Assembly (NCBI GenBank): GCA_002898535.1 | Contig: BEHN01000001.1 | Coordinates: forward strand, 124,001-188,000 | Direction of reading: 5' to 3' | Source of the DNA: a bacterium HR11 | GTDB lineage: Bacteria; Acidobacteriota; HRBIN11 | Length of the DNA stretch: 64,000 bases | In this document: positions 1 to 64,000 of the stretch, piece after piece | How the letters are laid out: every line of letters begins with the position of its first letter | Numbering within the stretch: the first letter of the stretch is position 1 | Program-made: the position numbers and the translations under genes | Notes under the pieces: model-generated | What the model was told of the DNA's origin: nothing | Database searches by the model: none | What the model saw: the letters and a program-made list of their open reading frames with translations, nothing else

Positions 1-30
1 CCCGGGACCCGAGGCCCGGCACCCGGGACC
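1..30. repeat. Heptamer array, word CCCGGGA
   Basis: The window opens with four 7-bp units (CCCGGGA, CCCGAGG, CCCGGCA, CCCGGGA) in strict register. It is one of many degenerate 7-bp arrays in this window and lies just downstream of the NUDIX gene stop. Confidence 0.6.
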
Positions 31-39
31 TGCCCCGTG

Positions 40-675
40 TCAGTACCCATACGCCTCGGCGAGGCTCTCCAGGAAGGCGACGATCATCCGGGCCGTCGCC
101 CCCCAGATCAAGTAGGGCCCATACTGAAAACAGGGGCCCTGGTAAACGTCTGGACCCTTCCGCATTTCCAGCCATCGGTAGTGACTCGGGTCCATCAGGT
201 GCGCCAGGGGCACGCGAATCCATGCTTCGACCTCTCGTCGATTCAGGCGGACCGGCCAGGCGGCGCGCAGGAAAGCCACGACTGGGCAGACCCAGAAGTC
301 CGTCACGGTTCGGACCGGCGGCAGACTGCCCAGGGGTTCGGCGACTTCCGGCGGCAGGCCGACTTCCTCCCAAGCCTCCCGGAGGGCCGTCCCCCACGGG
401 CCGGCGTCGCCGGGTCGGGCGACGCCCCCGGGGAAAGCGATCTGGCCCCGATGGAGGGTCATAGCCCGGGACCGCTGGATGACGTACAGGAACCAGGCCG
501 GCGGGTCGGCCTGCCATTCCAAAGGGATCAGGACGGCCGCCGGCGTCAGGCCCGCTTCAGGCGCTGGCGGACACCGTTCCGGGATGGGTCGGAGATGAGC
601 CTGGAGACGCTCTTTTAAATCGGGGTCCTGCCAGGGTTTTACGGGAAGGCCCGAAGGCTTCAGGCTCGGAACCAT
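40..675 (-). CDS. NUDIX hydrolase, CoA pyrophosphatase-like
   Basis: Predicted 211-aa NUDIX hydrolase of the CoA pyrophosphatase (NudL/YeaB-like) group, which hydrolyses CoA and derivatives to phosphopantetheine plus 3',5'-ADP. The Nudix box is visible in the middle: a segment starting GGVARPGD is followed by ALREAWEEVGL, giving the RE..EE core that binds divalent metal. The upstream segment LHRGQIAFPGG resembles the conserved region before the box in this group. I start at the ATG at 675, preserving a 16-bp overlap with the upstream gene, because the longer open frame upstream is low-complexity antisense of that gene. The overlap suggests co-transcription with the ABC-like gene. Substrate is inferred from family resemblance only. 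Confidence 0.8.
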   Translation of the reverse strand: MVPSLKPSGLPVKPWQDPDLKERLQAHLRPIPERCPPAPEAGLTPAAVLIPLEWQADPPAWFLYVIQRSRAMTLHRGQIAFPGGVARPGDAGPWGTALREAWEEVGLPPEVAEPLGSLPPVRTVTDFWVCPVVAFLRAAWPVRLNRREVEAWIRVPLAHLMDPSHYRWLEMRKGPDVYQGPCFQYGPYLIWGATARMIVAFLESLAEAYGY

Positions 676-1427
676 TGGCGAAGCCGCTCCCACCAGGGAA
701 ACTGGGTGCGGACCTCCCGGACGGCGCCGGTCGCCGGGTCGATGGAGACCACACGTCGGCAGAGCCAGGCGGCGAGGGCCTCGTCGCGAGTGAACAGGAG
801 AAGCGTCAGGTCCCGGCCGACTCGCCGGACCAGACGACCCAGCTCGAAGGCCGTCGCCCCGTCCAAACGCTCGGTCGGATAGAATAGAATCAGCAGGTCC
901 GGCGAAAAGGCCAACGCCCGGGCCAGATGGACCCGGAACCGAATGTCGGGGCCGGCCTCGCCCATCGGGCGTTCCAGGTCGGCCGGCCGGAGGCCCACTC
1001 GTCGAGCGAGGGTCCGAATCTCCGCGTACCGACGCTCGTCCATCGGGGTCGACCAGTCCATCGCAAAGGTCGCCATCAGACTGGCTTCGACGGGCCAGTC
1101 CTCTAACAGGGGCCACCGGTCGTCGTAGAGGCCGATCCGCTGGACGTAGGGAAACCATTCGGCCTCCGTGCGGAGCTCGGTCGTCGGGGTCCCAAAAAGG
1201 CGGATTTCTCCGGCATCGGGGAGGAAGCGACCCGTCAGGTGGTGCAGGAGGAGTTCGGCCTCGGCCTCCGGCATACCGACGATGGCCAGAGACTCACCCC
1301 GCCGCAAGGTCAACGCCGAGACTCGAAGGGCCGGCCGTCCGTAGACGGTCCGCTCGAAGTCCCGGACTTCTAAGACGTACTCGTCTGTCTTGGGACGTGA
1401 GGCGTCCACCGGCATCGAGCCTCCCAC
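660..1427 (-). CDS. Degenerate ABC-ATPase-like protein lacking catalytic motifs
   Basis: A 255-aa protein with the layout of an ABC transporter nucleotide-binding domain: an N-terminal strand region (VRDFERTVYGRPALRVSAL), a P-loop position, a helical region and a Walker B-like strand (DLLILFYPTERLD). All nucleotide-handling motifs are degenerate. The P-loop reads GMPEAEAE with no lysine, the LSGGQ signature is absent (the region reads GPDIRFRVHLARAL), and the Walker B Asp and catalytic Glu are replaced by Phe-Tyr. It is therefore unlikely to hydrolyse ATP and may be a structural partner of an active subunit encoded elsewhere. It overlaps the NUDIX gene by 16 bp. No permease is adjacent. Fold assignment is confident; function is unknown. 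Confidence 0.7.
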   Translation of the reverse strand: MGGSMPVDASRPKTDEYVLEVRDFERTVYGRPALRVSALTLRRGESLAIVGMPEAEAELLLHHLTGRFLPDAGEIRLFGTPTTELRTEAEWFPYVQRIGLYDDRWPLLEDWPVEASLMATFAMDWSTPMDERRYAEIRTLARRVGLRPADLERPMGEAGPDIRFRVHLARALAFSPDLLILFYPTERLDGATAFELGRLVRRVGRDLTLLLFTRDEALAAWLCRRVVSIDPATGAVREVRTQFPWWERLRQWFRA

Positions 1428-1554
1428 TTTTCAAGTATTTTTCAACGGAAGGGACGGCGTGATGACGGAACGGCGCTCATCCGACAAGTCGACCCACGGC
1501 GGACGGCGAACGGTCCACCCTGGACTCCGTCCCCTCGTCCCGTGGAAATGACGA

Positions 1555-1574
1555 CCCCGCTCTTGCGAGCGGGG
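1555..1574. terminator. Hairpin CCCCGCTC/GAGCGGGG between korB and ABC-like gene
   Basis: A perfect 8-bp GC stem with a 4-nt loop lies in the 216-bp spacer after the korB stop. No T tract follows on either strand, so classic intrinsic termination is not assured. A closely related stem occurs at 8760-8779, which suggests a small repeat family or an RNA-processing hairpin. Confidence 0.45.
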
Positions 1575-1643
1575 CTCGGATTCCCATTTCGCACCTTCCG
1601 CCCCCGCCGCCGGGACCCGGCCCCGGGCTTGAGGCCGATGTTC

Positions 1644-2546
1644 CTACATCCACGCCTGGACGAGTCGGGCCCCCTCTTCCGGCGAGAGGCCCAGGGGTTG
1701 GTCGACGGGGATGCCCCGCTTGTAGGCCGGCTCCAGGTCTTCGTAAGTCTCGACTTCGATCTCGTAGAACAGGCCGATGGGGATGCGGTCTCCGAACTCC
1801 AGGGCCTTCTCGACGGCCCGGGCAAAGTCCGACGGGTCGTGGCCCTCATCTTCCAGGCGGTACACCCGCTGACGGAACCAGGCGTAGGTATTCACGTTGT
1901 TGTACGTGACGCAGGGGGAGAACACGTCGATCAGGGCAAACCCCCGATGGCGGATGCCGTGAGCCACGAGGGACGCCAGGTGATTCGGGTCCCCCGAAAA
2001 GCCCCGGGCCACGTACGTCGCCCCAGACATCAGGGCCAGGGCGATGGGATTCACGGGCGGCTCGATGTTGCCGTAAGGCGTCGACTTCGTGCGGACGCCC
2101 TTCATCGAGGTCGGCGACACCTGTCCCGTCGTCAGGCCGTAAATCTGGTTGTTCATGACGATGTACGTGATGTCCAGGTTCCGCCGCATGGCGTGGATGA
2201 AGTGGCCCATCCCGATGCCGTACCCGTCCCCGTCCCCGCCCGTGACGACGACGTGAAGCCGCGGGTTGGCCAGCTTGATGCCCTCGGCGACCGGCAGGGC
2301 TCGACCGTGCAGGCCGTGGAAGCCGTAGGCCCGAATGAAGCCGGGCAGGTTCGACGAACAACCGATCCCCGAGACGACGACGACCTGGCTCGGGTCGATC
2401 TGCAGATACGCCAGGGCCTTCTGGAGGGCCTTCAGGACCCCGTAGTCCCCACAGCCGGGACACCAGTCCGGATGGACCGGTCCCTCGTACGCCTCGACCG
2501 GGACGTCCCGAATCTCCTGAATCACGTCTAAGACTGCCGTAGCCAT
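1644..2546 (-). CDS. korB: 2-oxoacid:ferredoxin oxidoreductase beta subunit
   Basis: A 300-aa thiamine diphosphate-binding beta subunit of a 2-oxoacid (2-oxoglutarate or pyruvate type) ferredoxin oxidoreductase, which reversibly links oxidative decarboxylation of a 2-oxoacid to acyl-CoA with ferredoxin reduction. Visible motifs are WCPGCGDYGVL near residue 30, GIGCSSNLPGF, and the TPP site GGDGDGYGIGMGHF followed by MNNQIYGLTTGQ. The ATG at 2546 is preceded by a strong AAGGGGG ribosome site; longer starts run into low-complexity spacer. It lies 198 bp downstream of korA on the same strand, so the two subunits are probably co-expressed. The 2-oxoglutarate rather than pyruvate assignment is inferred from two-subunit architecture and is uncertain. 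Confidence 0.9.
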   Translation of the reverse strand: MATAVLDVIQEIRDVPVEAYEGPVHPDWCPGCGDYGVLKALQKALAYLQIDPSQVVVVSGIGCSSNLPGFIRAYGFHGLHGRALPVAEGIKLANPRLHVVVTGGDGDGYGIGMGHFIHAMRRNLDITYIVMNNQIYGLTTGQVSPTSMKGVRTKSTPYGNIEPPVNPIALALMSGATYVARGFSGDPNHLASLVAHGIRHRGFALIDVFSPCVTYNNVNTYAWFRQRVYRLEDEGHDPSDFARAVEKALEFGDRIPIGLFYEIEVETYEDLEPAYKRGIPVDQPLGLSPEEGARLVQAWM

Positions 2547-2744
2547 CTTCGAACCCCCTTCAAGTACTCGGTGCAAAGCGGTTGGGTGCCGGGAAGTTCG
2601 GTGTCGGAGCCCGACGACCGACGGTCTGTTCTCATGATTCGTCTGACTGTCGGAGGAAGGGGCCGGCTTCGGATTCATGAGGACCATCGCCTCTTCCGGA
2701 GGATCGGTCTGCCTTCTCTTTGGGCCGGCCCACCATCCCCTCCG

Positions 2745-4514
2745 TCATTCCCCGGGAAATACCGAAATCCCGTCTTCCAGGATCGCCTTCACGCCCTGAA
2801 CGACATAGGCGGGCTCCATCGGCTCGCCGTCGTACTTCCGGACGGCGCCGTGGGCCAAAAAGCCCGTCTCGGCCCGGATATGCCGCATGAGCTGGCCCGT
2901 ATAGTTTTGCTCGACGACGATGACCTTCGGACTCCGCCGGAGGACGTCCATCACGCCGTCCGACGGGAAGGGGTACAGGTACTTCAGGGCCAAGACGTTC
3001 GTCGAAATTCCCGCCCGGGTCAGGCGGTCGGCCGCTTCTATCAAGATGCCCTTCGTCGACCCCCATCCGACCAGGGTGACGTCCGCCCGCTCGGGCCCGA
3101 TGACCTGCGGGGCCGGGATTTCCTGCCGCAAGAACCGAAGCTTCCGCATCCGCTTGTCCATGCTTTTCTTACGCTTGACGGGGTCCGTACCGACGTCGCT
3201 GATCAGGATGCCCCGCTCGTCGTGCTCATCGGTCGCCGCCGTGTAACAGACGCCGGGCGTGCCCGGCAGGACCCGGGGAGAGACGCCCGTCGGCGTGTCG
3301 GCAAAGCGCTTGTACTCCCGGTCTTCCGGCCATTCCCGCAGGGCGGACTCGCCCCGGTCGATGGGGACGTCGAATCGAATGTCTGCCGGGTCGACCGTCT
3401 CCCGGTGCTCGGACAGGTATAGGTCGCTGGCGACCAGGACGGGGATCTGGTAGCGCTCGGCCCAGTTGAAGGCCTCCGCCATCGTGTAGTAGCAGTCCAG
3501 GGCGTCCGTCGGGGCCAGGATCATCTTGGGATAGTCTCCCTGGGAAGCGCCAAAGAGCTGCCAGAAGTCGGCCTGCTCCGTCTTGGTCGGGAGGCCCGTC
3601 GAGGGCCCGCCCCGCATGGCGTTGATGACCACGACGGGCGTCTCCGTCATGGCCGCCTCCCCGATGGCTTCCGTCATGAGGGAGAAGCCGCCGCCGGACG
3701 TGGCGCACAGCGCCCGAACGCCGGCAAAGCCCGCCCCGATGGCAAAGTTGATGACGGCCAGCTCGTCCTCGCACTGCTTGACGACGACCCCGAGCTCCGG
3801 GCCGTACCGGGCGAACCAGTGAAGGATCGACGAGGCGGGCGTCATCGGATAAGCCGCGTAGAACTTGCAACCCGCCGCGACGGCCCCGAGGGCGAACATC
3901 TCGTTGCCCGTCGTGACGGCCAGGGGCTTGGGCCCCCTCGGGAAAGGCGAGTGAATCGGCGGGAAGTTCTCCCGGGCGTACTCGTAGCCCCGCCAAGCGA
4001 CCTGGACGTTCTCCCGCACGACTGGAGCGCCCTTGTGCTTGAAGATGTCCTGCATGACGCCTTCGACGTACGAAAAGTCCAACTGCAAGACCCAGGTCGC
4101 CGCCCCGAGCAGGACCGTGTTTTGCATGACGGGCTTGTAGCCCAGGTCCTTACAAAGGGCTTTACAGGGGACCCCGCAGTATCGCAAGTCGCCCCGATGG
4201 TCTTCCGGCACCCGGACGACCTCCGTGTTGAACAGGACCCAGCCGTCCGAGTCCACCTCTCGCAGGTGCCGATCGAGCGTGTCTTGATTCAGGGCGATCA
4301 GGACGTTCAAGTGGTCCCCGTGGTTATGAATCTTCTCCGTCGCTATCCGGATCCGAAGCCAGACATGACCGCCCCGGATCACGGACTGATAGCTGTTGTA
4401 GGCATATATGTGAAGGCCGTGGCGGGCCGCTATCTTGGCGATCGAGTCCCCCGTTCGCCCGATGCCCTCACCAGCCTCCCCACCCACACCGACGGTGATC
4501 TCTTGCCGACTCAT
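2745..4514 (-). CDS. korA: 2-oxoacid:ferredoxin oxidoreductase alpha subunit (gamma-alpha fusion)
   Basis: A 589-aa subunit with the gamma domain fused to the N-terminus (about residues 1-190, beginning EITVGVGGEAGEGIGRTGD) and the alpha (pyrimidine-binding) domain after it, with AVINFAIGAGFAGVRALC and GEAAMTETPVVVINAMRGG. This fusion is typical of two-subunit KOR/OFOR enzymes. The enzyme should act in the cytosol as a heterodimer or heterotetramer with KorB, either in a reductive TCA-type carboxylation or in fermentative and oxidative metabolism. The ATG at 4514 follows an AGGAGGT ribosome site. An inverted repeat lies 18 bp upstream of the start (4532-4612). No ferredoxin or delta subunit gene is adjacent. 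Confidence 0.9.
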   Translation of the reverse strand: MSRQEITVGVGGEAGEGIGRTGDSIAKIAARHGLHIYAYNSYQSVIRGGHVWLRIRIATEKIHNHGDHLNVLIALNQDTLDRHLREVDSDGWVLFNTEVVRVPEDHRGDLRYCGVPCKALCKDLGYKPVMQNTVLLGAATWVLQLDFSYVEGVMQDIFKHKGAPVVRENVQVAWRGYEYARENFPPIHSPFPRGPKPLAVTTGNEMFALGAVAAGCKFYAAYPMTPASSILHWFARYGPELGVVVKQCEDELAVINFAIGAGFAGVRALCATSGGGFSLMTEAIGEAAMTETPVVVINAMRGGPSTGLPTKTEQADFWQLFGASQGDYPKMILAPTDALDCYYTMAEAFNWAERYQIPVLVASDLYLSEHRETVDPADIRFDVPIDRGESALREWPEDREYKRFADTPTGVSPRVLPGTPGVCYTAATDEHDERGILISDVGTDPVKRKKSMDKRMRKLRFLRQEIPAPQVIGPERADVTLVGWGSTKGILIEAADRLTRAGISTNVLALKYLYPFPSDGVMDVLRRSPKVIVVEQNYTGQLMRHIRAETGFLAHGAVRKYDGEPMEPAYVVQGVKAILEDGISVFPGE

Positions 4515-4531
4515 CGATGACCTCCTGAATG

Positions 4532-4612
4532 AAGGCGTGGCGACATGCAAATTCGTAAAAGATAGGTCTTTTCCGGCGGGACTTCAACGCTTCGGGCATG
4601 CCGCCACGCCTT
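4532..4612. repeat. Inverted repeat upstream of korA
   Basis: Two 17-bp arms (4532-4548 and 4596-4612, core GCATG-CGCCACGCCTT) match at 16 of 17 positions in inverted orientation, with a 47-bp loop. The arms sit between the amidase stop and the korA start, so this could be a 5' leader hairpin, an operator or the remains of a small element. Function unknown. Confidence 0.55.
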
Positions 4613-4630
4613 CGGAGGATCTATCGGACC

Positions 4631-5455
4631 TTAGGGGGGCGGGGCCTGCAGGGCCTGACGGGTCAATAGGTAGCGCTCGATACTCCGGTAGAGGGCCTCG
4701 GCCAAGCGGGCTTGGTACCGCCCGTCGGCAAGCCGACGGGCTTCCTCGGGATTGTCCAGGAAGCCGACCTCGACCAGCACGGCCGGCATCTGGGCGCCCA
4801 TCAGGACCCGGAAGGGCGCCTGCTTGACACCCCGGTCCGGAAGGCCCAGCTCCTGGTTGAGCGTCTGCTGAATCGTCTGGGCCAGCCGGCTACTCTCCTC
4901 CAAGTAGGCGATCTGGGCCATGTCCCAAAGGATCAGGGCCAGCGGGTCTTGGGAATTCGAAGGACTTCGGGGGTCAAAGGCGCCGGGCTCACTCGCCGAA
5001 AGACGCTTGCGCGTTTCCTCATCCAGCCAATCCGTGCTCAAGTAGTATGTCTCAACGCCGGTCGCCCGACCCCGCATGGCCGCATTGGCATGGATGCTGA
5101 TGAACAGGTCGGCGTGGAGGTTGTTGGCGATGGCCGTACGGGCGTCCAAGTCGACGGCCCGGTCGTCCTCCCGGGTCAGTAAGACTTGAAGACCCAGCCG
5201 ACTTTCCAGCAGGTGCTTCAGAAGGCGGGCGATGCTGAGGGTGACGTCTTTTTCCGTGACACCGGTCGGCGACACCGTCCCCGTTTCGCTCCCTCCGTGA
5301 CCCGGGTCGATCACGACGACGCTGATCCCATCCGGCGTAGGGGTAAGTTTCCCATCCGTCCCTGCCCGGGGTCCATCCTGGGCCCATACCGGCGGTATCA
5401 GGACGGTCGCCAGGACCCAACCCAGGCCGAGAAGAGTAGCCCGCCGGGGCGACAT
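4631..5455 (-). CDS. N-acetylmuramoyl-L-alanine amidase (Amidase_3)
   Basis: A 274-aa secreted amidase of the AmiC/CwlD (Amidase_3) family, a zinc enzyme that cuts the amide bond between N-acetylmuramic acid and the stem peptide of peptidoglycan. A signal peptide is visible (RRATLLGLGWVLATVLIPP ending in VWAQ). The zinc and catalytic motifs are VVIDPGHGGSETG, LFISIHANAA, and the distal VLVEVGFLDNPEEA holding the catalytic Glu. No SPOR, LysM or AMIN domain is present, so cell-wall targeting must come from the catalytic domain alone. It is the first gene of the minus-strand block and is divergent from the radical SAM cluster, with 238 bp between the starts. Confidence 0.9.
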   Translation of the reverse strand: MSPRRATLLGLGWVLATVLIPPVWAQDGPRAGTDGKLTPTPDGISVVVIDPGHGGSETGTVSPTGVTEKDVTLSIARLLKHLLESRLGLQVLLTREDDRAVDLDARTAIANNLHADLFISIHANAAMRGRATGVETYYLSTDWLDEETRKRLSASEPGAFDPRSPSNSQDPLALILWDMAQIAYLEESSRLAQTIQQTLNQELGLPDRGVKQAPFRVLMGAQMPAVLVEVGFLDNPEEARRLADGRYQARLAEALYRSIERYLLTRQALQAPPP

Positions 5456-5632
5456 ACGGCACCGCCTCCCGTCGCTTTTCTTGCGAACGTCGGGACCATT
5501 CTGGAGAGGTCCCGCCCGGGTGTCAACGGCAGGGAAGTTGGGCCCCAGGCCGGAGGCCCACGCTCCTTCCTATTCCTATCGGCCCATCTGCCGACCTGCC
5601 GAAGACTATAGTCCGTCCCGTCAAAGCCGCAT

Positions 5633-5661
5633 TTGACAAGGAAAACCAAAAGATCTATAAG
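5633..5661 (+). promoter_or_regulatory. Sigma70-type promoter for the radical SAM cluster
   Basis: TTGACA at 5633-5638 is followed after exactly 17 bp by TATAAG at 5656-5661. This is 11 of 12 consensus bases, and the predicted transcript start lies about 25 bp before the first radical SAM start. Just upstream (about 5585-5610) are two units of the 8-bp word CATCTGCC/GACCTGCC. Confidence 0.7.
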
Positions 5662-5693
5662 GAACCCGTCGGTCCCGTCCCCGCTGGCAGGGT

Positions 5694-7238
5694 GTGATGC
5701 GCCAGGTCCTCCTCGGTCAGTCTTATTACCTGCGCCTGGACCCCAAGATGTGGGCGGCTCAGCAGCCCTATCCACCCCTGGGGACGCTGTATGCCGCCGC
5801 CTTCCTGCGCCAACGGGGCTACGACGTCGCCCTCTTCGATGCCATGCTGGCCGAGTCCGAATCCGACTGGGATGAGGCCTTGACCCGGACCCGGCCCCGC
5901 TTCGCCGTCCTCTACGAGGACAACTTCAACTACCTGTCCAAGATGTGCCTCCTCCGGATGCGTCAGGCGGCCTTCGCGATGATCGAGATGGCCCGCCGCC
6001 GCGGTTGTACCGTCATCGTCGCCGGCTCGGACGCCACGGACCACCCTGAACTCTACTTACTTCACGGAGCCCACTTCGTCCTTATCGGCGAAGGCGAGCT
6101 CACCCTGGCCGAACTCCTGGACCGCCTGACCGACCGGACCGACACGCCCCTGACCGAAATCCCGGGCCTCGCCTTTGTCGACCCCCGAGACGGGGGGACC
6201 CTCGTCCGGACGCCCCGCCGGCCCGATATCCGAGACCTCGACAGCCTGCCGTTTCCGGCCTGGGACCTCGTCGACGTCGACCGCTATCGGGAAATCTGGT
6301 ACCGCCAGCACGGGTACTTTTCGATGAATATGGTCACGACGCGGGGCTGTCCGTACCACTGCAACTGGTGCGCCAAGCCCATCTGGGGTCAGCGGTACAA
6401 CGTGCGGAGCCCCGAGAACGTCGTCGCCGAACTCCGGTGGCTGAAGGCGACCTATGCCCCGGACCACATCTGGTTCTGCGACGACATCTTCGGTCTGAAG
6501 CCTGGCTGGCTCCGCCGGTTTGCCGACCTCGTCGAGGCCCACGGCCTACGCACGCCCTTCAAGTGCTTGAGCCGGGCCGACCTCCTCTTGCGGGAGGGCG
6601 AGGTCGAGGCCCTGCGCCGGGCCGGTTGCCAGATCGTCTGGGTCGGGGCCGAGTCGGGCTCCCAGAAAATCCTGGACGCCATGGAAAAAGGCATCCGGGT
6701 CGAACAGGTCGTCGAGGCGACCCGGCGTCTCCACGAGGCCGGCATCCAGGTCGGCTTCTTCCTGCAGTTTGGGTATCCCGGGGAGACCTGGGAGGACATC
6801 CGGCAGACGTTCCGTCTCGTGCGAACGTGTCGGCCCGACGACATCGGGGTCTCCGTGTCGTATCCCCTGCCGGGGACCAAGTTTTACGAACGGGTCAAGG
6901 ACCAGTTGGGCCTTCGACAGAACTGGATCGACTCGGCCGACCTGGCCATGCTGTATCGGGGGCCTTATCCGACGGCATTCTACCGTCAGCTCCATACCGT
7001 CCTGCACAAGGAATTCCGGCTCCGTAAATACGGGGCCGAACTGTGGCGGTTTCTCCGCCGCCCCGGCCGCCCCCCGCGGCGGCTCCTCCGGCACACGCTG
7101 GCCATGTTTCGGTACGCCCTGAGCCTGCCCCTCGATCGGTACCGCCTGCGCCGACTCCGCCGGAAGCCCCACGTCGGGATCGGACCGCTCCCGACGGAGC
7201 TCAGTCCCGAGGAGGCCGCCACGCCGACGCCTCAATGA
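5694..7238 (+). CDS. B12-binding-domain radical SAM protein 1
   Basis: A 514-aa protein with an N-terminal Rossmann-like cobalamin-binding domain (about residues 15-185, with PYPPLGTLYAAAFLRQRGYD and GEGELTLAELL), a central radical SAM barrel and a C-terminal basic extension. The [4Fe-4S]-binding CxxxCxxC is Cys219, Cys223 and Cys226 (CPYHCNWC), followed by VGAESGSQKILDAM. Such enzymes (BchE, HpnJ and P- or C-methyltransferase-like proteins) methylate or rearrange unactivated carbon. It starts at GTG 5694 or the adjacent ATG 5697, under the promoter at 5633. It heads a cluster with three similar enzymes and two methyltransferase genes, so a shared multi-step pathway is likely. The substrate cannot be inferred. 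Confidence 0.85.
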   Translation: MMRQVLLGQSYYLRLDPKMWAAQQPYPPLGTLYAAAFLRQRGYDVALFDAMLAESESDWDEALTRTRPRFAVLYEDNFNYLSKMCLLRMRQAAFAMIEMARRRGCTVIVAGSDATDHPELYLLHGAHFVLIGEGELTLAELLDRLTDRTDTPLTEIPGLAFVDPRDGGTLVRTPRRPDIRDLDSLPFPAWDLVDVDRYREIWYRQHGYFSMNMVTTRGCPYHCNWCAKPIWGQRYNVRSPENVVAELRWLKATYAPDHIWFCDDIFGLKPGWLRRFADLVEAHGLRTPFKCLSRADLLLREGEVEALRRAGCQIVWVGAESGSQKILDAMEKGIRVEQVVEATRRLHEAGIQVGFFLQFGYPGETWEDIRQTFRLVRTCRPDDIGVSVSYPLPGTKFYERVKDQLGLRQNWIDSADLAMLYRGPYPTAFYRQLHTVLHKEFRLRKYGAELWRFLRRPGRPPRRLLRHTLAMFRYALSLPLDRYRLRRLRRKPHVGIGPLPTELSPEEAATPTPQ

Positions 7239-7279
7239 AAAATGGCCTCGGGTCTCAAGTCCCGGGGCCCGGCCAAGAA

Positions 7280-7307
7280 AAGGGGCCTGGGACCTGGGAC
7301 CCGGGAC
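7280..7307. repeat. Heptamer array, word CCTGGGA
   Basis: Units CCTGGGA, CCTGGGA, CCCGGGA in register occupy the spacer immediately upstream of the second radical SAM gene. The word matches the array at 1-30. Confidence 0.55.
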
Positions 7308-7324
7308 TTATATCCAGTGGACTC

Positions 7325-8737
7325 ATGCGTAGCCGGAAGGTCGTCCTGTACAACCCGGAAGCCGTCTTTTACACGTTCCCCCTGGCCCTGATGGCCGTCG
7401 GGTCGGCTCTCGACCGCCGTCGTTTTGAGGTCTACATCATCGACGGCCGGCTCGAACGGGACCCCCTCGGGGCTGTTGTGCGGGAAATCGAGGACGCCCT
7501 CTGCCTCGGCGTGACGGTCCTGACGGGCGCGCCCATCCGGGACGCCCTCCGGGTGACCCGGGCCGCCAAGGCCCGGCGGCCGGACCTCCCCGTCGTCTGG
7601 GGCGGCTGGCATCCGTCGCTGTTCCCGACGGAGACTCTGGCCGAGCCGACCGTCGACGTCACCGTCCAGGGCCAGGGCGAGGCGACCTTTGTAGAGCTGG
7701 TCGAACGGCTGGCCGAAGGGTCGGACCTGCACGGGCTATCCGGGACGGCCTTCCGGGCCGACGGCACGCCGCTTCGGAATCCGCCCCGCCCCCTCATGGA
7801 CATGAACGCCTTCCCGCCCGTCGATTACGGCCTCATTCCCGTCGAACAGTACTTCCGCCGCAAGGGCAAGCGCCAGTTGGACTACGTCTCATCGACGGGC
7901 TGTCATTACCGATGCGCCTTTTGCGCCGACCCCTTCGTCTACGGCCGCCGGTGGGTCGCCCTCTCGCCCGAGCGGGTCGGCGACGAAATCGAGTTCCTCT
8001 GGGGGCGCTACCGCTTCGAGGACCTGGCCTTTCAGGACGAGACGTTCTTCACCTTCGAACAGCGGGTCATCGCCATCGCCGAGGAGTTCCTCCGCCGGGG
8101 CCTCTCCTTTACGTGGACGGCCACGATGCGGGCCGACCAGGGATACCGGCTGTCCGACGAGGGATGGGCCCTGTGCGTCCGGTCCGGCCTCCGGCAGGTG
8201 ATGATCGGCGTCGAATCCGGCTCGCCGGCCATGCTCCGTTGGATGCTCAAAGACATCACCCTTGAACAGGTCCTCCACTGCGCCGAACGGTGCGTCCGCT
8301 ACGGCCTGGGCGCGATCTTTCCCTTCATCGTCGGCTTTCCCGGCGAGCCGGACGAGAGCGTCTGGGCGACGTTGGACCTGGTCAAGCGTCTGCGGTCGAT
8401 GAGTCCCCGATTCGAGACGCCCATCTTTTACTACAAGCCGTATCCCGGTTCGCTCATCACCGAGGCGGTCGTCCGCCAGGGGTACGAACTGCCCCGGACC
8501 CTGGACGAGTGGGCCGAGTTCGACTTCATCGGATCGGCGGGCCCCTGGGTCGACCCCGACAAGTACCGGCTGATCGAGCGGTTTAAGTTCTACAACCGGT
8601 TCGCCGGGGGTCGGCGGTTGTGGTATTGCCGGCCTCTCCAGGCCATCGCCCGATGGCGCTGTCGGCGGGACTTCTACGACTTTCCCGTCGAGAAGGCCAT
8701 CGTCGAACGGCTCCGGCCGCCGCCCCGCATGGCCTAA
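7325..8737 (+). CDS. B12-binding-domain radical SAM protein 2
   Basis: A 470-aa relative of the neighbouring radical SAM genes. The N-terminal cobalamin-binding domain contains VVWGGWHPSLFPTETL and GQGEATFVELVERL. The cluster-binding motif is Cys193, Cys197 and Cys200 (CHYRCAFC), followed by VESGSPAMLRWM. The ATG at 7325 is chosen because the open frame upstream runs through a heptamer array and out-of-frame sequence of the preceding gene. Codon use matches the neighbours, so there is no sign of recent transfer. It probably acts in the same pathway as the genes at 5694, 8840 and 13455, which have the same architecture but are clearly diverged in sequence. Confidence 0.85.
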   Translation: MRSRKVVLYNPEAVFYTFPLALMAVGSALDRRRFEVYIIDGRLERDPLGAVVREIEDALCLGVTVLTGAPIRDALRVTRAAKARRPDLPVVWGGWHPSLFPTETLAEPTVDVTVQGQGEATFVELVERLAEGSDLHGLSGTAFRADGTPLRNPPRPLMDMNAFPPVDYGLIPVEQYFRRKGKRQLDYVSSTGCHYRCAFCADPFVYGRRWVALSPERVGDEIEFLWGRYRFEDLAFQDETFFTFEQRVIAIAEEFLRRGLSFTWTATMRADQGYRLSDEGWALCVRSGLRQVMIGVESGSPAMLRWMLKDITLEQVLHCAERCVRYGLGAIFPFIVGFPGEPDESVWATLDLVKRLRSMSPRFETPIFYYKPYPGSLITEAVVRQGYELPRTLDEWAEFDFIGSAGPWVDPDKYRLIERFKFYNRFAGGRRLWYCRPLQAIARWRCRRDFYDFPVEKAIVERLRPPPRMA

Positions 8738-8759
8738 TGGAGGGCCGTACGGTCCCAAG

Positions 8760-8779
8760 CCCCGCTCTCCAGAGCGGGG
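8760..8779. terminator. Hairpin CCCCGCTCT/AGAGCGGGG between radical SAM genes 2 and 3
   Basis: A perfect 9-bp stem with a 2-nt loop lies in the 102-bp spacer. No T tract follows. It shares its stem with the hairpin at 1555-1574, so it could be a repeat or processing site as well as an attenuator. Confidence 0.45.
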
Positions 8780-8839
8780 TCCCCGTCGGTTCGGCAGTCG
8801 GGGGCCGACTCCGAACGGCCGCACGGCCGAGGGGGTCTC

Positions 8840-10231
8840 ATGGACGTCTTGCTGACGCACGGCTACTTCCTGGCCGAGGACCCGCACGAGCGGGCCGTCA
8901 TGAAGCCCTATCCCCCGTTGGGGATTTTGTACATTTCGGCCTACCTCAAGGCCCGGGGCTTCGACGTGGCCGTCTTCGACACGACGTTCCATCGATGGGA
9001 CGACTTCGTGGCCTACGTCCGACAGGTACGGCCCCCGGTCGTCGGGATTTACTGCAACCTGCTCACGCGACCCACCGTGCTTCGGATGGTCCGCCTCTGC
9101 AAGGAGCTGGGGGCGACGGTCGTCCTGGGCGGACCCGAGCCGGCGAATTATGCCGAGGAGTACCTCCGCCGGGGCGCCGACGTCGTCGTCATCGGCGAGG
9201 GCGAACTCACGATGGAGGAGCTCCTCCCTCATCTGCTTCGGAAAGGCCCGACGGCCATGCAAACGATCCGGGGCCTCGTCTATCGGGAGGACGACGGCCG
9301 CATCGTCCGGACCGAGCCCCGACCCTTCATCCCGGACCTGGACGCCCTGCCGTTTCCCGACCGGGCGGCCATCGACATCCCGGCCTACGTCCGGGTCTGG
9401 CGGGAACACCACGGGATGGGCTCCGTGTCCCTCATCACGGCCCGGGGTTGCCCGTATACGTGCACCTGGTGCAGTCATGCCGTCTTCGGCTACAGCCACC
9501 GACGGCGCTCGCCTCAGAACGTCGCCGACGAGCTGGAGCAGATCGTCCAGACGTATCGGCCCGACATGGTGTGGTACGCCGACGACGTGTTCACCATCCA
9601 CTACGGCTGGTTCTTCCAGTACGCCGAGGAACTCAAACGGCGGGGTTTGCGGGTCCCCTTCGAGACCATCTCCCGGGAAGACCGCCTCAACGAGGACGTC
9701 GTCCGCACGCTGGCCGAGATGGGCTGTCGCCGGCTGTGGGTCGGCATCGAGAGCGGCTCCCAGCGCGTCCTGGACGCCATGGACCGACGGGTCAGCGCCG
9801 AGCGGGCGCGGTGGGTCATCCGCCTGCTCCGGCGGTATGGGATCGAGACCGGCGTCTTCATCATGCTGGGCTACGAGGGCGAAGACCTGGCCGACATCCG
9901 GGCGACCGTCGAGTTCCTCAAGGAAGCCGACCCCGACGTCTTCCTGACGACCGTCGCCTATCCCATCAAGGGAACGCCATACTACGACCTCGTGGCCGAC
10001 CGCATCGTCGCCCGCAGGCCCTGGGACGAGGGCTCCGACCGGGACCTCACCGTCGCCGGTCGGCACTCCCGGCGGTTCTATGAGTTCGCCATCCGGTGGA
10101 TGGTCGGCGAAGTCCAGTGGCACAAGCAACGGCAACGGTCCCGTCCCGACTACTGGCGGATGACCAAGGCGTGGGCGAACGCCCGCCTCGGACGGATCGG
10201 GATGTGGCTGACGCGGTGGGAGACGGAGTAG
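8840..10231 (+). CDS. B12-binding-domain radical SAM protein 3
   Basis: A 463-aa protein with an N-terminal cobalamin-binding domain (PYPPLGILYISAYLKARGFD, VVIGEGELTMEEL) and a radical SAM barrel with Cys204, Cys208 and Cys211 (CPYTCTWC), followed by VGIESGSQRVLDAM. It is closest in arrangement to the protein at 5694; both carry the PYPPLG segment, which suggests an old duplication. ATG at 8840. The start lies 102 bp after the previous stop, with a hairpin in between, and the methyltransferase gene follows after 83 bp. It is expected to use SAM and cobalamin in an oxygen-sensitive modification reaction; the substrate is unknown. Confidence 0.85.
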   Translation: MDVLLTHGYFLAEDPHERAVMKPYPPLGILYISAYLKARGFDVAVFDTTFHRWDDFVAYVRQVRPPVVGIYCNLLTRPTVLRMVRLCKELGATVVLGGPEPANYAEEYLRRGADVVVIGEGELTMEELLPHLLRKGPTAMQTIRGLVYREDDGRIVRTEPRPFIPDLDALPFPDRAAIDIPAYVRVWREHHGMGSVSLITARGCPYTCTWCSHAVFGYSHRRRSPQNVADELEQIVQTYRPDMVWYADDVFTIHYGWFFQYAEELKRRGLRVPFETISREDRLNEDVVRTLAEMGCRRLWVGIESGSQRVLDAMDRRVSAERARWVIRLLRRYGIETGVFIMLGYEGEDLADIRATVEFLKEADPDVFLTTVAYPIKGTPYYDLVADRIVARRPWDEGSDRDLTVAGRHSRRFYEFAIRWMVGEVQWHKQRQRSRPDYWRMTKAWANARLGRIGMWLTRWETE

Positions 10232-10314
10232 GGGAGGTGCGGGGCGTTCGGTACCGGGTGTCGGGGCCGGCCCCCGACCCCAGGACCGGATACTGAATTC
10301 CGGAGAGGCCGAGC

Positions 10315-11238
10315 ATGGCCTGTCCCTTCGATGCGCTGGCGGTCGCCTACGATGCCTGGTTCACGGACCGGCCCCTGGGCCGGCGGCTTCGGGCCGTCGT
10401 CTGGGAATGTCTCGAACGGGTCTTTCAGCCGGGCGACCGCGTGATCGACCTCGGGTGTGGGACCGGCGAGGACGCCGTCTGGCTGGCCCGGCGGGGCATC
10501 GTCGTGACGGCCGTGGACGCCTCGGCCGCCATGCTGGCCGTCGCCCGACGGAAGGCCGAGGCCGCCGGCGTCGCCGACCGCATCGAATTCGTGCAGATGG
10601 ATTTGAATGAAACGCAAGATGCGGGATGCAGTGTCTCGTCATCTCATCCATCTTTGCCCGTCCCGCCTGTGGGTCTATTCGCACCGCCTCCATCTGCTCA
10701 TCAGCCGACCGGCCGACCGGCCCGAGACGACGGCTCGCCCCTCGGTCCTTCCGTCCCTCCCCTGTGGGACGGGGTCCTGGCCGACTTCGGTGTCCTGAAC
10801 TGCATCGCCGACCGACGGACCCTGGCGGCGACCCTGGCTCGATGGGTCCGGCCCGGGGGCTCCGTCGTCCTGGTCCCGATGGGGCCCCTCTGCCTGTGGG
10901 AAGTCGGGTGGCACCTGCTTCACGGGCGGGTCCGCACGGCCTTCCGCCGCTTCCGGTCCGGCGCCCCGGCCCGTCTGAAAGATGGAGGGGTCGTTCGGGT
11001 CTGGTATCCATCCCCTCGGCGTCTGCGGGCAGAGTTCGCCCCTTACTTCCGGCCCGTTCAGACGATGGGCCTCGGGGTCTTGCTCCCCCCGACGGACCTG
11101 AGCCATTGGGTCGAACGGCGGCCCCGCTGGCTGGCGCGTCTCGACCGATGGGAACGGCGCATTCGCCGGCTCCCCCTGACGGCCTGGCTGGGCGACCACT
11201 ACCTGATGGTCTTTGTGAGGGAGGTCCGAGGCCCGTAG
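10315..11238 (+). CDS. Class I SAM-dependent methyltransferase with a low-complexity insert
   Basis: A 307-aa methyltransferase. Motif I (VIDLGCGTGEDAVWLARRG, near residues 43-61) and motif II (VVTAVDASAAML) are clear. Residues about 100-150 are an atypical stretch rich in Pro, Ser and Ala between the strand ending FVQMDLNE and the post-II segment DGVLADFGVLNC, encoded by bases 10612-10765. That DNA begins with word-like repeats (GATGCGG, GATGCAG) resembling spacer arrays, so it may be an in-frame insertion of repeat DNA into a surface loop. The C-terminus (WVERRPRWLARLDRWERR) is basic. The gene is embedded in the radical SAM cluster, which suggests methylation of a shared substrate or product. 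Confidence 0.8.
   Translation: MACPFDALAVAYDAWFTDRPLGRRLRAVVWECLERVFQPGDRVIDLGCGTGEDAVWLARRGIVVTAVDASAAMLAVARRKAEAAGVADRIEFVQMDLNETQDAGCSVSSSHPSLPVPPVGLFAPPPSAHQPTGRPARDDGSPLGPSVPPLWDGVLADFGVLNCIADRRTLAATLARWVRPGGSVVLVPMGPLCLWEVGWHLLHGRVRTAFRRFRSGAPARLKDGGVVRVWYPSPRRLRAEFAPYFRPVQTMGLGVLLPPTDLSHWVERRPRWLARLDRWERRIRRLPLTAWLGDHYLMVFVREVRGP
10612..10765. repeat. Word-like insert inside methyltransferase gene
   Basis: About 150 bp of low-complexity DNA without methyltransferase-family similarity that I can see interrupts the Rossmann fold in frame. It starts with heptamer-like GATGCGG and GATGCAG. Boundaries are approximate. Confidence 0.4.
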
Positions 11239-11279
11239 GGGTCTCATCCCTGTTTTGTCCCGACGGCGGGTTCGTGAAG

Positions 11280-12986
11280 ATGAGTCTCGGAGACCGCCCC
11301 TCGACGACGGCCCATTCTACCGTTGAATGGCTTCGGGAGCTCTGCTGGGCCTGCCCGAGGTGTCGTCGGCCGCTGACGGTCGAAGGGCCGGAGACGATGT
11401 ACTGCCCGGCCTGCCGGGTGGACTATCCGTGCATAGACGGCGTATGGCGGTTCCTGCCGCCCGAACGGGAGGCCTTCTTTCGGGCTTTCCTTCGGGACTA
11501 CGAGACGATCCGCCGGGCCGAGGGTCGGGGCGCCGACGACCCGGCCTACTATCGGGCCCTGCCGTTTGAAGACCGGACGGGCCGCTTCCGAGCCGACTGG
11601 CGGATTCGGGCGAAGAGCTTCCGGGCCTTTGTCCACCGGGTCCTCGAACCCCTGGCCCGCCAGCGGGGCCGGCCCCTGCGGGTCCTGGACCTCGGCGCCG
11701 GCAACGGGTGGCTGTCCTATCGTCTGGCCCGGCAGGGCCACGTCGCCGTGGCCGTAGACCTGATCACGAATGCGTGGGACGGCCTGGGGGCTCACGTGCA
11801 CTACGACGTGGCCGTTCTCCCCGTGCAGGCCGAATTCGACCGTTTGCCCTTTACCGGGGAGCAGTTTGACGTGGCCGTTTTCAACGCCTCTTTCCATTAC
11901 TCGACGGACTACGTGGTCACGCTGGCCGAAGTCTTGCGGGTCCTGCGTCCCGACGGTCGGGTCGTCGTCATGGATTCGCCGGTGTACCGGGCTACGGCCA
12001 GCGGCGTTCGGATGGTCCGGGAGCGGGAGGCCGAGTTCATCCGCAAGTACGGATTTCCATCGAACGCCCTCCCCAGCGAACACTACCTGACGTATGACCG
12101 TCTTCAGGGCTTGGCCGAGGCCCTGGGTTTGCGGTGGCGTCTCATCCGTCCGTTTTACGGATGGCGTTGGGCCCTGCGACCCTGGCAGGCGCGTCTCTTG
12201 CGGCGTCGGGAGCCGGCCCGGTTCCTCGTGATCGTGGGACGCAGGGTGCAAGACGAGGCCGGAGCGGTTCAGACGAAACCCCACGGGCGACCGTCCGCAT
12301 TCTTTGAAAGCGTCCGGGGGGTCATGGGACGGGCGTGGGCCCGGGGATACTTCCGGGCCTTTCAGCGACATCGATATAATCGACTCGTGGTGGAGACGGT
12401 CGCCGGCAGGCCCCTCGTGGTCCTCCCGGGAGTCTTCAATCCGAAGCTCTTCGGGACGGGCGAATTTCTCGTCGAAACGCTCAGCGAACGGTGGGTCCCG
12501 CCCGGGTCGACCGTCCTGGACATGGGGACGGGGGCCGGCGTCGGGGCCGTCTTTGCGGCCCAGTGGGCCCATCGAGTCGTGGCCGTCGACATCAGTCCGG
12601 CGGCCGTCCGGTGCGCCCGTATCAACGTGCTCTTGCACGGCCTGGAAGATCGGGTCGAAGTGCGCAAGGGGGACTTATTCGAGCCTGTACGGGGGGAGCG
12701 GTTTGACGTGATTTTGTTCAATCCGCCGTATCTGCGGGGCGAGCCCCGGGACGACCTGGAGCGGGCGCTTTGGTCGACCGACGTCGTCGAGCGGTTCGCC
12801 GCCGGTCTGGGAGACCACTTGAAGGACTCCGGCTGGGCCCTCCTGCTCCTCTCGTCGGTCTCCGACGAGGCGGGCTTTTTGCGGCATTTCCGGGCCTACG
12901 GCTTTCTCGGCGAGCCGATCGCTCGACGGCGCCGCTTCGGAGAGGTCTGGACCGTGTATCGCATCGTCCCGATACCTCGGGATTAG
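11280..12986 (+). CDS. Double methyltransferase fusion with N-terminal zinc ribbon
   Basis: A 568-aa protein with three parts. Residues about 14-45 form a zinc ribbon of the Trm112/UPF0434 type (CPRC, then CPAC). Residues about 110-330 are a UbiE-like class I methyltransferase (VLDLGAGNGWLSYRLARQG, then FDVAVFNASFHYSTD). Residues about 345-568 are a second class I domain of the HemK/PrmC or RsmC type (VLDMGTGAGVGAVFAAQWA, catalytic FNPPYLRGEP). NPPY normally marks N-methylation of glutamine or nucleobases. The ATG at 11280 is chosen because upstream frame overlaps the preceding gene. The stop TAG (12984-12986) includes the first base of a family T element. I know of no standard protein with this exact order; the cluster suggests a role alongside the radical SAM enzymes. 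Confidence 0.8.
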   Translation: MSLGDRPSTTAHSTVEWLRELCWACPRCRRPLTVEGPETMYCPACRVDYPCIDGVWRFLPPEREAFFRAFLRDYETIRRAEGRGADDPAYYRALPFEDRTGRFRADWRIRAKSFRAFVHRVLEPLARQRGRPLRVLDLGAGNGWLSYRLARQGHVAVAVDLITNAWDGLGAHVHYDVAVLPVQAEFDRLPFTGEQFDVAVFNASFHYSTDYVVTLAEVLRVLRPDGRVVVMDSPVYRATASGVRMVREREAEFIRKYGFPSNALPSEHYLTYDRLQGLAEALGLRWRLIRPFYGWRWALRPWQARLLRRREPARFLVIVGRRVQDEAGAVQTKPHGRPSAFFESVRGVMGRAWARGYFRAFQRHRYNRLVVETVAGRPLVVLPGVFNPKLFGTGEFLVETLSERWVPPGSTVLDMGTGAGVGAVFAAQWAHRVVAVDISPAAVRCARINVLLHGLEDRVEVRKGDLFEPVRGERFDVILFNPPYLRGEPRDDLERALWSTDVVERFAAGLGDHLKDSGWALLLLSSVSDEAGFLRHFRAYGFLGEPIARRRRFGEVWTVYRIVPIPRD

Positions 12987-13329
12987 CAGAGTCGTTCGGT
13001 CGGGCGAAATGCGGTCCCCATCCGGGAAAGCGGTAGCCCGGCGATCTCGATTTTTCAAGCTTGTTAAGGATGACACCGCCGTCACCGGCGGTGTTCGGAG
13101 GGGATGACACCGCCATGACGGGCGGCGTCAAGACAGGGGGACACCGGCATGACGGCCGGTGTCCCGGGGATAGACGCCCGTCACCCGACCTGCCCATCTG
13201 CCGACCTGCCCATCTGCCCACCTGCCGACCTGCCCACCTGCCCATCTGCCGAATGCCTGAAACATCGTACTTTCGTGGAGGTGCCCTTTCCGCTTGCCAT
13301 CGCACTTCTCACCTCCCGAACGGCTCTGT
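12986..13329. mobile_element. Family T element, copy a (344 bp, TA-flanked)
   Basis: The ends are inverted copies: GCAGAGTCGTTCGG on the left and, read inward from the right, ACAGAGCCGTTCGG. TA lies directly outside both ends (12984-12985 and 13330-13331), fitting a 2-bp TA target duplication as made by IS630/Tc1/mariner-type transposases. The interior holds three stem-loops (about 13066-13165), an 8-bp array (13187-13250), and the conserved subterminal block containing CGATGTTTCA in reverse. There is no coding capacity. The TAG stop of the upstream gene is TA plus the first element base. Confidence 0.7.
13187..13250. repeat. Octamer array inside element T-a
   Basis: Eight contiguous 8-bp units of consensus SAYCTGCC (GACCTGCC, CATCTGCC or CACCTGCC) with no interruption. 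The same word array recurs at 15693-15771 in element T-b. Confidence 0.9.
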
Positions 13330-13404
13330 TAGGTATTTTAGGCGGGAGGTTATCGATGAAACCGAAGATAGCGCTCCCGCCGTAGATGATGCAGTCTGCC
13401 GAAG

Positions 13405-13426
13405 ACGCCGGCATCCCTGCCGGCGT
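13405..13426. repeat. Hairpin before radical SAM gene 4
   Basis: ACGCCGGC and GCCGGCGT form an 8-bp stem with a 6-nt loop, 28 bp before the GTG start at 13455. It resembles the stem-loops inside element T-a and may be part of the same repeat system or a leader hairpin. Confidence 0.5.
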
Positions 13427-13454
13427 TCCGAGGGGTCATGCAATCGAGGCCGCC

Positions 13455-14933
13455 GTGACGATCGTCCTGTACAATCCGCCGAGCACGCCTCAGCGGAAGC
13501 CGGTCCTGCCCCTGTCCCTTCTGGCCCTGGGGGCCGTCCTGGAGGGGGCGCACGACTACGTCATCATCGACGGGAACTTAGAGCCAGACCCCCTCACCAC
13601 GCTGGACCGGGCCGTCCGGGAGACGGGCGCCGACGTCCTGGGCGTGACCGTCATGCCCGGCCCCCAACTGGCCGGCGCCGTCCCCGTCTGCCGTCAGCTC
13701 AAGGCCCGCTATCCTCACCTGACCATCGTCTGGGGCGGTTACTTCCCGACCCAACACTACGACGTATGCCTCCGGGCCGACTACGTGGATTATGTCGTGC
13801 GGGGCCACGGCGAGCTCGTCTTCCGGGCCCTCGTCGAGGCCCTCCGACGGGGCGACGACCCGAAGTCCCTGCCGGGCCTTGCCTATCGGGACCCCCGGAC
13901 CGGCCAGGTCGTATCCACCGGCCTGGCCCCGATCCCCCACCCGGACCGCCTGCCCGACTTTCCCTATCATCGGGTCGCCATGCCACGATACGTCCGGCGG
14001 ACCTTCCTGGGGAGCCGGACCCTCTCCCACCATTCGAGTTACGGGTGCCCCTTCCTGTGCAACTTCTGCGCCGTCGTCAACATGGTCAACGGCCGCTGGT
14101 ACGCCCAGTCGGCCGAGCGCACGGCCCGGGTCGTGCGCGACCTGGTCGAGCAGTGGGGCGCCAACGCCGTCGAGTTCTATGACAACAACTTCTTCGTCCA
14201 CGAGGCCCGAACGGCCGAGTTCGCCGAGCGGATTCGAGGCCTCGGCATCGCCTGGTGGGGCGAGGCCCGCATCGACACGCTCCTGCACTACTCGGAACGG
14301 ACGTGGCGGCTCATGCGGGACAGCGGCCTGCGGATGGTCTTCCTGGGGGCCGAGTCGGGCTCCGACGAGACCCTCCGGCGGATGAACAAGGGCGGCACGG
14401 CGACCGTCGAGAAGACCCTGGAGATTGCCGCCAAGATGAGGTCCTACGGGATCGTCCCGGAATTCTCCTTCGTCCTCGGCAATCCGCCGGACCCGGAGGC
14501 TGACGCCTACCAGACGATGGAGTTCATCCGACGGGTCAAGCGGGTCAACCCCGACGCCGAGGTCGTCCTGTACATCTACACACCCGTCCCGGTCGCCGGC
14601 GAGCTGTATGAGCAGGCGAAGGCCCGGGGCTTTCGATTCCCCGAGACGCTGGAAGAGTGGCTCAGCCCCCGGTGGCAGGAGTTCATCCAGCGGCGGAGCG
14701 TCCACATGCCCTGGCTGAAGGACCCCCTGCGTCGGCAGATCCGGGACTTCCAGTACGTCCTCAACGCCTACTACCCGACGGTCACGGACCCCCGGCTCCG
14801 GGGCCTGGCCCGGGGGATTCTCCGCCTGACGGCCGCCTGGCGGTATCACCTGCGGTGGTATCGCTACCCCTTCGAACTCCGCCTCCTGCACCGCCTCATT
14901 CGCTATCAGCGGCCGGAAACCAGCGGCTTCTGA
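13455..14933 (+). CDS. B12-binding-domain radical SAM protein 4
   Basis: About 492 aa. The N-terminal cobalamin-binding domain opens TIVLYNPPSTPQRKPVLPLS and contains VVRGHGELVFRALVEAL. The cluster motif is Cys198, Cys202 and Cys205 (CPFLCNFC), followed by LGAESGSDETLRRM. I choose GTG 13455: an in-frame extension to 13386 exists but encodes repeat-derived residues (EDAGIPAGVPRG, from the hairpin at 13405). It is separated from the upstream cluster by element T-a and followed within three bases by element T-c. It is probably part of the same oxygen-sensitive modification pathway as the other three radical SAM genes, perhaps on its own transcript. Confidence 0.82.
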   Translation: MTIVLYNPPSTPQRKPVLPLSLLALGAVLEGAHDYVIIDGNLEPDPLTTLDRAVRETGADVLGVTVMPGPQLAGAVPVCRQLKARYPHLTIVWGGYFPTQHYDVCLRADYVDYVVRGHGELVFRALVEALRRGDDPKSLPGLAYRDPRTGQVVSTGLAPIPHPDRLPDFPYHRVAMPRYVRRTFLGSRTLSHHSSYGCPFLCNFCAVVNMVNGRWYAQSAERTARVVRDLVEQWGANAVEFYDNNFFVHEARTAEFAERIRGLGIAWWGEARIDTLLHYSERTWRLMRDSGLRMVFLGAESGSDETLRRMNKGGTATVEKTLEIAAKMRSYGIVPEFSFVLGNPPDPEADAYQTMEFIRRVKRVNPDAEVVLYIYTPVPVAGELYEQAKARGFRFPETLEEWLSPRWQEFIQRRSVHMPWLKDPLRRQIRDFQYVLNAYYPTVTDPRLRGLARGILRLTAAWRYHLRWYRYPFELRLLHRLIRYQRPETSGF

Positions 14934-14935
14934 TG

Positions 14936-15350
14936 ACAGAGCCGTTCGGCCCGTGGGAACCCGCAGGATTCGGCTTTTCCGGCCCTCCGGGGAGGACGGT
15001 TTTTGAAGCAAAGAGCCATCCGGGAGTTCGGGAATCCGGGAAGGCCGTTCGCGGCCGACGTAGAAGGCAAGGGGCATGGAGCGTTCCCAGTCCCCACGTC
15101 TCCCTGAAGTTTTCCTGACTCTCCGCCGCATGGGCTCATGGCCGCTATTGGCCCATGGCTCATAGTCCCATGAGCCATCAGCTATGAGCCATGAGCCAAC
15201 ATGAGCTATGAACCAATAGCGGTTATGAACCATCCATCACCCTGGCTCATCACTCCGCTACTCCGTCACTCCGTCCCTTTGAAACATCGTGCTTCCCGAG
15301 CGATGGAAAGGGCCGCCCCGACGCCATTCTCACGGGCCGAACGGCTCTGC
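14936..15350. mobile_element. Family T element, copy c (about 415 bp)
   Basis: Left end ACAGAGCCGTTCGG lies three bases after the TGA stop of radical SAM gene 4; the right end reads inward GCAGAGCCGTTCGG. The interior has a left module (AGTTCGGG/AATCCGGG words near 15017-15045), a long inverted array of the 7-bp word CTCATGG/CCATGAG (about 15130-15230), and the conserved right subterminal block with TTTGAAACATCG. The TA duplication is not preserved. No open frame of note. Confidence 0.65.
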
Positions 15351-15528
15351 TCTAAAGTTCGGACATGACATGGGACAAAGGAACCTAAATCAGGCCGATG
15401 GGAAGTCGTGAGGGCTTCGGCCCGGGGATCGATCCCCTGACTTGGACGGGGCGAGAGCGTTTTCTCAGGTCATATCTGGATGCCTGCGCCTGGATGTCCA
15501 AACTCATATCCGAAGGTCAGCTCTGCTA

Positions 15529-15849
15529 TCAGAGCTGTTCGGTCGGGAGAGATGCTGTTCCCATCCGGGAAAACGGTGGCCCGTCGATCTCGATTTTTCA
15601 AGATTCCTCCCGATGACCCGGCCAGGACGGGCGGTGCATGCGGAGGACGCCCGCAGGACGGCCAGTGTTCCGAGGATAGACGCCCGTCGCCCGACCTGCC
15701 TATCTGCCGACCTGCCGACTTGCCCATCTGCCCATCTGCCGACCTGCCTATCTGCCGACTGCCCACCTGCCGAATGCTTGAAACATCGTGCCTTCCGGGG
15801 GATGGGAAAGATTGTTCTGACGCCATTCTCATGAACCGAACGGTTCTGC
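15529..15849. mobile_element. Family T element, copy b (321 bp, TA-flanked)
   Basis: Left end TCAGAGCTGTTCGG; right end read inward GCAGAACCGTTCGG; TA directly outside both ends (15527-15528, 15850-15851). The interior matches copy a: a block containing CTCGATTTTTCAAG, a GC-rich stem-loop region, an octamer array and a terminal block with TTGAAACATCG. The two copies look about equally old and clearly share one origin. The 15351-15528 stretch between copies c and b shows nothing I recognise. Confidence 0.7.
15693..15771. repeat. Octamer array inside element T-b
   Basis: Ten units of the SAYCTGCC-type word (GACCTGCC, TATCTGCC, CATCTGCC), one shortened to 7 bp. Unit order differs from the array in copy a, so the arrays have expanded or been reshuffled independently. 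Confidence 0.85.
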
Positions 15850-15855
15850 TATCTT

Positions 15856-15884
15856 GCATCCCGTGTCCCGTATCTTGTATCTTC
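15856..15884. repeat. Heptamer array, word GTATCTT
   Basis: Units GCATCCC, GTGTCCC, GTATCTT, GTATCTT run from just beyond element T-b toward the PilP-like gene. Confidence 0.6.
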
Positions 15885-15912
15885 TAACTCCGGCCTCATA
15901 CGGAGGTGGACC

Positions 15913-16416
15913 ATGCGGCATGGGTGGATTTACAGTGCCCTCATCGCGGGCCTCCTGGTCGGCGGGGTCGGATGGGCCCAACAAGCCCAGAAGCCCCAAC
16001 CGAGTCCACCGGCTCCGACGCCGCCCGCCGCCCCTACGGAGACTGTCGGGGTCCATGACCCCAACTTTCACTATGAAGAGGGCCGGGACCCCTTTGAGAA
16101 CCTGACCCTTCGGGTCAAGGATAAGGGTCGGCCTCGAGAGATCCGGAGCGTGGCGGACCTGCTGGTCGAAGAGGTCTCTGTGATGGGCATCTTTCAACGA
16201 GAGGGCAAATACTACGCCCTCGTGCGCGGCTCGGGCCTGAAGCGTTCGGAGACGATCACGGCCGGCCAGAAACTCTACAACGGCGAGGTCATCGAGATCG
16301 GGCCCTACACGGACGAGAATACAGGTGAGCGCAAGCTCTGCGTCGTCTTTCGGGTCCAGACGGATGACCCCATCCGGCCCTTCATCCGCCAGGTCAAGTG
16401 CACGGCGACCTCTTAA
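15913..16416 (+). CDS. PilP-like periplasmic protein
   Basis: A 167-aa exported protein. A signal peptide (WIYSALIAGLLVGGVGWAQ) is followed by a Pro/Ala-rich linker to about residue 45, then a DPF-containing segment (EEGRDPFENL) and a small beta-rich domain (VMGIFQREGKYYALVRGSG, then YNGEVIEIG). This matches the layout of type IV pilus assembly protein PilP, which links the inner-membrane PilNO complex to the PilQ secretin. No other pil genes are adjacent, and there is no lipobox Cys at the signal-peptide end. The assignment is therefore tentative; another envelope assembly factor is possible. ATG at 15913 follows an ACGGAGGTGG ribosome site. Confidence 0.5.
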   Translation: MRHGWIYSALIAGLLVGGVGWAQQAQKPQPSPPAPTPPAAPTETVGVHDPNFHYEEGRDPFENLTLRVKDKGRPREIRSVADLLVEEVSVMGIFQREGKYYALVRGSGLKRSETITAGQKLYNGEVIEIGPYTDENTGERKLCVVFRVQTDDPIRPFIRQVKCTATS

Positions 16417-16472
16417 AAAAGGGTCAAGGACCATCGACCCCAGACTCCGGACTTGCCGTGGGCCTCAGCACG

Positions 16473-16490
16473 CCCCGTCCTGGGACGGGG
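16473..16490. terminator. Hairpin CCCCGTCC/GGACGGGG before dinG
   Basis: An 8-bp GC stem with a 2-nt loop in the 125-bp spacer between the PilP-like gene and the helicase. No T tract. It is similar in design to the hairpins at 1555 and 8760. Confidence 0.4.
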
Positions 16491-16511
16491 TAAACCGGAC
16501 CTTCGGTGCAG

Positions 16512-16539
16512 GTCTGTGGTCTATGGTCTGCGGTCTCTT
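16512..16539. repeat. Heptamer array, word GTCTATG, ending at the dinG start
   Basis: Units GTCTGTG, GTCTATG, GTCTGCG, GTCTCTT fill the bases directly before the ATG at 16542. The same word occurs in family P elements and at 17959-17986 inside dinG. Confidence 0.75.
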
Positions 16540-16541
16540 TT

Positions 16542-18644
16542 ATGGAAGCATGGTTTGGACCCGAGGGTCGTCTCCGAGAGAGCTTACCGGAGTTTGAGTT
16601 TCGGCCGGGCCAGCTCCGGATGGCTCAGGCCGTCGCCCAAGGCTTGGCCGAAGGTCGACGGGTCATCGTCGAGGCGGGGACAGGTATCGGGAAAACTCTG
16701 GCCTATCTCGTCCCGGCCGTCGTTGGGTCGCACCTCATCATCGTAGCAACGGGTACGATCGCTCTTCAGGAACAGCTGGCCCGGAAGGACATCCCCTTGC
16801 TGGCGCGTTGTGGCCTGCAAGTCTCAGCCGCCGTCCTGAAAGGGCGGTCTCATTACCTGTGTCTCTGGAAGTGGAACCGTTGGCGACAGGCCCCACCCCT
16901 GATCCTGGACGCTTCTCTCGCTCGCCGGCTGGAGTCCTGGGTCCGACGGACGTCGACCGGCGACCGGGCCGAATTCGACGGCCTCCCCGAAGATCACCCC
17001 CTATGGCCCGAACTGACGGCCGATGCCCAGACTTGCATGGGGCCCCGATGTGCCTTCTTTCAAGACTGCTACCTCTATGAGGCCCGGCGGCAAGCCGAAC
17101 GGGTCCAGGTCGTGATCGTCAACCACCACCTCCTCTTGGCCGACGCCCGCGTTCGGACCTATCGGGACCGCCGCCTGCTCCCCGACATCCCCCACCTGGT
17201 CATCGACGAAGCTCACATGCTGGAAGAGACGGCCGTCTCGGCCCTGACTCTCACGCTAAGTTTTGCCGACTTTCATCGGCTTCTCCAGGAACTGGACACG
17301 TCCATCCAGGTCAGCGAACGGATGTCCGACACCTCCCTGCGCCGGTGGCAAGCCTATCAGAATCGAATCCGTACGGAGGCCCTGGCCTTGTTTGGCCGTG
17401 AAGCAAGTGGCGAACAGCGAATCGTGAATCCCGAGAATTCGCAATCCGCGATCCGCATTCCGCAATCCCCCCTACGGGTTTCCTGGTCTGAGTTTTGCCG
17501 CCAACATGCCCAGTGGAGTCGTCGCTTGACAAATCTGAAGGCGACTCTTCAGAGCTTAATGACATGGGTCCAGGGCCTGCCCCTGCCTGCGGAAGAGCGG
17601 GACCAGTTCAGCCTGTGGGCCTCGGAGTTGGCGACCCTGTGCGACGTCTTTGCAGGGGACGCCGACGACGACCTCGTCCGGTACGTCGAATCGTCGGGAT
17701 CGGCGACCCCTCGGTCGAAGGAAGCCCGGTGGACCCTGTGCGCCACGCCCCTGCAGGTCGGTTCCCTCTTGGCCGAATGGCTTTGGCCCCGCTTTCGCTC
17801 GGTCGTCCTCACGTCGGCGACCCTAACGTACCGGGGCCGCTTCGACTTCTTAGCGGAGCGTTTGGGCCTCACTTTGGAAGGGACTCCAGATCACGGGCCG
17901 ACCCAGGCAGTCCAGAGCGCCTCGTCCCGGGACGTCCAACTCGCCCCCACCGGGGTGGGTCTGGGGTCGATGGTCCATGGTCTATGGGCCCTCTCGATTC
18001 CGTCCCCCTTCCGATGGCGTCAGCAGACCCGTCTGTGGATTCCCCCGGACATGCCGGACCCCCAGGACCCGGCTTTCGTTCCCGAGCTTCAGCGGCGGGT
18101 CGAGGCCCTCGTCCGCCTGGTCGGCGGGAGCACCCTGGTCCTCTGCACAAGCCTCCAAAACATGCAGGCCGTCGCCGCCTACCTGGAGGAGCGGGTCCCC
18201 TGGACGGTCTACCAGCAAGGCCGCCTGCCCCGACGGACCCTGATGGAACGCTTTCAGGCGGACGTCTCCAGCGTGCTGGTGGCGACGGCCAGCTTCTGGC
18301 AAGGCTTCGACGTCCCGGGCGAAGCGCTCCGGTGCGTCATCATCGACAAGCTCCCCTTCGAGGTGCCCTCCGACCCGGTCGTCCAAGCCCGCATCGAGTC
18401 GATCCGCCGGGCGGGTCAGGACCCCTTCCACGCCTACCAGCTCCCCAAGGCCATCATGCTCCTCCGACAGGGCCTGGGGCGGCTCATCCGAACCCAGACG
18501 GATACCGGCATCCTGGCCCTGATGGACAGCCGCGTATGGCGCCGGCCCTATGGCCAGATCATCCGACAGGAACTCCGGCCGATTCCGATCGTTCGAGCAT
18601 GGGAGGAACTGGAGCAGTGGTGGCGAAAGGTGAACGGCGAATAG
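16542..18644 (+). CDS. dinG: DinG/XPD-family ATP-dependent DNA helicase
   Basis: A 700-aa superfamily 2 iron-sulfur helicase. Walker A is EAGTGIGKTLAYLVPA near residue 45, motif II is VIDEAH near residue 222, and the C-terminal motifs include SFWQGFDVPGEALR and RQGLGRLIRT. Four cysteines of the [4Fe-4S] domain are visible (LCLW, TCMGPRC, FQDC). DinG unwinds 5'-overhang DNA, R-loops and G-quadruplexes in repair and replication. Two in-frame low-complexity stretches are encoded by heptamer arrays: residues about 291-310 (bases 17412-17470) and residues about 473-482 (17959-17986). Both probably fall in surface loops. The ATG at 16542 directly follows another heptamer array. Confidence 0.88.
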   Translation: MEAWFGPEGRLRESLPEFEFRPGQLRMAQAVAQGLAEGRRVIVEAGTGIGKTLAYLVPAVVGSHLIIVATGTIALQEQLARKDIPLLARCGLQVSAAVLKGRSHYLCLWKWNRWRQAPPLILDASLARRLESWVRRTSTGDRAEFDGLPEDHPLWPELTADAQTCMGPRCAFFQDCYLYEARRQAERVQVVIVNHHLLLADARVRTYRDRRLLPDIPHLVIDEAHMLEETAVSALTLTLSFADFHRLLQELDTSIQVSERMSDTSLRRWQAYQNRIRTEALALFGREASGEQRIVNPENSQSAIRIPQSPLRVSWSEFCRQHAQWSRRLTNLKATLQSLMTWVQGLPLPAEERDQFSLWASELATLCDVFAGDADDDLVRYVESSGSATPRSKEARWTLCATPLQVGSLLAEWLWPRFRSVVLTSATLTYRGRFDFLAERLGLTLEGTPDHGPTQAVQSASSRDVQLAPTGVGLGSMVHGLWALSIPSPFRWRQQTRLWIPPDMPDPQDPAFVPELQRRVEALVRLVGGSTLVLCTSLQNMQAVAAYLEERVPWTVYQQGRLPRRTLMERFQADVSSVLVATASFWQGFDVPGEALRCVIIDKLPFEVPSDPVVQARIESIRRAGQDPFHAYQLPKAIMLLRQGLGRLIRTQTDTGILALMDSRVWRRPYGQIIRQELRPIPIVRAWEELEQWWRKVNGE
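17412..17470. repeat. In-frame heptamer array inside dinG
   Basis: Three GAACAGC/GAATCGT/GAATCCC units, a 3-bp GAG, then five units such as AATCCGC and ATTCCGC. The words are the reverse complement of the AATTGCG array at 61509-61543, so a spacer-type array lies inside a coding region. Confidence 0.8.
17959..17986. repeat. Second in-frame heptamer array inside dinG
   Basis: Units GTCTGGG, GTCGATG, GTCCATG, GTCTATG, the same words as the core of family P elements (for example 38947-38975). Confidence 0.75.
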
Positions 18645-20383
18645 CGGACGGCGAAGGGCGAAGGGCGAATCGTTATCCGCTACTCGCCATTCGTTATTGG
18701 CTATTTTGCTCTTGGCCCCTCGTCCTTTGCTCCTGGCTCTTTGTCCTTTGCCCTTTACCCGGTGAGGCCGCCGAAAAGGTCGCCTTCGCTCGACGGGGCG
18801 TCGTCGTCTGCGAAAACCCCCGGGCCGCCGACATCGGAGCCGACATCCTGCGCCAGGGCGGGAACGCCGTCGATGCCGCCGTCGCCGTGGGGTTCGCCTT
18901 GGCCGTCCTGTTCCCCCAGGCCGGCAACGTCGGTGGCGGTGGCTTCATGATCATCTACAGGCCGGACTCGGAAGCCTATGCCCTCGATTTCCGAGAACAA
19001 GCCCCGTCCCAGGCGACGCCCGATATGTACCTGGACCCGGCGGGCAACGTGATACCCGACTTGAGTACCCATGGATACTTAGCCGTCGCCGTTCCCGGTA
19101 CGCCCGCCGGCCTCTTTGAAGCTCATCGGCGCTTCGGCCGGCTCCCCTGGCCCCGACTCCTCCGACCGGCCATCGAGCTGGCGGCCCGGGGCTTTGAAAC
19201 GGATACGAGCCTCTACCTGGCCCTCCGCCGGGATCGGGACCGACTCCTAAAAGACCCGGAATTCGCACGCATCTTCTTCGACGGGACCGAACCCAAAGGC
19301 CGCATCGTTCAACCCGAGCTGGCCCGAACTCTGCGCACCCTCGCCGCCCAAGGTGCCCAGGGATTCTATACGGGATGGGTCGCCGAAGCTATCGAAGAGG
19401 CGATGCGCCGCCACGGGGGCCGCGTCACCCGAGAGGACTTGGCCGAATACCGTCCCCTGTGGCGAGAGCCCGTTCAGTTTTCTGTAGGCGACGCCACGGT
19501 CTTCAGCATGCCCCTCCCCTCGGCCGGCGGATGGATGCTGAAGTTCATGTTCACCGTCCTGGAAAACCTCCGGACCCCTGACGTAGGCTGGCACAGCGCC
19601 CTCCACGTGAACCTCGTCGTCGAGGCCGCCAAACAGGCCTATGCCGAGCGGGCTCACCACATGGGCGACCCCGACCGGGTCCCCTTCCCGACATTTCTGG
19701 ACACGCCGGCCTACTTTCGGGCGATGGCCCAAAAGATTCGGCCCTATCGAGTCCAACCGGCCGAGGCCGTCCGACCGACCTTAAGACCCTTGTATGAGGA
19801 ATCTCCCGAGACGACCCACTACTCGGTCTTGGACGCTCAAGGGATGGCCGTCGCCGTGACCTATACCCTCAACGACCTCTTCGGCGCCGGTGTGATCGTC
19901 CCCGGTACGGGCATCCTCCTAAATAACGAGATGGACGACTTCAGCCTCAAGCCGGGCGTCCCAAACCTCTACGGCCTGACGGGTGGGGACGCCAACGCCG
20001 TCGGACCCCGGAAGCGTATGCTCAGCTCGATGACCCCGACCGTCGTCGTCCGGGATGGTCAGGTCCTTGGCCTCTTGGGTTCACCCGGCGGGGCGACCAT
20101 CGTCACGACGGTCTACCAGGTCCTGGAAAACCTCCTCATCTTCCGGATGGAGCCTTTTCTGGCCCTGACGGCCCCCCGGTTCCACCATCAGTGGATGCCC
20201 GACGAAATCCGCTATGAACCGACGGCCTTTTCGGGCGACACCCTCCGGGTCCTACAAGGGTTGGGTTACCGACTGCAGCCCGTCCCGGCGTTGGGGCGAG
20301 TCCAGATGATCTGGCAATGGCAGGACGGCTACCTGGGGCTGTCCGACCCCCGGAGTCCCGGCAGTGCCGCCGGATGGCGTTGA
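18599..20383 (+). CDS. ggt: Gamma-glutamyltransferase
   Basis: About 594 aa, an exported gamma-glutamyltranspeptidase that cleaves glutathione and other gamma-glutamyl compounds. It is made as a precursor that self-cleaves before a Thr; the site is visible as SPETTHYSVLDAQG near residue 400, with further family motifs NVGGGGFMIIY, LLNNEMDDF and RKRMLSSMTPT. A hydrophobic export signal lies at about residues 27-53 (LLAIRYWLFCSWPLVLCSWL). This signal and the preceding charged stretch are encoded entirely by an 18-unit heptamer array (18632-18758). Possible starts are ATG 18599 (used here; overlaps dinG by 46 bp) or GTG 18617 or 18620. The overlap suggests coupling to dinG. Confidence 0.85.
   Translation: MGGTGAVVAKGERRIADGEGRRANRYPLLAIRYWLFCSWPLVLCSWLFVLCPLPGEAAEKVAFARRGVVVCENPRAADIGADILRQGGNAVDAAVAVGFALAVLFPQAGNVGGGGFMIIYRPDSEAYALDFREQAPSQATPDMYLDPAGNVIPDLSTHGYLAVAVPGTPAGLFEAHRRFGRLPWPRLLRPAIELAARGFETDTSLYLALRRDRDRLLKDPEFARIFFDGTEPKGRIVQPELARTLRTLAAQGAQGFYTGWVAEAIEEAMRRHGGRVTREDLAEYRPLWREPVQFSVGDATVFSMPLPSAGGWMLKFMFTVLENLRTPDVGWHSALHVNLVVEAAKQAYAERAHHMGDPDRVPFPTFLDTPAYFRAMAQKIRPYRVQPAEAVRPTLRPLYEESPETTHYSVLDAQGMAVAVTYTLNDLFGAGVIVPGTGILLNNEMDDFSLKPGVPNLYGLTGGDANAVGPRKRMLSSMTPTVVVRDGQVLGLLGSPGGATIVTTVYQVLENLLIFRMEPFLALTAPRFHHQWMPDEIRYEPTAFSGDTLRVLQGLGYRLQPVPALGRVQMIWQWQDGYLGLSDPRSPGSAAGWR
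18632..18758. repeat. 18-unit heptamer array encoding the ggt N-terminus
   Basis: Seventeen 7-bp units and one 8-bp unit run without a break. The first half uses words like GAAGGGC and GAATCGT, the middle TATCCGC and CATTCGT, the last third CCTTTGC and TCCTGGC. It spans the dinG stop and the ggt export signal, and the word drifts progressively from purine-rich to pyrimidine-rich. Confidence 0.9.
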
Positions 20384-20516
20384 AAATCAAGGGGATTCGG
20401 GATATGTAAATGAAACGTGAAAAATGGAAAATCCGACGATTTTGTGAGAGCCGTGCCGGGTCCTGGGTCTTGGTCGGTTCATAACCCCACATCGGACACC
20501 CGAGCCCGACACCGAA

Positions 20517-21326
20517 CTACGTCGCCTCCCCGGGCCAGACGACGTCCAGCGGCACGCCCGGCAGGTGCCGGGCCAGATAGTCGGCCACTTGCGCCATCTC
20601 GGACCGGGACAGGGACCGGACGCCGTCATAGGCCGGAAAGCGGTCGACCGTGTAGAGCTGAACGCTCTTCGGGCGGAGGGCGTGCCGGCGGACCCAGTCG
20701 ACCCACTCGGCCAGGGCGGCCGGAGTGATATTCTCGCCCCGCCCCCGAACGACCATGACCTGAAGGTGGTAGTCCCGGAGTTTTCGGAGGCCCTCCAGCA
20801 GGGCGTCCCACCGAAAGCCAAAGAGGGGCTTATCGACCTCGGTGAACCAGGGGCCGACCCCATCCAGCTTGACCGCCCGCTCGTCCAAGCGGTTGAGGGC
20901 TTGCGCGACCCCATCGACGTGAATCCGGGCCCCGTTGGTCAGGACCCACGTGCGGGCCGTCGGGAAGTAACGGTCCCGAGCGGCCAGGACCCGTTCGACG
21001 AGGTCCGGCGTCTGGGGGTGGAGAGTCGGTTCGCCGTTGCCGGAAATCGTGATGACGTCGATGGGGACCCCGGCCGAGGCGAGGCGGGCGAAGGCGGCTT
21101 CGACCTCACGGGTAAACGCCGCCGGGTCTACAAAATCTTCCCGCCGGGGAAGCCGGTCCGTCGGGCCCAACTGGCAGTAGACGCAGTCGAAGTTACAGAC
21201 CTTCGTCATCGAGGCAAACCAGTTGATGCCCAGCGACCAGCCCAGACGCCGGGACCGGACGGGCCCGTATACGTAGCCGTCGACCAGGTCATGACCGGGT
21301 TTCTTAGGAAGAACCGGCAAGGCCAT
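20517..21326 (-). CDS. Radical SAM protein (COG0731-like)
   Basis: A 269-aa compact radical SAM protein. The N-terminal segment GPVRSRRLGWSLGINWF leads into the cluster motif KVCNFDCVYCQLG (CxxxCxxC near residue 47), then ITISGNGEPTLHP and WVLTNGARI, typical of the group related to MoaA and Fe-S oxidoreductases of COG0731. It has no B12 domain, unlike the four enzymes at 5694-14933. Start at ATG 21326; an in-frame extension to 21350 is less likely. A family P palindrome lies 57 bp upstream of the start. The reaction is unknown; it could activate another enzyme or modify a tRNA or peptide. Confidence 0.8.
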   Translation of the reverse strand: MALPVLPKKPGHDLVDGYVYGPVRSRRLGWSLGINWFASMTKVCNFDCVYCQLGPTDRLPRREDFVDPAAFTREVEAAFARLASAGVPIDVITISGNGEPTLHPQTPDLVERVLAARDRYFPTARTWVLTNGARIHVDGVAQALNRLDERAVKLDGVGPWFTEVDKPLFGFRWDALLEGLRKLRDYHLQVMVVRGRGENITPAALAEWVDWVRRHALRPKSVQLYTVDRFPAYDGVRSLSRSEMAQVADYLARHLPGVPLDVVWPGEAT

Positions 21327-21382
21327 GCTACTCTCTATAAGCCATCTCATAAAAGGTGTAAAAGGTGCCTGGAAGCGTTCGC

Positions 21383-21504
21383 ATCAATCCGACCATCGAC
21401 CACGGACCATAGACCGGCTTGGGCCCAGGGGATCTAGGGTCCATGGTCTGGGGTCGGATATCGAGGGTCCGGTCCCGGTCCCGTCGGATTGATGAGACTG
21501 GTTC
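21383..21504. repeat. Family P palindromic element, copy 1 (left arm truncated)
   Basis: The right arm is complete (GGTCCGGTCCCGGTCCCG, then GATGAGACTGGTT). The left arm keeps only the ATCAATCCGA end and the heptamer core. The centre reads GGCTTGGGCCCAGGGG. It lies upstream of the radical SAM gene start at 21326 and abuts a degenerate T element on its other side. Confidence 0.65.
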
Positions 21505-21604
21505 TTCGTCACTTCATCACTCCGTCCCTTTGAAAAATCGTGCCCGCCGGGCGATGGAAAAGGCCGTCCCGACGCCACTCTCACGAACTGCCGACCTGCC
21601 GAAC
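21505..21604. mobile_element. Degenerate family T end abutting the ispA stop codon
   Basis: On the minus strand the ispA TAG is followed by a TTCGGCAGGTCGGCAG octamer-type stretch in place of the normal end, then the conserved block GTTCGTGAGAGTGGCGTCGG and a TTTTTCAAAGGGACGG segment. Only one end is recognisable; the other side is joined to family P copy 1. Confidence 0.5.
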
Positions 21605-22491
21605 TACGCCTGCCGCTCCGTGATAAGATAGGCCAGGGCCGTCAAGAGGCCACGCGCGTCCCATGGCCGAATGGCCTCGATGGCCCGGTCTCGGAACGCC
21701 CGGGCGTCCGCCCAGGCCCGTTCGAGACCGACGGCTCGGGGATAGGTCGCTTTCGAGGCTTGCACGTCCTTGCCGGGCGTTTTCCCCAAACGCTCCGGCG
21801 GGGTCGTGAGGTCCAGGATATCGTCGACGATCTGAAAGGCGACCCCGACGGCCTCTCCGTATGTCCGTAGGGCCTCCATCATGGCCGACGGGGCTTCCGC
21901 CATGAGACCCCCGATTTCGACGGCGGCCGTGATCAGGGCGGCCGTCTTTCGGCGGTGAATACTTAAGACGTGCTCGACCGAAGGCGTCGGCGCCACGGTG
22001 TACATGTCCATCCACTGACCGGCGACCATCCCGCGCGGACCGGCATAGCGAGCCAGTAAACGAACGACTTCGATGCCAATCGCCGGATGGGCCCGAAGAA
22101 ACGGACATGCCCCTAAAAGCTCGAAGGCCAGCGTGAGAAGTCCATCCCCGGCCAGGATGGCCGTCCCCTCGCCAAACTGGACGTGACATGTCGGTCGACC
22201 CCGCCGGAGAGTATCGTTGTCCATCGCCGGCAGGTCATCATGGATTAAGGAATACGTATGGATACACTCGATGGCACAAGCCGCATACCGGAAACGTTCG
22301 GGCTCGACGCCCAGGGTCTCACCGACCGCCAAGAGGAGGACCGGCCGGATGCGCTTGGCCGGGGCCAGGAGGGAGTAGCGCATGGCCTCCCAGAGGCCGG
22401 CGGCCGGTTCGGGGCCGGCAGGTCGGACCAACTCGTCTAACCAGAGGTCTACGAGGGCCGCTCGATCCTGGAGGTAGTCTCGACCGTCCAT
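21604..22491 (-). CDS. ispA: Polyprenyl diphosphate synthase (farnesyl/geranylgeranyl type)
   Basis: A 295-aa trans-isoprenyl diphosphate synthase that condenses IPP with allylic diphosphates to make C15 or C20 chains. The first Asp-rich motif is HDDLPAMDNDTLRRGRPT near residue 85 and the second is FQIVDDILDLT near residue 225. The two-residue insertion inside the first motif (DDLPAMD) places it with bacterial short-chain FPP/GGPP synthases of the IspA group. Length is normal. Product length cannot be set from sequence by eye. It lies between a T-type remnant at its stop codon and an AT-rich island upstream of its start. No dxs or xseB gene is adjacent, unlike the common enterobacterial order. 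Confidence 0.88.
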   Translation of the reverse strand: MDGRDYLQDRAALVDLWLDELVRPAGPEPAAGLWEAMRYSLLAPAKRIRPVLLLAVGETLGVEPERFRYAACAIECIHTYSLIHDDLPAMDNDTLRRGRPTCHVQFGEGTAILAGDGLLTLAFELLGACPFLRAHPAIGIEVVRLLARYAGPRGMVAGQWMDMYTVAPTPSVEHVLSIHRRKTAALITAAVEIGGLMAEAPSAMMEALRTYGEAVGVAFQIVDDILDLTTPPERLGKTPGKDVQASKATYPRAVGLERAWADARAFRDRAIEAIRPWDARGLLTALAYLITERQA

Positions 22492-22529
22492 GGGTCCCCC
22501 ATCCAGACGGGCTCTAAGGACTTCCAGAT

Positions 22530-22860
22530 TCCAAATGTATTCAGTTTCTTATAAACAGAAAATTAATCCTGCTCCAGATCGGGCAGTTATTACTCCCTTT
22601 TCTACGTATACTCATATGACTATTATATCATAGCAAAGCAAGAGGGTCCTTTGTAACTCACAGTTCTATCAGAGCTTTGCTTAAAACGGAAAGTGGCGAC
22701 CAATTACGTAATTTCTGGATCTTTTGGCTTAAATGATAGTCATTTTTTCAATGTGGTTACGCCTTTCAGAGACTTTGGAGCACCGCAGACTCTCTGTTGC
22801 AAAAGCCATAGATCATCTCTTTATGTAGAAATTAATTATGTAAAATTGCTACCTCATACG
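22530..22860. other. AT-rich island between ispA and uvrA
   Basis: About 330 bp of strikingly AT-rich DNA in an otherwise GC-rich window, with runs such as GGCTTAAATGATAGTCATTT and TAGAAATTAATTATGTAAAA. No convincing gene: a 63-codon open frame at 22693-22884 has no recognisable motif. The uvrA 3' end (last dozen codons) runs into the island. It may be foreign DNA or a regulatory, easily melted region. The ispA promoter is probably inside it. Confidence 0.7.
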
Positions 22861-25571
22861 TGCCTAGCTCCGGTTTCCATGTGATTATCCATTCCATGCT
22901 TTCCGCCGTCCGCCTGCAAGACGGACTTCAAGATTTGACCCGTCGCACTGGCCGCACAGGCCGCCACGACCGGGGGCGGGCCGCAAGCTACGACCCGGCC
23001 GCCCCACCGTCCCCCGCCCGGCCCCAGGTCGAGGACGTAGTCGGCGTTCCGGATGACGTCCGGATGGTGCTCGATGACAACGACCGTATGGCCCTGTTCG
23101 ACCAGCCGGTTTAGGACCTGAAGCAGGTACCGGATGTCTTCGGCATGGAGGCCCGTCGTCGGTTCGTCCAACAGGTAGAGAATCCCGCCCCGGGCGCTTC
23201 GAGTCAGTTCCCGAGCCAGTTTCAGGCGTTGGGATTCGCCGCCGGACAAGGTATGGCTGGGCTGACCCAGGCGGAGGTACCCCAAAGCCAGGTCCGACAG
23301 GACCTGGAGCTTTCGTGTGATGCTGGGAAAGGCCTGGAAAAACTGCAAAGCCTCGTCCACCGTCATCTTGAGGATATCGGCGATCGAGCGGCCCTGCCAG
23401 GTCACCTTCAGAGTATCGGCGTTGTAGCGGTCGCCCCCGCAGTCTTCGCAGAGGACGTAAGCGTCCGGCATGAAGTGGAGGCGGACCCGACGGTAGCCCA
23501 TGCCCTCGCAGTAGTGGCATCGCCCTTCCGGCCGGTTGAAGCTAAAACGGCCGGGGCTGTAGCCCCATACCCGGGCCGTCGGCTGGGAGGCGAAAAATTT
23601 GCGGATATCGTCGAAAACGCCGATGTATGTGGCCGGTGTCGAGCGGGGCGTCCGGCCGACGGGACTCTGGTCGACGACGACGGCCTGTCGAATGAATTCG
23701 AGGCCCTCGATGGCGTCGCAGTATAGGGGCGTGGCTCGTCCCCGGCTTTGGTGGTAACGGGTGATCTCCTCGTAGATCACGTCGAAGACCAAGGTCGATT
23801 TCCCAGAACCGGACACCCCGGTGACGGCCGTCAGACGGCCCAGAGGGATCTGGACGTCGATGCCGGCCAGGTTATGACGGCGGACGTTCCGGAGCCGAAG
23901 CCACGGGACACGGTCCAAGGGGAGAAGCGGGCGCTGGGGGATCCGACGGTCCCCCCGAAGATAGGCCGCCGTGACGGACGTCGGATGCCGCAGGAATCGG
24001 TCGAGCGGTTCGGCGGCGATCAGGTAACCGCCCTGTTCACCGGCGCCGGGACCCAGGTCGACGACGAAGTCGGCGGCCCGGATCGTCGCTTCGTCATGCT
24101 CCACGACGATGACCGTGTTGCCCATGTCCCGTAGGCGGTGGAGGATACGGATCAAGCGGGCCGTGTCCCTCGGGTGCAGGCCGACCGTCGGTTCGTCCAG
24201 CACGTAGAGGACGCCCCGGAGGCCACTGCCTAACTGGGCGGCCAGTCGGACCCGTTGCATCTCGCCGGTCGACAGCGTATGGGTCGGGCGGTCCAGAGTC
24301 AGGTACTCGACGCCGACGTCGATGAGATACTCGAGGCGGTGGAAGATGCTGGGGAGGATACGCTCGGCGATCAGCCGGTCCGTGCCCTCCCAGGAGAGGT
24401 CGGCCAGGAAGGCCCGCAAGTCGCCCAATTCCATGCGGCTGAGGTCGGCGATGTTCCGGCCGTGAATTCGGACCTGCCGGGCTTCCGGCCGGAGACGGGT
24501 CCCCTCGCAGGCCGGACACGGGACGGTCCGGTCCTCACCGCCGAAGGACGCCTCTTCTGTATTCCAGGTGGCCCATGCTTCCCATGGGTCGTCGGCGTCC
24601 ATCTCTTCGACGCGGCGGGGCTGGCGTTCCCATCGGCGGGCGACCGCCGGAGTGACGAGGCCGACTCCCTGACAGGCCATGCAAGCCCCCTTAGGACTGC
24701 TGAAGGCAAAGAGCCAGGGTTCGACGTCCGGGAACTGAAAGTCGCACTGGGGGCATCGATGGTGGGTCGAAAACAGGATTTCTTCATCGTTTTCCCAATG
24801 GACGACCCGGGCGAATCCCCGAGTCATCTCGATGGCCGTCTCAAGGGCCGTCTCCAGACGGGCCCGATGTTCGGGTTTGGCGATCAGGCGGTCCATCACG
24901 ATGTCGATGGTGTGGTGGCGGGTCCGGGCCAGTGGGGGGACGTCTTCGAGGCGGTACCATCGGCCGTCGATGCGGGCCCACGTATAGCCCCGCTTTTGGG
25001 CCTGTTCGAGTTCTTTCCGATGAAAGCCCTTTCGACCCCGGACGATGGGGGCCGTGATGGCGATGGGCTCGCCCGTCCAGCGGGCCAGGACCGTCCGGAC
25101 CATCTGGTCGATCGTCTGGGGCTGGAGGGGCCGATCACAGGTCGGGCAGAAGGGGGTGCCCACCCGGGCGAACAGCAAGCGCAGGTAGTCATAGACCTCC
25201 GTGACGGTACCGACCGTCGAACGGGGGTGCGGTGGCGTCTTCTTTTGTTCGATGGCGACAGCCGGCTGAAGGCCGACGATGCGTTCGACATCGGGCTTGT
25301 CCATCTGGCGGATAAACTGGCGGGCATACGTCGACAGGGTCTCCAGGTACCGGCGTTGGCCTTCGGCATAGATCGTCTCGAACGCCAGGGAGGACTTGCC
25401 GGAACCGCTGGGACCCGTGACGACGATGAGCCGGTACTTGGGCAGGCAGAGGTCCAGATTCTTCAGGTTGTGATGGCGGACGCCTTGCAGGGTAATGAAG
25501 CGTTCGGTCGAGACGGTCAGGGTCGTGACTTCCGAAAAGACTGTTGAGACGCTGGCCATCATCCCTTTCAC
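22854..25571 (-). CDS. uvrA: Excinuclease ABC subunit A
   Basis: A 905-aa UvrA, the damage-recognition ATPase of nucleotide excision repair, which acts with UvrB and UvrC. Two ABC modules are present. Module 1 has Walker [15 protein letters not shown] near residue 54, signature [12 protein letters not shown] and Walker [15 protein letters not shown]. Module 2 has [26 protein letters not shown] and [15 protein letters not shown]. Zinc-binding Cys pairs are CPQC with CMAC, and CHYC with CEDCGG. The UvrB-binding region ([15 protein letters not shown]) is retained, so this is UvrA rather than UvrA2. The first signature has Thr for the usual Gly. The start is uncertain: GTG 25571, ATG 25562 or ATG 25559. 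The last codons lie in the AT-rich island. Confidence 0.93.
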
Positions 25572-25604
25572 GATGTCCGAGTTTGGGCAGGGACGGGGGG
25601 ATCA

Positions 25605-26846
25605 TCACTCCACCGTCCCATCCCCTCCTTCCGTCGATCGACCCGGCTGGGTGATCAGGTGAAGCGTGATGTGGAGGGTCAAGCGAATGTGAAGGCCTTC
25701 AGCCGTCGACGTGACCTCTACGGTAACCGGTTCGGAACGTGCGTCTACAGCCCATCGAGGCGCCGCCGGGCGTGGGGCCGGGGGCGTCTCGATGGGCACC
25801 GGTGCCGGACTCTCCGAAGGAGGGGGTGGCGGGGACAGGTCTGGGGTCAGGCCGACGCTCTCCGCAGGGGCGGGCGGGGACGGGGGCCGGGCGACTTCGG
25901 AAGGCGGCGGCGTCGTTTCCTCCAGGAGCATCGTTTCAAACGTCTCGATGGGTTCCTCCTCCAAGGGTGCCTGGGGCGGGGCCGAGAGCTCCAAACCGGA
26001 CGGTGTTTCGGCCATGACCTCTTCGATGGGTTGCAGTTCGAGCATCTCGTCGATGCTTTCGAAGGATGTGGCGGCATTCGATGGAGCAGGCTCCGGTTCG
26101 GCGACGGGGGCGACGGGTTCTACCAGGGGCCGGTCCGCCGGGACCGCTTCGGAGAGACCCGGCGCTTGCAAGAATGCGCCCGGGGGCGGCGGGGGCGGCG
26201 GTTCGATCCGGGGCGGGGAGACTTCGGAGGGCGTTCCGGTGGCCGCCTCGGGCCGGGTGGCGATACGTTGCTGGACGGCCTGGAGGGTAAGCTTCACGGC
26301 CTCTCGGAGGGTTTCCATCACGCCGGTCCCGTGGATGGCGACGGCTTCGAAGTAAGGCGCCTTCCGTTCGTTGATACGGGCCTCGAGGGTCGGAACGGGC
26401 AAGATGTTTTTAAGGTCTCGCTTGTTATATTGGAGGACCAGGGGAATATTCCAAAAGTCCAGGTTGTTGTGCGCCAGGTTGGTCTTCATGTTCTCCCAGC
26501 TTTCCAGATTAGACTCCAGCATTTCCTTTTGGGAGTCGGCGACGAACACGATGCCGTCGGCACCCTTCAGGACGAGGCGGCGGGTGGCGTCGTAGAAGAC
26601 CTGGCCGGGGACGGTGTAGAGCTGGACCCGGACCTTCCAGCCTTGGACGGTCCCCAATTCGATGGGGAGGAAGTCGAAGAAGAGGGTCCGGTCCGACTCC
26701 GTGGCCAGAGAGAGCATCTTGCCCTTTTTATCGGGGGGCAACTGGGCGTAGATGTATTCCAGATTCGTCGTCTTGCCGCAGAGGGCCGGCCCGTAATAGA
26801 CGATTTTGAGGATCAACTCTCGGGCCGCGTAGTTAAAGACCGGCAT
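25605..26846 (-). CDS. mglA: MglA-type small GTPase with proline-rich tail
   Basis: A 413-aa protein. Residues 1-195 are an MglA-family Ras-like GTPase: P-loop GPALCGKTTN (residues 19-28), TVPGQ in place of DTAGQ, and specificity motif NKRDL. MglA sets cell polarity and drives gliding or type IV pilus motility in Myxococcus and relatives. Residues about 200-413 are a long disordered tail rich in Pro, Glu and Ala with a PPPPPPP run, ending in a short beta-like segment (PVTVEVTSTAEGLHIRLTL). The tail is not part of canonical MglA (about 195 aa). ATG 26846 follows an AGGAGG ribosome site. It lies 8 bp after der, in an operon with PIN-TRAM. No mglB (GAP) gene is adjacent. Confidence 0.88.
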   Translation of the reverse strand: MPVFNYAARELILKIVYYGPALCGKTTNLEYIYAQLPPDKKGKMLSLATESDRTLFFDFLPIELGTVQGWKVRVQLYTVPGQVFYDATRRLVLKGADGIVFVADSQKEMLESNLESWENMKTNLAHNNLDFWNIPLVLQYNKRDLKNILPVPTLEARINERKAPYFEAVAIHGTGVMETLREAVKLTLQAVQQRIATRPEAATGTPSEVSPPRIEPPPPPPPGAFLQAPGLSEAVPADRPLVEPVAPVAEPEPAPSNAATSFESIDEMLELQPIEEVMAETPSGLELSAPPQAPLEEEPIETFETMLLEETTPPPSEVARPPSPPAPAESVGLTPDLSPPPPPSESPAPVPIETPPAPRPAAPRWAVDARSEPVTVEVTSTAEGLHIRLTLHITLHLITQPGRSTEGGDGTVE

Positions 26847-26854
26847 GGGACCTC

Positions 26855-28318
26855 CTATCGACGTCCGACGGCGACGCCCGGACTCCTGAAGGGAGCTGAC
26901 GCCGACGAGGGACTGGATTTTTTCCGATAGGCCCGCCGGGCTTCTCGGCCGGCGATGAGGAGTCGGATCGGGGTCCCAGTGAAGTCTGACTGGTGGCGGA
27001 GCCACTTCTCGATTTTCTGGAGGTGCTCGGGACGGACGCGGCCGAGACGGCTCAGGAAAAGGGCAAAAGTCGGCGGCCGTATCGAGACCTGAGTGATGTA
27101 CTTGAGTCGGATGGGCCGGCCCTGGGCCATCCCGACGACGGTATCGGCTTCGTGTTCGAAGTAACGATTTAAGACGCCGGTCGTGATTCGTCGGGTCAGA
27201 TTGTGCCATACCGTTTCCGTCGTCTCGATGAGGCCCGCCAGGCCTTCGCCCGTGAGGGCCGACACGCACAGGACGGGTGCATAGTCCACGAACTTCAAGA
27301 ATTCCCGGGCCTGCTGGAGCAAGGCGGGACGAGCCGAAGCCGGGACGAGGTCGACCTTGTTCCAGAGGACCAGCAGGCCCTTGCCTTCCCGCAGGGACCA
27401 GCCGGCCAGTTGACGGTCCCGGCGGCTGATAGGCTGGGTCGCATCGAGGACCAGCCACACGAGGTCGGACCGGACCAGCGCCCGCCGCATCATGAGAAGG
27501 CTGACCCGTTCCGGCCAGTCCCGGGCCTTGGAGCGCTTCTTATGGCCCGCCGTATCCAGCAAGATCCAACGGTGTCCATCCCATCGCCACTCGACGTCCA
27601 CGACGTCCCGGGTCGTGCCCGGGATTTCGCTGACGATGACCCGGGGGTAGCCCAGCAGTCGGTTGACTAAGGAGGATTTCCCGACATTGGGTCGTCCGAC
27701 GATGGCGATGCGGGGGATTTCCTCAGGGGTGGGGCCTTCCGGAGTTTCCGGCACGCTGGGCCACTGGCGGGTCAATTCGTCCAAGAGGTCGCCCAGGCCG
27801 AGGCCCGTCTCGGCGCTGATGGCCCACAGGCGGGCCGGACCGAGTCGGTAGAACTCGGCCGCTTGTCGCTGAAGGCTCGGCGTATCCAGTTTGTTGACCA
27901 GGACCCAGACGGGTTTGCCCTGCTTCCGAAGCCAGGCCATCAACTCGATGTCGGACGCCGTAAGACCTTCACGGCCATCCACGACGAGCCACACGACCGC
28001 ACTTTCCTCGATGGCCCGGCGGCACTGCTCGAGGATGGCCTCTTGGAACATTTCGGTCTCGTCGGCAAATAGGCCGCCCGTGTCATACAGCCGGTACTGA
28101 AGCCCGTTCCACACGAAGGTCCCTTCCCGACGGTCCCGGGTCGTGCCGGGGACCGACGTGACGATGGCTTGACGGCGACCCGTCAGACGGTTGAATAACG
28201 TGGATTTTCCCACGTTGGGTCGGCCGATGAGAGTAATCGTGACAGGGGCCGGTGCCGTAACCGTTTCACGAATTTTCTGCATCCGTCCATCCCTCGAGGG
28301 GACCGGGCTTCGCTTCAC
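26855..28318 (-). CDS. der: Ribosome biogenesis GTPase Der
   Basis: A 487-aa double-GTPase (EngA/Der) needed for 50S subunit assembly. The first G domain has GRPNVGKST (residues 32-40) and NKLD; the second has [14 protein letters not shown] and NKVD. The C-terminal KH-like domain is present ([13 protein letters not shown], then a basic end). I use GTG 28318 because it forms a GTGA overlap with the upstream PIN-TRAM stop; the alternative is ATG 28282. The C-terminus ends with a Lys/Ser/Pro tail. It belongs to the PIN-TRAM, der, mglA operon. Confidence 0.93.
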
Positions 28319-29325
28319 GACGAGCCCGCCTGGGGGCCCTCGTACTTCCCGAAGATCATCTTGCCCATCGAGGTCTGGAGCACGCTGGTTACCGTGATCT
28401 CGATGTTCCGACCGATCATCTTGCGGGCGTTGTCGACGACGACCATCGTGCCGTCCTCCAGGTAGGCCACGCCTTGGTTGTATTCCTTACCCTCCTTCAG
28501 GATGTAAACGTTCATCGTCTCTCCGGGCAAGACGACGGGCTTCAGGGCCGTAGCAAGTTCGTTAATGTTGAGGACCTTCACGTTGTGGAGCTGGGCGACC
28601 TTGTTCAAGTTGTAGTCGTTGGTGATGATCTTAGCGGCAATCTGCTTGGCCAGCTCGATGAGCTTCAGGTCGACCTCTTTCACGGCCGGGAAGTCGACCT
28701 CCATGATGGCGATGTCGATGTCCCCCTTCTTCTGCATGCGCTGGAGCATCTCCAGACCCCGGCGGCCCCGATTACGGCGGACGGGGTCGGCCGAGTCGGC
28801 GATGTACTGGAGCTCCCGCAGGACGAAGCGGGGGACGACGAGGGTGCCCTCGATGAAGCCCGTCTCGACCAGGTCGGCGATGCGGCCGTCGATGATGACG
28901 CTGGTGTCCAAGATTTTGTAGTTCTTCCCGCTGTGGTAAGACTTTAGGAGTTCAAGGACTCGCATGGGATGGAACCAGGTGGGATACTGGTAACCCAACA
29001 GCAGGCCCACGAAGGCGATGAGTAGGAAAAGAGTCGCCCCGATGAAGGTCTTCACGGGCGGCTCCATCGGCAAGACGCCCACAGGGATCGCCGCCAGGCT
29101 GGCGACCAGCAGGGACGAGAGGAAACCAAAGGCCATACCGACCCGTTTCTGCTCGCCCGTCTTCCGGACGGCCCACACAAACCCTTCCGCCAGGGCAATC
29201 ATCGTCAGGCCGCCCAGCCAGGCCGTCCAGGGGGGCCACGCCGCACCTTTCCAGAGCCGCACTGCCCAAAAGCCCGTGGCCCACAGGGCCACCCAAAATA
29301 GCAAGCGAACCCATCCCATCATCAT
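28315..29325 (-). CDS. Membrane-anchored PIN-TRAM domain protein
   Basis: A 336-aa protein of the YacL/PIN-TRAM family. The first 120 residues hold about four transmembrane segments (for example [18 protein letters not shown] and [19 protein letters not shown]). The PIN nuclease domain follows, with acidic residues in [25 protein letters not shown] and [12 protein letters not shown]-terminal TRAM domain ([20 protein letters not shown]) probably binds RNA. Likely a membrane-bound ribonuclease. It is the first gene of the operon with der and mglA, with a 4-bp overlap into der. Start at 29325, where three Met codons occur in a row. Confidence 0.88.
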
Positions 29326-29483
29326 ACGCTACACTCCTGCACATCGAGATTTACCTCGACGGGTAAGGACCGGGAACGACCAAATTGTCAAAGAACCCAA
29401 GCCCCGCCATCCCCGGATCGTCCTGCACCCCTGCGGGGCGCACCGTGTTGGGGACCTATCCCGCCTGTGCTATATTATACGGC

Positions 29484-29514
29484 AGTTCGGGAGTTCGGGA
29501 ATTCGGGCGCTCGG
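29484..29514. repeat. Octamer array, word AGTTCGGG
   Basis: Units AGTTCGGG, AGTTCGGG, AATTCGGG, then a partial CGCTCGG, within the 534-bp spacer (29326-29859) between divergent operons. The word also occurs inside T elements c and g. A TATAAT box on the minus strand lies just beside it at about 29473-29478. The rest of the spacer shows no gene. Confidence 0.7.
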
Positions 29515-29859
29515 TAGCCACGCAGTTCGTAGGCAGGGCGATAGGAAAAATGGGTCGTTTCCGACGATACCCATCCTACTTCCCTATCTACCCACCGCCT
29601 ATCTACTCATGACCCCTTCCCGAACTGCCGAACTCCCGTATATATTAGCCTTTTTCGGAGGCCGAACCAATCCCGAGCGGACCGGCGTGGAGCCGTGACC
29701 TGCAGAGCCTGCCGGTAGGACCTCCGGCTACCTTCTGGACGGTGGGGGGCGATCCGATGACCATTGGATGAGAAGCAGGTCCGTCTCGCGCCGATGGGCC
29801 TGCCCGGGGTCGGCCCGGCACGGGGTAGCTCGTGCCTTACGTATAGTGGAAGGTGGGCC

Positions 29860-30849
29860 GTGACGACTCGAATCCTGACACGCCGAGACATCGAACGGAT
29901 CACCGACCCGGACGAGATTTTGCGGGCCGTCGAGGCGGCCTTTCGGGCCCATGGCCTTCAGCAGACGCAGATGCCGCCCAAGAGCTACCTTTTCTATCCC
30001 CGGTATCACGGGGACTTGCGGACGATGCCGGCCTACATCGAGCCGATGGAAGCGACGGGCGTCAAGATCGTGAACGTCCATCTTCAGAACAAAGCGCGCG
30101 GCCTCCCGACCGTCATGGCCGTCATCGTCCTGAACGATCCGGCGACTGGCTATCCCCTGGCCATCATGGACGGGACCTGGCTGACGGCCCTCCGGACCGG
30201 GGCCGCCGGGGCCATCGCCGCCAAGTATCTGGCCCGGCCGGAGAGTCGTCGCATCGGCTTCGTCGGTTGTGGTGTCCAAGCTGAGACCCAACTTCTGATG
30301 ACCCTGCGGGTATGCCGTCTCCAAGAGTTGGCCGCCTTCGACGTGGACGAGCGCCGACGGGACGCCTTCTGCGCGATGGCCGCCGAACGATACGGTCTCC
30401 GGGTCGTCGGCTCGAATCGCCTCGAGGACATCTACACCTGTGACATCATCACGACGACGACGCCCTCGACGGAGCCGATCCTTCAAAATGAAGGTATCCG
30501 GCCCGGCACCCACATCAACGCCATCGGGGCGGACGCCCCGGGCAAGGAAGAGCTGGACCCGGTTATTCTTCAGCGGGCCCTCATCGTCGTCGATTCCTGG
30601 GAACAGGCCGTCCACAGCGGGGAGATCAACGTCCCCATCGACCGGGGTCTGATCACGCGGGAGGACATTTATGCCGAGCTCGGCGAGATCGTCGCCGGTC
30701 TGAAGCCGGGGCGGACGCGACCCGACCAGGTCACCGTCTTTGACTCGACAGGCCTGGCCATTCAGGATATCGCGTCGGCGTATGTCGTGTGGACCAAGGC
30801 CCGGGCCCAGGCGGTGGGCCTGGAAATCGACATCGTGGGCGTGGGATGA
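29860..30849 (+). CDS. Ornithine cyclodeaminase/alanine dehydrogenase family protein
   Basis: A 329-aa NAD(P)-dependent enzyme of the OCD/mu-crystallin family, whose members act as ornithine cyclodeaminase, archaeal-type alanine dehydrogenase or imine reductase. The Rossmann motif is IGFVGCGVQAETQL near residue 133, with substrate-site features VKIVNVHLQNK, MDGTWLTALRTGAAGAIAAKYL and INAIGADAPGKEELD. The start is GTG 29860 after a GGAAGGTG ribosome site; upstream frame is spacer. It overlaps tusA by 4 bp (ATGA). Substrate is unresolved. Confidence 0.88.
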   Translation: MTTRILTRRDIERITDPDEILRAVEAAFRAHGLQQTQMPPKSYLFYPRYHGDLRTMPAYIEPMEATGVKIVNVHLQNKARGLPTVMAVIVLNDPATGYPLAIMDGTWLTALRTGAAGAIAAKYLARPESRRIGFVGCGVQAETQLLMTLRVCRLQELAAFDVDERRRDAFCAMAAERYGLRVVGSNRLEDIYTCDIITTTTPSTEPILQNEGIRPGTHINAIGADAPGKEELDPVILQRALIVVDSWEQAVHSGEINVPIDRGLITREDIYAELGEIVAGLKPGRTRPDQVTVFDSTGLAIQDIASAYVVWTKARAQAVGLEIDIVGVG

Positions 30850-31160
30850 AGCAGAAAGTCCTGGGGCCCCTGGAGCCCGCCGAGCTGGAGGCCCTGCGTC
30901 CTGACGCCGTCGTCGATGCCCAGGGACTTCTTTGTCCCGTGCCCATCGCCCGACTGAACGAACGGGTCAAGGACCTTCCCCCGCAGGCCGTCGTCCTCCT
31001 CGTCAACGACGACCCGGCCGTCGTCCTGGACGTGGTGGCCTGGTGTAAGAGCACCCGCCACGACCTCCTGGGCATCGTGAAAGACGACCAGGACGTTTAC
31101 TACTGCTACGTCCGCACGACCCAGGGCCCGCGTCGACGGTCTGAGCCACCGGCCCGTTGA
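30846..31160 (+). CDS. TusA-family sulfurtransferase
   Basis: A 104-aa sulfur-carrier protein of the TusA/SirA family. The hallmark CPxP motif is DAQGLLCPVPIARL with the sulfur-accepting Cys30, followed by a beta-alpha fold typical of the family (AVVLLVNDDPAVVLDVVAWC) and LLGIVKDDQDVYYCYVR. Such proteins relay persulfide sulfur for tRNA thiolation, molybdenum cofactor or dissimilatory sulfur metabolism. The ATG overlaps the previous stop. Length is slightly above the 80-aa norm because of an N-terminal extension of about 20 residues. The operon with an OCD-family gene does not point to one pathway. Confidence 0.88.
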   Translation: MKQKVLGPLEPAELEALRPDAVVDAQGLLCPVPIARLNERVKDLPPQAVVLLVNDDPAVVLDVVAWCKSTRHDLLGIVKDDQDVYYCYVRTTQGPRRRSEPPAR

Positions 31161-31450
31161 AAGCCACGACCAGCCCGCCTAAATTTCGAGATGGATCGTC
31201 GTTTAAGTCCCTCTATCGTACGGGGCACGGGATGAGGCCCCAGGTCCCAGTGCAAGGGGCCATAGACGCCAGACCACCGACTGGCGGGGTGAATCCCATT
31301 TTCTCGCCCTCCGATGCGGAAAGCCGAATAGCTCCGACAACTCTGCGGTCCGGGGTCTATCATCCCCTGCCAGGACCCGACACTTGGCACCCGGGACCTC
31401 GTCCTGAATTTCGCATCCCGTATCTCGGGGGGACCCACGCGAGGTCGGCC

Positions 31451-32824
31451 ATGGTCCGTGCGATGCACATCGTATCCCTGGAAATTCAGGAGATGCTGGA
31501 GCGGCGCCTCTTCCGGGAGCTGAAGGAAGCCCTCCAGGGCCTCTACCCCAGCGACCTCTTGGACATCTTGCGGGACCTGGAACCGGAAAATCGGGCCCTC
31601 CTGTTTCGCCTCCTCCCCAAGGATAAGGCCGCCGACGTGTTCGCTGAGATGTACCCCGAGGAACAGGAAGACCTCCTGAACCGCCTGACCGACGAGAAGG
31701 TCGCTGAACTCTTAAGGAATATGGCGCCCGACGACCGGACCGAACTCTTGGAAGAAATGCCCGCTTCGGTCGTGACCCGCCTGATTCGCCTCCTGCCGCC
31801 CGAGGAGCGGCGGGAGGCCCTGACCCTGCTGAACTACCCGCCCAACTCGGCCGGTCGGATCATGACGCCGGACTACGTGGCCGTCCGGCCTTTCATGCGG
31901 GTCCAAGAGGTCCTGGACCGCATCCGGCGGGTCGAGTTCGACAAGGAGACGATCTATTACATCTACGTGATCGATGAACAGCGTCGTCTGGTCGGCGTCT
32001 TATCCCTCCGGGAGCTCTTGTTAGCCGAGCCGTCCGAACCCATCGAGGCCGTCATGAACCGGGCCGTCATCGCCGTCCGGACGACCGACGACCAAGAGAC
32101 GGTCGTCCGCCTGATGAAGCGGTATGACCTGCTGGCGATGCCCGTCGTGGACGCCGAAGACCGCCTGGTCGGGATCGTCACCATCGACGACGCCATGGAC
32201 GTCTTGGAAGAGGAGGCCACGGAGGACATCTACAAGCTGAGCGCCTTGGAGGGCTCCGAAATCGATTACGCCCGGGCTCGACCCCTGGAGCTTTACAAGA
32301 AGCGGATTGCCTGGCTGACCCTCCTATTTGTCTCCGAAAGCCTGACCTCGACGGTGATCGCCCACTACGAACACCTGATCGCCCGTTTGGCCATCTTGGC
32401 GGCCTGGATCCCCCTCCTCATCGGGACGGGCGGCAACGTGGGGAGCCAGATCACGACCCTCATCGTCCGAGCCTTTGCGACCGGTCAGATTCGTGTGCGG
32501 GACTTTCTGCGCGTGCTGTGGAAAGAAGTCTGGGTCGGCCTCCTCATCGGGGTCAGCATGGGTCTCTACATTTGGCTCCGGATCGCCGTGTTCCGTCACA
32601 ATCCACTGGTCGCCTTCTCGGTCGGCGTCGCCATGGTCCTCATCGCCCTGACGGCCAACCTCATCGGGGTCGCCTTGCCCTTCCTATTCCGACGGCTCGG
32701 CGTGGACCCGGCCGTCACCAGCTCGCCCTTCATCGCCACGTTGATGGACGTGACAGGCTTGTTGATTTACTTCAACGTGGTCGAGTGGCTACTACGGGAC
32801 TTTCATCTGGGAGGCAGTCCGTGA
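31451..32824 (+). CDS. mgtE: Magnesium transporter MgtE
   Basis: A 457-aa inner-membrane Mg2+ channel/transporter. The order is an N-terminal MgtE_N helical domain (residues about 1-130, FAEMYPEEQEDLLNRL), a CBS pair that senses magnesium (about 130-255, VYVIDEQRRLVGVLSL and MPVVDAEDRLVGIVTIDDA), a plug helix, and five transmembrane helices with the family motif LIGTGGNVGSQITTLIVRA. ATG 31451 is preceded by GAGGTCGGCC; ATG 31463 is an alternative. It overlaps the ccmB-like gene by 4 bp (GTGA). The 290-bp spacer before it (31161-31450) contains heptamer-like words and no gene. Confidence 0.93.
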   Translation: MVRAMHIVSLEIQEMLERRLFRELKEALQGLYPSDLLDILRDLEPENRALLFRLLPKDKAADVFAEMYPEEQEDLLNRLTDEKVAELLRNMAPDDRTELLEEMPASVVTRLIRLLPPEERREALTLLNYPPNSAGRIMTPDYVAVRPFMRVQEVLDRIRRVEFDKETIYYIYVIDEQRRLVGVLSLRELLLAEPSEPIEAVMNRAVIAVRTTDDQETVVRLMKRYDLLAMPVVDAEDRLVGIVTIDDAMDVLEEEATEDIYKLSALEGSEIDYARARPLELYKKRIAWLTLLFVSESLTSTVIAHYEHLIARLAILAAWIPLLIGTGGNVGSQITTLIVRAFATGQIRVRDFLRVLWKEVWVGLLIGVSMGLYIWLRIAVFRHNPLVAFSVGVAMVLIALTANLIGVALPFLFRRLGVDPAVTSSPFIATLMDVTGLLIYFNVVEWLLRDFHLGGSP

Positions 32825-33552
32825 GAGAGTCGATTCCTGCCGGCGAACCCATCCCGAATAGCGTCGGCGGACGGCTCGCGTGGTCGCACTGGGTCGGTCT
32901 GCTGTGGAAGGACTGGCGGCTCTTGACGGTCGGGACGCCGGCTCTGGCGATGGTCGTCCTCTACGGCCTGCTGATGCTGGCCATTCTGAGCGTCTCGGTC
33001 GAGCCAGGCTCCCGGGCCGCCCGGGAGTGGGCGGGGCCCCTCCTCTGGGTCGTCTTCTGGTTTACGGGCCAAGTCCTGATGGCCCAGTCCTTTGAGCACG
33101 AACGCATCCGGAGCGGGTATACCGTCGTCCTGGCCGGCCTCCCGTCGCCGGCCGCCTTCTTCTGGAGCAAGGTCCTGGCGAACTTCTTGGCCATCGCCGG
33201 CGTCCATGCCTTCGTCCTCGTCATGTTCACCGTATTCTTCGATTGGAGCTGGCAGGGCCGCCTGGGCCGCTTCCTCCTCGTGTGGCTTTCGGCCATCCTG
33301 GGGTACGTCTTGGTCGGCCACGTCCTGGGGGCGCTCCTGATGGAGACGCGACAGCGGGGCCTCCTGTTCCCCCTCGCCCTGTTCCCGATCCTCCTGGGGA
33401 CTTTCATGGTCGCCGGCCGGGCCACAGTCCTGGTCTTTCAGGACTATCCAAGCCAGGCCCTGATTCTCCCGTTGGGACTTCTCTGGCTCGGGAATCTCCT
33501 GAACCTCATCGTCGTCCTACTCGTGGCCCCCCGGGCCTTCACGGATGCATGA
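32821..33552 (+). CDS. Heme exporter CcmB-like membrane protein
   Basis: A 243-aa integral membrane protein with about six transmembrane helices. The segment FEHERIRSGYTVVLAGLPSPAAFFWSKVLANFL fits the conserved loop of CcmB, the permease of the CcmAB heme-handling ABC complex in cytochrome c maturation. Start at GTG 32821 inside the mgtE stop, suggesting translational coupling. No ccmA ATPase or ccmC gene is adjacent, so a more general ABC-2 permease role cannot be excluded. Confidence 0.7.
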   Translation: MRESIPAGEPIPNSVGGRLAWSHWVGLLWKDWRLLTVGTPALAMVVLYGLLMLAILSVSVEPGSRAAREWAGPLLWVVFWFTGQVLMAQSFEHERIRSGYTVVLAGLPSPAAFFWSKVLANFLAIAGVHAFVLVMFTVFFDWSWQGRLGRFLLVWLSAILGYVLVGHVLGALLMETRQRGLLFPLALFPILLGTFMVAGRATVLVFQDYPSQALILPLGLLWLGNLLNLIVVLLVAPRAFTDA

Positions 33553-33638
33553 AGAAGGGTGTTGAGTGCTGGGTGTTCAGAGATCGGGGGCTCTGGACAA
33601 GGCCCGACACCCAATACCGGGATTCCGTCCTCCCACCT

Positions 33639-33926
33639 CTACCGGCGGTACTTGCCCAGGCCCTGGAGTTCCTCGTCGTACAAACGGCGATACAGGATTT
33701 GCCACTCGCTACTCCCCTCGGGGACGTGGCGGTAGGCCCGGCTGAGCTTTTCCCGGACCCGGGCGTCTATCGCTTCGTCCATCTGGAGGACCTGGTCGAT
33801 CCAGGTGAAGACGTCCCACCGGAGTTGACGAAGGTCCCGCCGGACCGTCACGCCAGGATGTTTCTGGAGGACGTCCACGACGATCTCGGCCAGACGATGG
33901 ATCTTTTCCCGACTCAGCCGCCTCAT
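33639..33926 (-). CDS. DUF507 family protein (second of pair)
   Basis: A 95-aa protein of the DUF507 family, function unknown. It is mostly helical and charged: RRLSREKIHRLAEIVVDVL at the N-terminus and AYRHVPEGSSEWQILYRRLY near the end. Its ATG at 33926 overlaps the stop of the neighbouring DUF507 gene by 4 bp. Both proteins are exactly 95 aa, so they are likely to be paralogues forming a heteromer. The gene before it on the plus strand ends at 33552, with a short heptamer-like spacer between. Confidence 0.75.
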   Translation of the reverse strand: MRRLSREKIHRLAEIVVDVLQKHPGVTVRRDLRQLRWDVFTWIDQVLQMDEAIDARVREKLSRAYRHVPEGSSEWQILYRRLYDEELQGLGKYRR

Positions 33927-34210
33927 AGGACGATCCCCCTTTCTTTGGCCAGGCGTTGCTTGACTTTCCGGAAGAGTTCGTGGTACTCGACCTGAGAACG
34001 GTCGATCTGGTCTGCATACTGAGCCAGGATGCGCCGGACTTCCTCGTCGAGTTGGTCCTCCAGCTTGAATTCCTCGGTTAGGGCCCGCTCGATAGCCGCC
34101 TCCAGTTGATCTCGAGCATTGGGGTCCCGGCACACGATGGCGCCGGTCTCGACGAGCCGTTGGACGACCCGGAAGGCGATGATCTCGATCAATTTGGGCG
34201 GTAGCCGCAT
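33923..34210 (-). CDS. DUF507 family protein (first of pair)
   Basis: A 95-aa helical DUF507 protein, opening with RLPPKLIEIIAFRVVQRLVE and ending with the charged KVKQRLAKERGIVL. It is aligned along its length with the overlapping downstream gene but well diverged, which points to an old tandem duplication. Function unknown. Confidence 0.75.
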   Translation of the reverse strand: MRLPPKLIEIIAFRVVQRLVETGAIVCRDPNARDQLEAAIERALTEEFKLEDQLDEEVRRILAQYADQIDRSQVEYHELFRKVKQRLAKERGIVL

Positions 34211-34328
34211 CGCTCCCGTTCCCTCGATGGGCTATCCCTGATATTGTAGGTGATACGGGGCGCGGGATGCGAGATGCGGGATGGGGTCCCAAGATCGGGG
34301 ACTGCAACCCTGGTATCGGAGGTAGGCG

Positions 34329-35366
34329 TTGAGGATCGAGCCTTCCTATCGACCCAACACCGAAGACCCAAGACCGAACACCTATTCCTTCATCGACTGG
34401 GCATGCCAGTCAGCGGCCGCCGTCTGGCGGGTCGGGCGCCTGCCGACGCCGGAAGTCCGGCCCCTGGCGGGGGACGCCTCCGTGCGTCAGTTTTACCGGC
34501 TTTCGTGGCCGCCGGACCTCTCGGCCGTCGTGATGATCGTCCCGTCCGAGCTGGCCGAGCAGTTCACGATTCAGCTCAGCGTTTACGCTCGGCTTCGGCA
34601 CCGTTGGCCGGTCCCGACCCTGTGGGCCGTCGAGACAAACCGGCGATGGGTCCTGATGGAAGATGCCGGTGAACCGGCCCAGGCCTGGGTCGCCGAGGCA
34701 CTCCGGCGCGGTGACCTTGCCCAGGTCCAGGTCTTATACCGGTCCTGGCTGGGTCTGCTCCAAGTCCTTCAGGCGGGTCCCTGGGACGACGGTTGGATCG
34801 TATTCCGTCGGCGGCTTCACGACCGCTGGGTCCCCGAATTTCAGTTCTTCGAGGATCACTTTTTGGAGGGCTGGGCCGGGGTGCGACTCTCAGAACGGGA
34901 TCGGACCCGCCTGTGGGCCGGCTTTGGGCAAGTCGTCGATGCGCTGAATCGCTTACCGACGGGTATCTGCCATCGGGACTACCACAGCCGGAATATCCTC
35001 CTCCGGGACGGCCGGTCGGCCATCGTGGACTATCAGGACATGCAGGTCGGCCCCCTGACGTACGACCCCGTGTCCCTCCTCCTGGATTGCTACGTCGTCT
35101 TGCCCGAGAGCCTGGTCCGGACCCTCTGGGCCGAAGTCGCCGACCGGGTGCCCGACGAGACGGCCTGGGTCCAGACGGCCCTGCAACGGCACGTCAAGGC
35201 CCTGGGAACTTTCGGCTATCAGGTCGCCCGGCGGGGCAAGACGGTGTACCTGCCGGCCATGCGGAATACCCTGGATTACCTGCTCCGGGGCGAGCTGGCG
35301 GCCGAGCCCGACGTGGCGGCTATCCTTCGGCCGGTCCTGGAGGACGTCCGGGCCCGCTTGGAATGA
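34329..35366 (+). CDS. AmgK-like sugar kinase (aminoglycoside phosphotransferase fold)
   Basis: A 345-aa kinase of the APH fold, closest to AmgK/COG3178, the anomeric MurNAc/GlcNAc 1-kinase of cell-wall recycling. The characteristic N-lobe segment is PLAGDASVRQFYRLSW; the catalytic loop is GICHRDYHSRNILL (HRD near residue 217) and the metal-binding segment is IVDYQDMQVGPLTYD. The start is uncertain: TTG 34329 gives the longest frame, but residues about 9-19 are encoded by a heptamer array (34353-34387). Its 3' end overlaps the convergent tsaB gene by 47 bp. MurU, its usual partner, is not adjacent. Confidence 0.75.
   Translation: MRIEPSYRPNTEDPRPNTYSFIDWACQSAAAVWRVGRLPTPEVRPLAGDASVRQFYRLSWPPDLSAVVMIVPSELAEQFTIQLSVYARLRHRWPVPTLWAVETNRRWVLMEDAGEPAQAWVAEALRRGDLAQVQVLYRSWLGLLQVLQAGPWDDGWIVFRRRLHDRWVPEFQFFEDHFLEGWAGVRLSERDRTRLWAGFGQVVDALNRLPTGICHRDYHSRNILLRDGRSAIVDYQDMQVGPLTYDPVSLLLDCYVVLPESLVRTLWAEVADRVPDETAWVQTALQRHVKALGTFGYQVARRGKTVYLPAMRNTLDYLLRGELAAEPDVAAILRPVLEDVRARLE
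34353..34387. repeat. Heptamer array, word CCGAACA, at the 5' end of the kinase gene
   Basis: Units CCCAACA, CCGAAGA, CCCAAGA, CCGAACA, CCTATTC are in register inside the first codons. A second array (GATGCGA, GATGCGG type) lies just upstream at about 34255-34290. Confidence 0.75.
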
Positions 35367-36051
35367 GGGTCTCCACGCGCCGGATGTCCGGTGGTCGCAG
35401 GTAGTAAGGCTGGACCTCATAAATCTCGACGGCTTCCTGAAAGGCCCCGGGCCGTTGGGCCAGCGTCAGCAAGGCCTCGACCCGATGGCGCTCGTGAATC
35501 CGAACGACTCGAGGGGACCCGGCCAGTGGGATGACCCCAGGCTCGGGATACAAGATCGGCCGGTCGTCGCCCTGCAGGGCCGGATAGACCTGGTACCAGG
35601 TGCCGTGGTGAACTTCTGTCCGCCGGACCACGCGGTCCTCCTCCTTCGTAAAGAGGGCCAGGGCAAACTCCGTCCGACCGGCCGGGATCAGGCTCCAGAC
35701 CTCCCCTTCGCCGGACCAACGGAGGACCTGGAGGGTCAGCGTGTCGGACGGCACGACCCGGAAGGGGACCCGGACCCGTAGACCCATCAGGGTCGCCAGC
35801 GTGATCCGCAGGGCCGTGAAGGACCCCGGTCCCCGATTGAGGGCCACGAGGCGAATCCGGTCGAGAGGGCACTCGACGCTCTGCAGGAGCGTCTGCAAGG
35901 CCGGCAAGAGCCGCTGACTGAGGGTCAGAGGACTATGGGAATAAAAGACCCCCCGGAGCCAGTGGCCCTGGGCCAGCGCCAGGGCACAGCAAGCCGACAC
36001 GGCATCCACAGCTAACACCCACGGCTCATGGGGATGGGTATGCCGGTCCAT
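35320..36051 (-). CDS. tsaB: tRNA threonylcarbamoyladenosine biosynthesis protein TsaB
   Basis: A 243-aa TsaB, the scaffold partner of TsaD in forming the universal t6A modification at position 37 of ANN-decoding tRNAs. The ASKHA-fold signature is AVDAVSACCALALAQG at the N-terminus, and the family motif NRGPGSFTALRITLATLMGL lies near residue 75. The C-terminal part (EIYEVQPYYLRPPDIRR) also fits TsaB. It overlaps the convergent AmgK-like gene by 47 bp and lies 15 bp downstream of the thiolase gene, so it may share that transcript. Confidence 0.88.
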   Translation of the reverse strand: MDRHTHPHEPWVLAVDAVSACCALALAQGHWLRGVFYSHSPLTLSQRLLPALQTLLQSVECPLDRIRLVALNRGPGSFTALRITLATLMGLRVRVPFRVVPSDTLTLQVLRWSGEGEVWSLIPAGRTEFALALFTKEEDRVVRRTEVHHGTWYQVYPALQGDDRPILYPEPGVIPLAGSPRVVRIHERHRVEALLTLAQRPGAFQEAVEIYEVQPYYLRPPDIRRVETLIPSGPGRPPGPAEG

Positions 36052-36066
36052 CGGCAGTCTTTTAGC

Positions 36067-37254
36067 TCAGGTCATCACGTTTTCGAACAGGGCCGCCGCT
36101 CCCATGCCGCCGCCGACGCACATCGTGACGATCCCGTACTTGCCCCGACGACGCTTGAGCTCGTGCATGAGCGTGACCGTCTGGCGGGCACCCGTGCAAC
36201 CTAAGGGGTGGCCCAAGGCGATGGCCCCGCCGTTGGGGTTGACCTTGGCCGGGTCCAGCTCGGGTAGTTCCCGAAAGACGGCCAAGACCTGGGCGGCGAA
36301 GGCTTCGTTCAACTCGATGACGTCGACCATGCCGAGGGCCACGTCGGTCCAGTGAACCAGGCGCCGGAGGGCTTCGACGGGACCGAGACCCATGACTTCC
36401 GGAGCCACGCCGGCGTAAGTGTAGTCGACAAACCGAAGCCACGGGTTCAGGCGTAACTGCTTGATGGTCGGCTCCGAGGCCAGCAAGACGGCGGCCGCCC
36501 CGTCGCTCATCTGAGAACTGTTGCCGGCCGTGACCGTGCCATTTTGCTTGAACACGGGCGGAAGCTTCGCCAAGGCCTCCATCGACGTGTCCCGACGGGG
36601 ACCCTCATCGACTTCCAGGACGAAGTCCCGATTCTGGGGCCTTCCCTCGACCGACTCGACCCACTGGACCGGCACGGGGGCGACTTCTTCCCGAAATTTC
36701 CCCGTGTCGATGGCCTGGACGGCTTTCCGATGGCTCTCTAAGGCAAAGAGGTCTTGCTGTTCTCGGGAGATTTGATAGCGCTCGGCCAGGTTTTCAGCCG
36801 TCAAACCCATGCTCAGATAGACGTCGGGATAAGTCTTCATGAGGGCTGGATTCGGGCTGGGGTGCCAGCCGCCCATCGGGAGGCGGCTCATCGACTCGAC
36901 ACCCCCGGCGATGACCAAGTTCGCCACGCCGAGCATGATGCGCTGAGCTCCGATGGCGATGGCCTCCAGGCCGGAAGCACAGAAGCGGTTTAGGGTAAAC
37001 GCCGGTACGGAAGCAGGTAAGCCGGCCCGGAGGGCCGCGATGCGGGCCACATTCAGGCCCTGTTCGGCCTCCGGCGTCGCACAGCCAATGATGACGTCGT
37101 CAATTAGGCTGAGGTCGAAATCGGGGACCCGCTTCAGTAGGCTACGGATCACATGGGCCAGCAAGTCGTCCGGACGGACGTGGCGGAGCGAGCCCTTCGG
37201 AGCCTTGCCGATTGGCGACCGCACCCCGGCGACGATAAAAGCGGCACGCGTCAT
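36067..37254 (-). CDS. Acetyl-CoA acyltransferase (thiolase)
   Basis: A 395-aa thiolase. The acyl-enzyme Cys lies in LNRFCASGLEAIAIGAQ near residue 90, the His motif is GHPLGCTGARQTVTLM, and the second catalytic Cys lies in TMCVGGGMGAAALFE near the C-terminus. It could act in beta-oxidation (FadA/FadI type) or as acetoacetyl-CoA thiolase; the Met-rich pedigree of the C-terminal motif leans to FadA-like. ATG 37254 has a strong AAGGGGG ribosome site. A second, different thiolase lies at 47785. Confidence 0.92.
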   Translation of the reverse strand: MTRAAFIVAGVRSPIGKAPKGSLRHVRPDDLLAHVIRSLLKRVPDFDLSLIDDVIIGCATPEAEQGLNVARIAALRAGLPASVPAFTLNRFCASGLEAIAIGAQRIMLGVANLVIAGGVESMSRLPMGGWHPSPNPALMKTYPDVYLSMGLTAENLAERYQISREQQDLFALESHRKAVQAIDTGKFREEVAPVPVQWVESVEGRPQNRDFVLEVDEGPRRDTSMEALAKLPPVFKQNGTVTAGNSSQMSDGAAAVLLASEPTIKQLRLNPWLRFVDYTYAGVAPEVMGLGPVEALRRLVHWTDVALGMVDVIELNEAFAAQVLAVFRELPELDPAKVNPNGGAIALGHPLGCTGARQTVTLMHELKRRRGKYGIVTMCVGGGMGAAALFENVMT

Positions 37255-37293
37255 AACCTACCCCCTTGATTGGGACCTGGATGTCTACCGATG

Positions 37294-37332
37294 TTACAGG
37301 ATGCAAGATGCAGGATACAAGAAGATGCAGGA
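37294..37332. repeat. Heptamer array, word AGGATGC
   Basis: Units AGGATGC, AAGATGC, AGGATAC, then AGATGC and AGGATAG, directly next to element T-d. The reverse complement of this word forms the array at 52306-52334. Confidence 0.7.
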
Positions 37333-37334
37333 TA

Positions 37335-37681
37335 GCAGAGCCGTTCGGCTTGTGAGAATGACGTCGGAACAACCTTTCCCAACGCCCAGGAAGCACGATG
37401 TTTCAAAGGGACGGCGTGACGAGCCAGGGGGATGGATGGTTCATAGCCGCTATGGGCTCATAGCTCATGGGTCATGGCCCATGTTGGCTCATGGCTCATA
37501 GCTGATGGCTCATGGGACCATGAGCTATGAGCCATGAGCTATGAGCCAATATGGGTCATGAGCCCATGCGGCGAAGAGTCGGGAAAACTTCAGGGAGACG
37601 TGGGGACTTGGAACGATGGATGCCCCCTCGCCTTCTACGTCGGCCGCCGGACGGCCTTCCCGAACTCCCGAACGGCCCTGC
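37335..37681. mobile_element. Family T element, copy d (347 bp, TA-flanked)
   Basis: Left end GCAGAGCCGTTCGG; right end read inward GCAGGGCCGTTCGG; TA outside both ends (37333-37334 and 37682-37683). The interior has the subterminal block with AAGCACGATGTTTCAAAGGG, then a heptamer cruciform (CTCATGG words inverted as CCATGAG, about 37440-37565), then a module with ACTTCAGGGAGACGTGGGG. It is in the opposite orientation to copy c. The lpxK stop TAG is built from the flanking TA plus the element's terminal base. Confidence 0.75.
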
Positions 37682-38781
37682 TAAGTGAGCAGGGTCGAAA
37701 CCCCGAGATCCGGCGGGCCCTCCCGTAGGCGGCGTTGGAGCCAGTCCGGGAAGTTCGGACTCGGCGGTAAGAAGCTCAACTGTTGACCTACGACGATGAC
37801 GGTGAAGTTCGGGCGGTAGGCTTCCATCTTGACCCAATCCTTGAGAGTCGTGAGGACGCCCCAGCAGGTCCGGCTGGTGAGTTCCAGACGACGAATCTCT
37901 TCAGGTCCCCAGGGGGCATGATCCGGCCGGAGCCACGTAGCGGCGATGTCGATACCGGCCTCGCGGAGGTCCTGCACGAAGGAATCGGGGTCGGCGACGG
38001 TCGCCGTGACCATCCAGCGGCCGTGTCGGAGTTCCTCCAGGGGCATGGGGCGTGCACCCTCCCGCATGTCCAGGAAGGGGCCGACGGAGAAGCGGACCCG
38101 GAAGATAGGACGTCGCCAAGATCGAAAACGACGGAGATCCCGCTCGACGGCCTCGTACTCCTCAAGGGTCCGACCCTTCGTCAGAAGAATGGCATCCGCC
38201 CGTCGGAGGTGGTGAAGGGGCTCCCGAAGACGGCCGCTCGGGAACAAACGTCGGGAGCGCCGCCAATTGGGAATGTCGATTAAGACCAAATCGACGGTTC
38301 GGGCCAAACGTCGATATTGGAAGCCATCGTCTAACAGGACGACGTCAAAAGCCCCATTCCGGGCGGCCAAGGCGTAAGCCGCCTCCCGGCGTCGGCCGAC
38401 AGCCACGGTGACCGGGACCCACCGGACCAGCATGGCCGGTTCGTCCCCGATGACCCGCCAGTCCGGGACCGAAGCCCGGTCGATATCGACCCAGGCGACG
38501 CCCCGTTGCCGGCCCCGGTATCCGCGAGAGAGGACGAGGGGCGTATACCCGAGGGTCCGGAAGTAACGGGCCAAATACATCACGAAGGGCGTCTTCCCAC
38601 TTCCGCCGACGAATAGACTCCCCACGCTGACGACAGGTACGGGCAGACAAACTGTCTTTCGTAGGCCAACGTCATAGGTGTGGTGCCATAGACAGGTCAG
38701 AAGCCCGTATACGCCCGCCCAGGGGGCCATCCCCATACCCCAGACGGGGTGGCTTAGGAGAGCATCCAGTCGCCCCATCAT
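37681..38781 (-). CDS. lpxK: Tetraacyldisaccharide 4'-kinase
   Basis: A 366-aa LpxK, the inner-membrane kinase that phosphorylates the 4' position of the lipid A disaccharide precursor. The N-terminal hydrophobic segment (MAPWAGVYGLLTCLWHHTY) is followed by Walker A VSVGSLFVGGSGKTPFV near residue 50 and the second conserved motif LLDDGFQYRRLAR. I start at ATG 38781, matching family length; the frame stays open to 39153 but passes through family P copy 2. Its stop codon is shared with element T-d. It is evidence for an outer membrane with lipid A, with kdsD nearby. Confidence 0.9.
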   Translation of the reverse strand: MMGRLDALLSHPVWGMGMAPWAGVYGLLTCLWHHTYDVGLRKTVCLPVPVVSVGSLFVGGSGKTPFVMYLARYFRTLGYTPLVLSRGYRGRQRGVAWVDIDRASVPDWRVIGDEPAMLVRWVPVTVAVGRRREAAYALAARNGAFDVVLLDDGFQYRRLARTVDLVLIDIPNWRRSRRLFPSGRLREPLHHLRRADAILLTKGRTLEEYEAVERDLRRFRSWRRPIFRVRFSVGPFLDMREGARPMPLEELRHGRWMVTATVADPDSFVQDLREAGIDIAATWLRPDHAPWGPEEIRRLELTSRTCWGVLTTLKDWVKMEAYRPNFTVIVVGQQLSFLPPSPNFPDWLQRRLREGPPDLGVSTLLT

Positions 38782-38883
38782 CTGGACATAGCCGCTGGGT
38801 CCGTGAGAACCCTGATAGATTCGATTTTTCGACCCTTCGAGAAATCGGCGTCGGTGCTGGGCGTCAGGTGTTTGGTCCAAAGA

Positions 38884-39027
38884 GACTGCAGACCGTAGAC
38901 CATGGACCATAGACCCCAGACCATAAACCGGCTTGGGCCCAGGGGGTCTATGGTCTATGGTCCATGGTCTGTGGTCTGATAATCGAGGGTCCGATCCCGG
39001 TCCCGTCGGATGGATGAGACTGGTTCT
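38884..39027. repeat. Family P palindromic element, copy 2
   Basis: Heptamer core on both sides of the centre GGCTTGGGCCCAGGGGG (units such as GACCATG, TAGACCC left; GTCTATG, GTCCATG right) and a full right arm ending GATGAGACTGGTT. The left outer arm is missing. It lies about 100 bp upstream of the lpxK start. Confidence 0.7.
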
Positions 39028-39233
39028 TGAGAAATCGCGCCTCCCAGGCAATCGCCCAGGCCATGGAACACCATCTCCCCATCGAGCGGCCCATTCCATG
39101 AAAGCCCCGAGAGGAGCAATAAGCCCAACGAAGACTACGCTAAGGAGGCCCACAGATGAGACATTATATCGGCTGTGAGGCCCATGGGCGATACCCGGCC
39201 TCGGGACCTACGGCGAGTCAAGCCCAAGCCAAA

Positions 39234-39443
39234 CATGTATTAGCTCATGGCTCATAGCTGATGGCTCATGAGGCTATGAGCCAACATGGGCCATGAGCCC
39301 ATGCGGCTATGAGCCGATAGCGGCTATGAACCATAAATCACCCTGGCTCGCCCCTCCGTCACTTCATCACCTTGAAACATCGTGCTTCCGAGGGGATGGG
39401 CAAGGTTGTTCCGACGCCATGCTCACGAACCGAACGGCTTTAC
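39234..39443. mobile_element. Family T element, copy e (one end intact)
   Basis: The right end read inward is GTAAAGCCGTTCGG with TA outside (39444-39445), followed by the block with AAGCACGATGTTTCAAGG and the CTCATGG/CCATGAG heptamer array. The left end is not recognisable; the array begins at TGTATTAGCTCATGG as in copy f. It borders the DnaA-box region. Confidence 0.6.
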
Positions 39444-39458
39444 TATAGGCCCTCGGGA

Positions 39459-39695
39459 AATGTGGAAATCTTGTGGAAATGCTTGTGGAAATGCTGTGGA
39501 ACCGGGATGTGAATATGTGGAAATCGGTCTGTGAGGGGTTCCGTTTTCCACATGGAAGCCCCCTGATTTCCACAAGTTGTGGAAATCGAAAATCCGCTTC
39601 CCGCCTTGCAAAAACCCCAATTTCCACATTTCCACACCCTATTCTTCTTCTTATATATACACATCTCTCAAGAAGTAGGAATGTAAAGAAGAAAT
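39459..39695. other. oriC: Probable replication origin (oriC) with phased DnaA-box-like sites
   Basis: Nine TTTCCACA octamers (either strand) occur in 176 bp: starts of the 9-mers at 39461, 39472, 39484, 39516, 39544, 39566, 39578, 39620 and 39628, plus a near match at 39495. The sites at 39461, 39472, 39484 and 39495 are spaced 11, 12 and 11 bp, one helical turn each. TTTTCCACA-type boxes are a known variant of the TTATCCACA DnaA box. A low-GC stretch (39641-39700, TTCTTCTTCTTATATATACA) follows and could be the unwinding element. dnaN and recF lie directly downstream. dnaA itself is not in the window. Confidence 0.78.
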
Positions 39696-39696
39696 A

Positions 39697-39854
39697 GAAC
39701 TAGTCTCATCCATCCGACAGGACCGGGATCGGACCCTCGACATCTGACCCCAGACCATAGACCGCCTTGGGCCCCGGGGGGTCTAAGGCCCATGGTCTGT
39801 GGTCTGATAATCGAGGGTCTGATCCCGGTCCCGTCAGATGGATGAGACTGGTTC
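39697..39854. repeat. Family P palindromic element, copy 3 (complete)
   Basis: The most complete copy: a near-perfect 158-bp palindrome. The left arm runs AACTAGTCTCATCCATCC then GGGATCGGACCCTCGA; the right arm is its complement (TCGAGGGTCTGATCCC, then GATGAGACTGGTT). Heptamer words flank the centre. It lies between the origin boxes and the dnaN promoter. Confidence 0.8.
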
Positions 39855-39945
39855 AAGTCAGGATCGCCCCTTTTACGCGCCTCTCGGACGAACGACCCGA
39901 ATGGCCGACCTGCCGAGTTGCCTATCAGACCGGGATTGGAGTGAC

Positions 39946-39975
39946 TTGATTTTCAGGGTAGAGACGGCCTATGAT
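39946..39975 (+). promoter_or_regulatory. Probable dnaN promoter
   Basis: TTGATT at 39946-39951 and TATGAT at 39970-39975 with 18 bp between, about 65 bp before the dnaN ATG. Confidence 0.5.
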
Positions 39976-40038
39976 GGCGTTGGACGGGGGCACCGGATGG
40001 AGGGGGCCTTCCGTTACTCTGGCCGCCCGAGGAAGACC

Positions 40039-41241
40039 ATGAAGGTGGCTGTCGAGAAGGAACCTCTTTTCACGGAACTTCGGCTGATTCAGGGGGCCAT
40101 CGAGAAGAAGTCGGCGATTCCGACACTCTCGTACTTTCTGATGGAAGCGGAGGAAAACCGTCTTCGGCTGACGGCCTCAGATATGGAGCTGAGCTACCAA
40201 TCGATCATTCCGGCTCAGGTTGCGGCTCGAGGCCGTATCGCCCTCCCGGCGAAGGTCTTGGTCGATGTCGTCCGAACGTTACCAGAGGGTCTGATTACCA
40301 TCGAATTGGTCGAGCTCCCGCGGGTCTTACTCGAGGCGGGCCGTTCCAGCTTTGAGTTATTGGGCTTGTCGCCGGACGACTATCCGATCCCGCAGGTACC
40401 GGCCTTGGGGGATACGGCCTATGTCCTTCCGACTTGGGTCCTCCGACGGGCTATCGACTATACGGACTTTGTAATCCCCAAACATACGTTGCGGGAGGCC
40501 TTCCTGGGGATGCTCTTGGAAAAGCGTGGAGAAGTGCTTTCAGCGGCGGCGATGGACATCTACCGCTTGGCCTACTACGAGTCCCGCTGGGAAGGGTCAT
40601 CGGCAGTCCCCGACTTTAGCCTGCTGATTCACCGGAAAGCTTTGGCGGAACTGAAGAGCGCGTTGGCCGCGGACGCCTTTGAGACGGTCCGTTTCGGTGT
40701 GAGCGGCCACTTGATCACTTTTGAGCTGGGGCACCGGCGGATCAGCATTCGCATGATCGACGACACGTTTCCCGAGTATCGGAGTTTTATCCCGGAGAGT
40801 GCGCCTTACCGGATTCAGACCCCACGGCTTCCGCTTTTAGAGGCCTTTCGCCGAGTCGTCTTATTGGCCAAGGGCACGCCTGTCGCCAGCGCACCCTCCG
40901 TCCGAATCGAGCCGAAAGACGGCTCTCTGGAACTTCGGTTCCAGCACCCCGCCGTCGGGACCGCCCGAGACGTGGTCGAAGCGACGATCCATGGGTCTCC
41001 CTTTCCCGTGTATGTGAACGGTGAGTTTCTTGTGGAATTCCTCTCGGCCGTCCAAGACGAGGAGGTCGAGCTGTGGTTTAAGTCGACCCGAGAGCCGGCG
41101 GCGGTCCGACCCGTGGGTGCCAACACGATGGAAACTTACTGCTATGTGTACATGCCCATTGCGGAGGCCGAGACGGCTGGCGTGACCGAAGAAGTCCGTG
41201 TACCCGAAGAAGAGGAAGATGACGTGGCGATGGAAGATTAA
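40039..41241 (+). CDS. dnaN: DNA polymerase III beta subunit (sliding clamp)
   Basis: A 400-aa beta clamp that encircles DNA and tethers Pol III and repair proteins. Family features are LFTELRLIQGAIEKKSAIPTL at the N-terminus, LRLTASDMELSYQSIIPA near residue 50, and the C-terminal region with PVYVNGEFLVEFLSAV, then AVRPVGANTMETYCYVYMPI. The ATG at 40039 follows GAGGAAGACC. It overlaps recF by 23 bp. It sits directly downstream of the probable oriC, a conserved bacterial arrangement apart from the missing dnaA. Confidence 0.95.
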   Translation: MKVAVEKEPLFTELRLIQGAIEKKSAIPTLSYFLMEAEENRLRLTASDMELSYQSIIPAQVAARGRIALPAKVLVDVVRTLPEGLITIELVELPRVLLEAGRSSFELLGLSPDDYPIPQVPALGDTAYVLPTWVLRRAIDYTDFVIPKHTLREAFLGMLLEKRGEVLSAAAMDIYRLAYYESRWEGSSAVPDFSLLIHRKALAELKSALAADAFETVRFGVSGHLITFELGHRRISIRMIDDTFPEYRSFIPESAPYRIQTPRLPLLEAFRRVVLLAKGTPVASAPSVRIEPKDGSLELRFQHPAVGTARDVVEATIHGSPFPVYVNGEFLVEFLSAVQDEEVELWFKSTREPAAVRPVGANTMETYCYVYMPIAEAETAGVTEEVRVPEEEEDDVAMED

Positions 41242-42319
41242 GGGCTTCCGAAACCTGGACATCGACGCGGAGTTAGACGAGAGCTTGACGCTGGTCGTCG
41301 GCCCCAACGCCAGCGGCAAGACGAGCCTTTTGGAAGCCCTTTACTGGATCGCCTACGGGCGGTCCTTTCGGACCCGCTCGGCGGCCGCCGTCCTTCGGCG
41401 CGGTCACATGGCGGCCAACGTTCAAATCGAGTGGCCTTCTTCTCTTGAAAAGGTCGAGCTTCAACTCACGGCTTCGGCTTCGAAACTTCGGTATCAGGGT
41501 CAGCCGATTTCCTTTGTCGAATGGCGAAAGCGCTGGCCGCTTTTGTACATCGGCGGCCGTGAATGGGCGCTTCTATCGAGCCGGTCCCTGTGGCGGCGGA
41601 AGCTCTTAGACGAGAGCCTCTTAGCCCTCTTTCCAGATTATCAAGAATGGCGGCGACGCTATCGTCAGGCGTGGATCCAGAGGACTCATGCCCTGATGGC
41701 CGGTTGGTCTGCAGAGGCCCGGCGCCCTTGGGACGAGGCCTTTATCCAAGCCGGGGCCAAGGTCTGGGAGGCCCGGAACTACTTGATTCGGCAGGTCCGG
41801 GAAGCGGTCCACAGCCGATGGCGGCGTTTATTTCCCCAAGAGAGTTTGGAAATCCAGCTCTGGAGCCCGTGGGTCACGACCTGGGATTCCCAGCTCCCAT
41901 CGGTCTTCCAAGAGGCCCTTCGGCGGGCCGAGTCGGAGGAAAAGAATACGGGCCGTTGCCAGGTGGGCCCTCATCGGGACGACTTAGCCGTTCGCACGGC
42001 CTCGGGGTCCTTCTGGGATATGGCCTCGGCCGGCCAGGTCCGGTCCTTCTTGATCGTGTGGGCCGACGCCGTGGCCGAAATGGCCGACAAGCTCGGCAAG
42101 GCTCCTATGCTCTTACTGATCGATGACTTTGACGCCGAGATCGACCTGCCCCGAGCCCGTCTCGTCCTGCCTTGGCTGGCTCGACATCGGGCCATCCTCA
42201 CGACTCACCGTCGGTTCTGGCTCCGTGCGGAGGATTTCCCGGGTCAGCGAATGGAAATCCGGGGTGGTCGCCTAATTCCGGTCCCGGTCTCGGGAAGTCC
42301 TCGGGCTGGGTCCTCTTGA
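41219..42319 (+). CDS. recF: DNA replication and repair protein RecF
   Basis: A 366-aa SMC-like ATPase that loads RecA at gaps with RecOR. Walker A is VVGPNASGKTSLLEALYWI near residue 30, the signature-type motif is ASAGQVRSFLIVWADAVAEM, and Walker B is MLLLIDDFDAEIDL. The ATG at 41219 lies inside the dnaN 3' end with AGAGGAAG before it. The 3' end runs 122 bp into the convergent sigma54-activator gene frame; the last about 25 recF residues (RLIPVPVSGSPRAGSS) look like an added tail. Confidence 0.92.
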   Translation: MTWRWKIKGFRNLDIDAELDESLTLVVGPNASGKTSLLEALYWIAYGRSFRTRSAAAVLRRGHMAANVQIEWPSSLEKVELQLTASASKLRYQGQPISFVEWRKRWPLLYIGGREWALLSSRSLWRRKLLDESLLALFPDYQEWRRRYRQAWIQRTHALMAGWSAEARRPWDEAFIQAGAKVWEARNYLIRQVREAVHSRWRRLFPQESLEIQLWSPWVTTWDSQLPSVFQEALRRAESEEKNTGRCQVGPHRDDLAVRTASGSFWDMASAGQVRSFLIVWADAVAEMADKLGKAPMLLLIDDFDAEIDLPRARLVLPWLARHRAILTTHRRFWLRAEDFPGQRMEIRGGRLIPVPVSGSPRAGSS

Positions 42320-43382
42320 CCATCGGACCTCGGCGACCGTCCAGGATGTGGTAGAGAGTCGCCCGGCAGATACCCAGGATTCGAGCCGACCGGCTTTTAT
42401 CAAATCTCGTCTCCTGGAGGACCAACCGTGCATATTGCCTCTCGAATTCAGCCCGCACGACTGCCAGCGGCTGAAGCCGCGGGACTTGAATGGTCCACAG
42501 GTTGGATTCACCTCGGTCGGTCGTCCCAGTCCCTTCGTTCAGACCAAGCTGAACCTCAGGGGGCAGGTGTTCTGGTCGCAAGACGGTGTCCCCACGCGCC
42601 TCGACCAGAGCCGATACGAGGACGGACTCCAGCTCCCGGACGTTGCCGGGCCATGAGTGGTGAAGCAGAAAATCCCAGACTCGCGGGTGAATGTCCCGAA
42701 CCTGGGCACCCAAGAGGGGCTGGTACTTTTGAAGGAAGAACTCGACCAGGAGAGGGATGTCCTCCTGGCGGTCTCGTAAGGCCGGGAGGCGGACGCATGG
42801 CGTCCGGATGCGAAAATACAGGTCTTTTCGAAACTTGCCACACCGGACCTGGTGCTCCAAGTCAGCATGGGTCGCAAAGATAAAACGGCAGTGAACAGGT
42901 CGTTCTGCGTCATCGCCGATCCGGCGGACTTTCTTTTCCTGAAGAACCCGCAGGATTTTGGCCTGATGATAGAGGCTCATATCTCCGATTTCGTCAAAAA
43001 AGACTGTCCCCTGGCCGGCTCGCTCGATGAGACCCGGCATATCCCGATCGGCTCCCGTGAACGCCCCCCGGCGATACCCAAAGAGTTCGCTTTCCAGCAG
43101 ATGCTCCGGGATGGCCGCGCAGTTCACGGCGATAAAGGGGGCCTCGGCGTGGGGACCCAGACGGTGGAGGGCTTGGGCGACCAGCTCCTTGCCGGTCCCC
43201 GTTTCCCCTCGAATAAGGACACATACCGGTAAGGCGGCCAAACGGGCGATCTGCTGGCGTACCCGTACGATGGCCGGGGACGTGCCCACGAGGCCGGTCG
43301 TATCTCCGACGGGCTCCACCGATAAAGTCGGAGAGAGCCGGGCGTTCGTCGTATCCCAATCAATTGCCTGTTTGGGACTCAT
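42198..43382 (-). CDS. Sigma54-dependent transcriptional activator (AAA+ and Fis HTH)
   Basis: A 394-aa bacterial enhancer-binding protein. The AAA+ domain spans about residues 30-270: Walker A RGETGTGKELVAQALH, GAFTGA loop for sigma54 contact (GYRRGAFTGADRD), Walker B GTVFFDEIGDM. The Fis-type HTH (SRSARILGICRATLYHIL) lies near residue 345, followed by about 45 extra residues whose DNA overlaps recF antisense. No receiver, GAF or PAS domain precedes the AAA+ domain, so control may be by a partner protein or by expression. Start at ATG 43382 (longer frames enter repeat DNA). Targets unknown; pili genes are a common target. Confidence 0.88.
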   Translation of the reverse strand: MSPKQAIDWDTTNARLSPTLSVEPVGDTTGLVGTSPAIVRVRQQIARLAALPVCVLIRGETGTGKELVAQALHRLGPHAEAPFIAVNCAAIPEHLLESELFGYRRGAFTGADRDMPGLIERAGQGTVFFDEIGDMSLYHQAKILRVLQEKKVRRIGDDAERPVHCRFIFATHADLEHQVRCGKFRKDLYFRIRTPCVRLPALRDRQEDIPLLVEFFLQKYQPLLGAQVRDIHPRVWDFLLHHSWPGNVRELESVLVSALVEARGDTVLRPEHLPPEVQLGLNEGTGTTDRGESNLWTIQVPRLQPLAVVRAEFERQYARLVLQETRFDKSRSARILGICRATLYHILDGRRGPMVKRTQPEDFPRPGPELGDHPGFPFADPGNPPHGARTDGES

Positions 43383-43402
43383 GCGTCCCCGTCTCCAGAA
43401 TC

Positions 43403-43766
43403 CATAGGCAGATAGGCAAGTCCGCAGATAGAGAAATGTGGGACTCCAACCCCGATGGGAGGGCCTTCCAAGCCTCCCGGACCGCCGAATGAGAAGACTT
43501 GCGGGCGCTGGTCTCCTTTCAGATGAACGTATGGAGACGGGGTATCGGGAGGAAGCTTCGGCAAGCAGGCAGGTCGGCCGGTGGGCCCCTTCACTCATGT
43601 ATTAGCTCATAGGTCATAGCTCATGGCTGATAGCTCATAGGCCATGAGCCATGAGCCGATGTGAGCCATAAGCCAATAGGGGCCACGGGCTCATCTCACG
43701 GGGACCCGCTTCCCGGGCGCTGGAAAAGGCCATTCCGACGCCATTCTCACGGGCCGAACGGCTCCG
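43403..43766. mobile_element. Family T element, copy f, with octamer arrays
   Basis: The right end read inward from the kdsD stop is ACGGAGCCGTTCGG, then GTGAGAATGGCGTCGG, then the CTCATAG/CCATGAG heptamer array (43600-43690). Further left are octamer words (GGCAGATA, GGCAAGTC at about 43405; GGCAGGTC near 43570). The kdsD stop TGA ends with the element's terminal base. The left boundary is uncertain; bases 43383-43596 may be unrelated spacer. Confidence 0.55.
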
Positions 43767-44768
43767 TCAAAACATCTGGAGCCGCCAGAGGTCGTGAATG
43801 TGAACGAGTCCTTCGAGTCGACCCTCTTCGTTGACGACGATCAGGGCCGTGATTTTGAACTTTTCCATCAGCCGAAGGGCATCCACCGCCAGGTCCTCGG
43901 GCCGGACGGTTTTCGGGTGGGGGGTCATGACGGCATCGATGGTCAGGCCCTCGACACTCCCATGACGTTCCAAGGTCCGGCGCAAGTCACCGTCCGTGTA
44001 AATGCCCACGACGTGGTCGGCCGCATCGACGACGGCCGTACATCCGAATCCCTTCTGGGTCATCTCTCGGACCGCCCGCGCCAGAGGGGTCCCCAGGAGG
44101 ACTCTCGGGACGTCGTCCCCCGTGTGCATGACTTGGGCAACCCGCAGGAGTTTGCGTCCGATGCTCCCTGCCGGATGGAGCCGGGACAAGACGGCCTCGG
44201 TGATGCCCTTGCACTGCATCACGGCGACGGCCAGGGCGTCGCATACGGCCAGCATCACAGTCGTGCTGGTCGTGGGAAGGACACCGTCCGGCGAGGCCTC
44301 TCGCAGGGGACCGACGGACAGGACGACCTGACTGTACCGGGCCAGAGCGGCATCCCGGGGGCCCGTGACGGCAATCGAGGGGATGCCCAGACGGCGGAGC
44401 CACTCGAGAAGGCGCAGGAGCTCCGGCGTCTCACCGCTGTAAGAGAGAAGGACGGCGATGTCGTCCGGCGTCACCAGGCCCAGATCGCCATGCAGGGCTT
44501 CGACGGGATGCAAGAAAAGAGACGGAATCCCGACGCTGGTCAGCGTGCCGGCCAGCTTTTTCCCGATGATGCCCGACTTGCCGACGCCCGACACGAGCAC
44601 CCGACCCCGGCATGTCGCCAAGTGCCGGACGGCCTCTGCAAACTCCGGTCCCAGCGTCCGGGCGAGCCGGGAGACCGCCCGACCTTCCGTGCGGAGCACA
44701 CGGCGCCCGATGGCGATGACCTCCGCATCCGTCAGCGAGATAGGGGCAATTCCTTGAGATGCCTTCAT
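43767..44768 (-). CDS. kdsD: Arabinose-5-phosphate isomerase (KdsD/GutQ family)
   Basis: A 333-aa enzyme converting D-ribulose 5-phosphate to D-arabinose 5-phosphate, the first step of Kdo synthesis for lipopolysaccharide. The SIS domain has GVGKSGIIGKKLAGTLTSVG near residue 60 and HGDLGLVTPDDIAVLLSYSGET; a CBS pair follows (VAQVMHTGDDVPRV, then IDAVMTPHPKTV). ATG 44768 has a GGGAG site; ATG 44804 is possible. With lpxK it supports an LPS-bearing outer membrane. Its stop abuts family T copy f. Confidence 0.92.
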   Translation of the reverse strand: MKASQGIAPISLTDAEVIAIGRRVLRTEGRAVSRLARTLGPEFAEAVRHLATCRGRVLVSGVGKSGIIGKKLAGTLTSVGIPSLFLHPVEALHGDLGLVTPDDIAVLLSYSGETPELLRLLEWLRRLGIPSIAVTGPRDAALARYSQVVLSVGPLREASPDGVLPTTSTTVMLAVCDALAVAVMQCKGITEAVLSRLHPAGSIGRKLLRVAQVMHTGDDVPRVLLGTPLARAVREMTQKGFGCTAVVDAADHVVGIYTDGDLRRTLERHGSVEGLTIDAVMTPHPKTVRPEDLAVDALRLMEKFKITALIVVNEEGRLEGLVHIHDLWRLQMF

Positions 44769-44867
44769 GACCGGCGCTCCCGACGGGCGAATACGCGAGC
44801 CCATGGTCGCGAGGCATTCCCGCGAAGCTCCTCATTATAGGCCGGACCTCCGTCCTTACCCAACCGG

Positions 44868-44930
44868 CCCGTTCAATCCGTGAGAAGCCTGATCAAATCG
44901 GCTTTTTCGACCCCTCGAGAGGGGCGCTTG
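44868..44930. repeat. Partial family T end in the kdsD-purB spacer
   Basis: CCGTTCAATCCGTGAGAAGC followed by ATCGGCTTTTTCGACCCC closely resembles the left end of copy g (50543 onward). The 359-bp spacer 44769-45127 otherwise holds heptamer-like words (CCTCGGCCCCTCGGCCC) and no gene. Confidence 0.5.
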
Positions 44931-45127
44931 GGCGAACGGCGAAGGGTCGGTATTCCTGAGCCTCGGCCCCTCGGCCCTTCCTTCTCCCTGGGGCCCGGCC
45001 CCCGGGACCCGGAGACCGGATTTTGATGGGGCCTGGCCACGGCCACTTTCCCTCAGGCCCCTTTCATCCAGGGAATGGCTTTGATAGGATAAGGGGGAAC
45101 TGACGGGCGCCTGGAGGACGCTGGCCT

Positions 45128-46432
45128 ATGATCCCGCGTTACACGCACCCCGAGATGGCCCGGTGGTGGTCGGATGAATTCCGCCTCCAGTGCTGGCTAA
45201 ACGTGGAAATGGCCGTTTTGGAGGCTTTCGTCCGACTGGGCTGGTTGACTCCTGAAGAATTTGAGTCGATCCGGTCGAGGGTCCGAGTCTCCGTCGAGGA
45301 AGTCCAGGCCCGGGAGGCCCTGACCCAGCATGACGTCGTCGCCTTTGTCGAAAGCGTCAGTGCCCCGCTGGGCCCCCTGGGACGCTTTATCCATATGGGC
45401 TTGACGTCCTCGGACGTCCTGGACACGGCGACGGCCATTCAACTGCGGGAAAGCTGTGATCAACTCCTTCACCGGATCGACCGCTTGCGGGAAGTCTTAC
45501 GGCAAAAGGCTCTCGATTACAAAAGCGTCCCGTGTGTCGGGCGGACCCACGGGGTGCATGCCGAGCCGATGACGCTGGGCCTGAAGTTTCTCCTCTGGTA
45601 CGAAGAGTTCGGTCGTCATCGGGCACGTCTCGTAGAGACTCGAGGCCGGGTCGCCGTGGGGAAGATCTCGGGTGCCGTCGGCGTTTATGCCCACGTCCCA
45701 CCGGAAGTCGAGGCTTACGTGTGCGAGAGGTTGGGCCTTCAGCGAGAGCCCGTATCAAGCCAGATCGTCCCTCGCGATCGGCATGCCGAGTACTTGAACA
45801 CGTTGGCCCTGATCGGGGCCTCGGTCGAGAAGGTCGCCCTGGAAGTCCGGCACCTCCAGCGGACCGAAGTCCGGGAGGCGGAAGAGCCCTTTGGGCGGGG
45901 CCAGAAGGGCTCGTCGGCCATGCCCCATAAGCGCAATCCCATCGTCGCTGAGCGTCTGTGCGGCCTGGCCCGGCTCCTCCGGGCTTACGCCCAAACGGGC
46001 CTGGAGAACGTGGCGCTTTGGCACGAGCGGGACATCAGCCACTCTTCGGTCGAGCGGGTCGTCCTGCCCGATGCCTCGATCTTGTGCGACTATATGCTGG
46101 AGCGCCTCACTTGGATCATCGAGCATATGCGCATTTACCCAGAGCGACTTCGCCAGAACATGGAGATCACCCGAGGTCTGATCTATTCCAGCGGGGTCCT
46201 GGTCGCCCTTCTTCGGAAGGGCCTGGACCGGATCACGGCTTATGATTTGGTCCAGCGTTGTTCCATGCGGGTGTGGGAAGAGGACATCCCCTTCGCCCAG
46301 GCTTTGGCCGAGGACGAAGCGGTCCGGGCCTATCTGTCGGCGGCGGAGATCGAGGCCCTGTGCCGTCCGGAGGCCCATCTCCGCCACGTCGATGAGATTT
46401 ACGATCGCGTCCTGGGTTCTTCGTCGGTATAG
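45128..46432 (+). CDS. purB: Adenylosuccinate lyase
   Basis: A 434-aa fumarase-superfamily enzyme that cleaves SAICAR and adenylosuccinate in purine synthesis. The signature loop is GQKGSSAMPHKRNPIVAERL near residue 260; the catalytic His region VGRTHGVHAEPMTLGLKF lies near residue 138, and HMGLTSSDVLDTATA near residue 85. ATG 45128 after GGAGGACGC. It is followed by purS (24-33 bp) and dapF, forming a short plus-strand operon. It is one of the best-recognised genes in the window. Confidence 0.95.
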   Translation: MIPRYTHPEMARWWSDEFRLQCWLNVEMAVLEAFVRLGWLTPEEFESIRSRVRVSVEEVQAREALTQHDVVAFVESVSAPLGPLGRFIHMGLTSSDVLDTATAIQLRESCDQLLHRIDRLREVLRQKALDYKSVPCVGRTHGVHAEPMTLGLKFLLWYEEFGRHRARLVETRGRVAVGKISGAVGVYAHVPPEVEAYVCERLGLQREPVSSQIVPRDRHAEYLNTLALIGASVEKVALEVRHLQRTEVREAEEPFGRGQKGSSAMPHKRNPIVAERLCGLARLLRAYAQTGLENVALWHERDISHSSVERVVLPDASILCDYMLERLTWIIEHMRIYPERLRQNMEITRGLIYSSGVLVALLRKGLDRITAYDLVQRCSMRVWEEDIPFAQALAEDEAVRAYLSAAEIEALCRPEAHLRHVDEIYDRVLGSSSV

Positions 46433-46465
46433 GCGGCGGTCGTCCCCCGGGGAGGTATGTCGGTC

Positions 46466-46723
46466 ATGGCCGAAACGGTTCGCGTTCGAGTGATCGTCCG
46501 ACTCCGCCCTGGCGTCTTGGACCCCCAGGGGAAGACGATCGGGAATGTTTTGCGGAGCCTCGGGTATGCCCACGTCCTCCGGGTTCACACGGGGAAGGTC
46601 TTTGACATCGAGTGGAATGGGACCCTCGACGAAGCCGAACGCCGTCAGGTCATCGAAATCGTCGAAAAGGTCCTTTCGAATCCCCTCATCGAGACTTACG
46701 AGATCGAGTGGCCTGACGAATGA
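46466..46723 (+). CDS. purS: Phosphoribosylformylglycinamidine synthase subunit PurS
   Basis: An 85-aa PurS, the small subunit that links PurL and PurQ of FGAM synthase. Typical features are VIVRLRPGVLDPQGKTIGNVL and the C-terminal LSNPLIETYEIEWPDE. ATG 46466 gives about 9 bp from the GGGGAGGT site; ATG 46457 is too close to it. purL and purQ are not in the window, and dapF follows with a 4-bp overlap. Confidence 0.9.
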   Translation: MAETVRVRVIVRLRPGVLDPQGKTIGNVLRSLGYAHVLRVHTGKVFDIEWNGTLDEAERRQVIEIVEKVLSNPLIETYEIEWPDE

Positions 46724-47601
46724 GCGGGCCACTTTCCGGGTGGGCCGCGATGCTTCCGGGCGTGGAAGAAATCCCTTTCGACCGTTGGGTCGCCGCCGGC
46801 AACGACTTCATCATCTTGGACAACCGAGACGGGCGGTGGACGGACCTGGCTTCCGTCCTGGCGCAAAAGCTTTGTCACCGGCGGCTGTCGGTCGGCGCGG
46901 ACGGTCTTATCCTGGTCGAGTCGAGTCGGAAGGCCCACGTGCGGGCCCGTTTTTTCAATCCTGACGGGACGGAATTCAACATGTGCATGAACGGGACCCG
47001 CTGTGTGGCCCGGTATGCCCTCCGACACGTGATGGCACCCCGTCAGATGACGATCGAGACGGCCATCGGGGTGATCGAGGCGGTCGTCGACTATCGGACG
47101 GTCCACCTGCGCTTTTACCGAGTCTACGAGATTCGGCTCCACCGGCGTCTGGCTTTCCGGGAGCGGACCGTCTCGGCCCATTGGGTCCGGGTCGGAGACC
47201 CCCATCTGGTCATTCCCGTACGGGACGTGGGGTCGTTAGACCTTCTCCGCCTTGCACCGGCCTTTCGGTTTCACCCAGACCTGGGACCGGAGGGGGCCAA
47301 CGTCAACTTTGTCCACGTCGTCGAACCGGGCCGTATCGACATCCGGACTTACGAGCGGGGCGTCGAGGCCGAGACCCTTTCCTGTGGGAGCGGTTGTGTT
47401 TCGACGGCCCTCGTCCTGGCTCACCTGGGACATCGATGGGACGCTTACCGGTTCCATACCCGGTCCGGCTCAGACCTGCTCGTCCGGCTCGAGTGGGACG
47501 GGACGACCCTACGGGCGATTCACCTGTCCGGGGAGGCCCGCTTAGTCTGTCAGGGCGTCCTGATCCCGGATGCCTGGGAGTACGAGCCTCCACGGGATTG
47601 A
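46720..47601 (+). CDS. dapF: Diaminopimelate epimerase
   Basis: A 293-aa DapF, the cofactor-free epimerase making meso-diaminopimelate for lysine and peptidoglycan. Both catalytic Cys regions are present: FNPDGTEFNMCMNGTRCVARY near residue 80 and ETLSCGSGCVSTALVLAH near residue 220. The first normally reads CGNG; here it is CMNG, while the Asn and Gly are kept. The second reads CGSG, matching the family. The ATG overlaps purS by 4 bp. The N-terminus is about 15 residues longer than usual; an internal ATG at 46750 is an alternative start. Confidence 0.88.
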   Translation: MSGPLSGWAAMLPGVEEIPFDRWVAAGNDFIILDNRDGRWTDLASVLAQKLCHRRLSVGADGLILVESSRKAHVRARFFNPDGTEFNMCMNGTRCVARYALRHVMAPRQMTIETAIGVIEAVVDYRTVHLRFYRVYEIRLHRRLAFRERTVSAHWVRVGDPHLVIPVRDVGSLDLLRLAPAFRFHPDLGPEGANVNFVHVVEPGRIDIRTYERGVEAETLSCGSGCVSTALVLAHLGHRWDAYRFHTRSGSDLLVRLEWDGTTLRAIHLSGEARLVCQGVLIPDAWEYEPPRD

Positions 47602-47764
47602 CCGAATTCCGCCGCTTTTCCACAATCGGCCTGCGGTGTTCAGACCGGCCGGGGAGTCGGAGGTCGGTCGGGCTCCGGCCGGGGTCCGGAGAGGGGCCGA
47701 CGTGAGGCCTTCGAAGGCGGGCATCGAGGACGTGAAAAACCCGTGGAGGCCGCGGCGGCCGGGA

Positions 47765-47780
47765 TGTTCCACGTGGAACA
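47765..47780. promoter_or_regulatory. parS: parS-like centromere site
   Basis: TGTTCCACGTGGAACA is a perfect 16-bp palindrome matching the bacterial parS consensus (TGTTNCACGTGNAACA), bound by ParB/Spo0J for chromosome segregation. It lies 8.1 kb from the oriC boxes, inside the 183-bp dapF-thiolase spacer, where parS sites are expected near the origin. A lone TTTTCCACA lies nearby at about 47637. parA and parB are not in the window. Confidence 0.8.
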
Positions 47781-47784
47781 GGGC

Positions 47785-48981
47785 CTACGCTTCCAGACGC
47801 TCGACCAGCAGGGCGACGGCCTCGCCGCCCCCCAGGCAGAGGCTGACGACGCCGAGTCGCTTCCCGTAAGTCGTCAGGGCGTTCAGGAGGGTGCAGAGTA
47901 GACGGGCGCCGCTGGCTCCGATGGGATGGCCCAGGGCGACGGCCCCCCCGTGGACGTTCACCCGTCCGGGGTCCAGGTCCAACTCCTGGATGACGCCCAG
48001 GGCGACGGACGCAAAGGCCTCATTGATCTCGTAAAGGTCGATGGCATCCTTTGAAAGGCCCGTGCGACGGAGAAGCTTTTGAATAGCGTCGACGGGGGCC
48101 CGGGGGAACTCGACAGGGTCCCGGGCGGCCGCGCAGAAGTCGACGACCCGAGCGATCGGCCGGAGGCCTCGGTCCCGAGCGACTTCCTCGGCCGTCATGA
48201 CGACCGCCGCCGCCCCGTCGTTGATCTTGGACGCATTCGCCGCCGTGATGGTCCCGGCCGGGTCGAAGACGGGCGGCAGGGTCGGAATCTTCTCGAACCG
48301 CACCCGCCGGGGCTCTTCGTCCTCCGTCACGACCTGGACATGCCCCTTGTCATCCGGGACCTCGACGGGCACGATCTCCCGGGCAAAATCGCCCCGCTCC
48401 ATGGCCCGAAGGGCCCGCCGGTAGCTTTCGGCGGCATACTCGTCCTGGGCCGCCCGCCCGATGTTCAACTGGCGAGCGCAGTGCTCCGCACAGTTCCCCA
48501 TGTGCATCTGGTAGTGGGCGTCCCACAGCCCGTCCAGGATCAGGGCGTCCTGAATTTCCCCGTGCCCCAGGCGGTAACCCGTCCGGGCCCGCTTCAGCAG
48601 GTACGGCGCTTGGCTCATGCTCTCCATGCCGCCGGCGACGACGACGTCGGCATCCCCCAAGGCAATGGCCTGGGCGGCCAGCATGACGGCCTTCAGGCCC
48701 GAACCGCACACCTTGTTCACCGTCAGACACTCGACCCGTACGGGCAGTCCGGCGAGTAAAGCGGCCTGCCGGGCGGGCGCCTGGCCGGTCCCGGCCTGGA
48801 CGACCTGACCCATGATGACCTCTTGCACGTCTTCCGGGGCCAGGCCAGCTTGCTGAAGCGCTCCCCGGATGGCGACTGCTCCTAATCGGGGCGCCGAAAG
48901 ACGGCTGAGGGCTCCCAGAAAGCTCCCGATGGGAGTTCGGGCGTAGCCGACGATGACGACCGAACGTCCGGGTCGGCTCAT
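47785..48981 (-). CDS. Acetyl-CoA C-acetyltransferase (thiolase)
   Basis: A 398-aa thiolase, probably biosynthetic-type (AtoB/PhaA-like), joining two acetyl-CoA to acetoacetyl-CoA. Catalytic motifs are [20 protein letters not shown] near residue 85, the His motif [16 protein letters not shown], and the C-terminal Cys motif [17 protein letters not shown]. The middle Gly-Gln-Gly of the usual C-terminal motif reads GEA. It is diverged from the thiolase at 36067 and convergent with dapF; the parS site lies just beyond its stop. Confidence 0.92.
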
Positions 48982-49735
48982 GATAGGCCTCCAGGTTCGA
49001 GATACGGGATTCAGGGGTAGGCCGGGACGAAGGGCGTCAAAAAGCTTCGTCCGGTCAGTTTATCAGGAACCACTCCGTGGGTCTACCGACGATGACTTAT
49101 CGGAGGCAAAGCAGACCCTCTGGGCGCCACCGCCCGGGCAGATGACCCGCCTTCCGCTCGCGGGCCCTCCCCCGCCGCCACCGCCGAAACCTCGTGCCCA
49201 CCACCGCAGGGTAGACGCCGCCCACCCACCCCCACGCAGGTCTACGGCGTACGGCCACCCGCCGTACTGCACGTCCTGACGCGCGTCCGTCGTCAGCCAG
49301 CGGAACGTCAGACGCGTTGTGGCAAACTCCGTGCCACAACAGGCCCCGACAGATTCAATGCCGCTCCCTATGCGTATCGTAGACGTCTCCAGGAAGTAAG
49401 GCCGGTCCCGAGGTGTCGACTCAATTCGACACCCTGTTTACCCCGTTAGACGGGATGTCTATCCGATTCGACACGTCCCAAGAGCCAAGTCAGACCCAAA
49501 TCAAGGGAGTACGTACACTCAGAGAGAGGACTTATGGGCCGAGGTCTTGATAGGGCTCAGCCTATGCAAACCGCCCCATCGCTCCGTTTCAATTTGACTG
49601 TTAGAAACCCGGCCTGAGACGGGATACCGGCCCGGCCCGCAAACCAGAAGCCCGCGCTCCTCCCAGAGCCACCCCATCGACCTGCGAATCTGACATCGTT
49701 ATACTTACCCGAAGAGTTTAGGAAGGAAGGCGCGC
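48982..49735. other. 754-bp spacer with inverted repeats, no clear gene
   Basis: Short stems: GTTGTGGCA/TGCCACAAC (49316-49340), GTGTCGA/TCGACAC (49413-49432, with a third TCGACAC at 49468), CCCGT/ACGGG (49442-49454), GTTTC/GAAAC (49586-49608). A Gly-rich frame on the minus strand (about 49066-49447) lacks a proper start codon. The density of stems could reflect a structured RNA, but I recognise none. Confidence 0.4.
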
Positions 49736-50542
49736 ATGACCGTTCGGAAGCCCGCCGTCGCTGGCTATTTTTACCCCAGCGACCCCGACCAACTCCGGAG
49801 CCTCCTGGCGCAGTTGATCGAGGACGTGACCCCCAAGGTCTCGGCGACGGCCATCGTGGTACCCCACGCCGGCTACATCTACTCGGGCCGGACGGCCGGG
49901 CGGGTCTACGGTCGGGTCCGACTTCCCCGCCGTTTCATCATCCTGTGCCCGAATCATACGGGCCTCGGAGCTCCCTTAGCCTGTTGGGCGACGGGCGTGT
50001 GGGAAACGCCCCTGGGCCCCGTCCGGGTCGATGAAGAAATGGCCCATCACCTGATGGAACAGTGCACCTTCTTAGTCCATGACACCGCCGCCCATCTGCG
50101 GGAGCACTCCCTGGAGGTCCATCTCCCCTTTCTCCAGTATCTGCTGGACGATTTCGTCTTCGTCCCGATCTGTGTCGGGACGTCCCGCATGACTCAACTG
50201 ACAGCGCTGGCCCAAGCCATTGCGGAGGTCATTCAGAGCTTGGGGGAGGAAGTCCTGCTGATCGCCAGTACGGACATGACCCACTACACGTCGGCCGCCG
50301 AGGCGGCTCGACTGGACCCACCGGCCATCCAGTGCATGGAACGGCTCGACGGCCCCGGTCTTTATGACGTCGTCCATCGTCAACGTCTGACGATGTGCGG
50401 ATACCTGCCGACGACCGTCGTCCTGATGACCGCTCGAGAGTTGGGCGCGACTCGGGGGACGCTGGTCGACTACACCCACTCGGGCCTGGTGACGGGAGAC
50501 GACACCTCGGTCGTGTCCTACGTGGGGATGATCATCGCCTGA
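49736..50542 (+). CDS. amrB: MEMO-like protein (AmmeMemoRadiSam system protein B)
   Basis: A 268-aa MEMO1-family protein. Conserved features are KPAVAGYFYPSDPDQLRSLL at the N-terminus, VVPHAGYIYSGRTAGRVYG near residue 45 with metal-site His, PNHTGLG, EHSLEVHLPFLQYLL, IASTDMTHYT and the C-terminal GDDTSVVSYVGMIIA. In bacteria and archaea it usually occurs with AMMECR1 and a radical SAM partner (AmrS); neither is adjacent here. Reaction unknown. ATG 49736 after AAGGAAGG. Its TGA abuts the left end of family T copy g. Confidence 0.85.
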   Translation: MTVRKPAVAGYFYPSDPDQLRSLLAQLIEDVTPKVSATAIVVPHAGYIYSGRTAGRVYGRVRLPRRFIILCPNHTGLGAPLACWATGVWETPLGPVRVDEEMAHHLMEQCTFLVHDTAAHLREHSLEVHLPFLQYLLDDFVFVPICVGTSRMTQLTALAQAIAEVIQSLGEEVLLIASTDMTHYTSAAEAARLDPPAIQCMERLDGPGLYDVVHRQRLTMCGYLPTTVVLMTARELGATRGTLVDYTHSGLVTGDDTSVVSYVGMIIA

Positions 50543-50830
50543 CAGGGTCGTTCGGTTCGTGAAAACCCGCATGGATTCGGCCTTTTCGACCCTTCGGGAA
50601 GGACGGTTTTTCGAGCCAAGGGCCATCCGGGAATTCGGGAGTCCGGGAATCCGGGAAGGCCGTTCGACGGCAGACGTAGAAGCCGAGGGGCGCCCATCGT
50701 TTCAAGTCCCCACGTCACTCTTCGCCGCCTCCTCTCGCCGACCGCCGGCGCCGGCCTCCCGGATCCCCGAACTGCCGAACTCCCGGCCTGGAACGAAGCC
50801 CGTCCCGCCGCCCCGCTGCCGCGCCGTCAC
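50542..50830. mobile_element. Family T element, copy g (left end intact)
   Basis: The left end ACAGGGTCGTTCGG begins on the last base of the MEMO-gene stop, followed by CGTGAAAACC, ATTCGGCCTTTTCGACCC, then AATTCGGG/AGTCCGGG octamers (about 50625-50655) and a CGACGGCAGACGTAGAAG block shared with copies c and d. The right end is not recognisable; octamer words near 50760-50800 (CCGAACTGCCGAACTCCC) suggest decay. Confidence 0.55.
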
Positions 50831-50835
50831 TCCCG

Positions 50836-52170
50836 TCATTCGATGCGCCCGCCGAAGTCGTTCCGGTAGACCTGGCCGCCCTTCATGACGAACCGGACCC
50901 GTTCGAGGACCCTGACGTCTTCCAGGGGGTTGCCCTCGACGGCGATGATATCGGCGTACTTGCCAGGCTCCAGCGTTCCGACGCGGTCGGACCAGCCCAG
51001 GAGCTCGGCGGCATGGATCGTCGCCGCTTGAATCGCCTGGAGGGGTGTCAGCCCCAGATGGACCATGACGGTGAATTCTCGAGCGTTGAGGCCGTGGGGA
51101 TACACGGCCGCGTCGGTCCCAAAGGCGACGGGCACGCCCATCTGGAAGGCCCGCCGGATGTTCTGGCGGGCCGCCGGCATGACCTTCCGAGCCTTCTCCA
51201 TGATGAAGGGCGGGATTTGAAGTTTCGGGGCGTTTTCCATGAACCAGTCGGCCAAGTAGAGGGTCGGCACGAGGTAGACCCGCTTTTCCCGCATGAGCCG
51301 CACGGCCTCGTCGTCGATGTAGCTTCCGTGTTCGATAGAATCCACGCCGACCCGCACGGCCAGCAAGATGCCGGCCCGCCCGTGGGCGTGAGCGGCGACC
51401 TTCCGGCCCAGCTTGTGAGCCTCTTGGACGATGACCCGGAGCTCGTCCTCGTTAAATTCATAGGCCTCCGGGTTGTCACCCTTAGATAGGACGCCGCCGG
51501 TCGCACAGACCTTGATGACGTCGGCCCCGTACTTGATGACCTCCCGGACCTTCCGGAGGACGGCGTCGGGCCCATCGGCGACGCCCTCGGCCTGATGGCG
51601 GTACTCGGGCGGCAGGAGGCTCTCGTCGCAGTGGCCGCCCGTGATGCCCAGGGCGGGTCCCGAGACGACCATCCGGGGGCCCGGCAGGTCGCCGGCCTCG
51701 ATGGCGTCCCGCAGGGCGACGTCTGTATAACCGGAGGCTCCGACGTTGCGGACCGTCGTGAAGCCGGCCATCAGGGTAAGCCGGGCGTTCTTGGCCCCGA
51801 TGAGGGCCTGCCGGGGCACCGAGAGGCCGAGGGCGCTGTAGCCGATGTATCGAGGCTCGCCCGTCAGGTGCGTGTGCATGTCGATCAGGCCCGGCAGGAC
51901 CGCCCCCCGGGACAGGTCGAGGACGCGGGCGTCGGCCGGGACCCGGACCCGGTCGGCCGGTCCGACGGCCTCGATCTTCTCGCCCCGCACGACGATGACG
52001 ACGTTTTCCAGGATACGACCCTGACGGACGTCCAGCAGGCGGCCGGCGCGAAGGACCGTGACGGCCTGGTCTGGCGCGGATTCCACGACTTGAGCGCCGG
52101 CGACGGCCCCGAAGACGGCCCAAAGGACGGTGAGACCTGAGACCCACTCGATCCATCGGCGGGACCGCAT
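50836..52170 (-). CDS. Secreted amidohydrolase, imidazolonepropionase/prolidase-like
   Basis: A 444-aa metal-dependent hydrolase with a signal peptide ([21 protein letters not shown]). Metal-site motifs of the amidohydrolase superfamily are visible: [11 protein letters not shown] near residue 102, the putative carbamylated Lys region [35 protein letters not shown] and [12 protein letters not shown]. The group contains Xaa-Pro dipeptidases and related enzymes acting on small peptides or cyclic amides. A GGGGGAGGTG site precedes the ATG at 52170. Substrate unknown. An export signal would place it in the periplasm. Confidence 0.85.
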
Positions 52171-52305
52171 GGTTCACCTCCCCCTGAAACGTCTGGAAGT
52201 ACGTCAGGAGTATATTCGGAAAGGCCTGAGACGCAAGGTCGGGGTTCGGTATTGGGCCAGCGGCCGATAGTCAATCCCGAACGTTCGGCACCGATGGGCT
52301 TGTAT

Positions 52306-52334
52306 CTGGCATCCTGCATCCTGTATCCTGCACC
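52306..52334. repeat. Heptamer array, word GCATCCT
   Basis: Units GCATCCT, GCATCCT, GTATCCT, GCACCTT lie 25 bp before cstA. It is the reverse complement of the word at 37294-37332. Confidence 0.75.
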
Positions 52335-52359
52335 TTGATCGACGGCAGGGAGGCGCGGG

Positions 52360-54117
52360 ATGAACGTCGGTCTGGCCATGTCGATATCGCTGGGGATCCT
52401 GCTCCTCGGCTATCTCATCTATGGCCGCTGGGTCGGGCGGCGGCTCGGCGTCGACCCGAACCGTCCGACGCCGGCCCACACGCAGTACGACGGGGTCGAC
52501 TACGCCCCGGCGCGACCGCTCCTCTTGTTCGGACACCACTTTTCGGCCATCGCGGCGGCGGGCCCGATCGTGGGGCCGACCCTGGCTCTGCTTTACGGTT
52601 TTCTGCCCGTGTGGCTCTGGGTCGTCCTGGGCGTCATCCTGATCGGGGCCGTCCACGACATGACGGCCTTGTTCATCAGCATTCGGGAGGGAGGCCGCTC
52701 GATCGCCGAGGTCGCCCGCCGGACGTTAGGGCCCGTCGGGTACTTTTTCTTCCTGAGCTTTGCCTTCTCCCTGTGCATCCTGGTGACGGCGGCCTTTGCC
52801 GACCTGACGGCCGTGGCCCTGACGTCCCACCACCCGGCGGCGGAGTTTGGGATTCAGCCGAGTCAGACGATTCTCCGGACGCGGACGTTGAACGGCGAGC
52901 CGCATGTAATGATCGGGGGCATCGCCTCGACGTCGGCCATCGTGATGACGCTCCTGGCGCCCTTCATCGGGTGGCTCGTATACCGTCGGCATGCGTCGAC
53001 GTGGCTGGCCTCGGCCTTAGCGGCGGCCGGGGCGATTCTTTCCGTCCTCGTCGGATTGTATTGGCCCCTTCAACTGAACCCGAGGGTTTGGATTCTCATC
53101 ATTATGATGTACATCCTGGCGGCCGCCTATGTCCCTATCTGGCTGATCATCCAGCCCCGAGACTACGTCAACGTTCAGATCTTGTACCTGGGCCTGCTGA
53201 GCTTGATCGCCGGGGCCGTCGGTCTGGGCCTGGCCGGGCATCGGGTCGAGGCGCCCCTATTTCGCATCACGCCCGATGCGGTCGCCCGGCTCGGTGAGCT
53301 GTGGCCTTTCTTGTTCATCACCGTCGCCTGCGGGGCCGCCTCGGGGGCGCATGGGCTGATCGCCACGGGCACGACCAGCAAGCAGGTATCGAACGAAAAG
53401 CACATCCCCGTCGTCGGCTACGGTGGCATGCTGATGGAGTCGGTCTTGGCCCTGTGCGTCATCTTCGCCATCGTGGGGGGCTTGGGATATGCCAAATACA
53501 TGGAAATCACGTGGCCGGCCCAGGGTCGGGGGAATGCGCCCCTGGCCTTTGCCCTGGCGACGGGCTACACGCTGTTCAAAGGCCTGCACATTCCGCTGAT
53601 CTATGGGACGCTGTTTGGAATCATCCTCCTGGAAGGCTTTTTGGTCACGACCATCGACGCCGTGATGCGCCTCTCCCGATACCTCATCGAAGAATTCTGG
53701 CGGGTCCTGTGGGGCGACCGGGTGCCGGGCCTCTTGCGGCTTCGGTTCGTCAATTCCCTGATCCCCGTCGTCCTGACGGCGGGCCTGGCCTTTTCCCGGG
53801 GTTATACCCGCATCTGGCCCCTGTTTGGGGCCTCGAACCAACTCCTGGCGGCGCTCACGCTGGTCGTCGCCACCGTGTGGCTCGTTCAAAAGGCCCGGAC
53901 TTACTGGTTTGCGATTCTCCCGGCCGTCTTCATGAGCGGGACGACAATCACGGCCCTGGCGCTGACGGTCATCCGGCGCTTCCAGGCCCATGATTACCTC
54001 TTAAGCTTTACGGCTCTTCTCCTCTTGGGTCTGGCCGTCGGCTTTATCGTCCAGAGTGTGCGCTTCTTCGCGACCCGGGGGCGGGGTGCCTGGACATGGG
54101 GTACAGCGTCCCGCTGA
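52360..54117 (+). CDS. cstA: Carbon starvation/pyruvate transporter CstA
   Basis: A 585-aa inner-membrane transporter of the CstA family, which imports pyruvate or peptides in known members. About 15-16 transmembrane helices are apparent. Family motifs are RWVGRRLGVDPNRPTPAHTQ, FGHHFSAIAAAGPIVGPTLA, VHDMTALFISIREGG and GTTSKQVSNEKHIPVVGYGG. Length is shorter than the 700-aa enterobacterial type and fits the compact CstA group. ATG 52360 after GGAGGCGCGGG. Nutrient-limited expression is known for the family; the spacer shows no clear operator. Confidence 0.92.
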   Translation: MNVGLAMSISLGILLLGYLIYGRWVGRRLGVDPNRPTPAHTQYDGVDYAPARPLLLFGHHFSAIAAAGPIVGPTLALLYGFLPVWLWVVLGVILIGAVHDMTALFISIREGGRSIAEVARRTLGPVGYFFFLSFAFSLCILVTAAFADLTAVALTSHHPAAEFGIQPSQTILRTRTLNGEPHVMIGGIASTSAIVMTLLAPFIGWLVYRRHASTWLASALAAAGAILSVLVGLYWPLQLNPRVWILIIMMYILAAAYVPIWLIIQPRDYVNVQILYLGLLSLIAGAVGLGLAGHRVEAPLFRITPDAVARLGELWPFLFITVACGAASGAHGLIATGTTSKQVSNEKHIPVVGYGGMLMESVLALCVIFAIVGGLGYAKYMEITWPAQGRGNAPLAFALATGYTLFKGLHIPLIYGTLFGIILLEGFLVTTIDAVMRLSRYLIEEFWRVLWGDRVPGLLRLRFVNSLIPVVLTAGLAFSRGYTRIWPLFGASNQLLAALTLVVATVWLVQKARTYWFAILPAVFMSGTTITALALTVIRRFQAHDYLLSFTALLLLGLAVGFIVQSVRFFATRGRGAWTWGTASR

Positions 54118-54432
54118 GGGAAGTTCTCGGAAGGAAACAGTCCAGGACCCGTGCGGGTTGACTCTAAGGGCCGAGTCTGTTAATCTTTTGCACATAGGGA
54201 AAGGGATACTTACATCCAAGAAGTAACCCCAGAAATCCCTTACTGGAGAAGGACGAAGGATAAGTTCGGACGATTCGATGGACCGTGCTTCAGCCGTATT
54301 CCTTGCCAGGAGGCGCGGAAGGGGGACCCCTGCCAGGAGTCGGTTGGATGGCGGATACATCGGGAGGGTTTGGGGCCTCTGGCTCGGGTGAGCCGTTTAA
54401 GACGCCTGGAGCTTGGAGGGGCAGGGGGTCGG
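54118..54432. other. 315-bp spacer before the kinase gene
   Basis: No gene, T or P element or heptamer array that I can recognise. It probably contains the kinase promoter. Confidence 0.4.
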
Positions 54433-57183
54433 ATGAATTTCGTCGGCGCCAACGAGATACCGCTCAAAATTGGGAAATACTTCGTGAAGCGTCTCCTCGG
54501 TCAGGGCGGCATGGGCCAGGTCTATCACGCCCATGACCCCGTCATCGGTCGAGACGTCGCCATCAAGATCATTTACCCCCAGTTGGCCACCGACCCGGAG
54601 CTGACCCGGCGTTTCCTGCACGAGGCTCGTTCTGCCGGGCGCTTGCACCATCCCAACATCGTCATCATCTACGAGTGCAGTGAAGAGAAGGGGGTTCCCT
54701 ATATCGTCATGGAGTACTTGGAGGGCCGGGACCTCAACAGCGTCATCAGCGCTCAAGAACCGATGAGTCTGGATCAGAAGTTAGACATCATTCGGCAGGC
54801 CTGCGATGCTTTGGCGTACGCCCATCAGCAGGGCGTCGTTCATCGGGACATTAAGCCTTCCAACATCTTTATCCTGAAGAACGGTGTCGTGAAGATCATC
54901 GACTTTGGCCTCGCCAAGGTCGGGATGACGCAGTTGACGCAGGTCGGGAAAGTCGTCGGCACGCCCTACTACATCGCTCCCGAGCGGCTCTCCGGTCGTC
55001 AAGAAGCCCCGGACGCTCGGTCCGACCTCTTCTCACTGGGCGTGACGATGTACGAACTTATCACGTATCGGCGTCCCTTTGACGGCGATGACCTGAACAG
55101 CATTTTGTTCAAGATCCTTCACCAGGACCCGCCGCCGATCACCCGTTTTGTCAAAGTTCCGTATGCGGCCGAGGTCCAGCAGGTCCTGGACAAGGCGCTG
55201 GCGAAGCAACCGGAGCGTAGATTCCAGACGGCCTTCGAGATGAAACAAGCTATCGAGGCCTTGTTAGATCGGATGCATGGAGGTGCTCCGTCGGTCGTTC
55301 GCAAGCCGGCGGCAATGCCAGTCTCACCGACCTCCGCGCCGGCGGGTCAGCCGAGCCCCGAGCAGGGCATCGACCGAGAGCCGACGCGGCCCATTCGCGA
55401 CCGCCGACCCGTGCCTTCCGCGGAAAAGCCCCTAAATCCCGAGATGATTCTCCAATTGGGACATCGGGACTTTGTGTGGGCTCTTGCCTTCTCGCCGGAC
55501 GGTCGGGTGTTGGCGAGTGGGGGTCGGGATCGGACGGTGCGTCTGTGGGACGTGGAGGCGGGGGCGTTGTGGCAGGTGTTGACGGGGCATGAGGGGGAGG
55601 TGACGGGCGTGGCGTTTTCGCCGGACGGTCGGGTGTTGGCCAGCGGGGGTCGGGACCGGGCCGTCCTGCTGTGGGACGTTGAAACGGGGTCGCTTCGGCG
55701 GGTGTTGGCGGGGCATGAGGGGGAGGTGACGAGTGTGGCGTTTTCGCCGGACGGTCGGGTGTTGGCCAGCGGGGGTCGGGACCGGGCCGTCCTGCTGTGG
55801 GACCTGACCGCGTATAGCCTCCAGAAGATCCTCTGGCACGAGAGCGACGTGTTCACGGTCGCCTTTTCCCCGGACGGACGCACGCTGGCGACCGGCGGGT
55901 TGGGCAAGACCGTTCGACTGTGGGACGTCCCGACGGGCACGGTCCGGCTGACATTAGAAGCGCATGAGAGTGCTGTTTTTGCGGTAGCCTTCTCACCGAA
56001 TGGCGGACTCATCGCCACGGGGGGCGGCGACCGCACGGTTCGGATGTGGCATCCCCGGACGGGTGAACTAAAGCGGTCTTTCCAGGGTCACAGCCATTTC
56101 GTGTGGTTTATCGACTTTCTCCTGGACGGCAAGACCGTGGCCGTGGGGGGCGGCGATAAGGCCATTCATTTCTGGGACTTGGCGACGGGCGCCCTGAAGA
56201 AGACGATGTCCTTACCGAAGCTTCTGACGGCCTCGATGGCCGTCACTCCGGACGGTCGAACCCTGGCCGTCGGCCGCATGGACCGACTGATTGAACTGCA
56301 GGACGTCGATACGGGCGTCTCGAAGCGGACGCTGGCGGGTCATGAGGACGTCGTGCTGGCCGTGGCTTTTTCGATGGACGGACTGACCCTGGCCAGCGGG
56401 GGCGCGGACCGGACCATACGTTTGTGGGAGGCTCTGTCCGGTCGGCTGAAGGCCACCCTGGCGGGTCATGAAGATACCGTCCTTTTCGTCGTCTTCTCAC
56501 CAGAGGGTCGTTGGTTGGCCAGTGCGTGTAAGGACCGGACGGTGCGGGTCTGGGATGCCGGGACGGGGCGACTGAAGCGGACTTTTCAGGGTCACGGTCT
56601 GTTGGGCAAGTCGGTGGCCTTCTCCCCGGACGGGCGGGTCCTTGCGGTCGGGAGTGCGGACCGGACCATTCGTCTGTGGGACGTCGAGACAGGGGTCTTG
56701 CTGAAGACGTTTTCGGGGGAGGGCTCGCTGGCCCGAGCCGTCGCCTTTTCGCCGGATGGACGGCTCTTAGCCGTCGGAAGCGAAGACCGCAAGGTTCGAC
56801 TCTGGGACGTGCAAACGGGAGCGCTCCAGAGGGTCTTGGAGGGTCATGGGGGAGAAGTTTACTCGGTGGCCTTTTCGCTGACGGGACACGTCGTGGCCAG
56901 CGGGGGCGTCGACGGAGCCGTTCGTTTGTGGCGGGTCTCCGACGGGTCGCCGGTCGTCACGTGGATGACCCTCTACCCGATGGGCAAGACGGGGGTCGCG
57001 ACGGAATGGATTGCCGTCACGCCGGAAGGGTACTACATGGGCTCGCCGGGCCTGAAAGCTTACGTCTGGTGGCTCGTCCATGGCCGACTGTACCCGTCGG
57101 ACGCCTTCGAAAGCCGATTTCACCGGCCGGACCGGGTCCGGCAGAATCTCCAGAGCCAGGAGATACCGGGCGTCATCCGGTAG
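54433..57183 (+). CDS. Serine/threonine protein kinase with 12 WD40 repeats
   Basis: A 916-aa signalling protein. Residues 15-285 are a Hanks-type kinase: P-loop GQGGMGQVY (residues 23-31 region), Lys45, VVHRDIKPSN and IDFGLAK, with activation-loop GTPYYIAPE. A Pro-rich linker (about 290-340) leads to twelve WD40 repeats of about 42 aa (two possible propellers), then a C-terminal motif (TPEGYYMGSPGLKAYVWWL) seen at the end of many WD40 signalling proteins. No transmembrane segment is present, so it is probably cytosolic. Repeats 2 and 3 are nearly identical at DNA level (period 126 bp), indicating recent repeat duplication. Start ATG 54433 after AGGGGG. Confidence 0.92.
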   Translation: MNFVGANEIPLKIGKYFVKRLLGQGGMGQVYHAHDPVIGRDVAIKIIYPQLATDPELTRRFLHEARSAGRLHHPNIVIIYECSEEKGVPYIVMEYLEGRDLNSVISAQEPMSLDQKLDIIRQACDALAYAHQQGVVHRDIKPSNIFILKNGVVKIIDFGLAKVGMTQLTQVGKVVGTPYYIAPERLSGRQEAPDARSDLFSLGVTMYELITYRRPFDGDDLNSILFKILHQDPPPITRFVKVPYAAEVQQVLDKALAKQPERRFQTAFEMKQAIEALLDRMHGGAPSVVRKPAAMPVSPTSAPAGQPSPEQGIDREPTRPIRDRRPVPSAEKPLNPEMILQLGHRDFVWALAFSPDGRVLASGGRDRTVRLWDVEAGALWQVLTGHEGEVTGVAFSPDGRVLASGGRDRAVLLWDVETGSLRRVLAGHEGEVTSVAFSPDGRVLASGGRDRAVLLWDLTAYSLQKILWHESDVFTVAFSPDGRTLATGGLGKTVRLWDVPTGTVRLTLEAHESAVFAVAFSPNGGLIATGGGDRTVRMWHPRTGELKRSFQGHSHFVWFIDFLLDGKTVAVGGGDKAIHFWDLATGALKKTMSLPKLLTASMAVTPDGRTLAVGRMDRLIELQDVDTGVSKRTLAGHEDVVLAVAFSMDGLTLASGGADRTIRLWEALSGRLKATLAGHEDTVLFVVFSPEGRWLASACKDRTVRVWDAGTGRLKRTFQGHGLLGKSVAFSPDGRVLAVGSADRTIRLWDVETGVLLKTFSGEGSLARAVAFSPDGRLLAVGSEDRKVRLWDVQTGALQRVLEGHGGEVYSVAFSLTGHVVASGGVDGAVRLWRVSDGSPVVTWMTLYPMGKTGVATEWIAVTPEGYYMGSPGLKAYVWWLVHGRLYPSDAFESRFHRPDRVRQNLQSQEIPGVIR

Positions 57184-57239
57184 TCGGCCGTTAAGGGGAC
57201 AGCGGTCTCCCCTGTAAAGGCTCACCCGGGTCGCCTCTA

Positions 57240-59393
57240 CTAAGGGAGGGTCGGGACTTCCTGGCACAGGACGACGGTCCCCTGGTAAGGGCCGGCGGTG
57301 ACGGGCATCGGGTGGAAGGGAACCGGTACGGGGCCTGAAGTCTGAAAGGTCCGGACGCCTTGAAACCAGGGACGGTCGCCGACCGGCCGGGCGTAAGCCA
57401 GGACGGGCACGGCGGGTCGAACGGAGACCTTCGGCGTCGGCAGGGCTCGGGTGTCGACGTAGACCTCCGTGCAGTGAAGCGCTTCTCGGGGGCGCCACGG
57501 CGGGACCGGTCGGAGTTCCCAAACTGTCATCGTCGGACGCCGTCGAGCGGTCCTGGGGCCGGAGGGGTCCAGGAGCTGGATCAGTCGGATGCGGGCTCGG
57601 TCCAGGCTGTCGGCGAGGAGCAAACGGCTCAGGCTCTCATAATGACGGCGGACGGGGATAGGCGACGCACCTCGCCAGAGCCGGATGAAGGGCGAGGGAT
57701 AGCCGATCCGGAGGCGCCACGTCTCGCTCCCGGCCAGGACGGGGACGGGATCCGAGACGGCCGTGATGAGCCAATCCGACGGGAATTGATAGGGCGGTCC
57801 GGTGTAGACCTGGACGACCCATCGGACCGTGCCGTCGGCAGGAACCTGGACGGACCAGGTCCACAACTGGGCCCATGGAGGCGGGTGAACAGGGCCCACC
57901 GCTGGGGCATCGCTTCGAGGAGGGGTTATAAATCCAAGGGGCGGCCTTTCCGCATGCAAGGAAGGGCCTGATAGGACGGTCGGTAGTCGGAGCCAATGCC
58001 GCACGTGGCCTAAGGATGCCCAGGTCGCTTGTCGGAAGGCCTGAGCCGTGGCGGTGATATCGCGTCCCATCTGGCGCAAGATGTGATAAAAGGGGAAGCG
58101 CTCGCCGAGGCGTCCGTCGTCGTATCCCCGCCAGGCTCCGGCGATGAATCCGACGGTTAAAAGGACGTTCCACAGGGTCCATCCCGCCGCAAGGGTCCAT
58201 CGGAGTCCACGCCCGACGGTCCGCCCGGGGCGAAACAGGGGGTCTGCCGTCGAAGGCTCTAAAAATCGGGCGACGCCGAAGGGAATCCAGGGGACCAGTC
58301 CCATCAAGAGGCGCTGGCCGCAGGCAACGCCGGCCCACCAATCGTGGTAAGCTATCGTAATGGCCAGGAGTCCCGCCGTACTGGCCAGGGCCAGATTTCG
58401 GCTCATCCCCGATAGGCGGGTCCACCCGATGAGGGCCGCCAAGACGATGGGGTGCCATACGGCGAAGCCCCGCACGGGATGAAGCCATAAGGCCCAGGCC
58501 CGGAAGCCGACCCATCGCAGGGCTTCGGGCCACGGATAATTCCATACGAAAAGGCGCGGGCTGTAGCCCGTCGCCCCGATGTGCTCCATCCACGCGGCTT
58601 GATACCACAGCAGGAAGGCGATCCAGGGAGCCACGCCGACCGCACCCCAGAGGGCCCATCGAGCGGCGGCCGCCCGCCGGGACCGCCTCATGCCGAGGAC
58701 GGCGGCCAACGCCGCCGGTCCGACCCACGCCAGTAAGGCGTACCGGACGGTGACGGCGGCGCCCCAGGCCCCGCCCGAGACCAGGCCCCCCAGCCTCTGC
58801 CCGACGGGCCGGGACGATTCGGCCATTCGGACCCCACCCAGACCCAGGATCAGGAGGGCGACTTCCGCCATATGACTGAACAGGGGAGTTCGGCTGGCAT
58901 AGTACAGCCACGGCGTCCCCCAGAAGGTCAGCAGGATGGCCCATCGGGCCCGCCCGGGACGGACGCCCGCCCAGGCCGTCACAAGTATTTCCAGGACGAC
59001 CATGGCCCAGATTGTCAGACTTCCCAGGGCGACCCACGCGCCCAAAACCCGTCCGAGCGGATAGGGCACATAGGCCCAACCGGCCAGGGTCACCCGACGG
59101 AACCACGCATCCCCCAGGGCCATCCCGGGCCAGAGGACGAGGGCCATCCCGGGCGGGTAAAAGGAAGTCGGTCGGCCCGTCGTGGGCTCGACCCGAAAGA
59201 GGTATCGAAACGGCTCGACCGCCTGGAGATACTCCTCTGCGGTCCAGTCTTGCCATCGATGGACGTACCAAGCCTCGGCGGCGGCGTAATAATGGATCGC
59301 ATCACTGTTTAAGAAGACATCCCCCCACAAGCCGACCGCCGCCAGCCAGCCTAAGGTGTACACGACGGCCGAGGTCCAAAGGCGTCGAACCAT
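57240..59393 (-). CDS. Polytopic membrane protein, glycosyltransferase-like
   Basis: A 717-aa protein. The first 480 residues hold about 11-12 transmembrane helices with an early loop containing NSDAIHYYAAAEAWY, a placement like the catalytic Asp region of GT-C (dolichyl-phosphate or undecaprenyl-phosphate sugar) transferases. The C-terminal 230 residues are soluble and beta-rich (WTWSVQVPADGTVRWVVQVY), possibly periplasmic. A family P copy lies 46 bp upstream. GT-C assignment is a guess from layout; no substrate is indicated. Confidence 0.55.
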   Translation of the reverse strand: MVRRLWTSAVVYTLGWLAAVGLWGDVFLNSDAIHYYAAAEAWYVHRWQDWTAEEYLQAVEPFRYLFRVEPTTGRPTSFYPPGMALVLWPGMALGDAWFRRVTLAGWAYVPYPLGRVLGAWVALGSLTIWAMVVLEILVTAWAGVRPGRARWAILLTFWGTPWLYYASRTPLFSHMAEVALLILGLGGVRMAESSRPVGQRLGGLVSGGAWGAAVTVRYALLAWVGPAALAAVLGMRRSRRAAAARWALWGAVGVAPWIAFLLWYQAAWMEHIGATGYSPRLFVWNYPWPEALRWVGFRAWALWLHPVRGFAVWHPIVLAALIGWTRLSGMSRNLALASTAGLLAITIAYHDWWAGVACGQRLLMGLVPWIPFGVARFLEPSTADPLFRPGRTVGRGLRWTLAAGWTLWNVLLTVGFIAGAWRGYDDGRLGERFPFYHILRQMGRDITATAQAFRQATWASLGHVRHWLRLPTVLSGPSLHAERPPLGFITPPRSDAPAVGPVHPPPWAQLWTWSVQVPADGTVRWVVQVYTGPPYQFPSDWLITAVSDPVPVLAGSETWRLRIGYPSPFIRLWRGASPIPVRRHYESLSRLLLADSLDRARIRLIQLLDPSGPRTARRRPTMTVWELRPVPPWRPREALHCTEVYVDTRALPTPKVSVRPAVPVLAYARPVGDRPWFQGVRTFQTSGPVPVPFHPMPVTAGPYQGTVVLCQEVPTLP

Positions 59394-59438
59394 GATGGGT
59401 CCGGGAGGTCCCAGGCTACGAAGGCGAGTCCCTGGCCA

Positions 59439-59580
59439 GAACCAGTCTCATAAATCCGACGGGACCGGGATCGCACCCTCGATATCAGACCACAGACCAT
59501 AGACCATGGACCTTAGACCCCCCGAGCCTAAGCAGGTCTATGGTCTGTGGTTATGGTCCATGGTCGGATTTATGAGATCG
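59439..59580. repeat. Family P palindromic element, copy 4
   Basis: The left arm is complete (AACCAGTCTCATAAATCC, then GACGGGACCGGGATCGCACC and a CAGACCA/TAGACCA heptamer core). The right arm keeps the heptamers and the end GGATTTATGAGAT but lost the middle. Upstream of the gene starting at 59393. Confidence 0.7.
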
Positions 59581-59684
59581 CTTGTACAGCGTCCCAAGCC
59601 CGCCCGCCGGGTCCGCCTCCCGAAAGCAGTTCGGGCCCTGGTGGACGCCGGACGGCTGACACCCGGGGCCCGACGCTTCCAGTC

Positions 59685-60719
59685 TTACGAGTCCTTGACC
59701 GCCAGGGAGGCGAAGACGGCATCGGAAAGCCATCGGCGACGGACCTCGTCCGGTGCGACCCGCAGGCGGGACCAGTAGACTTTGATACGGTGTCGGCGGA
59801 AAACCTGGGCGACCCAATGCTGAACCCGCTGGTGAAAACGGTCTTCCATGATCCGCAGGCGGATCTCTTCGGAGACCTCTTCTAAAGGGGCGATCCCGGC
59901 CGGCCGCCGGTCTAAGACCTTCAGGATTACATACACATTTCCGATTTGAATGGGGGGAGCGCACTTTCCCGGGGGCGTCTGACGGACGAGAGACCGAACC
60001 TCGGCCGGTAAGTCCTCCAGCTCGACGATGCCGACATAGCCCTGCTGAAATCCCGTCGGGACTTGGAAGCCGCCTTGACCCGAGCTGGCCAGATAGACGT
60101 AATGGTCGAACAACTCGGGGATGACCTGAATCTGCTGGTAGGCCTGCTGAGCTTCGCCGGCTTCGGCAAAACCCAACTGGGCTAAGAGAACCCGGTCGCC
60201 GCGTCGGAACGCCTCCCGATGCGTCTCATAGTATGCCTGGATGTCTTCCGGGCTGACCTGGATGGAGTCCGGGTTGTCTCGGTAAAAGGCATAATTCAGG
60301 GCGATGAGGGCTTGGGCGTCCTGCTTAAGGGCCGGGTCGGGCGGCACGGTCCGATTGAGGACGTGGGTCTCCAGCTTCCGGGGGGACACGCCCTGCGTGT
60401 TGCGACTGGACTCCTTCCGGGCCAACTCGATCATCAAGAAATCTTCCAGGTAGTGGCGGATCAGCCAGGTGTCCGTGACCGACTCGGCCGAGAGGATTTC
60501 GTTCGGCACGAAGCGGCGAATGCTCTCGACGACGGCGGCGACCGTGTATGCGCTGTCGTCGATCTCCAAAGCGATGGCCTGACTCGACCGGGCACGCGCC
60601 CGCCAGCTCTGAAACGTCAGTCCGAGGACCAGGGCTGAAGACAAAGCGATCAGAAGGGTGACACCCAGGGTGATGCGGTGCCAGAACCGGGCGTCGCCGA
60701 CACGTATCCACAGCCTCAT
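59685..60719 (-). CDS. Peptidylprolyl isomerase/foldase, PpiC-SurA type
   Basis: A 344-aa envelope foldase. A basic N-terminus and one transmembrane anchor (ITLGVTLLIALSSALVLGL) are followed by a SurA_N-like helical region (about 50-160, VSPEDIQAYYETHREAF) and a parvulin-type PPIase domain (about 170-290) with GFQQGYVGIVELEDLP and IQIGNVYVILKVLDRRP. The usual Gly-rich GGDLGW motif appears as SGQGGFQVPTGF. It lies 1 bp from the metallo-hydrolase gene, so they are probably co-transcribed. Confidence 0.75.
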   Translation of the reverse strand: MRLWIRVGDARFWHRITLGVTLLIALSSALVLGLTFQSWRARARSSQAIALEIDDSAYTVAAVVESIRRFVPNEILSAESVTDTWLIRHYLEDFLMIELARKESSRNTQGVSPRKLETHVLNRTVPPDPALKQDAQALIALNYAFYRDNPDSIQVSPEDIQAYYETHREAFRRGDRVLLAQLGFAEAGEAQQAYQQIQVIPELFDHYVYLASSGQGGFQVPTGFQQGYVGIVELEDLPAEVRSLVRQTPPGKCAPPIQIGNVYVILKVLDRRPAGIAPLEEVSEEIRLRIMEDRFHQRVQHWVAQVFRRHRIKVYWSRLRVAPDEVRRRWLSDAVFASLAVKDS

Positions 60720-60720
60720 G

Positions 60721-61482
60721 TCACGGGCCTCCCCGGCCGTCCAGGACTCGCAGGACGGTAATGCCCTTTTCCCCGCGCAGGAGCTCGACGAAGCGGTCGG
60801 GGTTCGCCTGACCGACCTGATAGTGATAGGGGACTACCCGTTTGGGACGGAAAGCCTTCACGCATTGGGCCGCTTCATCGGCGTCCATCGTATAGGGGAG
60901 GTTGATGGGGACGAGGGCCAGGTCGATGTCTTTCAAGGCCCGCATCTCGGGCGTGCACTGGGTATCGCCGGCGATGTAGACCCGGGTGTTCTGAAACTGC
61001 AAGACGTAGCCATTACCCCGGCCCTTGGTGTGATACTGGGCCCGGTCGGGTGAGGTGTTGTACATCGGGACGGCCTCGACCTGCAGGCCCCGCCAGGCCC
61101 ACGTCTGTCCGTTGGCCAGCTCATGGAGCTTCATGCCCTTTAAGGTCCCCTTAAGTTCCCGAACGACGGCCGGCGGGGCGACGACCTCTACGTCCGGGGC
61201 GGCTACAGACCGGATGGCCTCTGCGTCCATGTGGTCGTAGTGAACGTCGGTGATAAGGATGAGGTGCGCCTTCTTATCCTTCGGTAGAGGCGCCTGCTTC
61301 CAGGGGTCCACGGCGACGTGCCACGTCTGATCGCCTTCCCGCAGTGTGACCCACACGGTCCCGTGATAGATCGGCGTGACCGTCAGGCCGTCGAGTCGAA
61401 TGTCTCGCTCGGCCCCGACGGCCATCGCAACCAGGAGCCCGTAGCTCAGCCCGACGAGAAGCCACCGCCTGAAGCGCTCCAT
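60721..61482 (-). CDS. Exported metallo-beta-lactamase-fold hydrolase (UlaG-like)
   Basis: A 253-aa MBL-fold protein. A signal peptide (WLLVGLSYGLLVAMAVGAE) precedes the fold. The metal motif reads TDVHYDHMD where HxHxDH is usual, so the first His is Asp; GDTQCTPEM and VPYHYQVGQANPDRF supply further ligands. It belongs to the UlaG/UPF0173 type with a simple core. ATG 61482 follows GGGAGGTGG. Substrate unknown. Its stop is 1 bp from the foldase start. Confidence 0.8.
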   Translation of the reverse strand: MERFRRWLLVGLSYGLLVAMAVGAERDIRLDGLTVTPIYHGTVWVTLREGDQTWHVAVDPWKQAPLPKDKKAHLILITDVHYDHMDAEAIRSVAAPDVEVVAPPAVVRELKGTLKGMKLHELANGQTWAWRGLQVEAVPMYNTSPDRAQYHTKGRGNGYVLQFQNTRVYIAGDTQCTPEMRALKDIDLALVPINLPYTMDADEAAQCVKAFRPKRVVPYHYQVGQANPDRFVELLRGEKGITVLRVLDGRGGP

Positions 61483-61508
61483 GGCCACCTCCCACAAGCG
61501 ATGGAGAG

Positions 61509-61543
61509 GATTGCGGATTTCGAATTGCGAATTGCGGATTTGG
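61509..61543. repeat. Heptamer array, word AATTGCG
   Basis: Units GATTGCG, GATTTCG, AATTGCG, AATTGCG, GATTTGG. A second half-array (AATCCTC, AATTTGC words) lies at about 61600-61625. The same words, reversed, are inside dinG at 17436-17470. Confidence 0.8.
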
Positions 61544-61630
61544 GTTGGGTCAAGACTCTAAGATTTTAAGATTTTCCTGACTTCTCGGCTCCCGACTCGC
61601 AATCCTCAATTTGCAATCCGAAATCTTTGT

Positions 61631-62239
61631 TTATCGCTTCCGCTCAGCCCGCCTCGACGAGACCCGCCGGGCCGTCGCTCCTACCAGGGCCGCCAGGTCG
61701 ACCTCCCAGCCCGGCAGGGCCTGGGGTCGGAAGACCTCCCCCGCCTCGACGGTCGCCCGGCAGAGGTAGCCCTCCGGCGTATACTGAAACTCTTGGATGA
61801 CCAGGGTCTCGCTGTCGACCAGCCAGTACCAGGGGACGCCCGCCGTCCAGTAGGCCCGAAACTTCGTGTACCGGTCCCGCCCGTGCGTCCCCGGCGAGAC
61901 GACCTCGACGACCAGGTCGGGGACGCCCCGGACCTTGCCGTCAGGCGTCAGGAGCTCGGCCTCCCGTTCCCGCCGGACGAAGGCCAGGTCGGGGATGTAG
62001 CCCCGCCCCGTCGGGAGCGCCACGTCCACCTCCATCACGACCGTCCCCAGGTCGTGGGTCTGGCAAAATTGGCGAAGGACGTAGAAGAGTACACCTACGA
62101 TGTCCTGGTGTCGGCGTGTCGGCGAGGGCATCCGAATGAGCCTCCCCTCCTCCAGTTCGTAGTAGGGCGGCCCCTCCGGCAGACGGAGCCAGTCCTCGAT
62201 ATTCTGAAGACGAGGGACTCGGACCGTCTGTACCGTCAT
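61631..62239 (-). CDS. Uma2 family (DUF820) endonuclease-like protein, copy 2
   Basis: A 202-aa Uma2/DUF820 protein with the PD-(D/E)XK-like fold. Likely catalytic residues are in YIPDLAFVRREREAELL and VPDLVVEVVSPGTHGRD, with Lys in YTKFRAYW. N-terminal YYELEEGRLIRMPSPTRRH is typical. These genes are common in cyanobacteria and thermophiles; their role is unresolved. It lies 3 bp after an almost identical copy (62243-62839), from which it differs mainly in residues about 45-60 and at both ends. Confidence 0.85.
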   Translation of the reverse strand: MTVQTVRVPRLQNIEDWLRLPEGPPYYELEEGRLIRMPSPTRRHQDIVGVLFYVLRQFCQTHDLGTVVMEVDVALPTGRGYIPDLAFVRREREAELLTPDGKVRGVPDLVVEVVSPGTHGRDRYTKFRAYWTAGVPWYWLVDSETLVIQEFQYTPEGYLCRATVEAGEVFRPQALPGWEVDLAALVGATARRVSSRRAERKR

Positions 62240-62242
62240 TCC

Positions 62243-62839
62243 TTATTTCTCCTGCTTCTGGGGTCGTCGTCCTGCCGCTCCGACCCAAGCCGTCAGGTCG
62301 ATTTCCAGGCCGGCCAGGGCCTGGGGTCGGAAGACCTCCCCCGCCTCGACGGTCGCCCGGCAGAGGTAGCCCTCCGGCGTATACTGAAACTCTTGGATGA
62401 CCAGGGTCTCGCTGTCGACCAGCCAGTACCAGGGGACGCCCGCCGTCCAGTAGGCCCGAAACTTCGTGTACCGGTCCCGCCCGTGCGTCCCCGGCGAGAC
62501 GACCTCGACGACCAGGTCGGGGACGCCCCGGACCTTGCCGTCAGGCGTCAGGAGCTCGGCCTCCCGTTCCCGCCGGACGAAGGCCAGGTCGGGGATGTAG
62601 CCCCGCCCCGTCGGGAGCGCCACGTCCACCTCCATCACGACCGTCCCCAGGTCGTGGGTCGTCGCCCAGTCGTCGATGAGGGCAAAGAGGCGGCCCACGA
62701 TCTTTTGGTGCTGGCGTGTCGGCGAGGGCATCCGAATGAGCCTCCCCTCCTCCAGTTCGTAGTAAGGCGGCCCCTCCGGCAGACGGAGCCAATCGTCTAA
62801 CTGAGAGACCCGACGCAGGCGTGCGGCTGAGATGGCCAT
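62243..62839 (-). CDS. Uma2 family (DUF820) endonuclease-like protein, copy 1
   Basis: A 198-aa Uma2 protein. A 346-bp stretch (62315-62660) is identical to 61715-62060 in the next gene, displaced by exactly 600 bp. It keeps the same putative catalytic residues (PDLAF, DLVVEVVSP, KFRAYW). The C-terminus (VGAAGRRPQKQEK) is distinct. Start ATG 62839 after AGGAGAGT, 21 bp after the Mrp gene stop, so the three genes may form an operon. Confidence 0.85.
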   Translation of the reverse strand: MAISAARLRRVSQLDDWLRLPEGPPYYELEEGRLIRMPSPTRQHQKIVGRLFALIDDWATTHDLGTVVMEVDVALPTGRGYIPDLAFVRREREAELLTPDGKVRGVPDLVVEVVSPGTHGRDRYTKFRAYWTAGVPWYWLVDSETLVIQEFQYTPEGYLCRATVEAGEVFRPQALAGLEIDLTAWVGAAGRRPQKQEK

Positions 62840-62860
62840 CGTAACTCTCCTCGCAGGATC

Positions 62861-63922
62861 CTACTGGCGAATGGATGCGACCGGCAAGGTAGCCGCCACC
62901 TTCCGAGCGATTTCCATGAAGACCCGGGCGGCCTCCGAGTCGGGCGCGCACAGAAAAACCGGTTCGCCCCGGTCGGCCCCCTCCCGGAGGCGGGGCTCGA
63001 TGGGGATCTCACCCAGGAAGGGGACGCCCAGCATCTTGGCCGCATGGAAGCCCCCGCGGCGGTCAAAGATCTCAAAGACTTCACCGCACTTGGGGCACCG
63101 GAAGTAGCTCATGTTCTCGACGATACCCAGGACCGGCGTGTCCAGACGCTTAAACATCGTCACGCCCTTTCGGGCGTCGACGAGGGCGACCCGCTGGGGC
63201 GTCGTGACGATGATGGCTCCCGAGAGCTTGACCTCCTGCAGGAGGGTCAGTTGCGCGTCGCCCGTCCCCGGCGGCAGGTCCACGACCAGATAGTCCAGGG
63301 GCGCCCATTCGACGTCCCACACGAGCTGATGGACGGCCTTCATGACCATCGGCCCCCGCCAGATCAGGGCCTGGTCCTCCGTCGGCAGGAAGAACCCGAT
63401 GGAGATCATCTTGAGGCCCATCGTCTGGACGGGGAAGATCCGCTGGCCGTCCGTCGTCGGTTCCCCCTCCGTCTTCAGCATGATGGGGGCGCTGGGACCA
63501 TAGATGTCGGCATCCAGTAAGCCGACCGCGTAGCCCAGTTCTTTCAAGGCATAGGCCAGGTTCACGGCGACCGTCGATTTCCCGACGCCACCTTTAGCCG
63601 ACGCCACGGCGATGACGTGCTGAACGCCCGGGACAGGCTGTTTCTGGGGTACACTCGGCCGGGCCATCTCCCGTTGGGTCGCCCGGACCTCCACGTCTTG
63701 GATGCCCTGGATGCCCTGGACGGCCTGAACGACAGCCTGCTCGATAGCCTGTCGAATGCGGTCTGGCTCCGTCGAGTATACGAGTGTGACCGTTACCCGA
63801 CCCTGGTCGTCGACAGCTACGTCCCGGACTATACCGAAGGACACGATGTCCCGGCTGAATCCCGGATAGGCCACCGTCTTAAGACGGCTCAAGACGGCTT
63901 CCCGAAGTTTTTCCACTTCCAT
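62861..63922 (-). CDS. mrp: Iron-sulfur cluster carrier Mrp/ApbC
   Basis: A 353-aa Mrp/NBP35-family ATPase that carries or assembles Fe-S clusters. The N-terminal MIP18/DUF59 domain (about 1-90) is followed by the deviant Walker A SAKGGVGKSTVAVNLAYAL near residue 113, then DADIYGPSAPIML, VVDLPPGTGDAQLTL and the cluster-binding CPKC in YFRCPKCGEVFEIF. Length and order are normal. Start ATG 63922. It would support the many Fe-S enzymes in the window (radical SAM, KOR, DinG). Confidence 0.92.
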   Translation of the reverse strand: MEVEKLREAVLSRLKTVAYPGFSRDIVSFGIVRDVAVDDQGRVTVTLVYSTEPDRIRQAIEQAVVQAVQGIQGIQDVEVRATQREMARPSVPQKQPVPGVQHVIAVASAKGGVGKSTVAVNLAYALKELGYAVGLLDADIYGPSAPIMLKTEGEPTTDGQRIFPVQTMGLKMISIGFFLPTEDQALIWRGPMVMKAVHQLVWDVEWAPLDYLVVDLPPGTGDAQLTLLQEVKLSGAIIVTTPQRVALVDARKGVTMFKRLDTPVLGIVENMSYFRCPKCGEVFEIFDRRGGFHAAKMLGVPFLGEIPIEPRLREGADRGEPVFLCAPDSEAARVFMEIARKVAATLPVASIRQ

Positions 63923-63947
63923 ATCCTGCCTCGACGGAAACCGATTC

Positions 63948-63966
63948 CGCAGGCCAGAGGCCTGCG
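63948..63966. repeat. Hairpin CGCAGGCC/GGCCTGCG at window end
   Basis: An 8-bp stem with a 3-nt loop upstream of mrp, followed by GCTCCTATTTCC. A diverged relative (GGCCGGAGGCC then CGCTCCTTCC) is at about 5546-5570. Confidence 0.45.
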
Positions 63967-64000
63967 CTCCTATTTCCCGACCTGTCGACTGCCCATAGCC

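Follow-up and report, generated by a model that had tools for sequence, protein, structure and literature searches.

The double methyltransferase gene of the window ends exactly where a dispersed repeat begins, and this locus raises the question of whether the element rebuilt the stop codon on insertion, is retained beside it as a signal, or came to lie there through its choice of target. The window, a stretch of 64,000 nucleotides at C1:124001-188000, belongs to a 2.99-Mb, 49-contig genome of ~65% GC (G000), and was compared with two relatives of the same genus (G001 and G002). The gene (11397–12986, + strand), found by the gene caller and matching Pfam Methyltransf_11/25/31 and MTS, is called from 11397, and its open frame could begin at 10626. 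It ends in an in-frame TAG (12984–12986) and the element end CAGAGTCGTTCGG follows directly from 12987. The element, copy a (12987–13328), is a 342-bp miniature inverted-repeat element (MITE) recognized by matches to a 13-bp terminal inverted repeat (TIR), and is absent at this place in G001 and G002. Its layout is GGGATTAG, then CAGAG...CTCTG, then TTAGG, with one TTAG at 12983–12986 (+ strand) that includes the complete stop codon and a second at 13329–13332. Since TTAG stands on both sides, the stop TAG lies wholly within the duplicated target and the element begins at C12987; an earlier note on this DNA had correctly placed the TAG against the element but had counted G12986, the last base of the target duplication, as the first base of the element. 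In G002 the empty site reads ...GGTATTAG followed by GTCATAGG, with TATTAG retained and no element; the filled site in G000, GGGATTAG, element, TTAGGTATTTT, has TATTAGGTCATAGG as its counterpart in G002.

Copy a is one member of a single dispersed family, here termed T-elements, with the TIR CAGAGCCGTTCGG at both ends and a typical length of 258–420 bp. Across the whole of G000, 531 TIR sites with at most one mismatch were found against 12 for the reversed pattern, declining within the genus to 223 against 16 in G001 and to background in G002 (9 against 10), where the family gave no signal. In a 1.63-Mb sample of G000, in which ends were called by a 26-position profile with reversed sequence as the control, 341 ends were recovered against none in the control, and 102 paired elements were present among them. 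The family has about 300 copies in G000. Short length, TIRs, target site duplications (TSDs), high copy number and the presence of both filled and empty orthologous sites identify T-elements as a MITE family, that is, non-autonomous DNA transposons with an ordinary mechanism; the family is new, but elements of this kind are known. No report of the family was found in the literature, and a TIR-based pattern gave seven exact matches in named genomes, 7/7 inside one Acidobacteriota MAG. Left and right ends belonging to different subtypes occur together in one element, and the interiors carry several unrelated simple repeats (window positions 13068–13169, 13176–13251, 15148–15222 and 37453–37572), including GACACCGCC hairpins, 8-bp CTGCCGAC units and GCTCATGGCTCATAG units; together these suggest that T-elements are mosaic.

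The TSD of T-elements is 4 bp long, NTAN and best TTAA, and not TA. TA adjoins 238 of the 341 ends, and identical 4-mers flank 43/70 TA-flanked pairs, compared with 8.9 expected if the outer bases were independent (P 1.6e-21). Pairs with identical flanks match over exactly four bases, with a longer match in none, and 32 of the 43 flanking 4-mers are non-palindromic. The clean TSDs are ATAA/TTAT, TTAA, CTAA/TTAG and ATAG/CTAT with a few others, and use per available site falls from 0.19 for TTAA to 0.094 for TTAT/ATAA, 0.092 for TTAG/CTAA and 0.028 for CTAT/ATAG, all other tetramers being below 0.02. The base adjoining CAGAG is A, G or T, rarely C, and is set by the target; further, weak base preferences occur at -5, -8 and -11. 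Clean duplications of NTGA type were also found, TCAT at C2:278836-279171 and TCAA at C8:68533, which on the opposite strand are ATGA and TTGA, so that NTGA targets are used at a low rate. At C2:110807 and C2:167716 the stop is TAA in G000 and TGA in G001, apparently beside the same insertion in each case, which looks like drift of the stop letter while the stop itself persists. Some TGA cases are accounted for by these rare NTGA insertions, and others look like later changes between TAA and TGA. As a separate observation, 14 junctions join back-to-back T-elements with exactly one 4-bp target between them (C1:358998-359003, C1:195551-195556, C4:128233-128238 and 11 more, in genome coordinates); such pairs arise when a new element lands in the TSD that an older one has made, and a rough estimate of the preferred sites offered by existing TSDs does not demand any special targeting for them.

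The insertion sequences IS701 and a subgroup of IS5 use 4-bp targets of YTAR type. T-elements share with them a TA-centred 4-bp target duplication but differ in a target that is TTAA-centred NTAN and not strictly YTAR. A DDE-type transposase making a staggered cut is the probable agent. With respect to an IS5/IS701-type enzyme, no protein with DDE_Tnp_1 (PF01609) was found in the incomplete G000 genome and no DDE_5 or DDE_Tnp_1_2 in G000–G002; in all, five transposase Pfam families gave no match, PF01609 in G000 and PF13546, PF13586, PF13701 and PF13751 in the three incomplete genomes. In the 1.63-Mb sample, no obvious transposase that would mark an autonomous parent lay between facing ends, which were examined to a spacing of 3.2 kb. 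The YPAL/RU-2 elements of Yersinia are, like T-elements, miniature insertions between genes, at sites occupied in some related strains and empty in others, and De Gregorio et al. reportedly described them in 2006 as often sited closely downstream of stop codons. T-elements have a fixed 4-bp NTAN duplication, whereas YPAL lacks a terminal TA and has a variable TSD of 3 to 26 bp (PMC2229807). Among bacterial MITEs with a TA target are Correia/NEMIS of Neisseria, RUP of pneumococcus and ERIC of enterobacteria (PMC2229807, PMC10969869). Compared by published descriptions, Correia, RUP and ERIC resemble T-elements in being short, non-coding, mostly intergenic and present in many copies, with TIRs and a conserved TA at the insertion point, but these IS630/Tc1-like families duplicate the 2-bp TA and have a different TIR.

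Within the window, element ends abut the stops of the double methyltransferase, lpxK, SIS/CBS and Memo genes. Copy d (37336–37680, flanks ATAG/CTAA) has its right end against the lpxK stop (TAG, 37681–37683, minus strand; LpxK Pfam match); the adjacency claimed previously is real, but regeneration of this stop by the terminal base, as had been stated for it as for copy a, is contradicted by the TSD of the family. The right TIR of copy f (43754–43766, - strand) abuts the TGA (43767–43769, minus strand) of the SIS/CBS gene, which is kdsD-like, and the left TIR of copy g (50543–50555, + strand) abuts the TGA (50540–50542) of the Memo gene. The TGA of these two genes had been read as supplied in part by the element; the abutment holds, but the SIS/CBS gene, whose stop in G001 also has an element end against it, has its TGA without an element in G002, and the Memo gene has its TGA without an element in G001. 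Copy b (14937–15349), with flanks ATGA/CTCT and no clean TSD, starts 3 bp past the TGA (14931–14933) of a B12/radical SAM gene, as had been described, and copy c (15530–15848) has a clean TSD, CTAT on both sides, and is not at a stop. The ispA stop (21604–21606, minus strand), said to border a degenerate copy in the same register, was not confirmed as a further case: only a decayed T-element end (21507–21603, repeat family D3) adjoins it, and in G001 the TAG is also present in a spacer without an element.

The window also holds other features. A cluster of DnaA-box-like TTGTGGAAA/TTTCCACA repeats with an AT-rich stretch at 39440–39690, just upstream of dnaN (39838–41241) and a recF-like gene, is likely the replication origin, and a T-element end (39430–39442) directly adjoins it. 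A second repeat family (21391–21505, 38889–39027, 39696–39854 and 59421–59559), with inverted ends of ~45 bp (GAACYAGTCTCATCCATCCGACRGGACCGGGATCGGACCCTCGA) and internal repeats of GGTCTATGGTC type, also occurs beside the putative origin. Farther along, at 61665–62564, neighbouring genes share a 300-bp stretch with 95% identity between its two copies; the first gene (61631–62239) encodes a Uma2 family putative endonuclease; this is probably a recent tandem duplication. A gene for a protein kinase fused to WD40 repeats (54370–57183) contains 126-bp DNA units up to 96% alike and appears to have undergone a recent internal repeat expansion.

Across the 1.63-Mb sample, an in-frame stop lies at distance 0 from 28/341 ends, with none at +1, none at +2 and two at 3; lpxK, whose end has a lower profile score, is a 29th case. 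Genes were called with a home-made hexamer-based script, run first and then again on the larger sample, so some stops and spacers are only approximate. For each of the 29 stop-abutting genes, the 3' end served as a query against G001 and G002 and the sequence past the stop was read. In 18/29 genes, at least one relative had no recognizable TIR at the site and had its stop at the same codon. For lpxK and two other genes a decayed TIR may follow the stop in G001, which makes these weaker as empty sites. A clear case is the element at C4:49026-49284, flanked on the gene strand by GGGTTAA on one side and TTAAGTCGGGG on the other; the empty site in G001 is GGGTTAAGTCGGTG (GGGTTAA then GTCGG), and the G001 sequence GGGTTAAGTCGGTGTTGGGTGCTGGGC corresponds to both flanks with a single TTAA and one base different. 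The stop codons thus predate the insertions and, judging from these alignments, appear never to have been broken or rebuilt by the element. Since the stops contain the four-base target, which is duplicated whole, they are intact after the element has landed. The earlier suggestion that insertion at stops is tolerated is borne out insofar as a working stop is left, but no terminal base regenerates it, the stop being within the NTAR, or sometimes NTGA, target.

Most of the stop adjacency is very probably accounted for by the chemistry of the target together with selection against gene breakage. A 4-bp staggered cut would be made at NTAN, where the observed preference is for TTAA and for half-sites that end with TAA or TAG, and repair would duplicate the four bases, leaving a complete TAA or TAG stop directly outside the element. 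Insertions that break genes would be purged, a loss for which we note that, among the 341 ends, three ORFs run into an element and five ends lie within a called gene. In this genome of 65% GC, TAR is barred in frame within genes, and in short spacers many of the preferred sites that remain are the stops themselves. The exclusion of in-frame TAR, purging, and stops serving as preferred sites would together give an apparent favour for stops.

The strength of this apparent favour depends on the null model. When all NTAN sites not breaking a called gene were weighted by tetramer use, 23 of the 235 ends counted with TA in place were observed to abut a stop against 12.3 expected genome-wide (1.9-fold, P 0.003). 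When spacer type and length were also matched, the expectation rose to 17.6 (z 1.4, not significant), and with random choice among the sites of an element's own spacer it was 20.0 (P 0.19). The last null has low power, since the result is predetermined wherever a spacer offers a single site, and all three are therefore given. The spike at distance 0 is real, but target-matched nulls predict ~12–20 of the 23 TA cases, and after matching target, spacer type and spacer length the distances come close to the random placement which the earlier note had held would speak against its reading. Depending on the null, gene ends may have a modest excess nearby, for which additional selection or the context of the target could be responsible. 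It includes 10 ends at 4–12 bp past a stop against 3.0 expected. A transposase guided to the 3' ends of genes by more than its tetramer preference, perhaps through terminator hairpins or convergent transcription, would fit this residue at stops and 4–12 bp downstream, its greatest strength in short convergent spacers (8 against 3.75 expected) and the weak base preferences outside the target. We consider such steering rather unlikely, as the excess at stops shrinks in the spacer-matched and within-spacer nulls and the same pattern is expected from selection against promoter damage.

The earlier note had also proposed that the elements are retained beside stops to signal 3' ends; this reading, here extended to RNA stability, is improbable. 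The RNA fold of copy a is much stabler than those of shuffled sequences (z -4.1), as is true of any long inverted repeat whatever its function. An intrinsic-terminator pattern is absent from copy a, and window positions 12900–16000 gave no Rfam match. Ends at 0–12 bp past stops are about twofold over the genome-wide target-matched null, and ERIC at gene 3' ends in Yersinia alters transcript levels (reviewed in PMC10969869). Against this, the proportion of ends facing a stop (41.7%) is close to that expected (40.4%), starts likewise being faced as often as target sites predict, and divergent spacers are as element-dense as tandem ones (density per weighted site 0.99 and 0.89, with 1.24 in convergent spacers). 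Moreover, among the 25 stop-abutting copies whose gene was found in G001, the orthologous stop carries an element in 5/25 and lacks one in 20/25, near the ~2–4/24 of control copies elsewhere with an element at a similar place in G001. Most stop-abutting copies being unshared with G001, the genes manage without them, and T-elements are not specially retained at 3' ends. Finally, insertion at a 2-bp TA target within the stop codon, after which the G or A that begins the element would restore TAG or TAA, would agree with the TA at most ends and the A or G that often neighbours it, but is refuted by the 4-bp TSD, in which the outer bases are duplicated too, by the base beside CAGAG following the target as A, G or T, by the TTAG on both sides of copy a and by the same stop in element-free relatives.

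Target preference combined with purging of gene-breaking insertions has consequences for how such families are read. With a target that contains TAA or TAG and a whole 4-bp copy made on insertion, stops become harmless landing pads and no special function is needed, and counts of stop adjacency made without target matching overstate functional meaning. The fall in copy number across the genus and the lack of a match in the transposase families tried point to a recent and possibly orphaned MITE burst, for which G000 with ~300 copies, G001 with fewer and G002 with no signal make a good natural series. There is also a small chance that transposition recognizes gene ends, combining the TAA/TAG half-site preference with an attraction to transcript 3' ends; if so, this recognition would be a built-in safe harbour, allowing hundreds of copies to spread through a compact genome without gene breakage.
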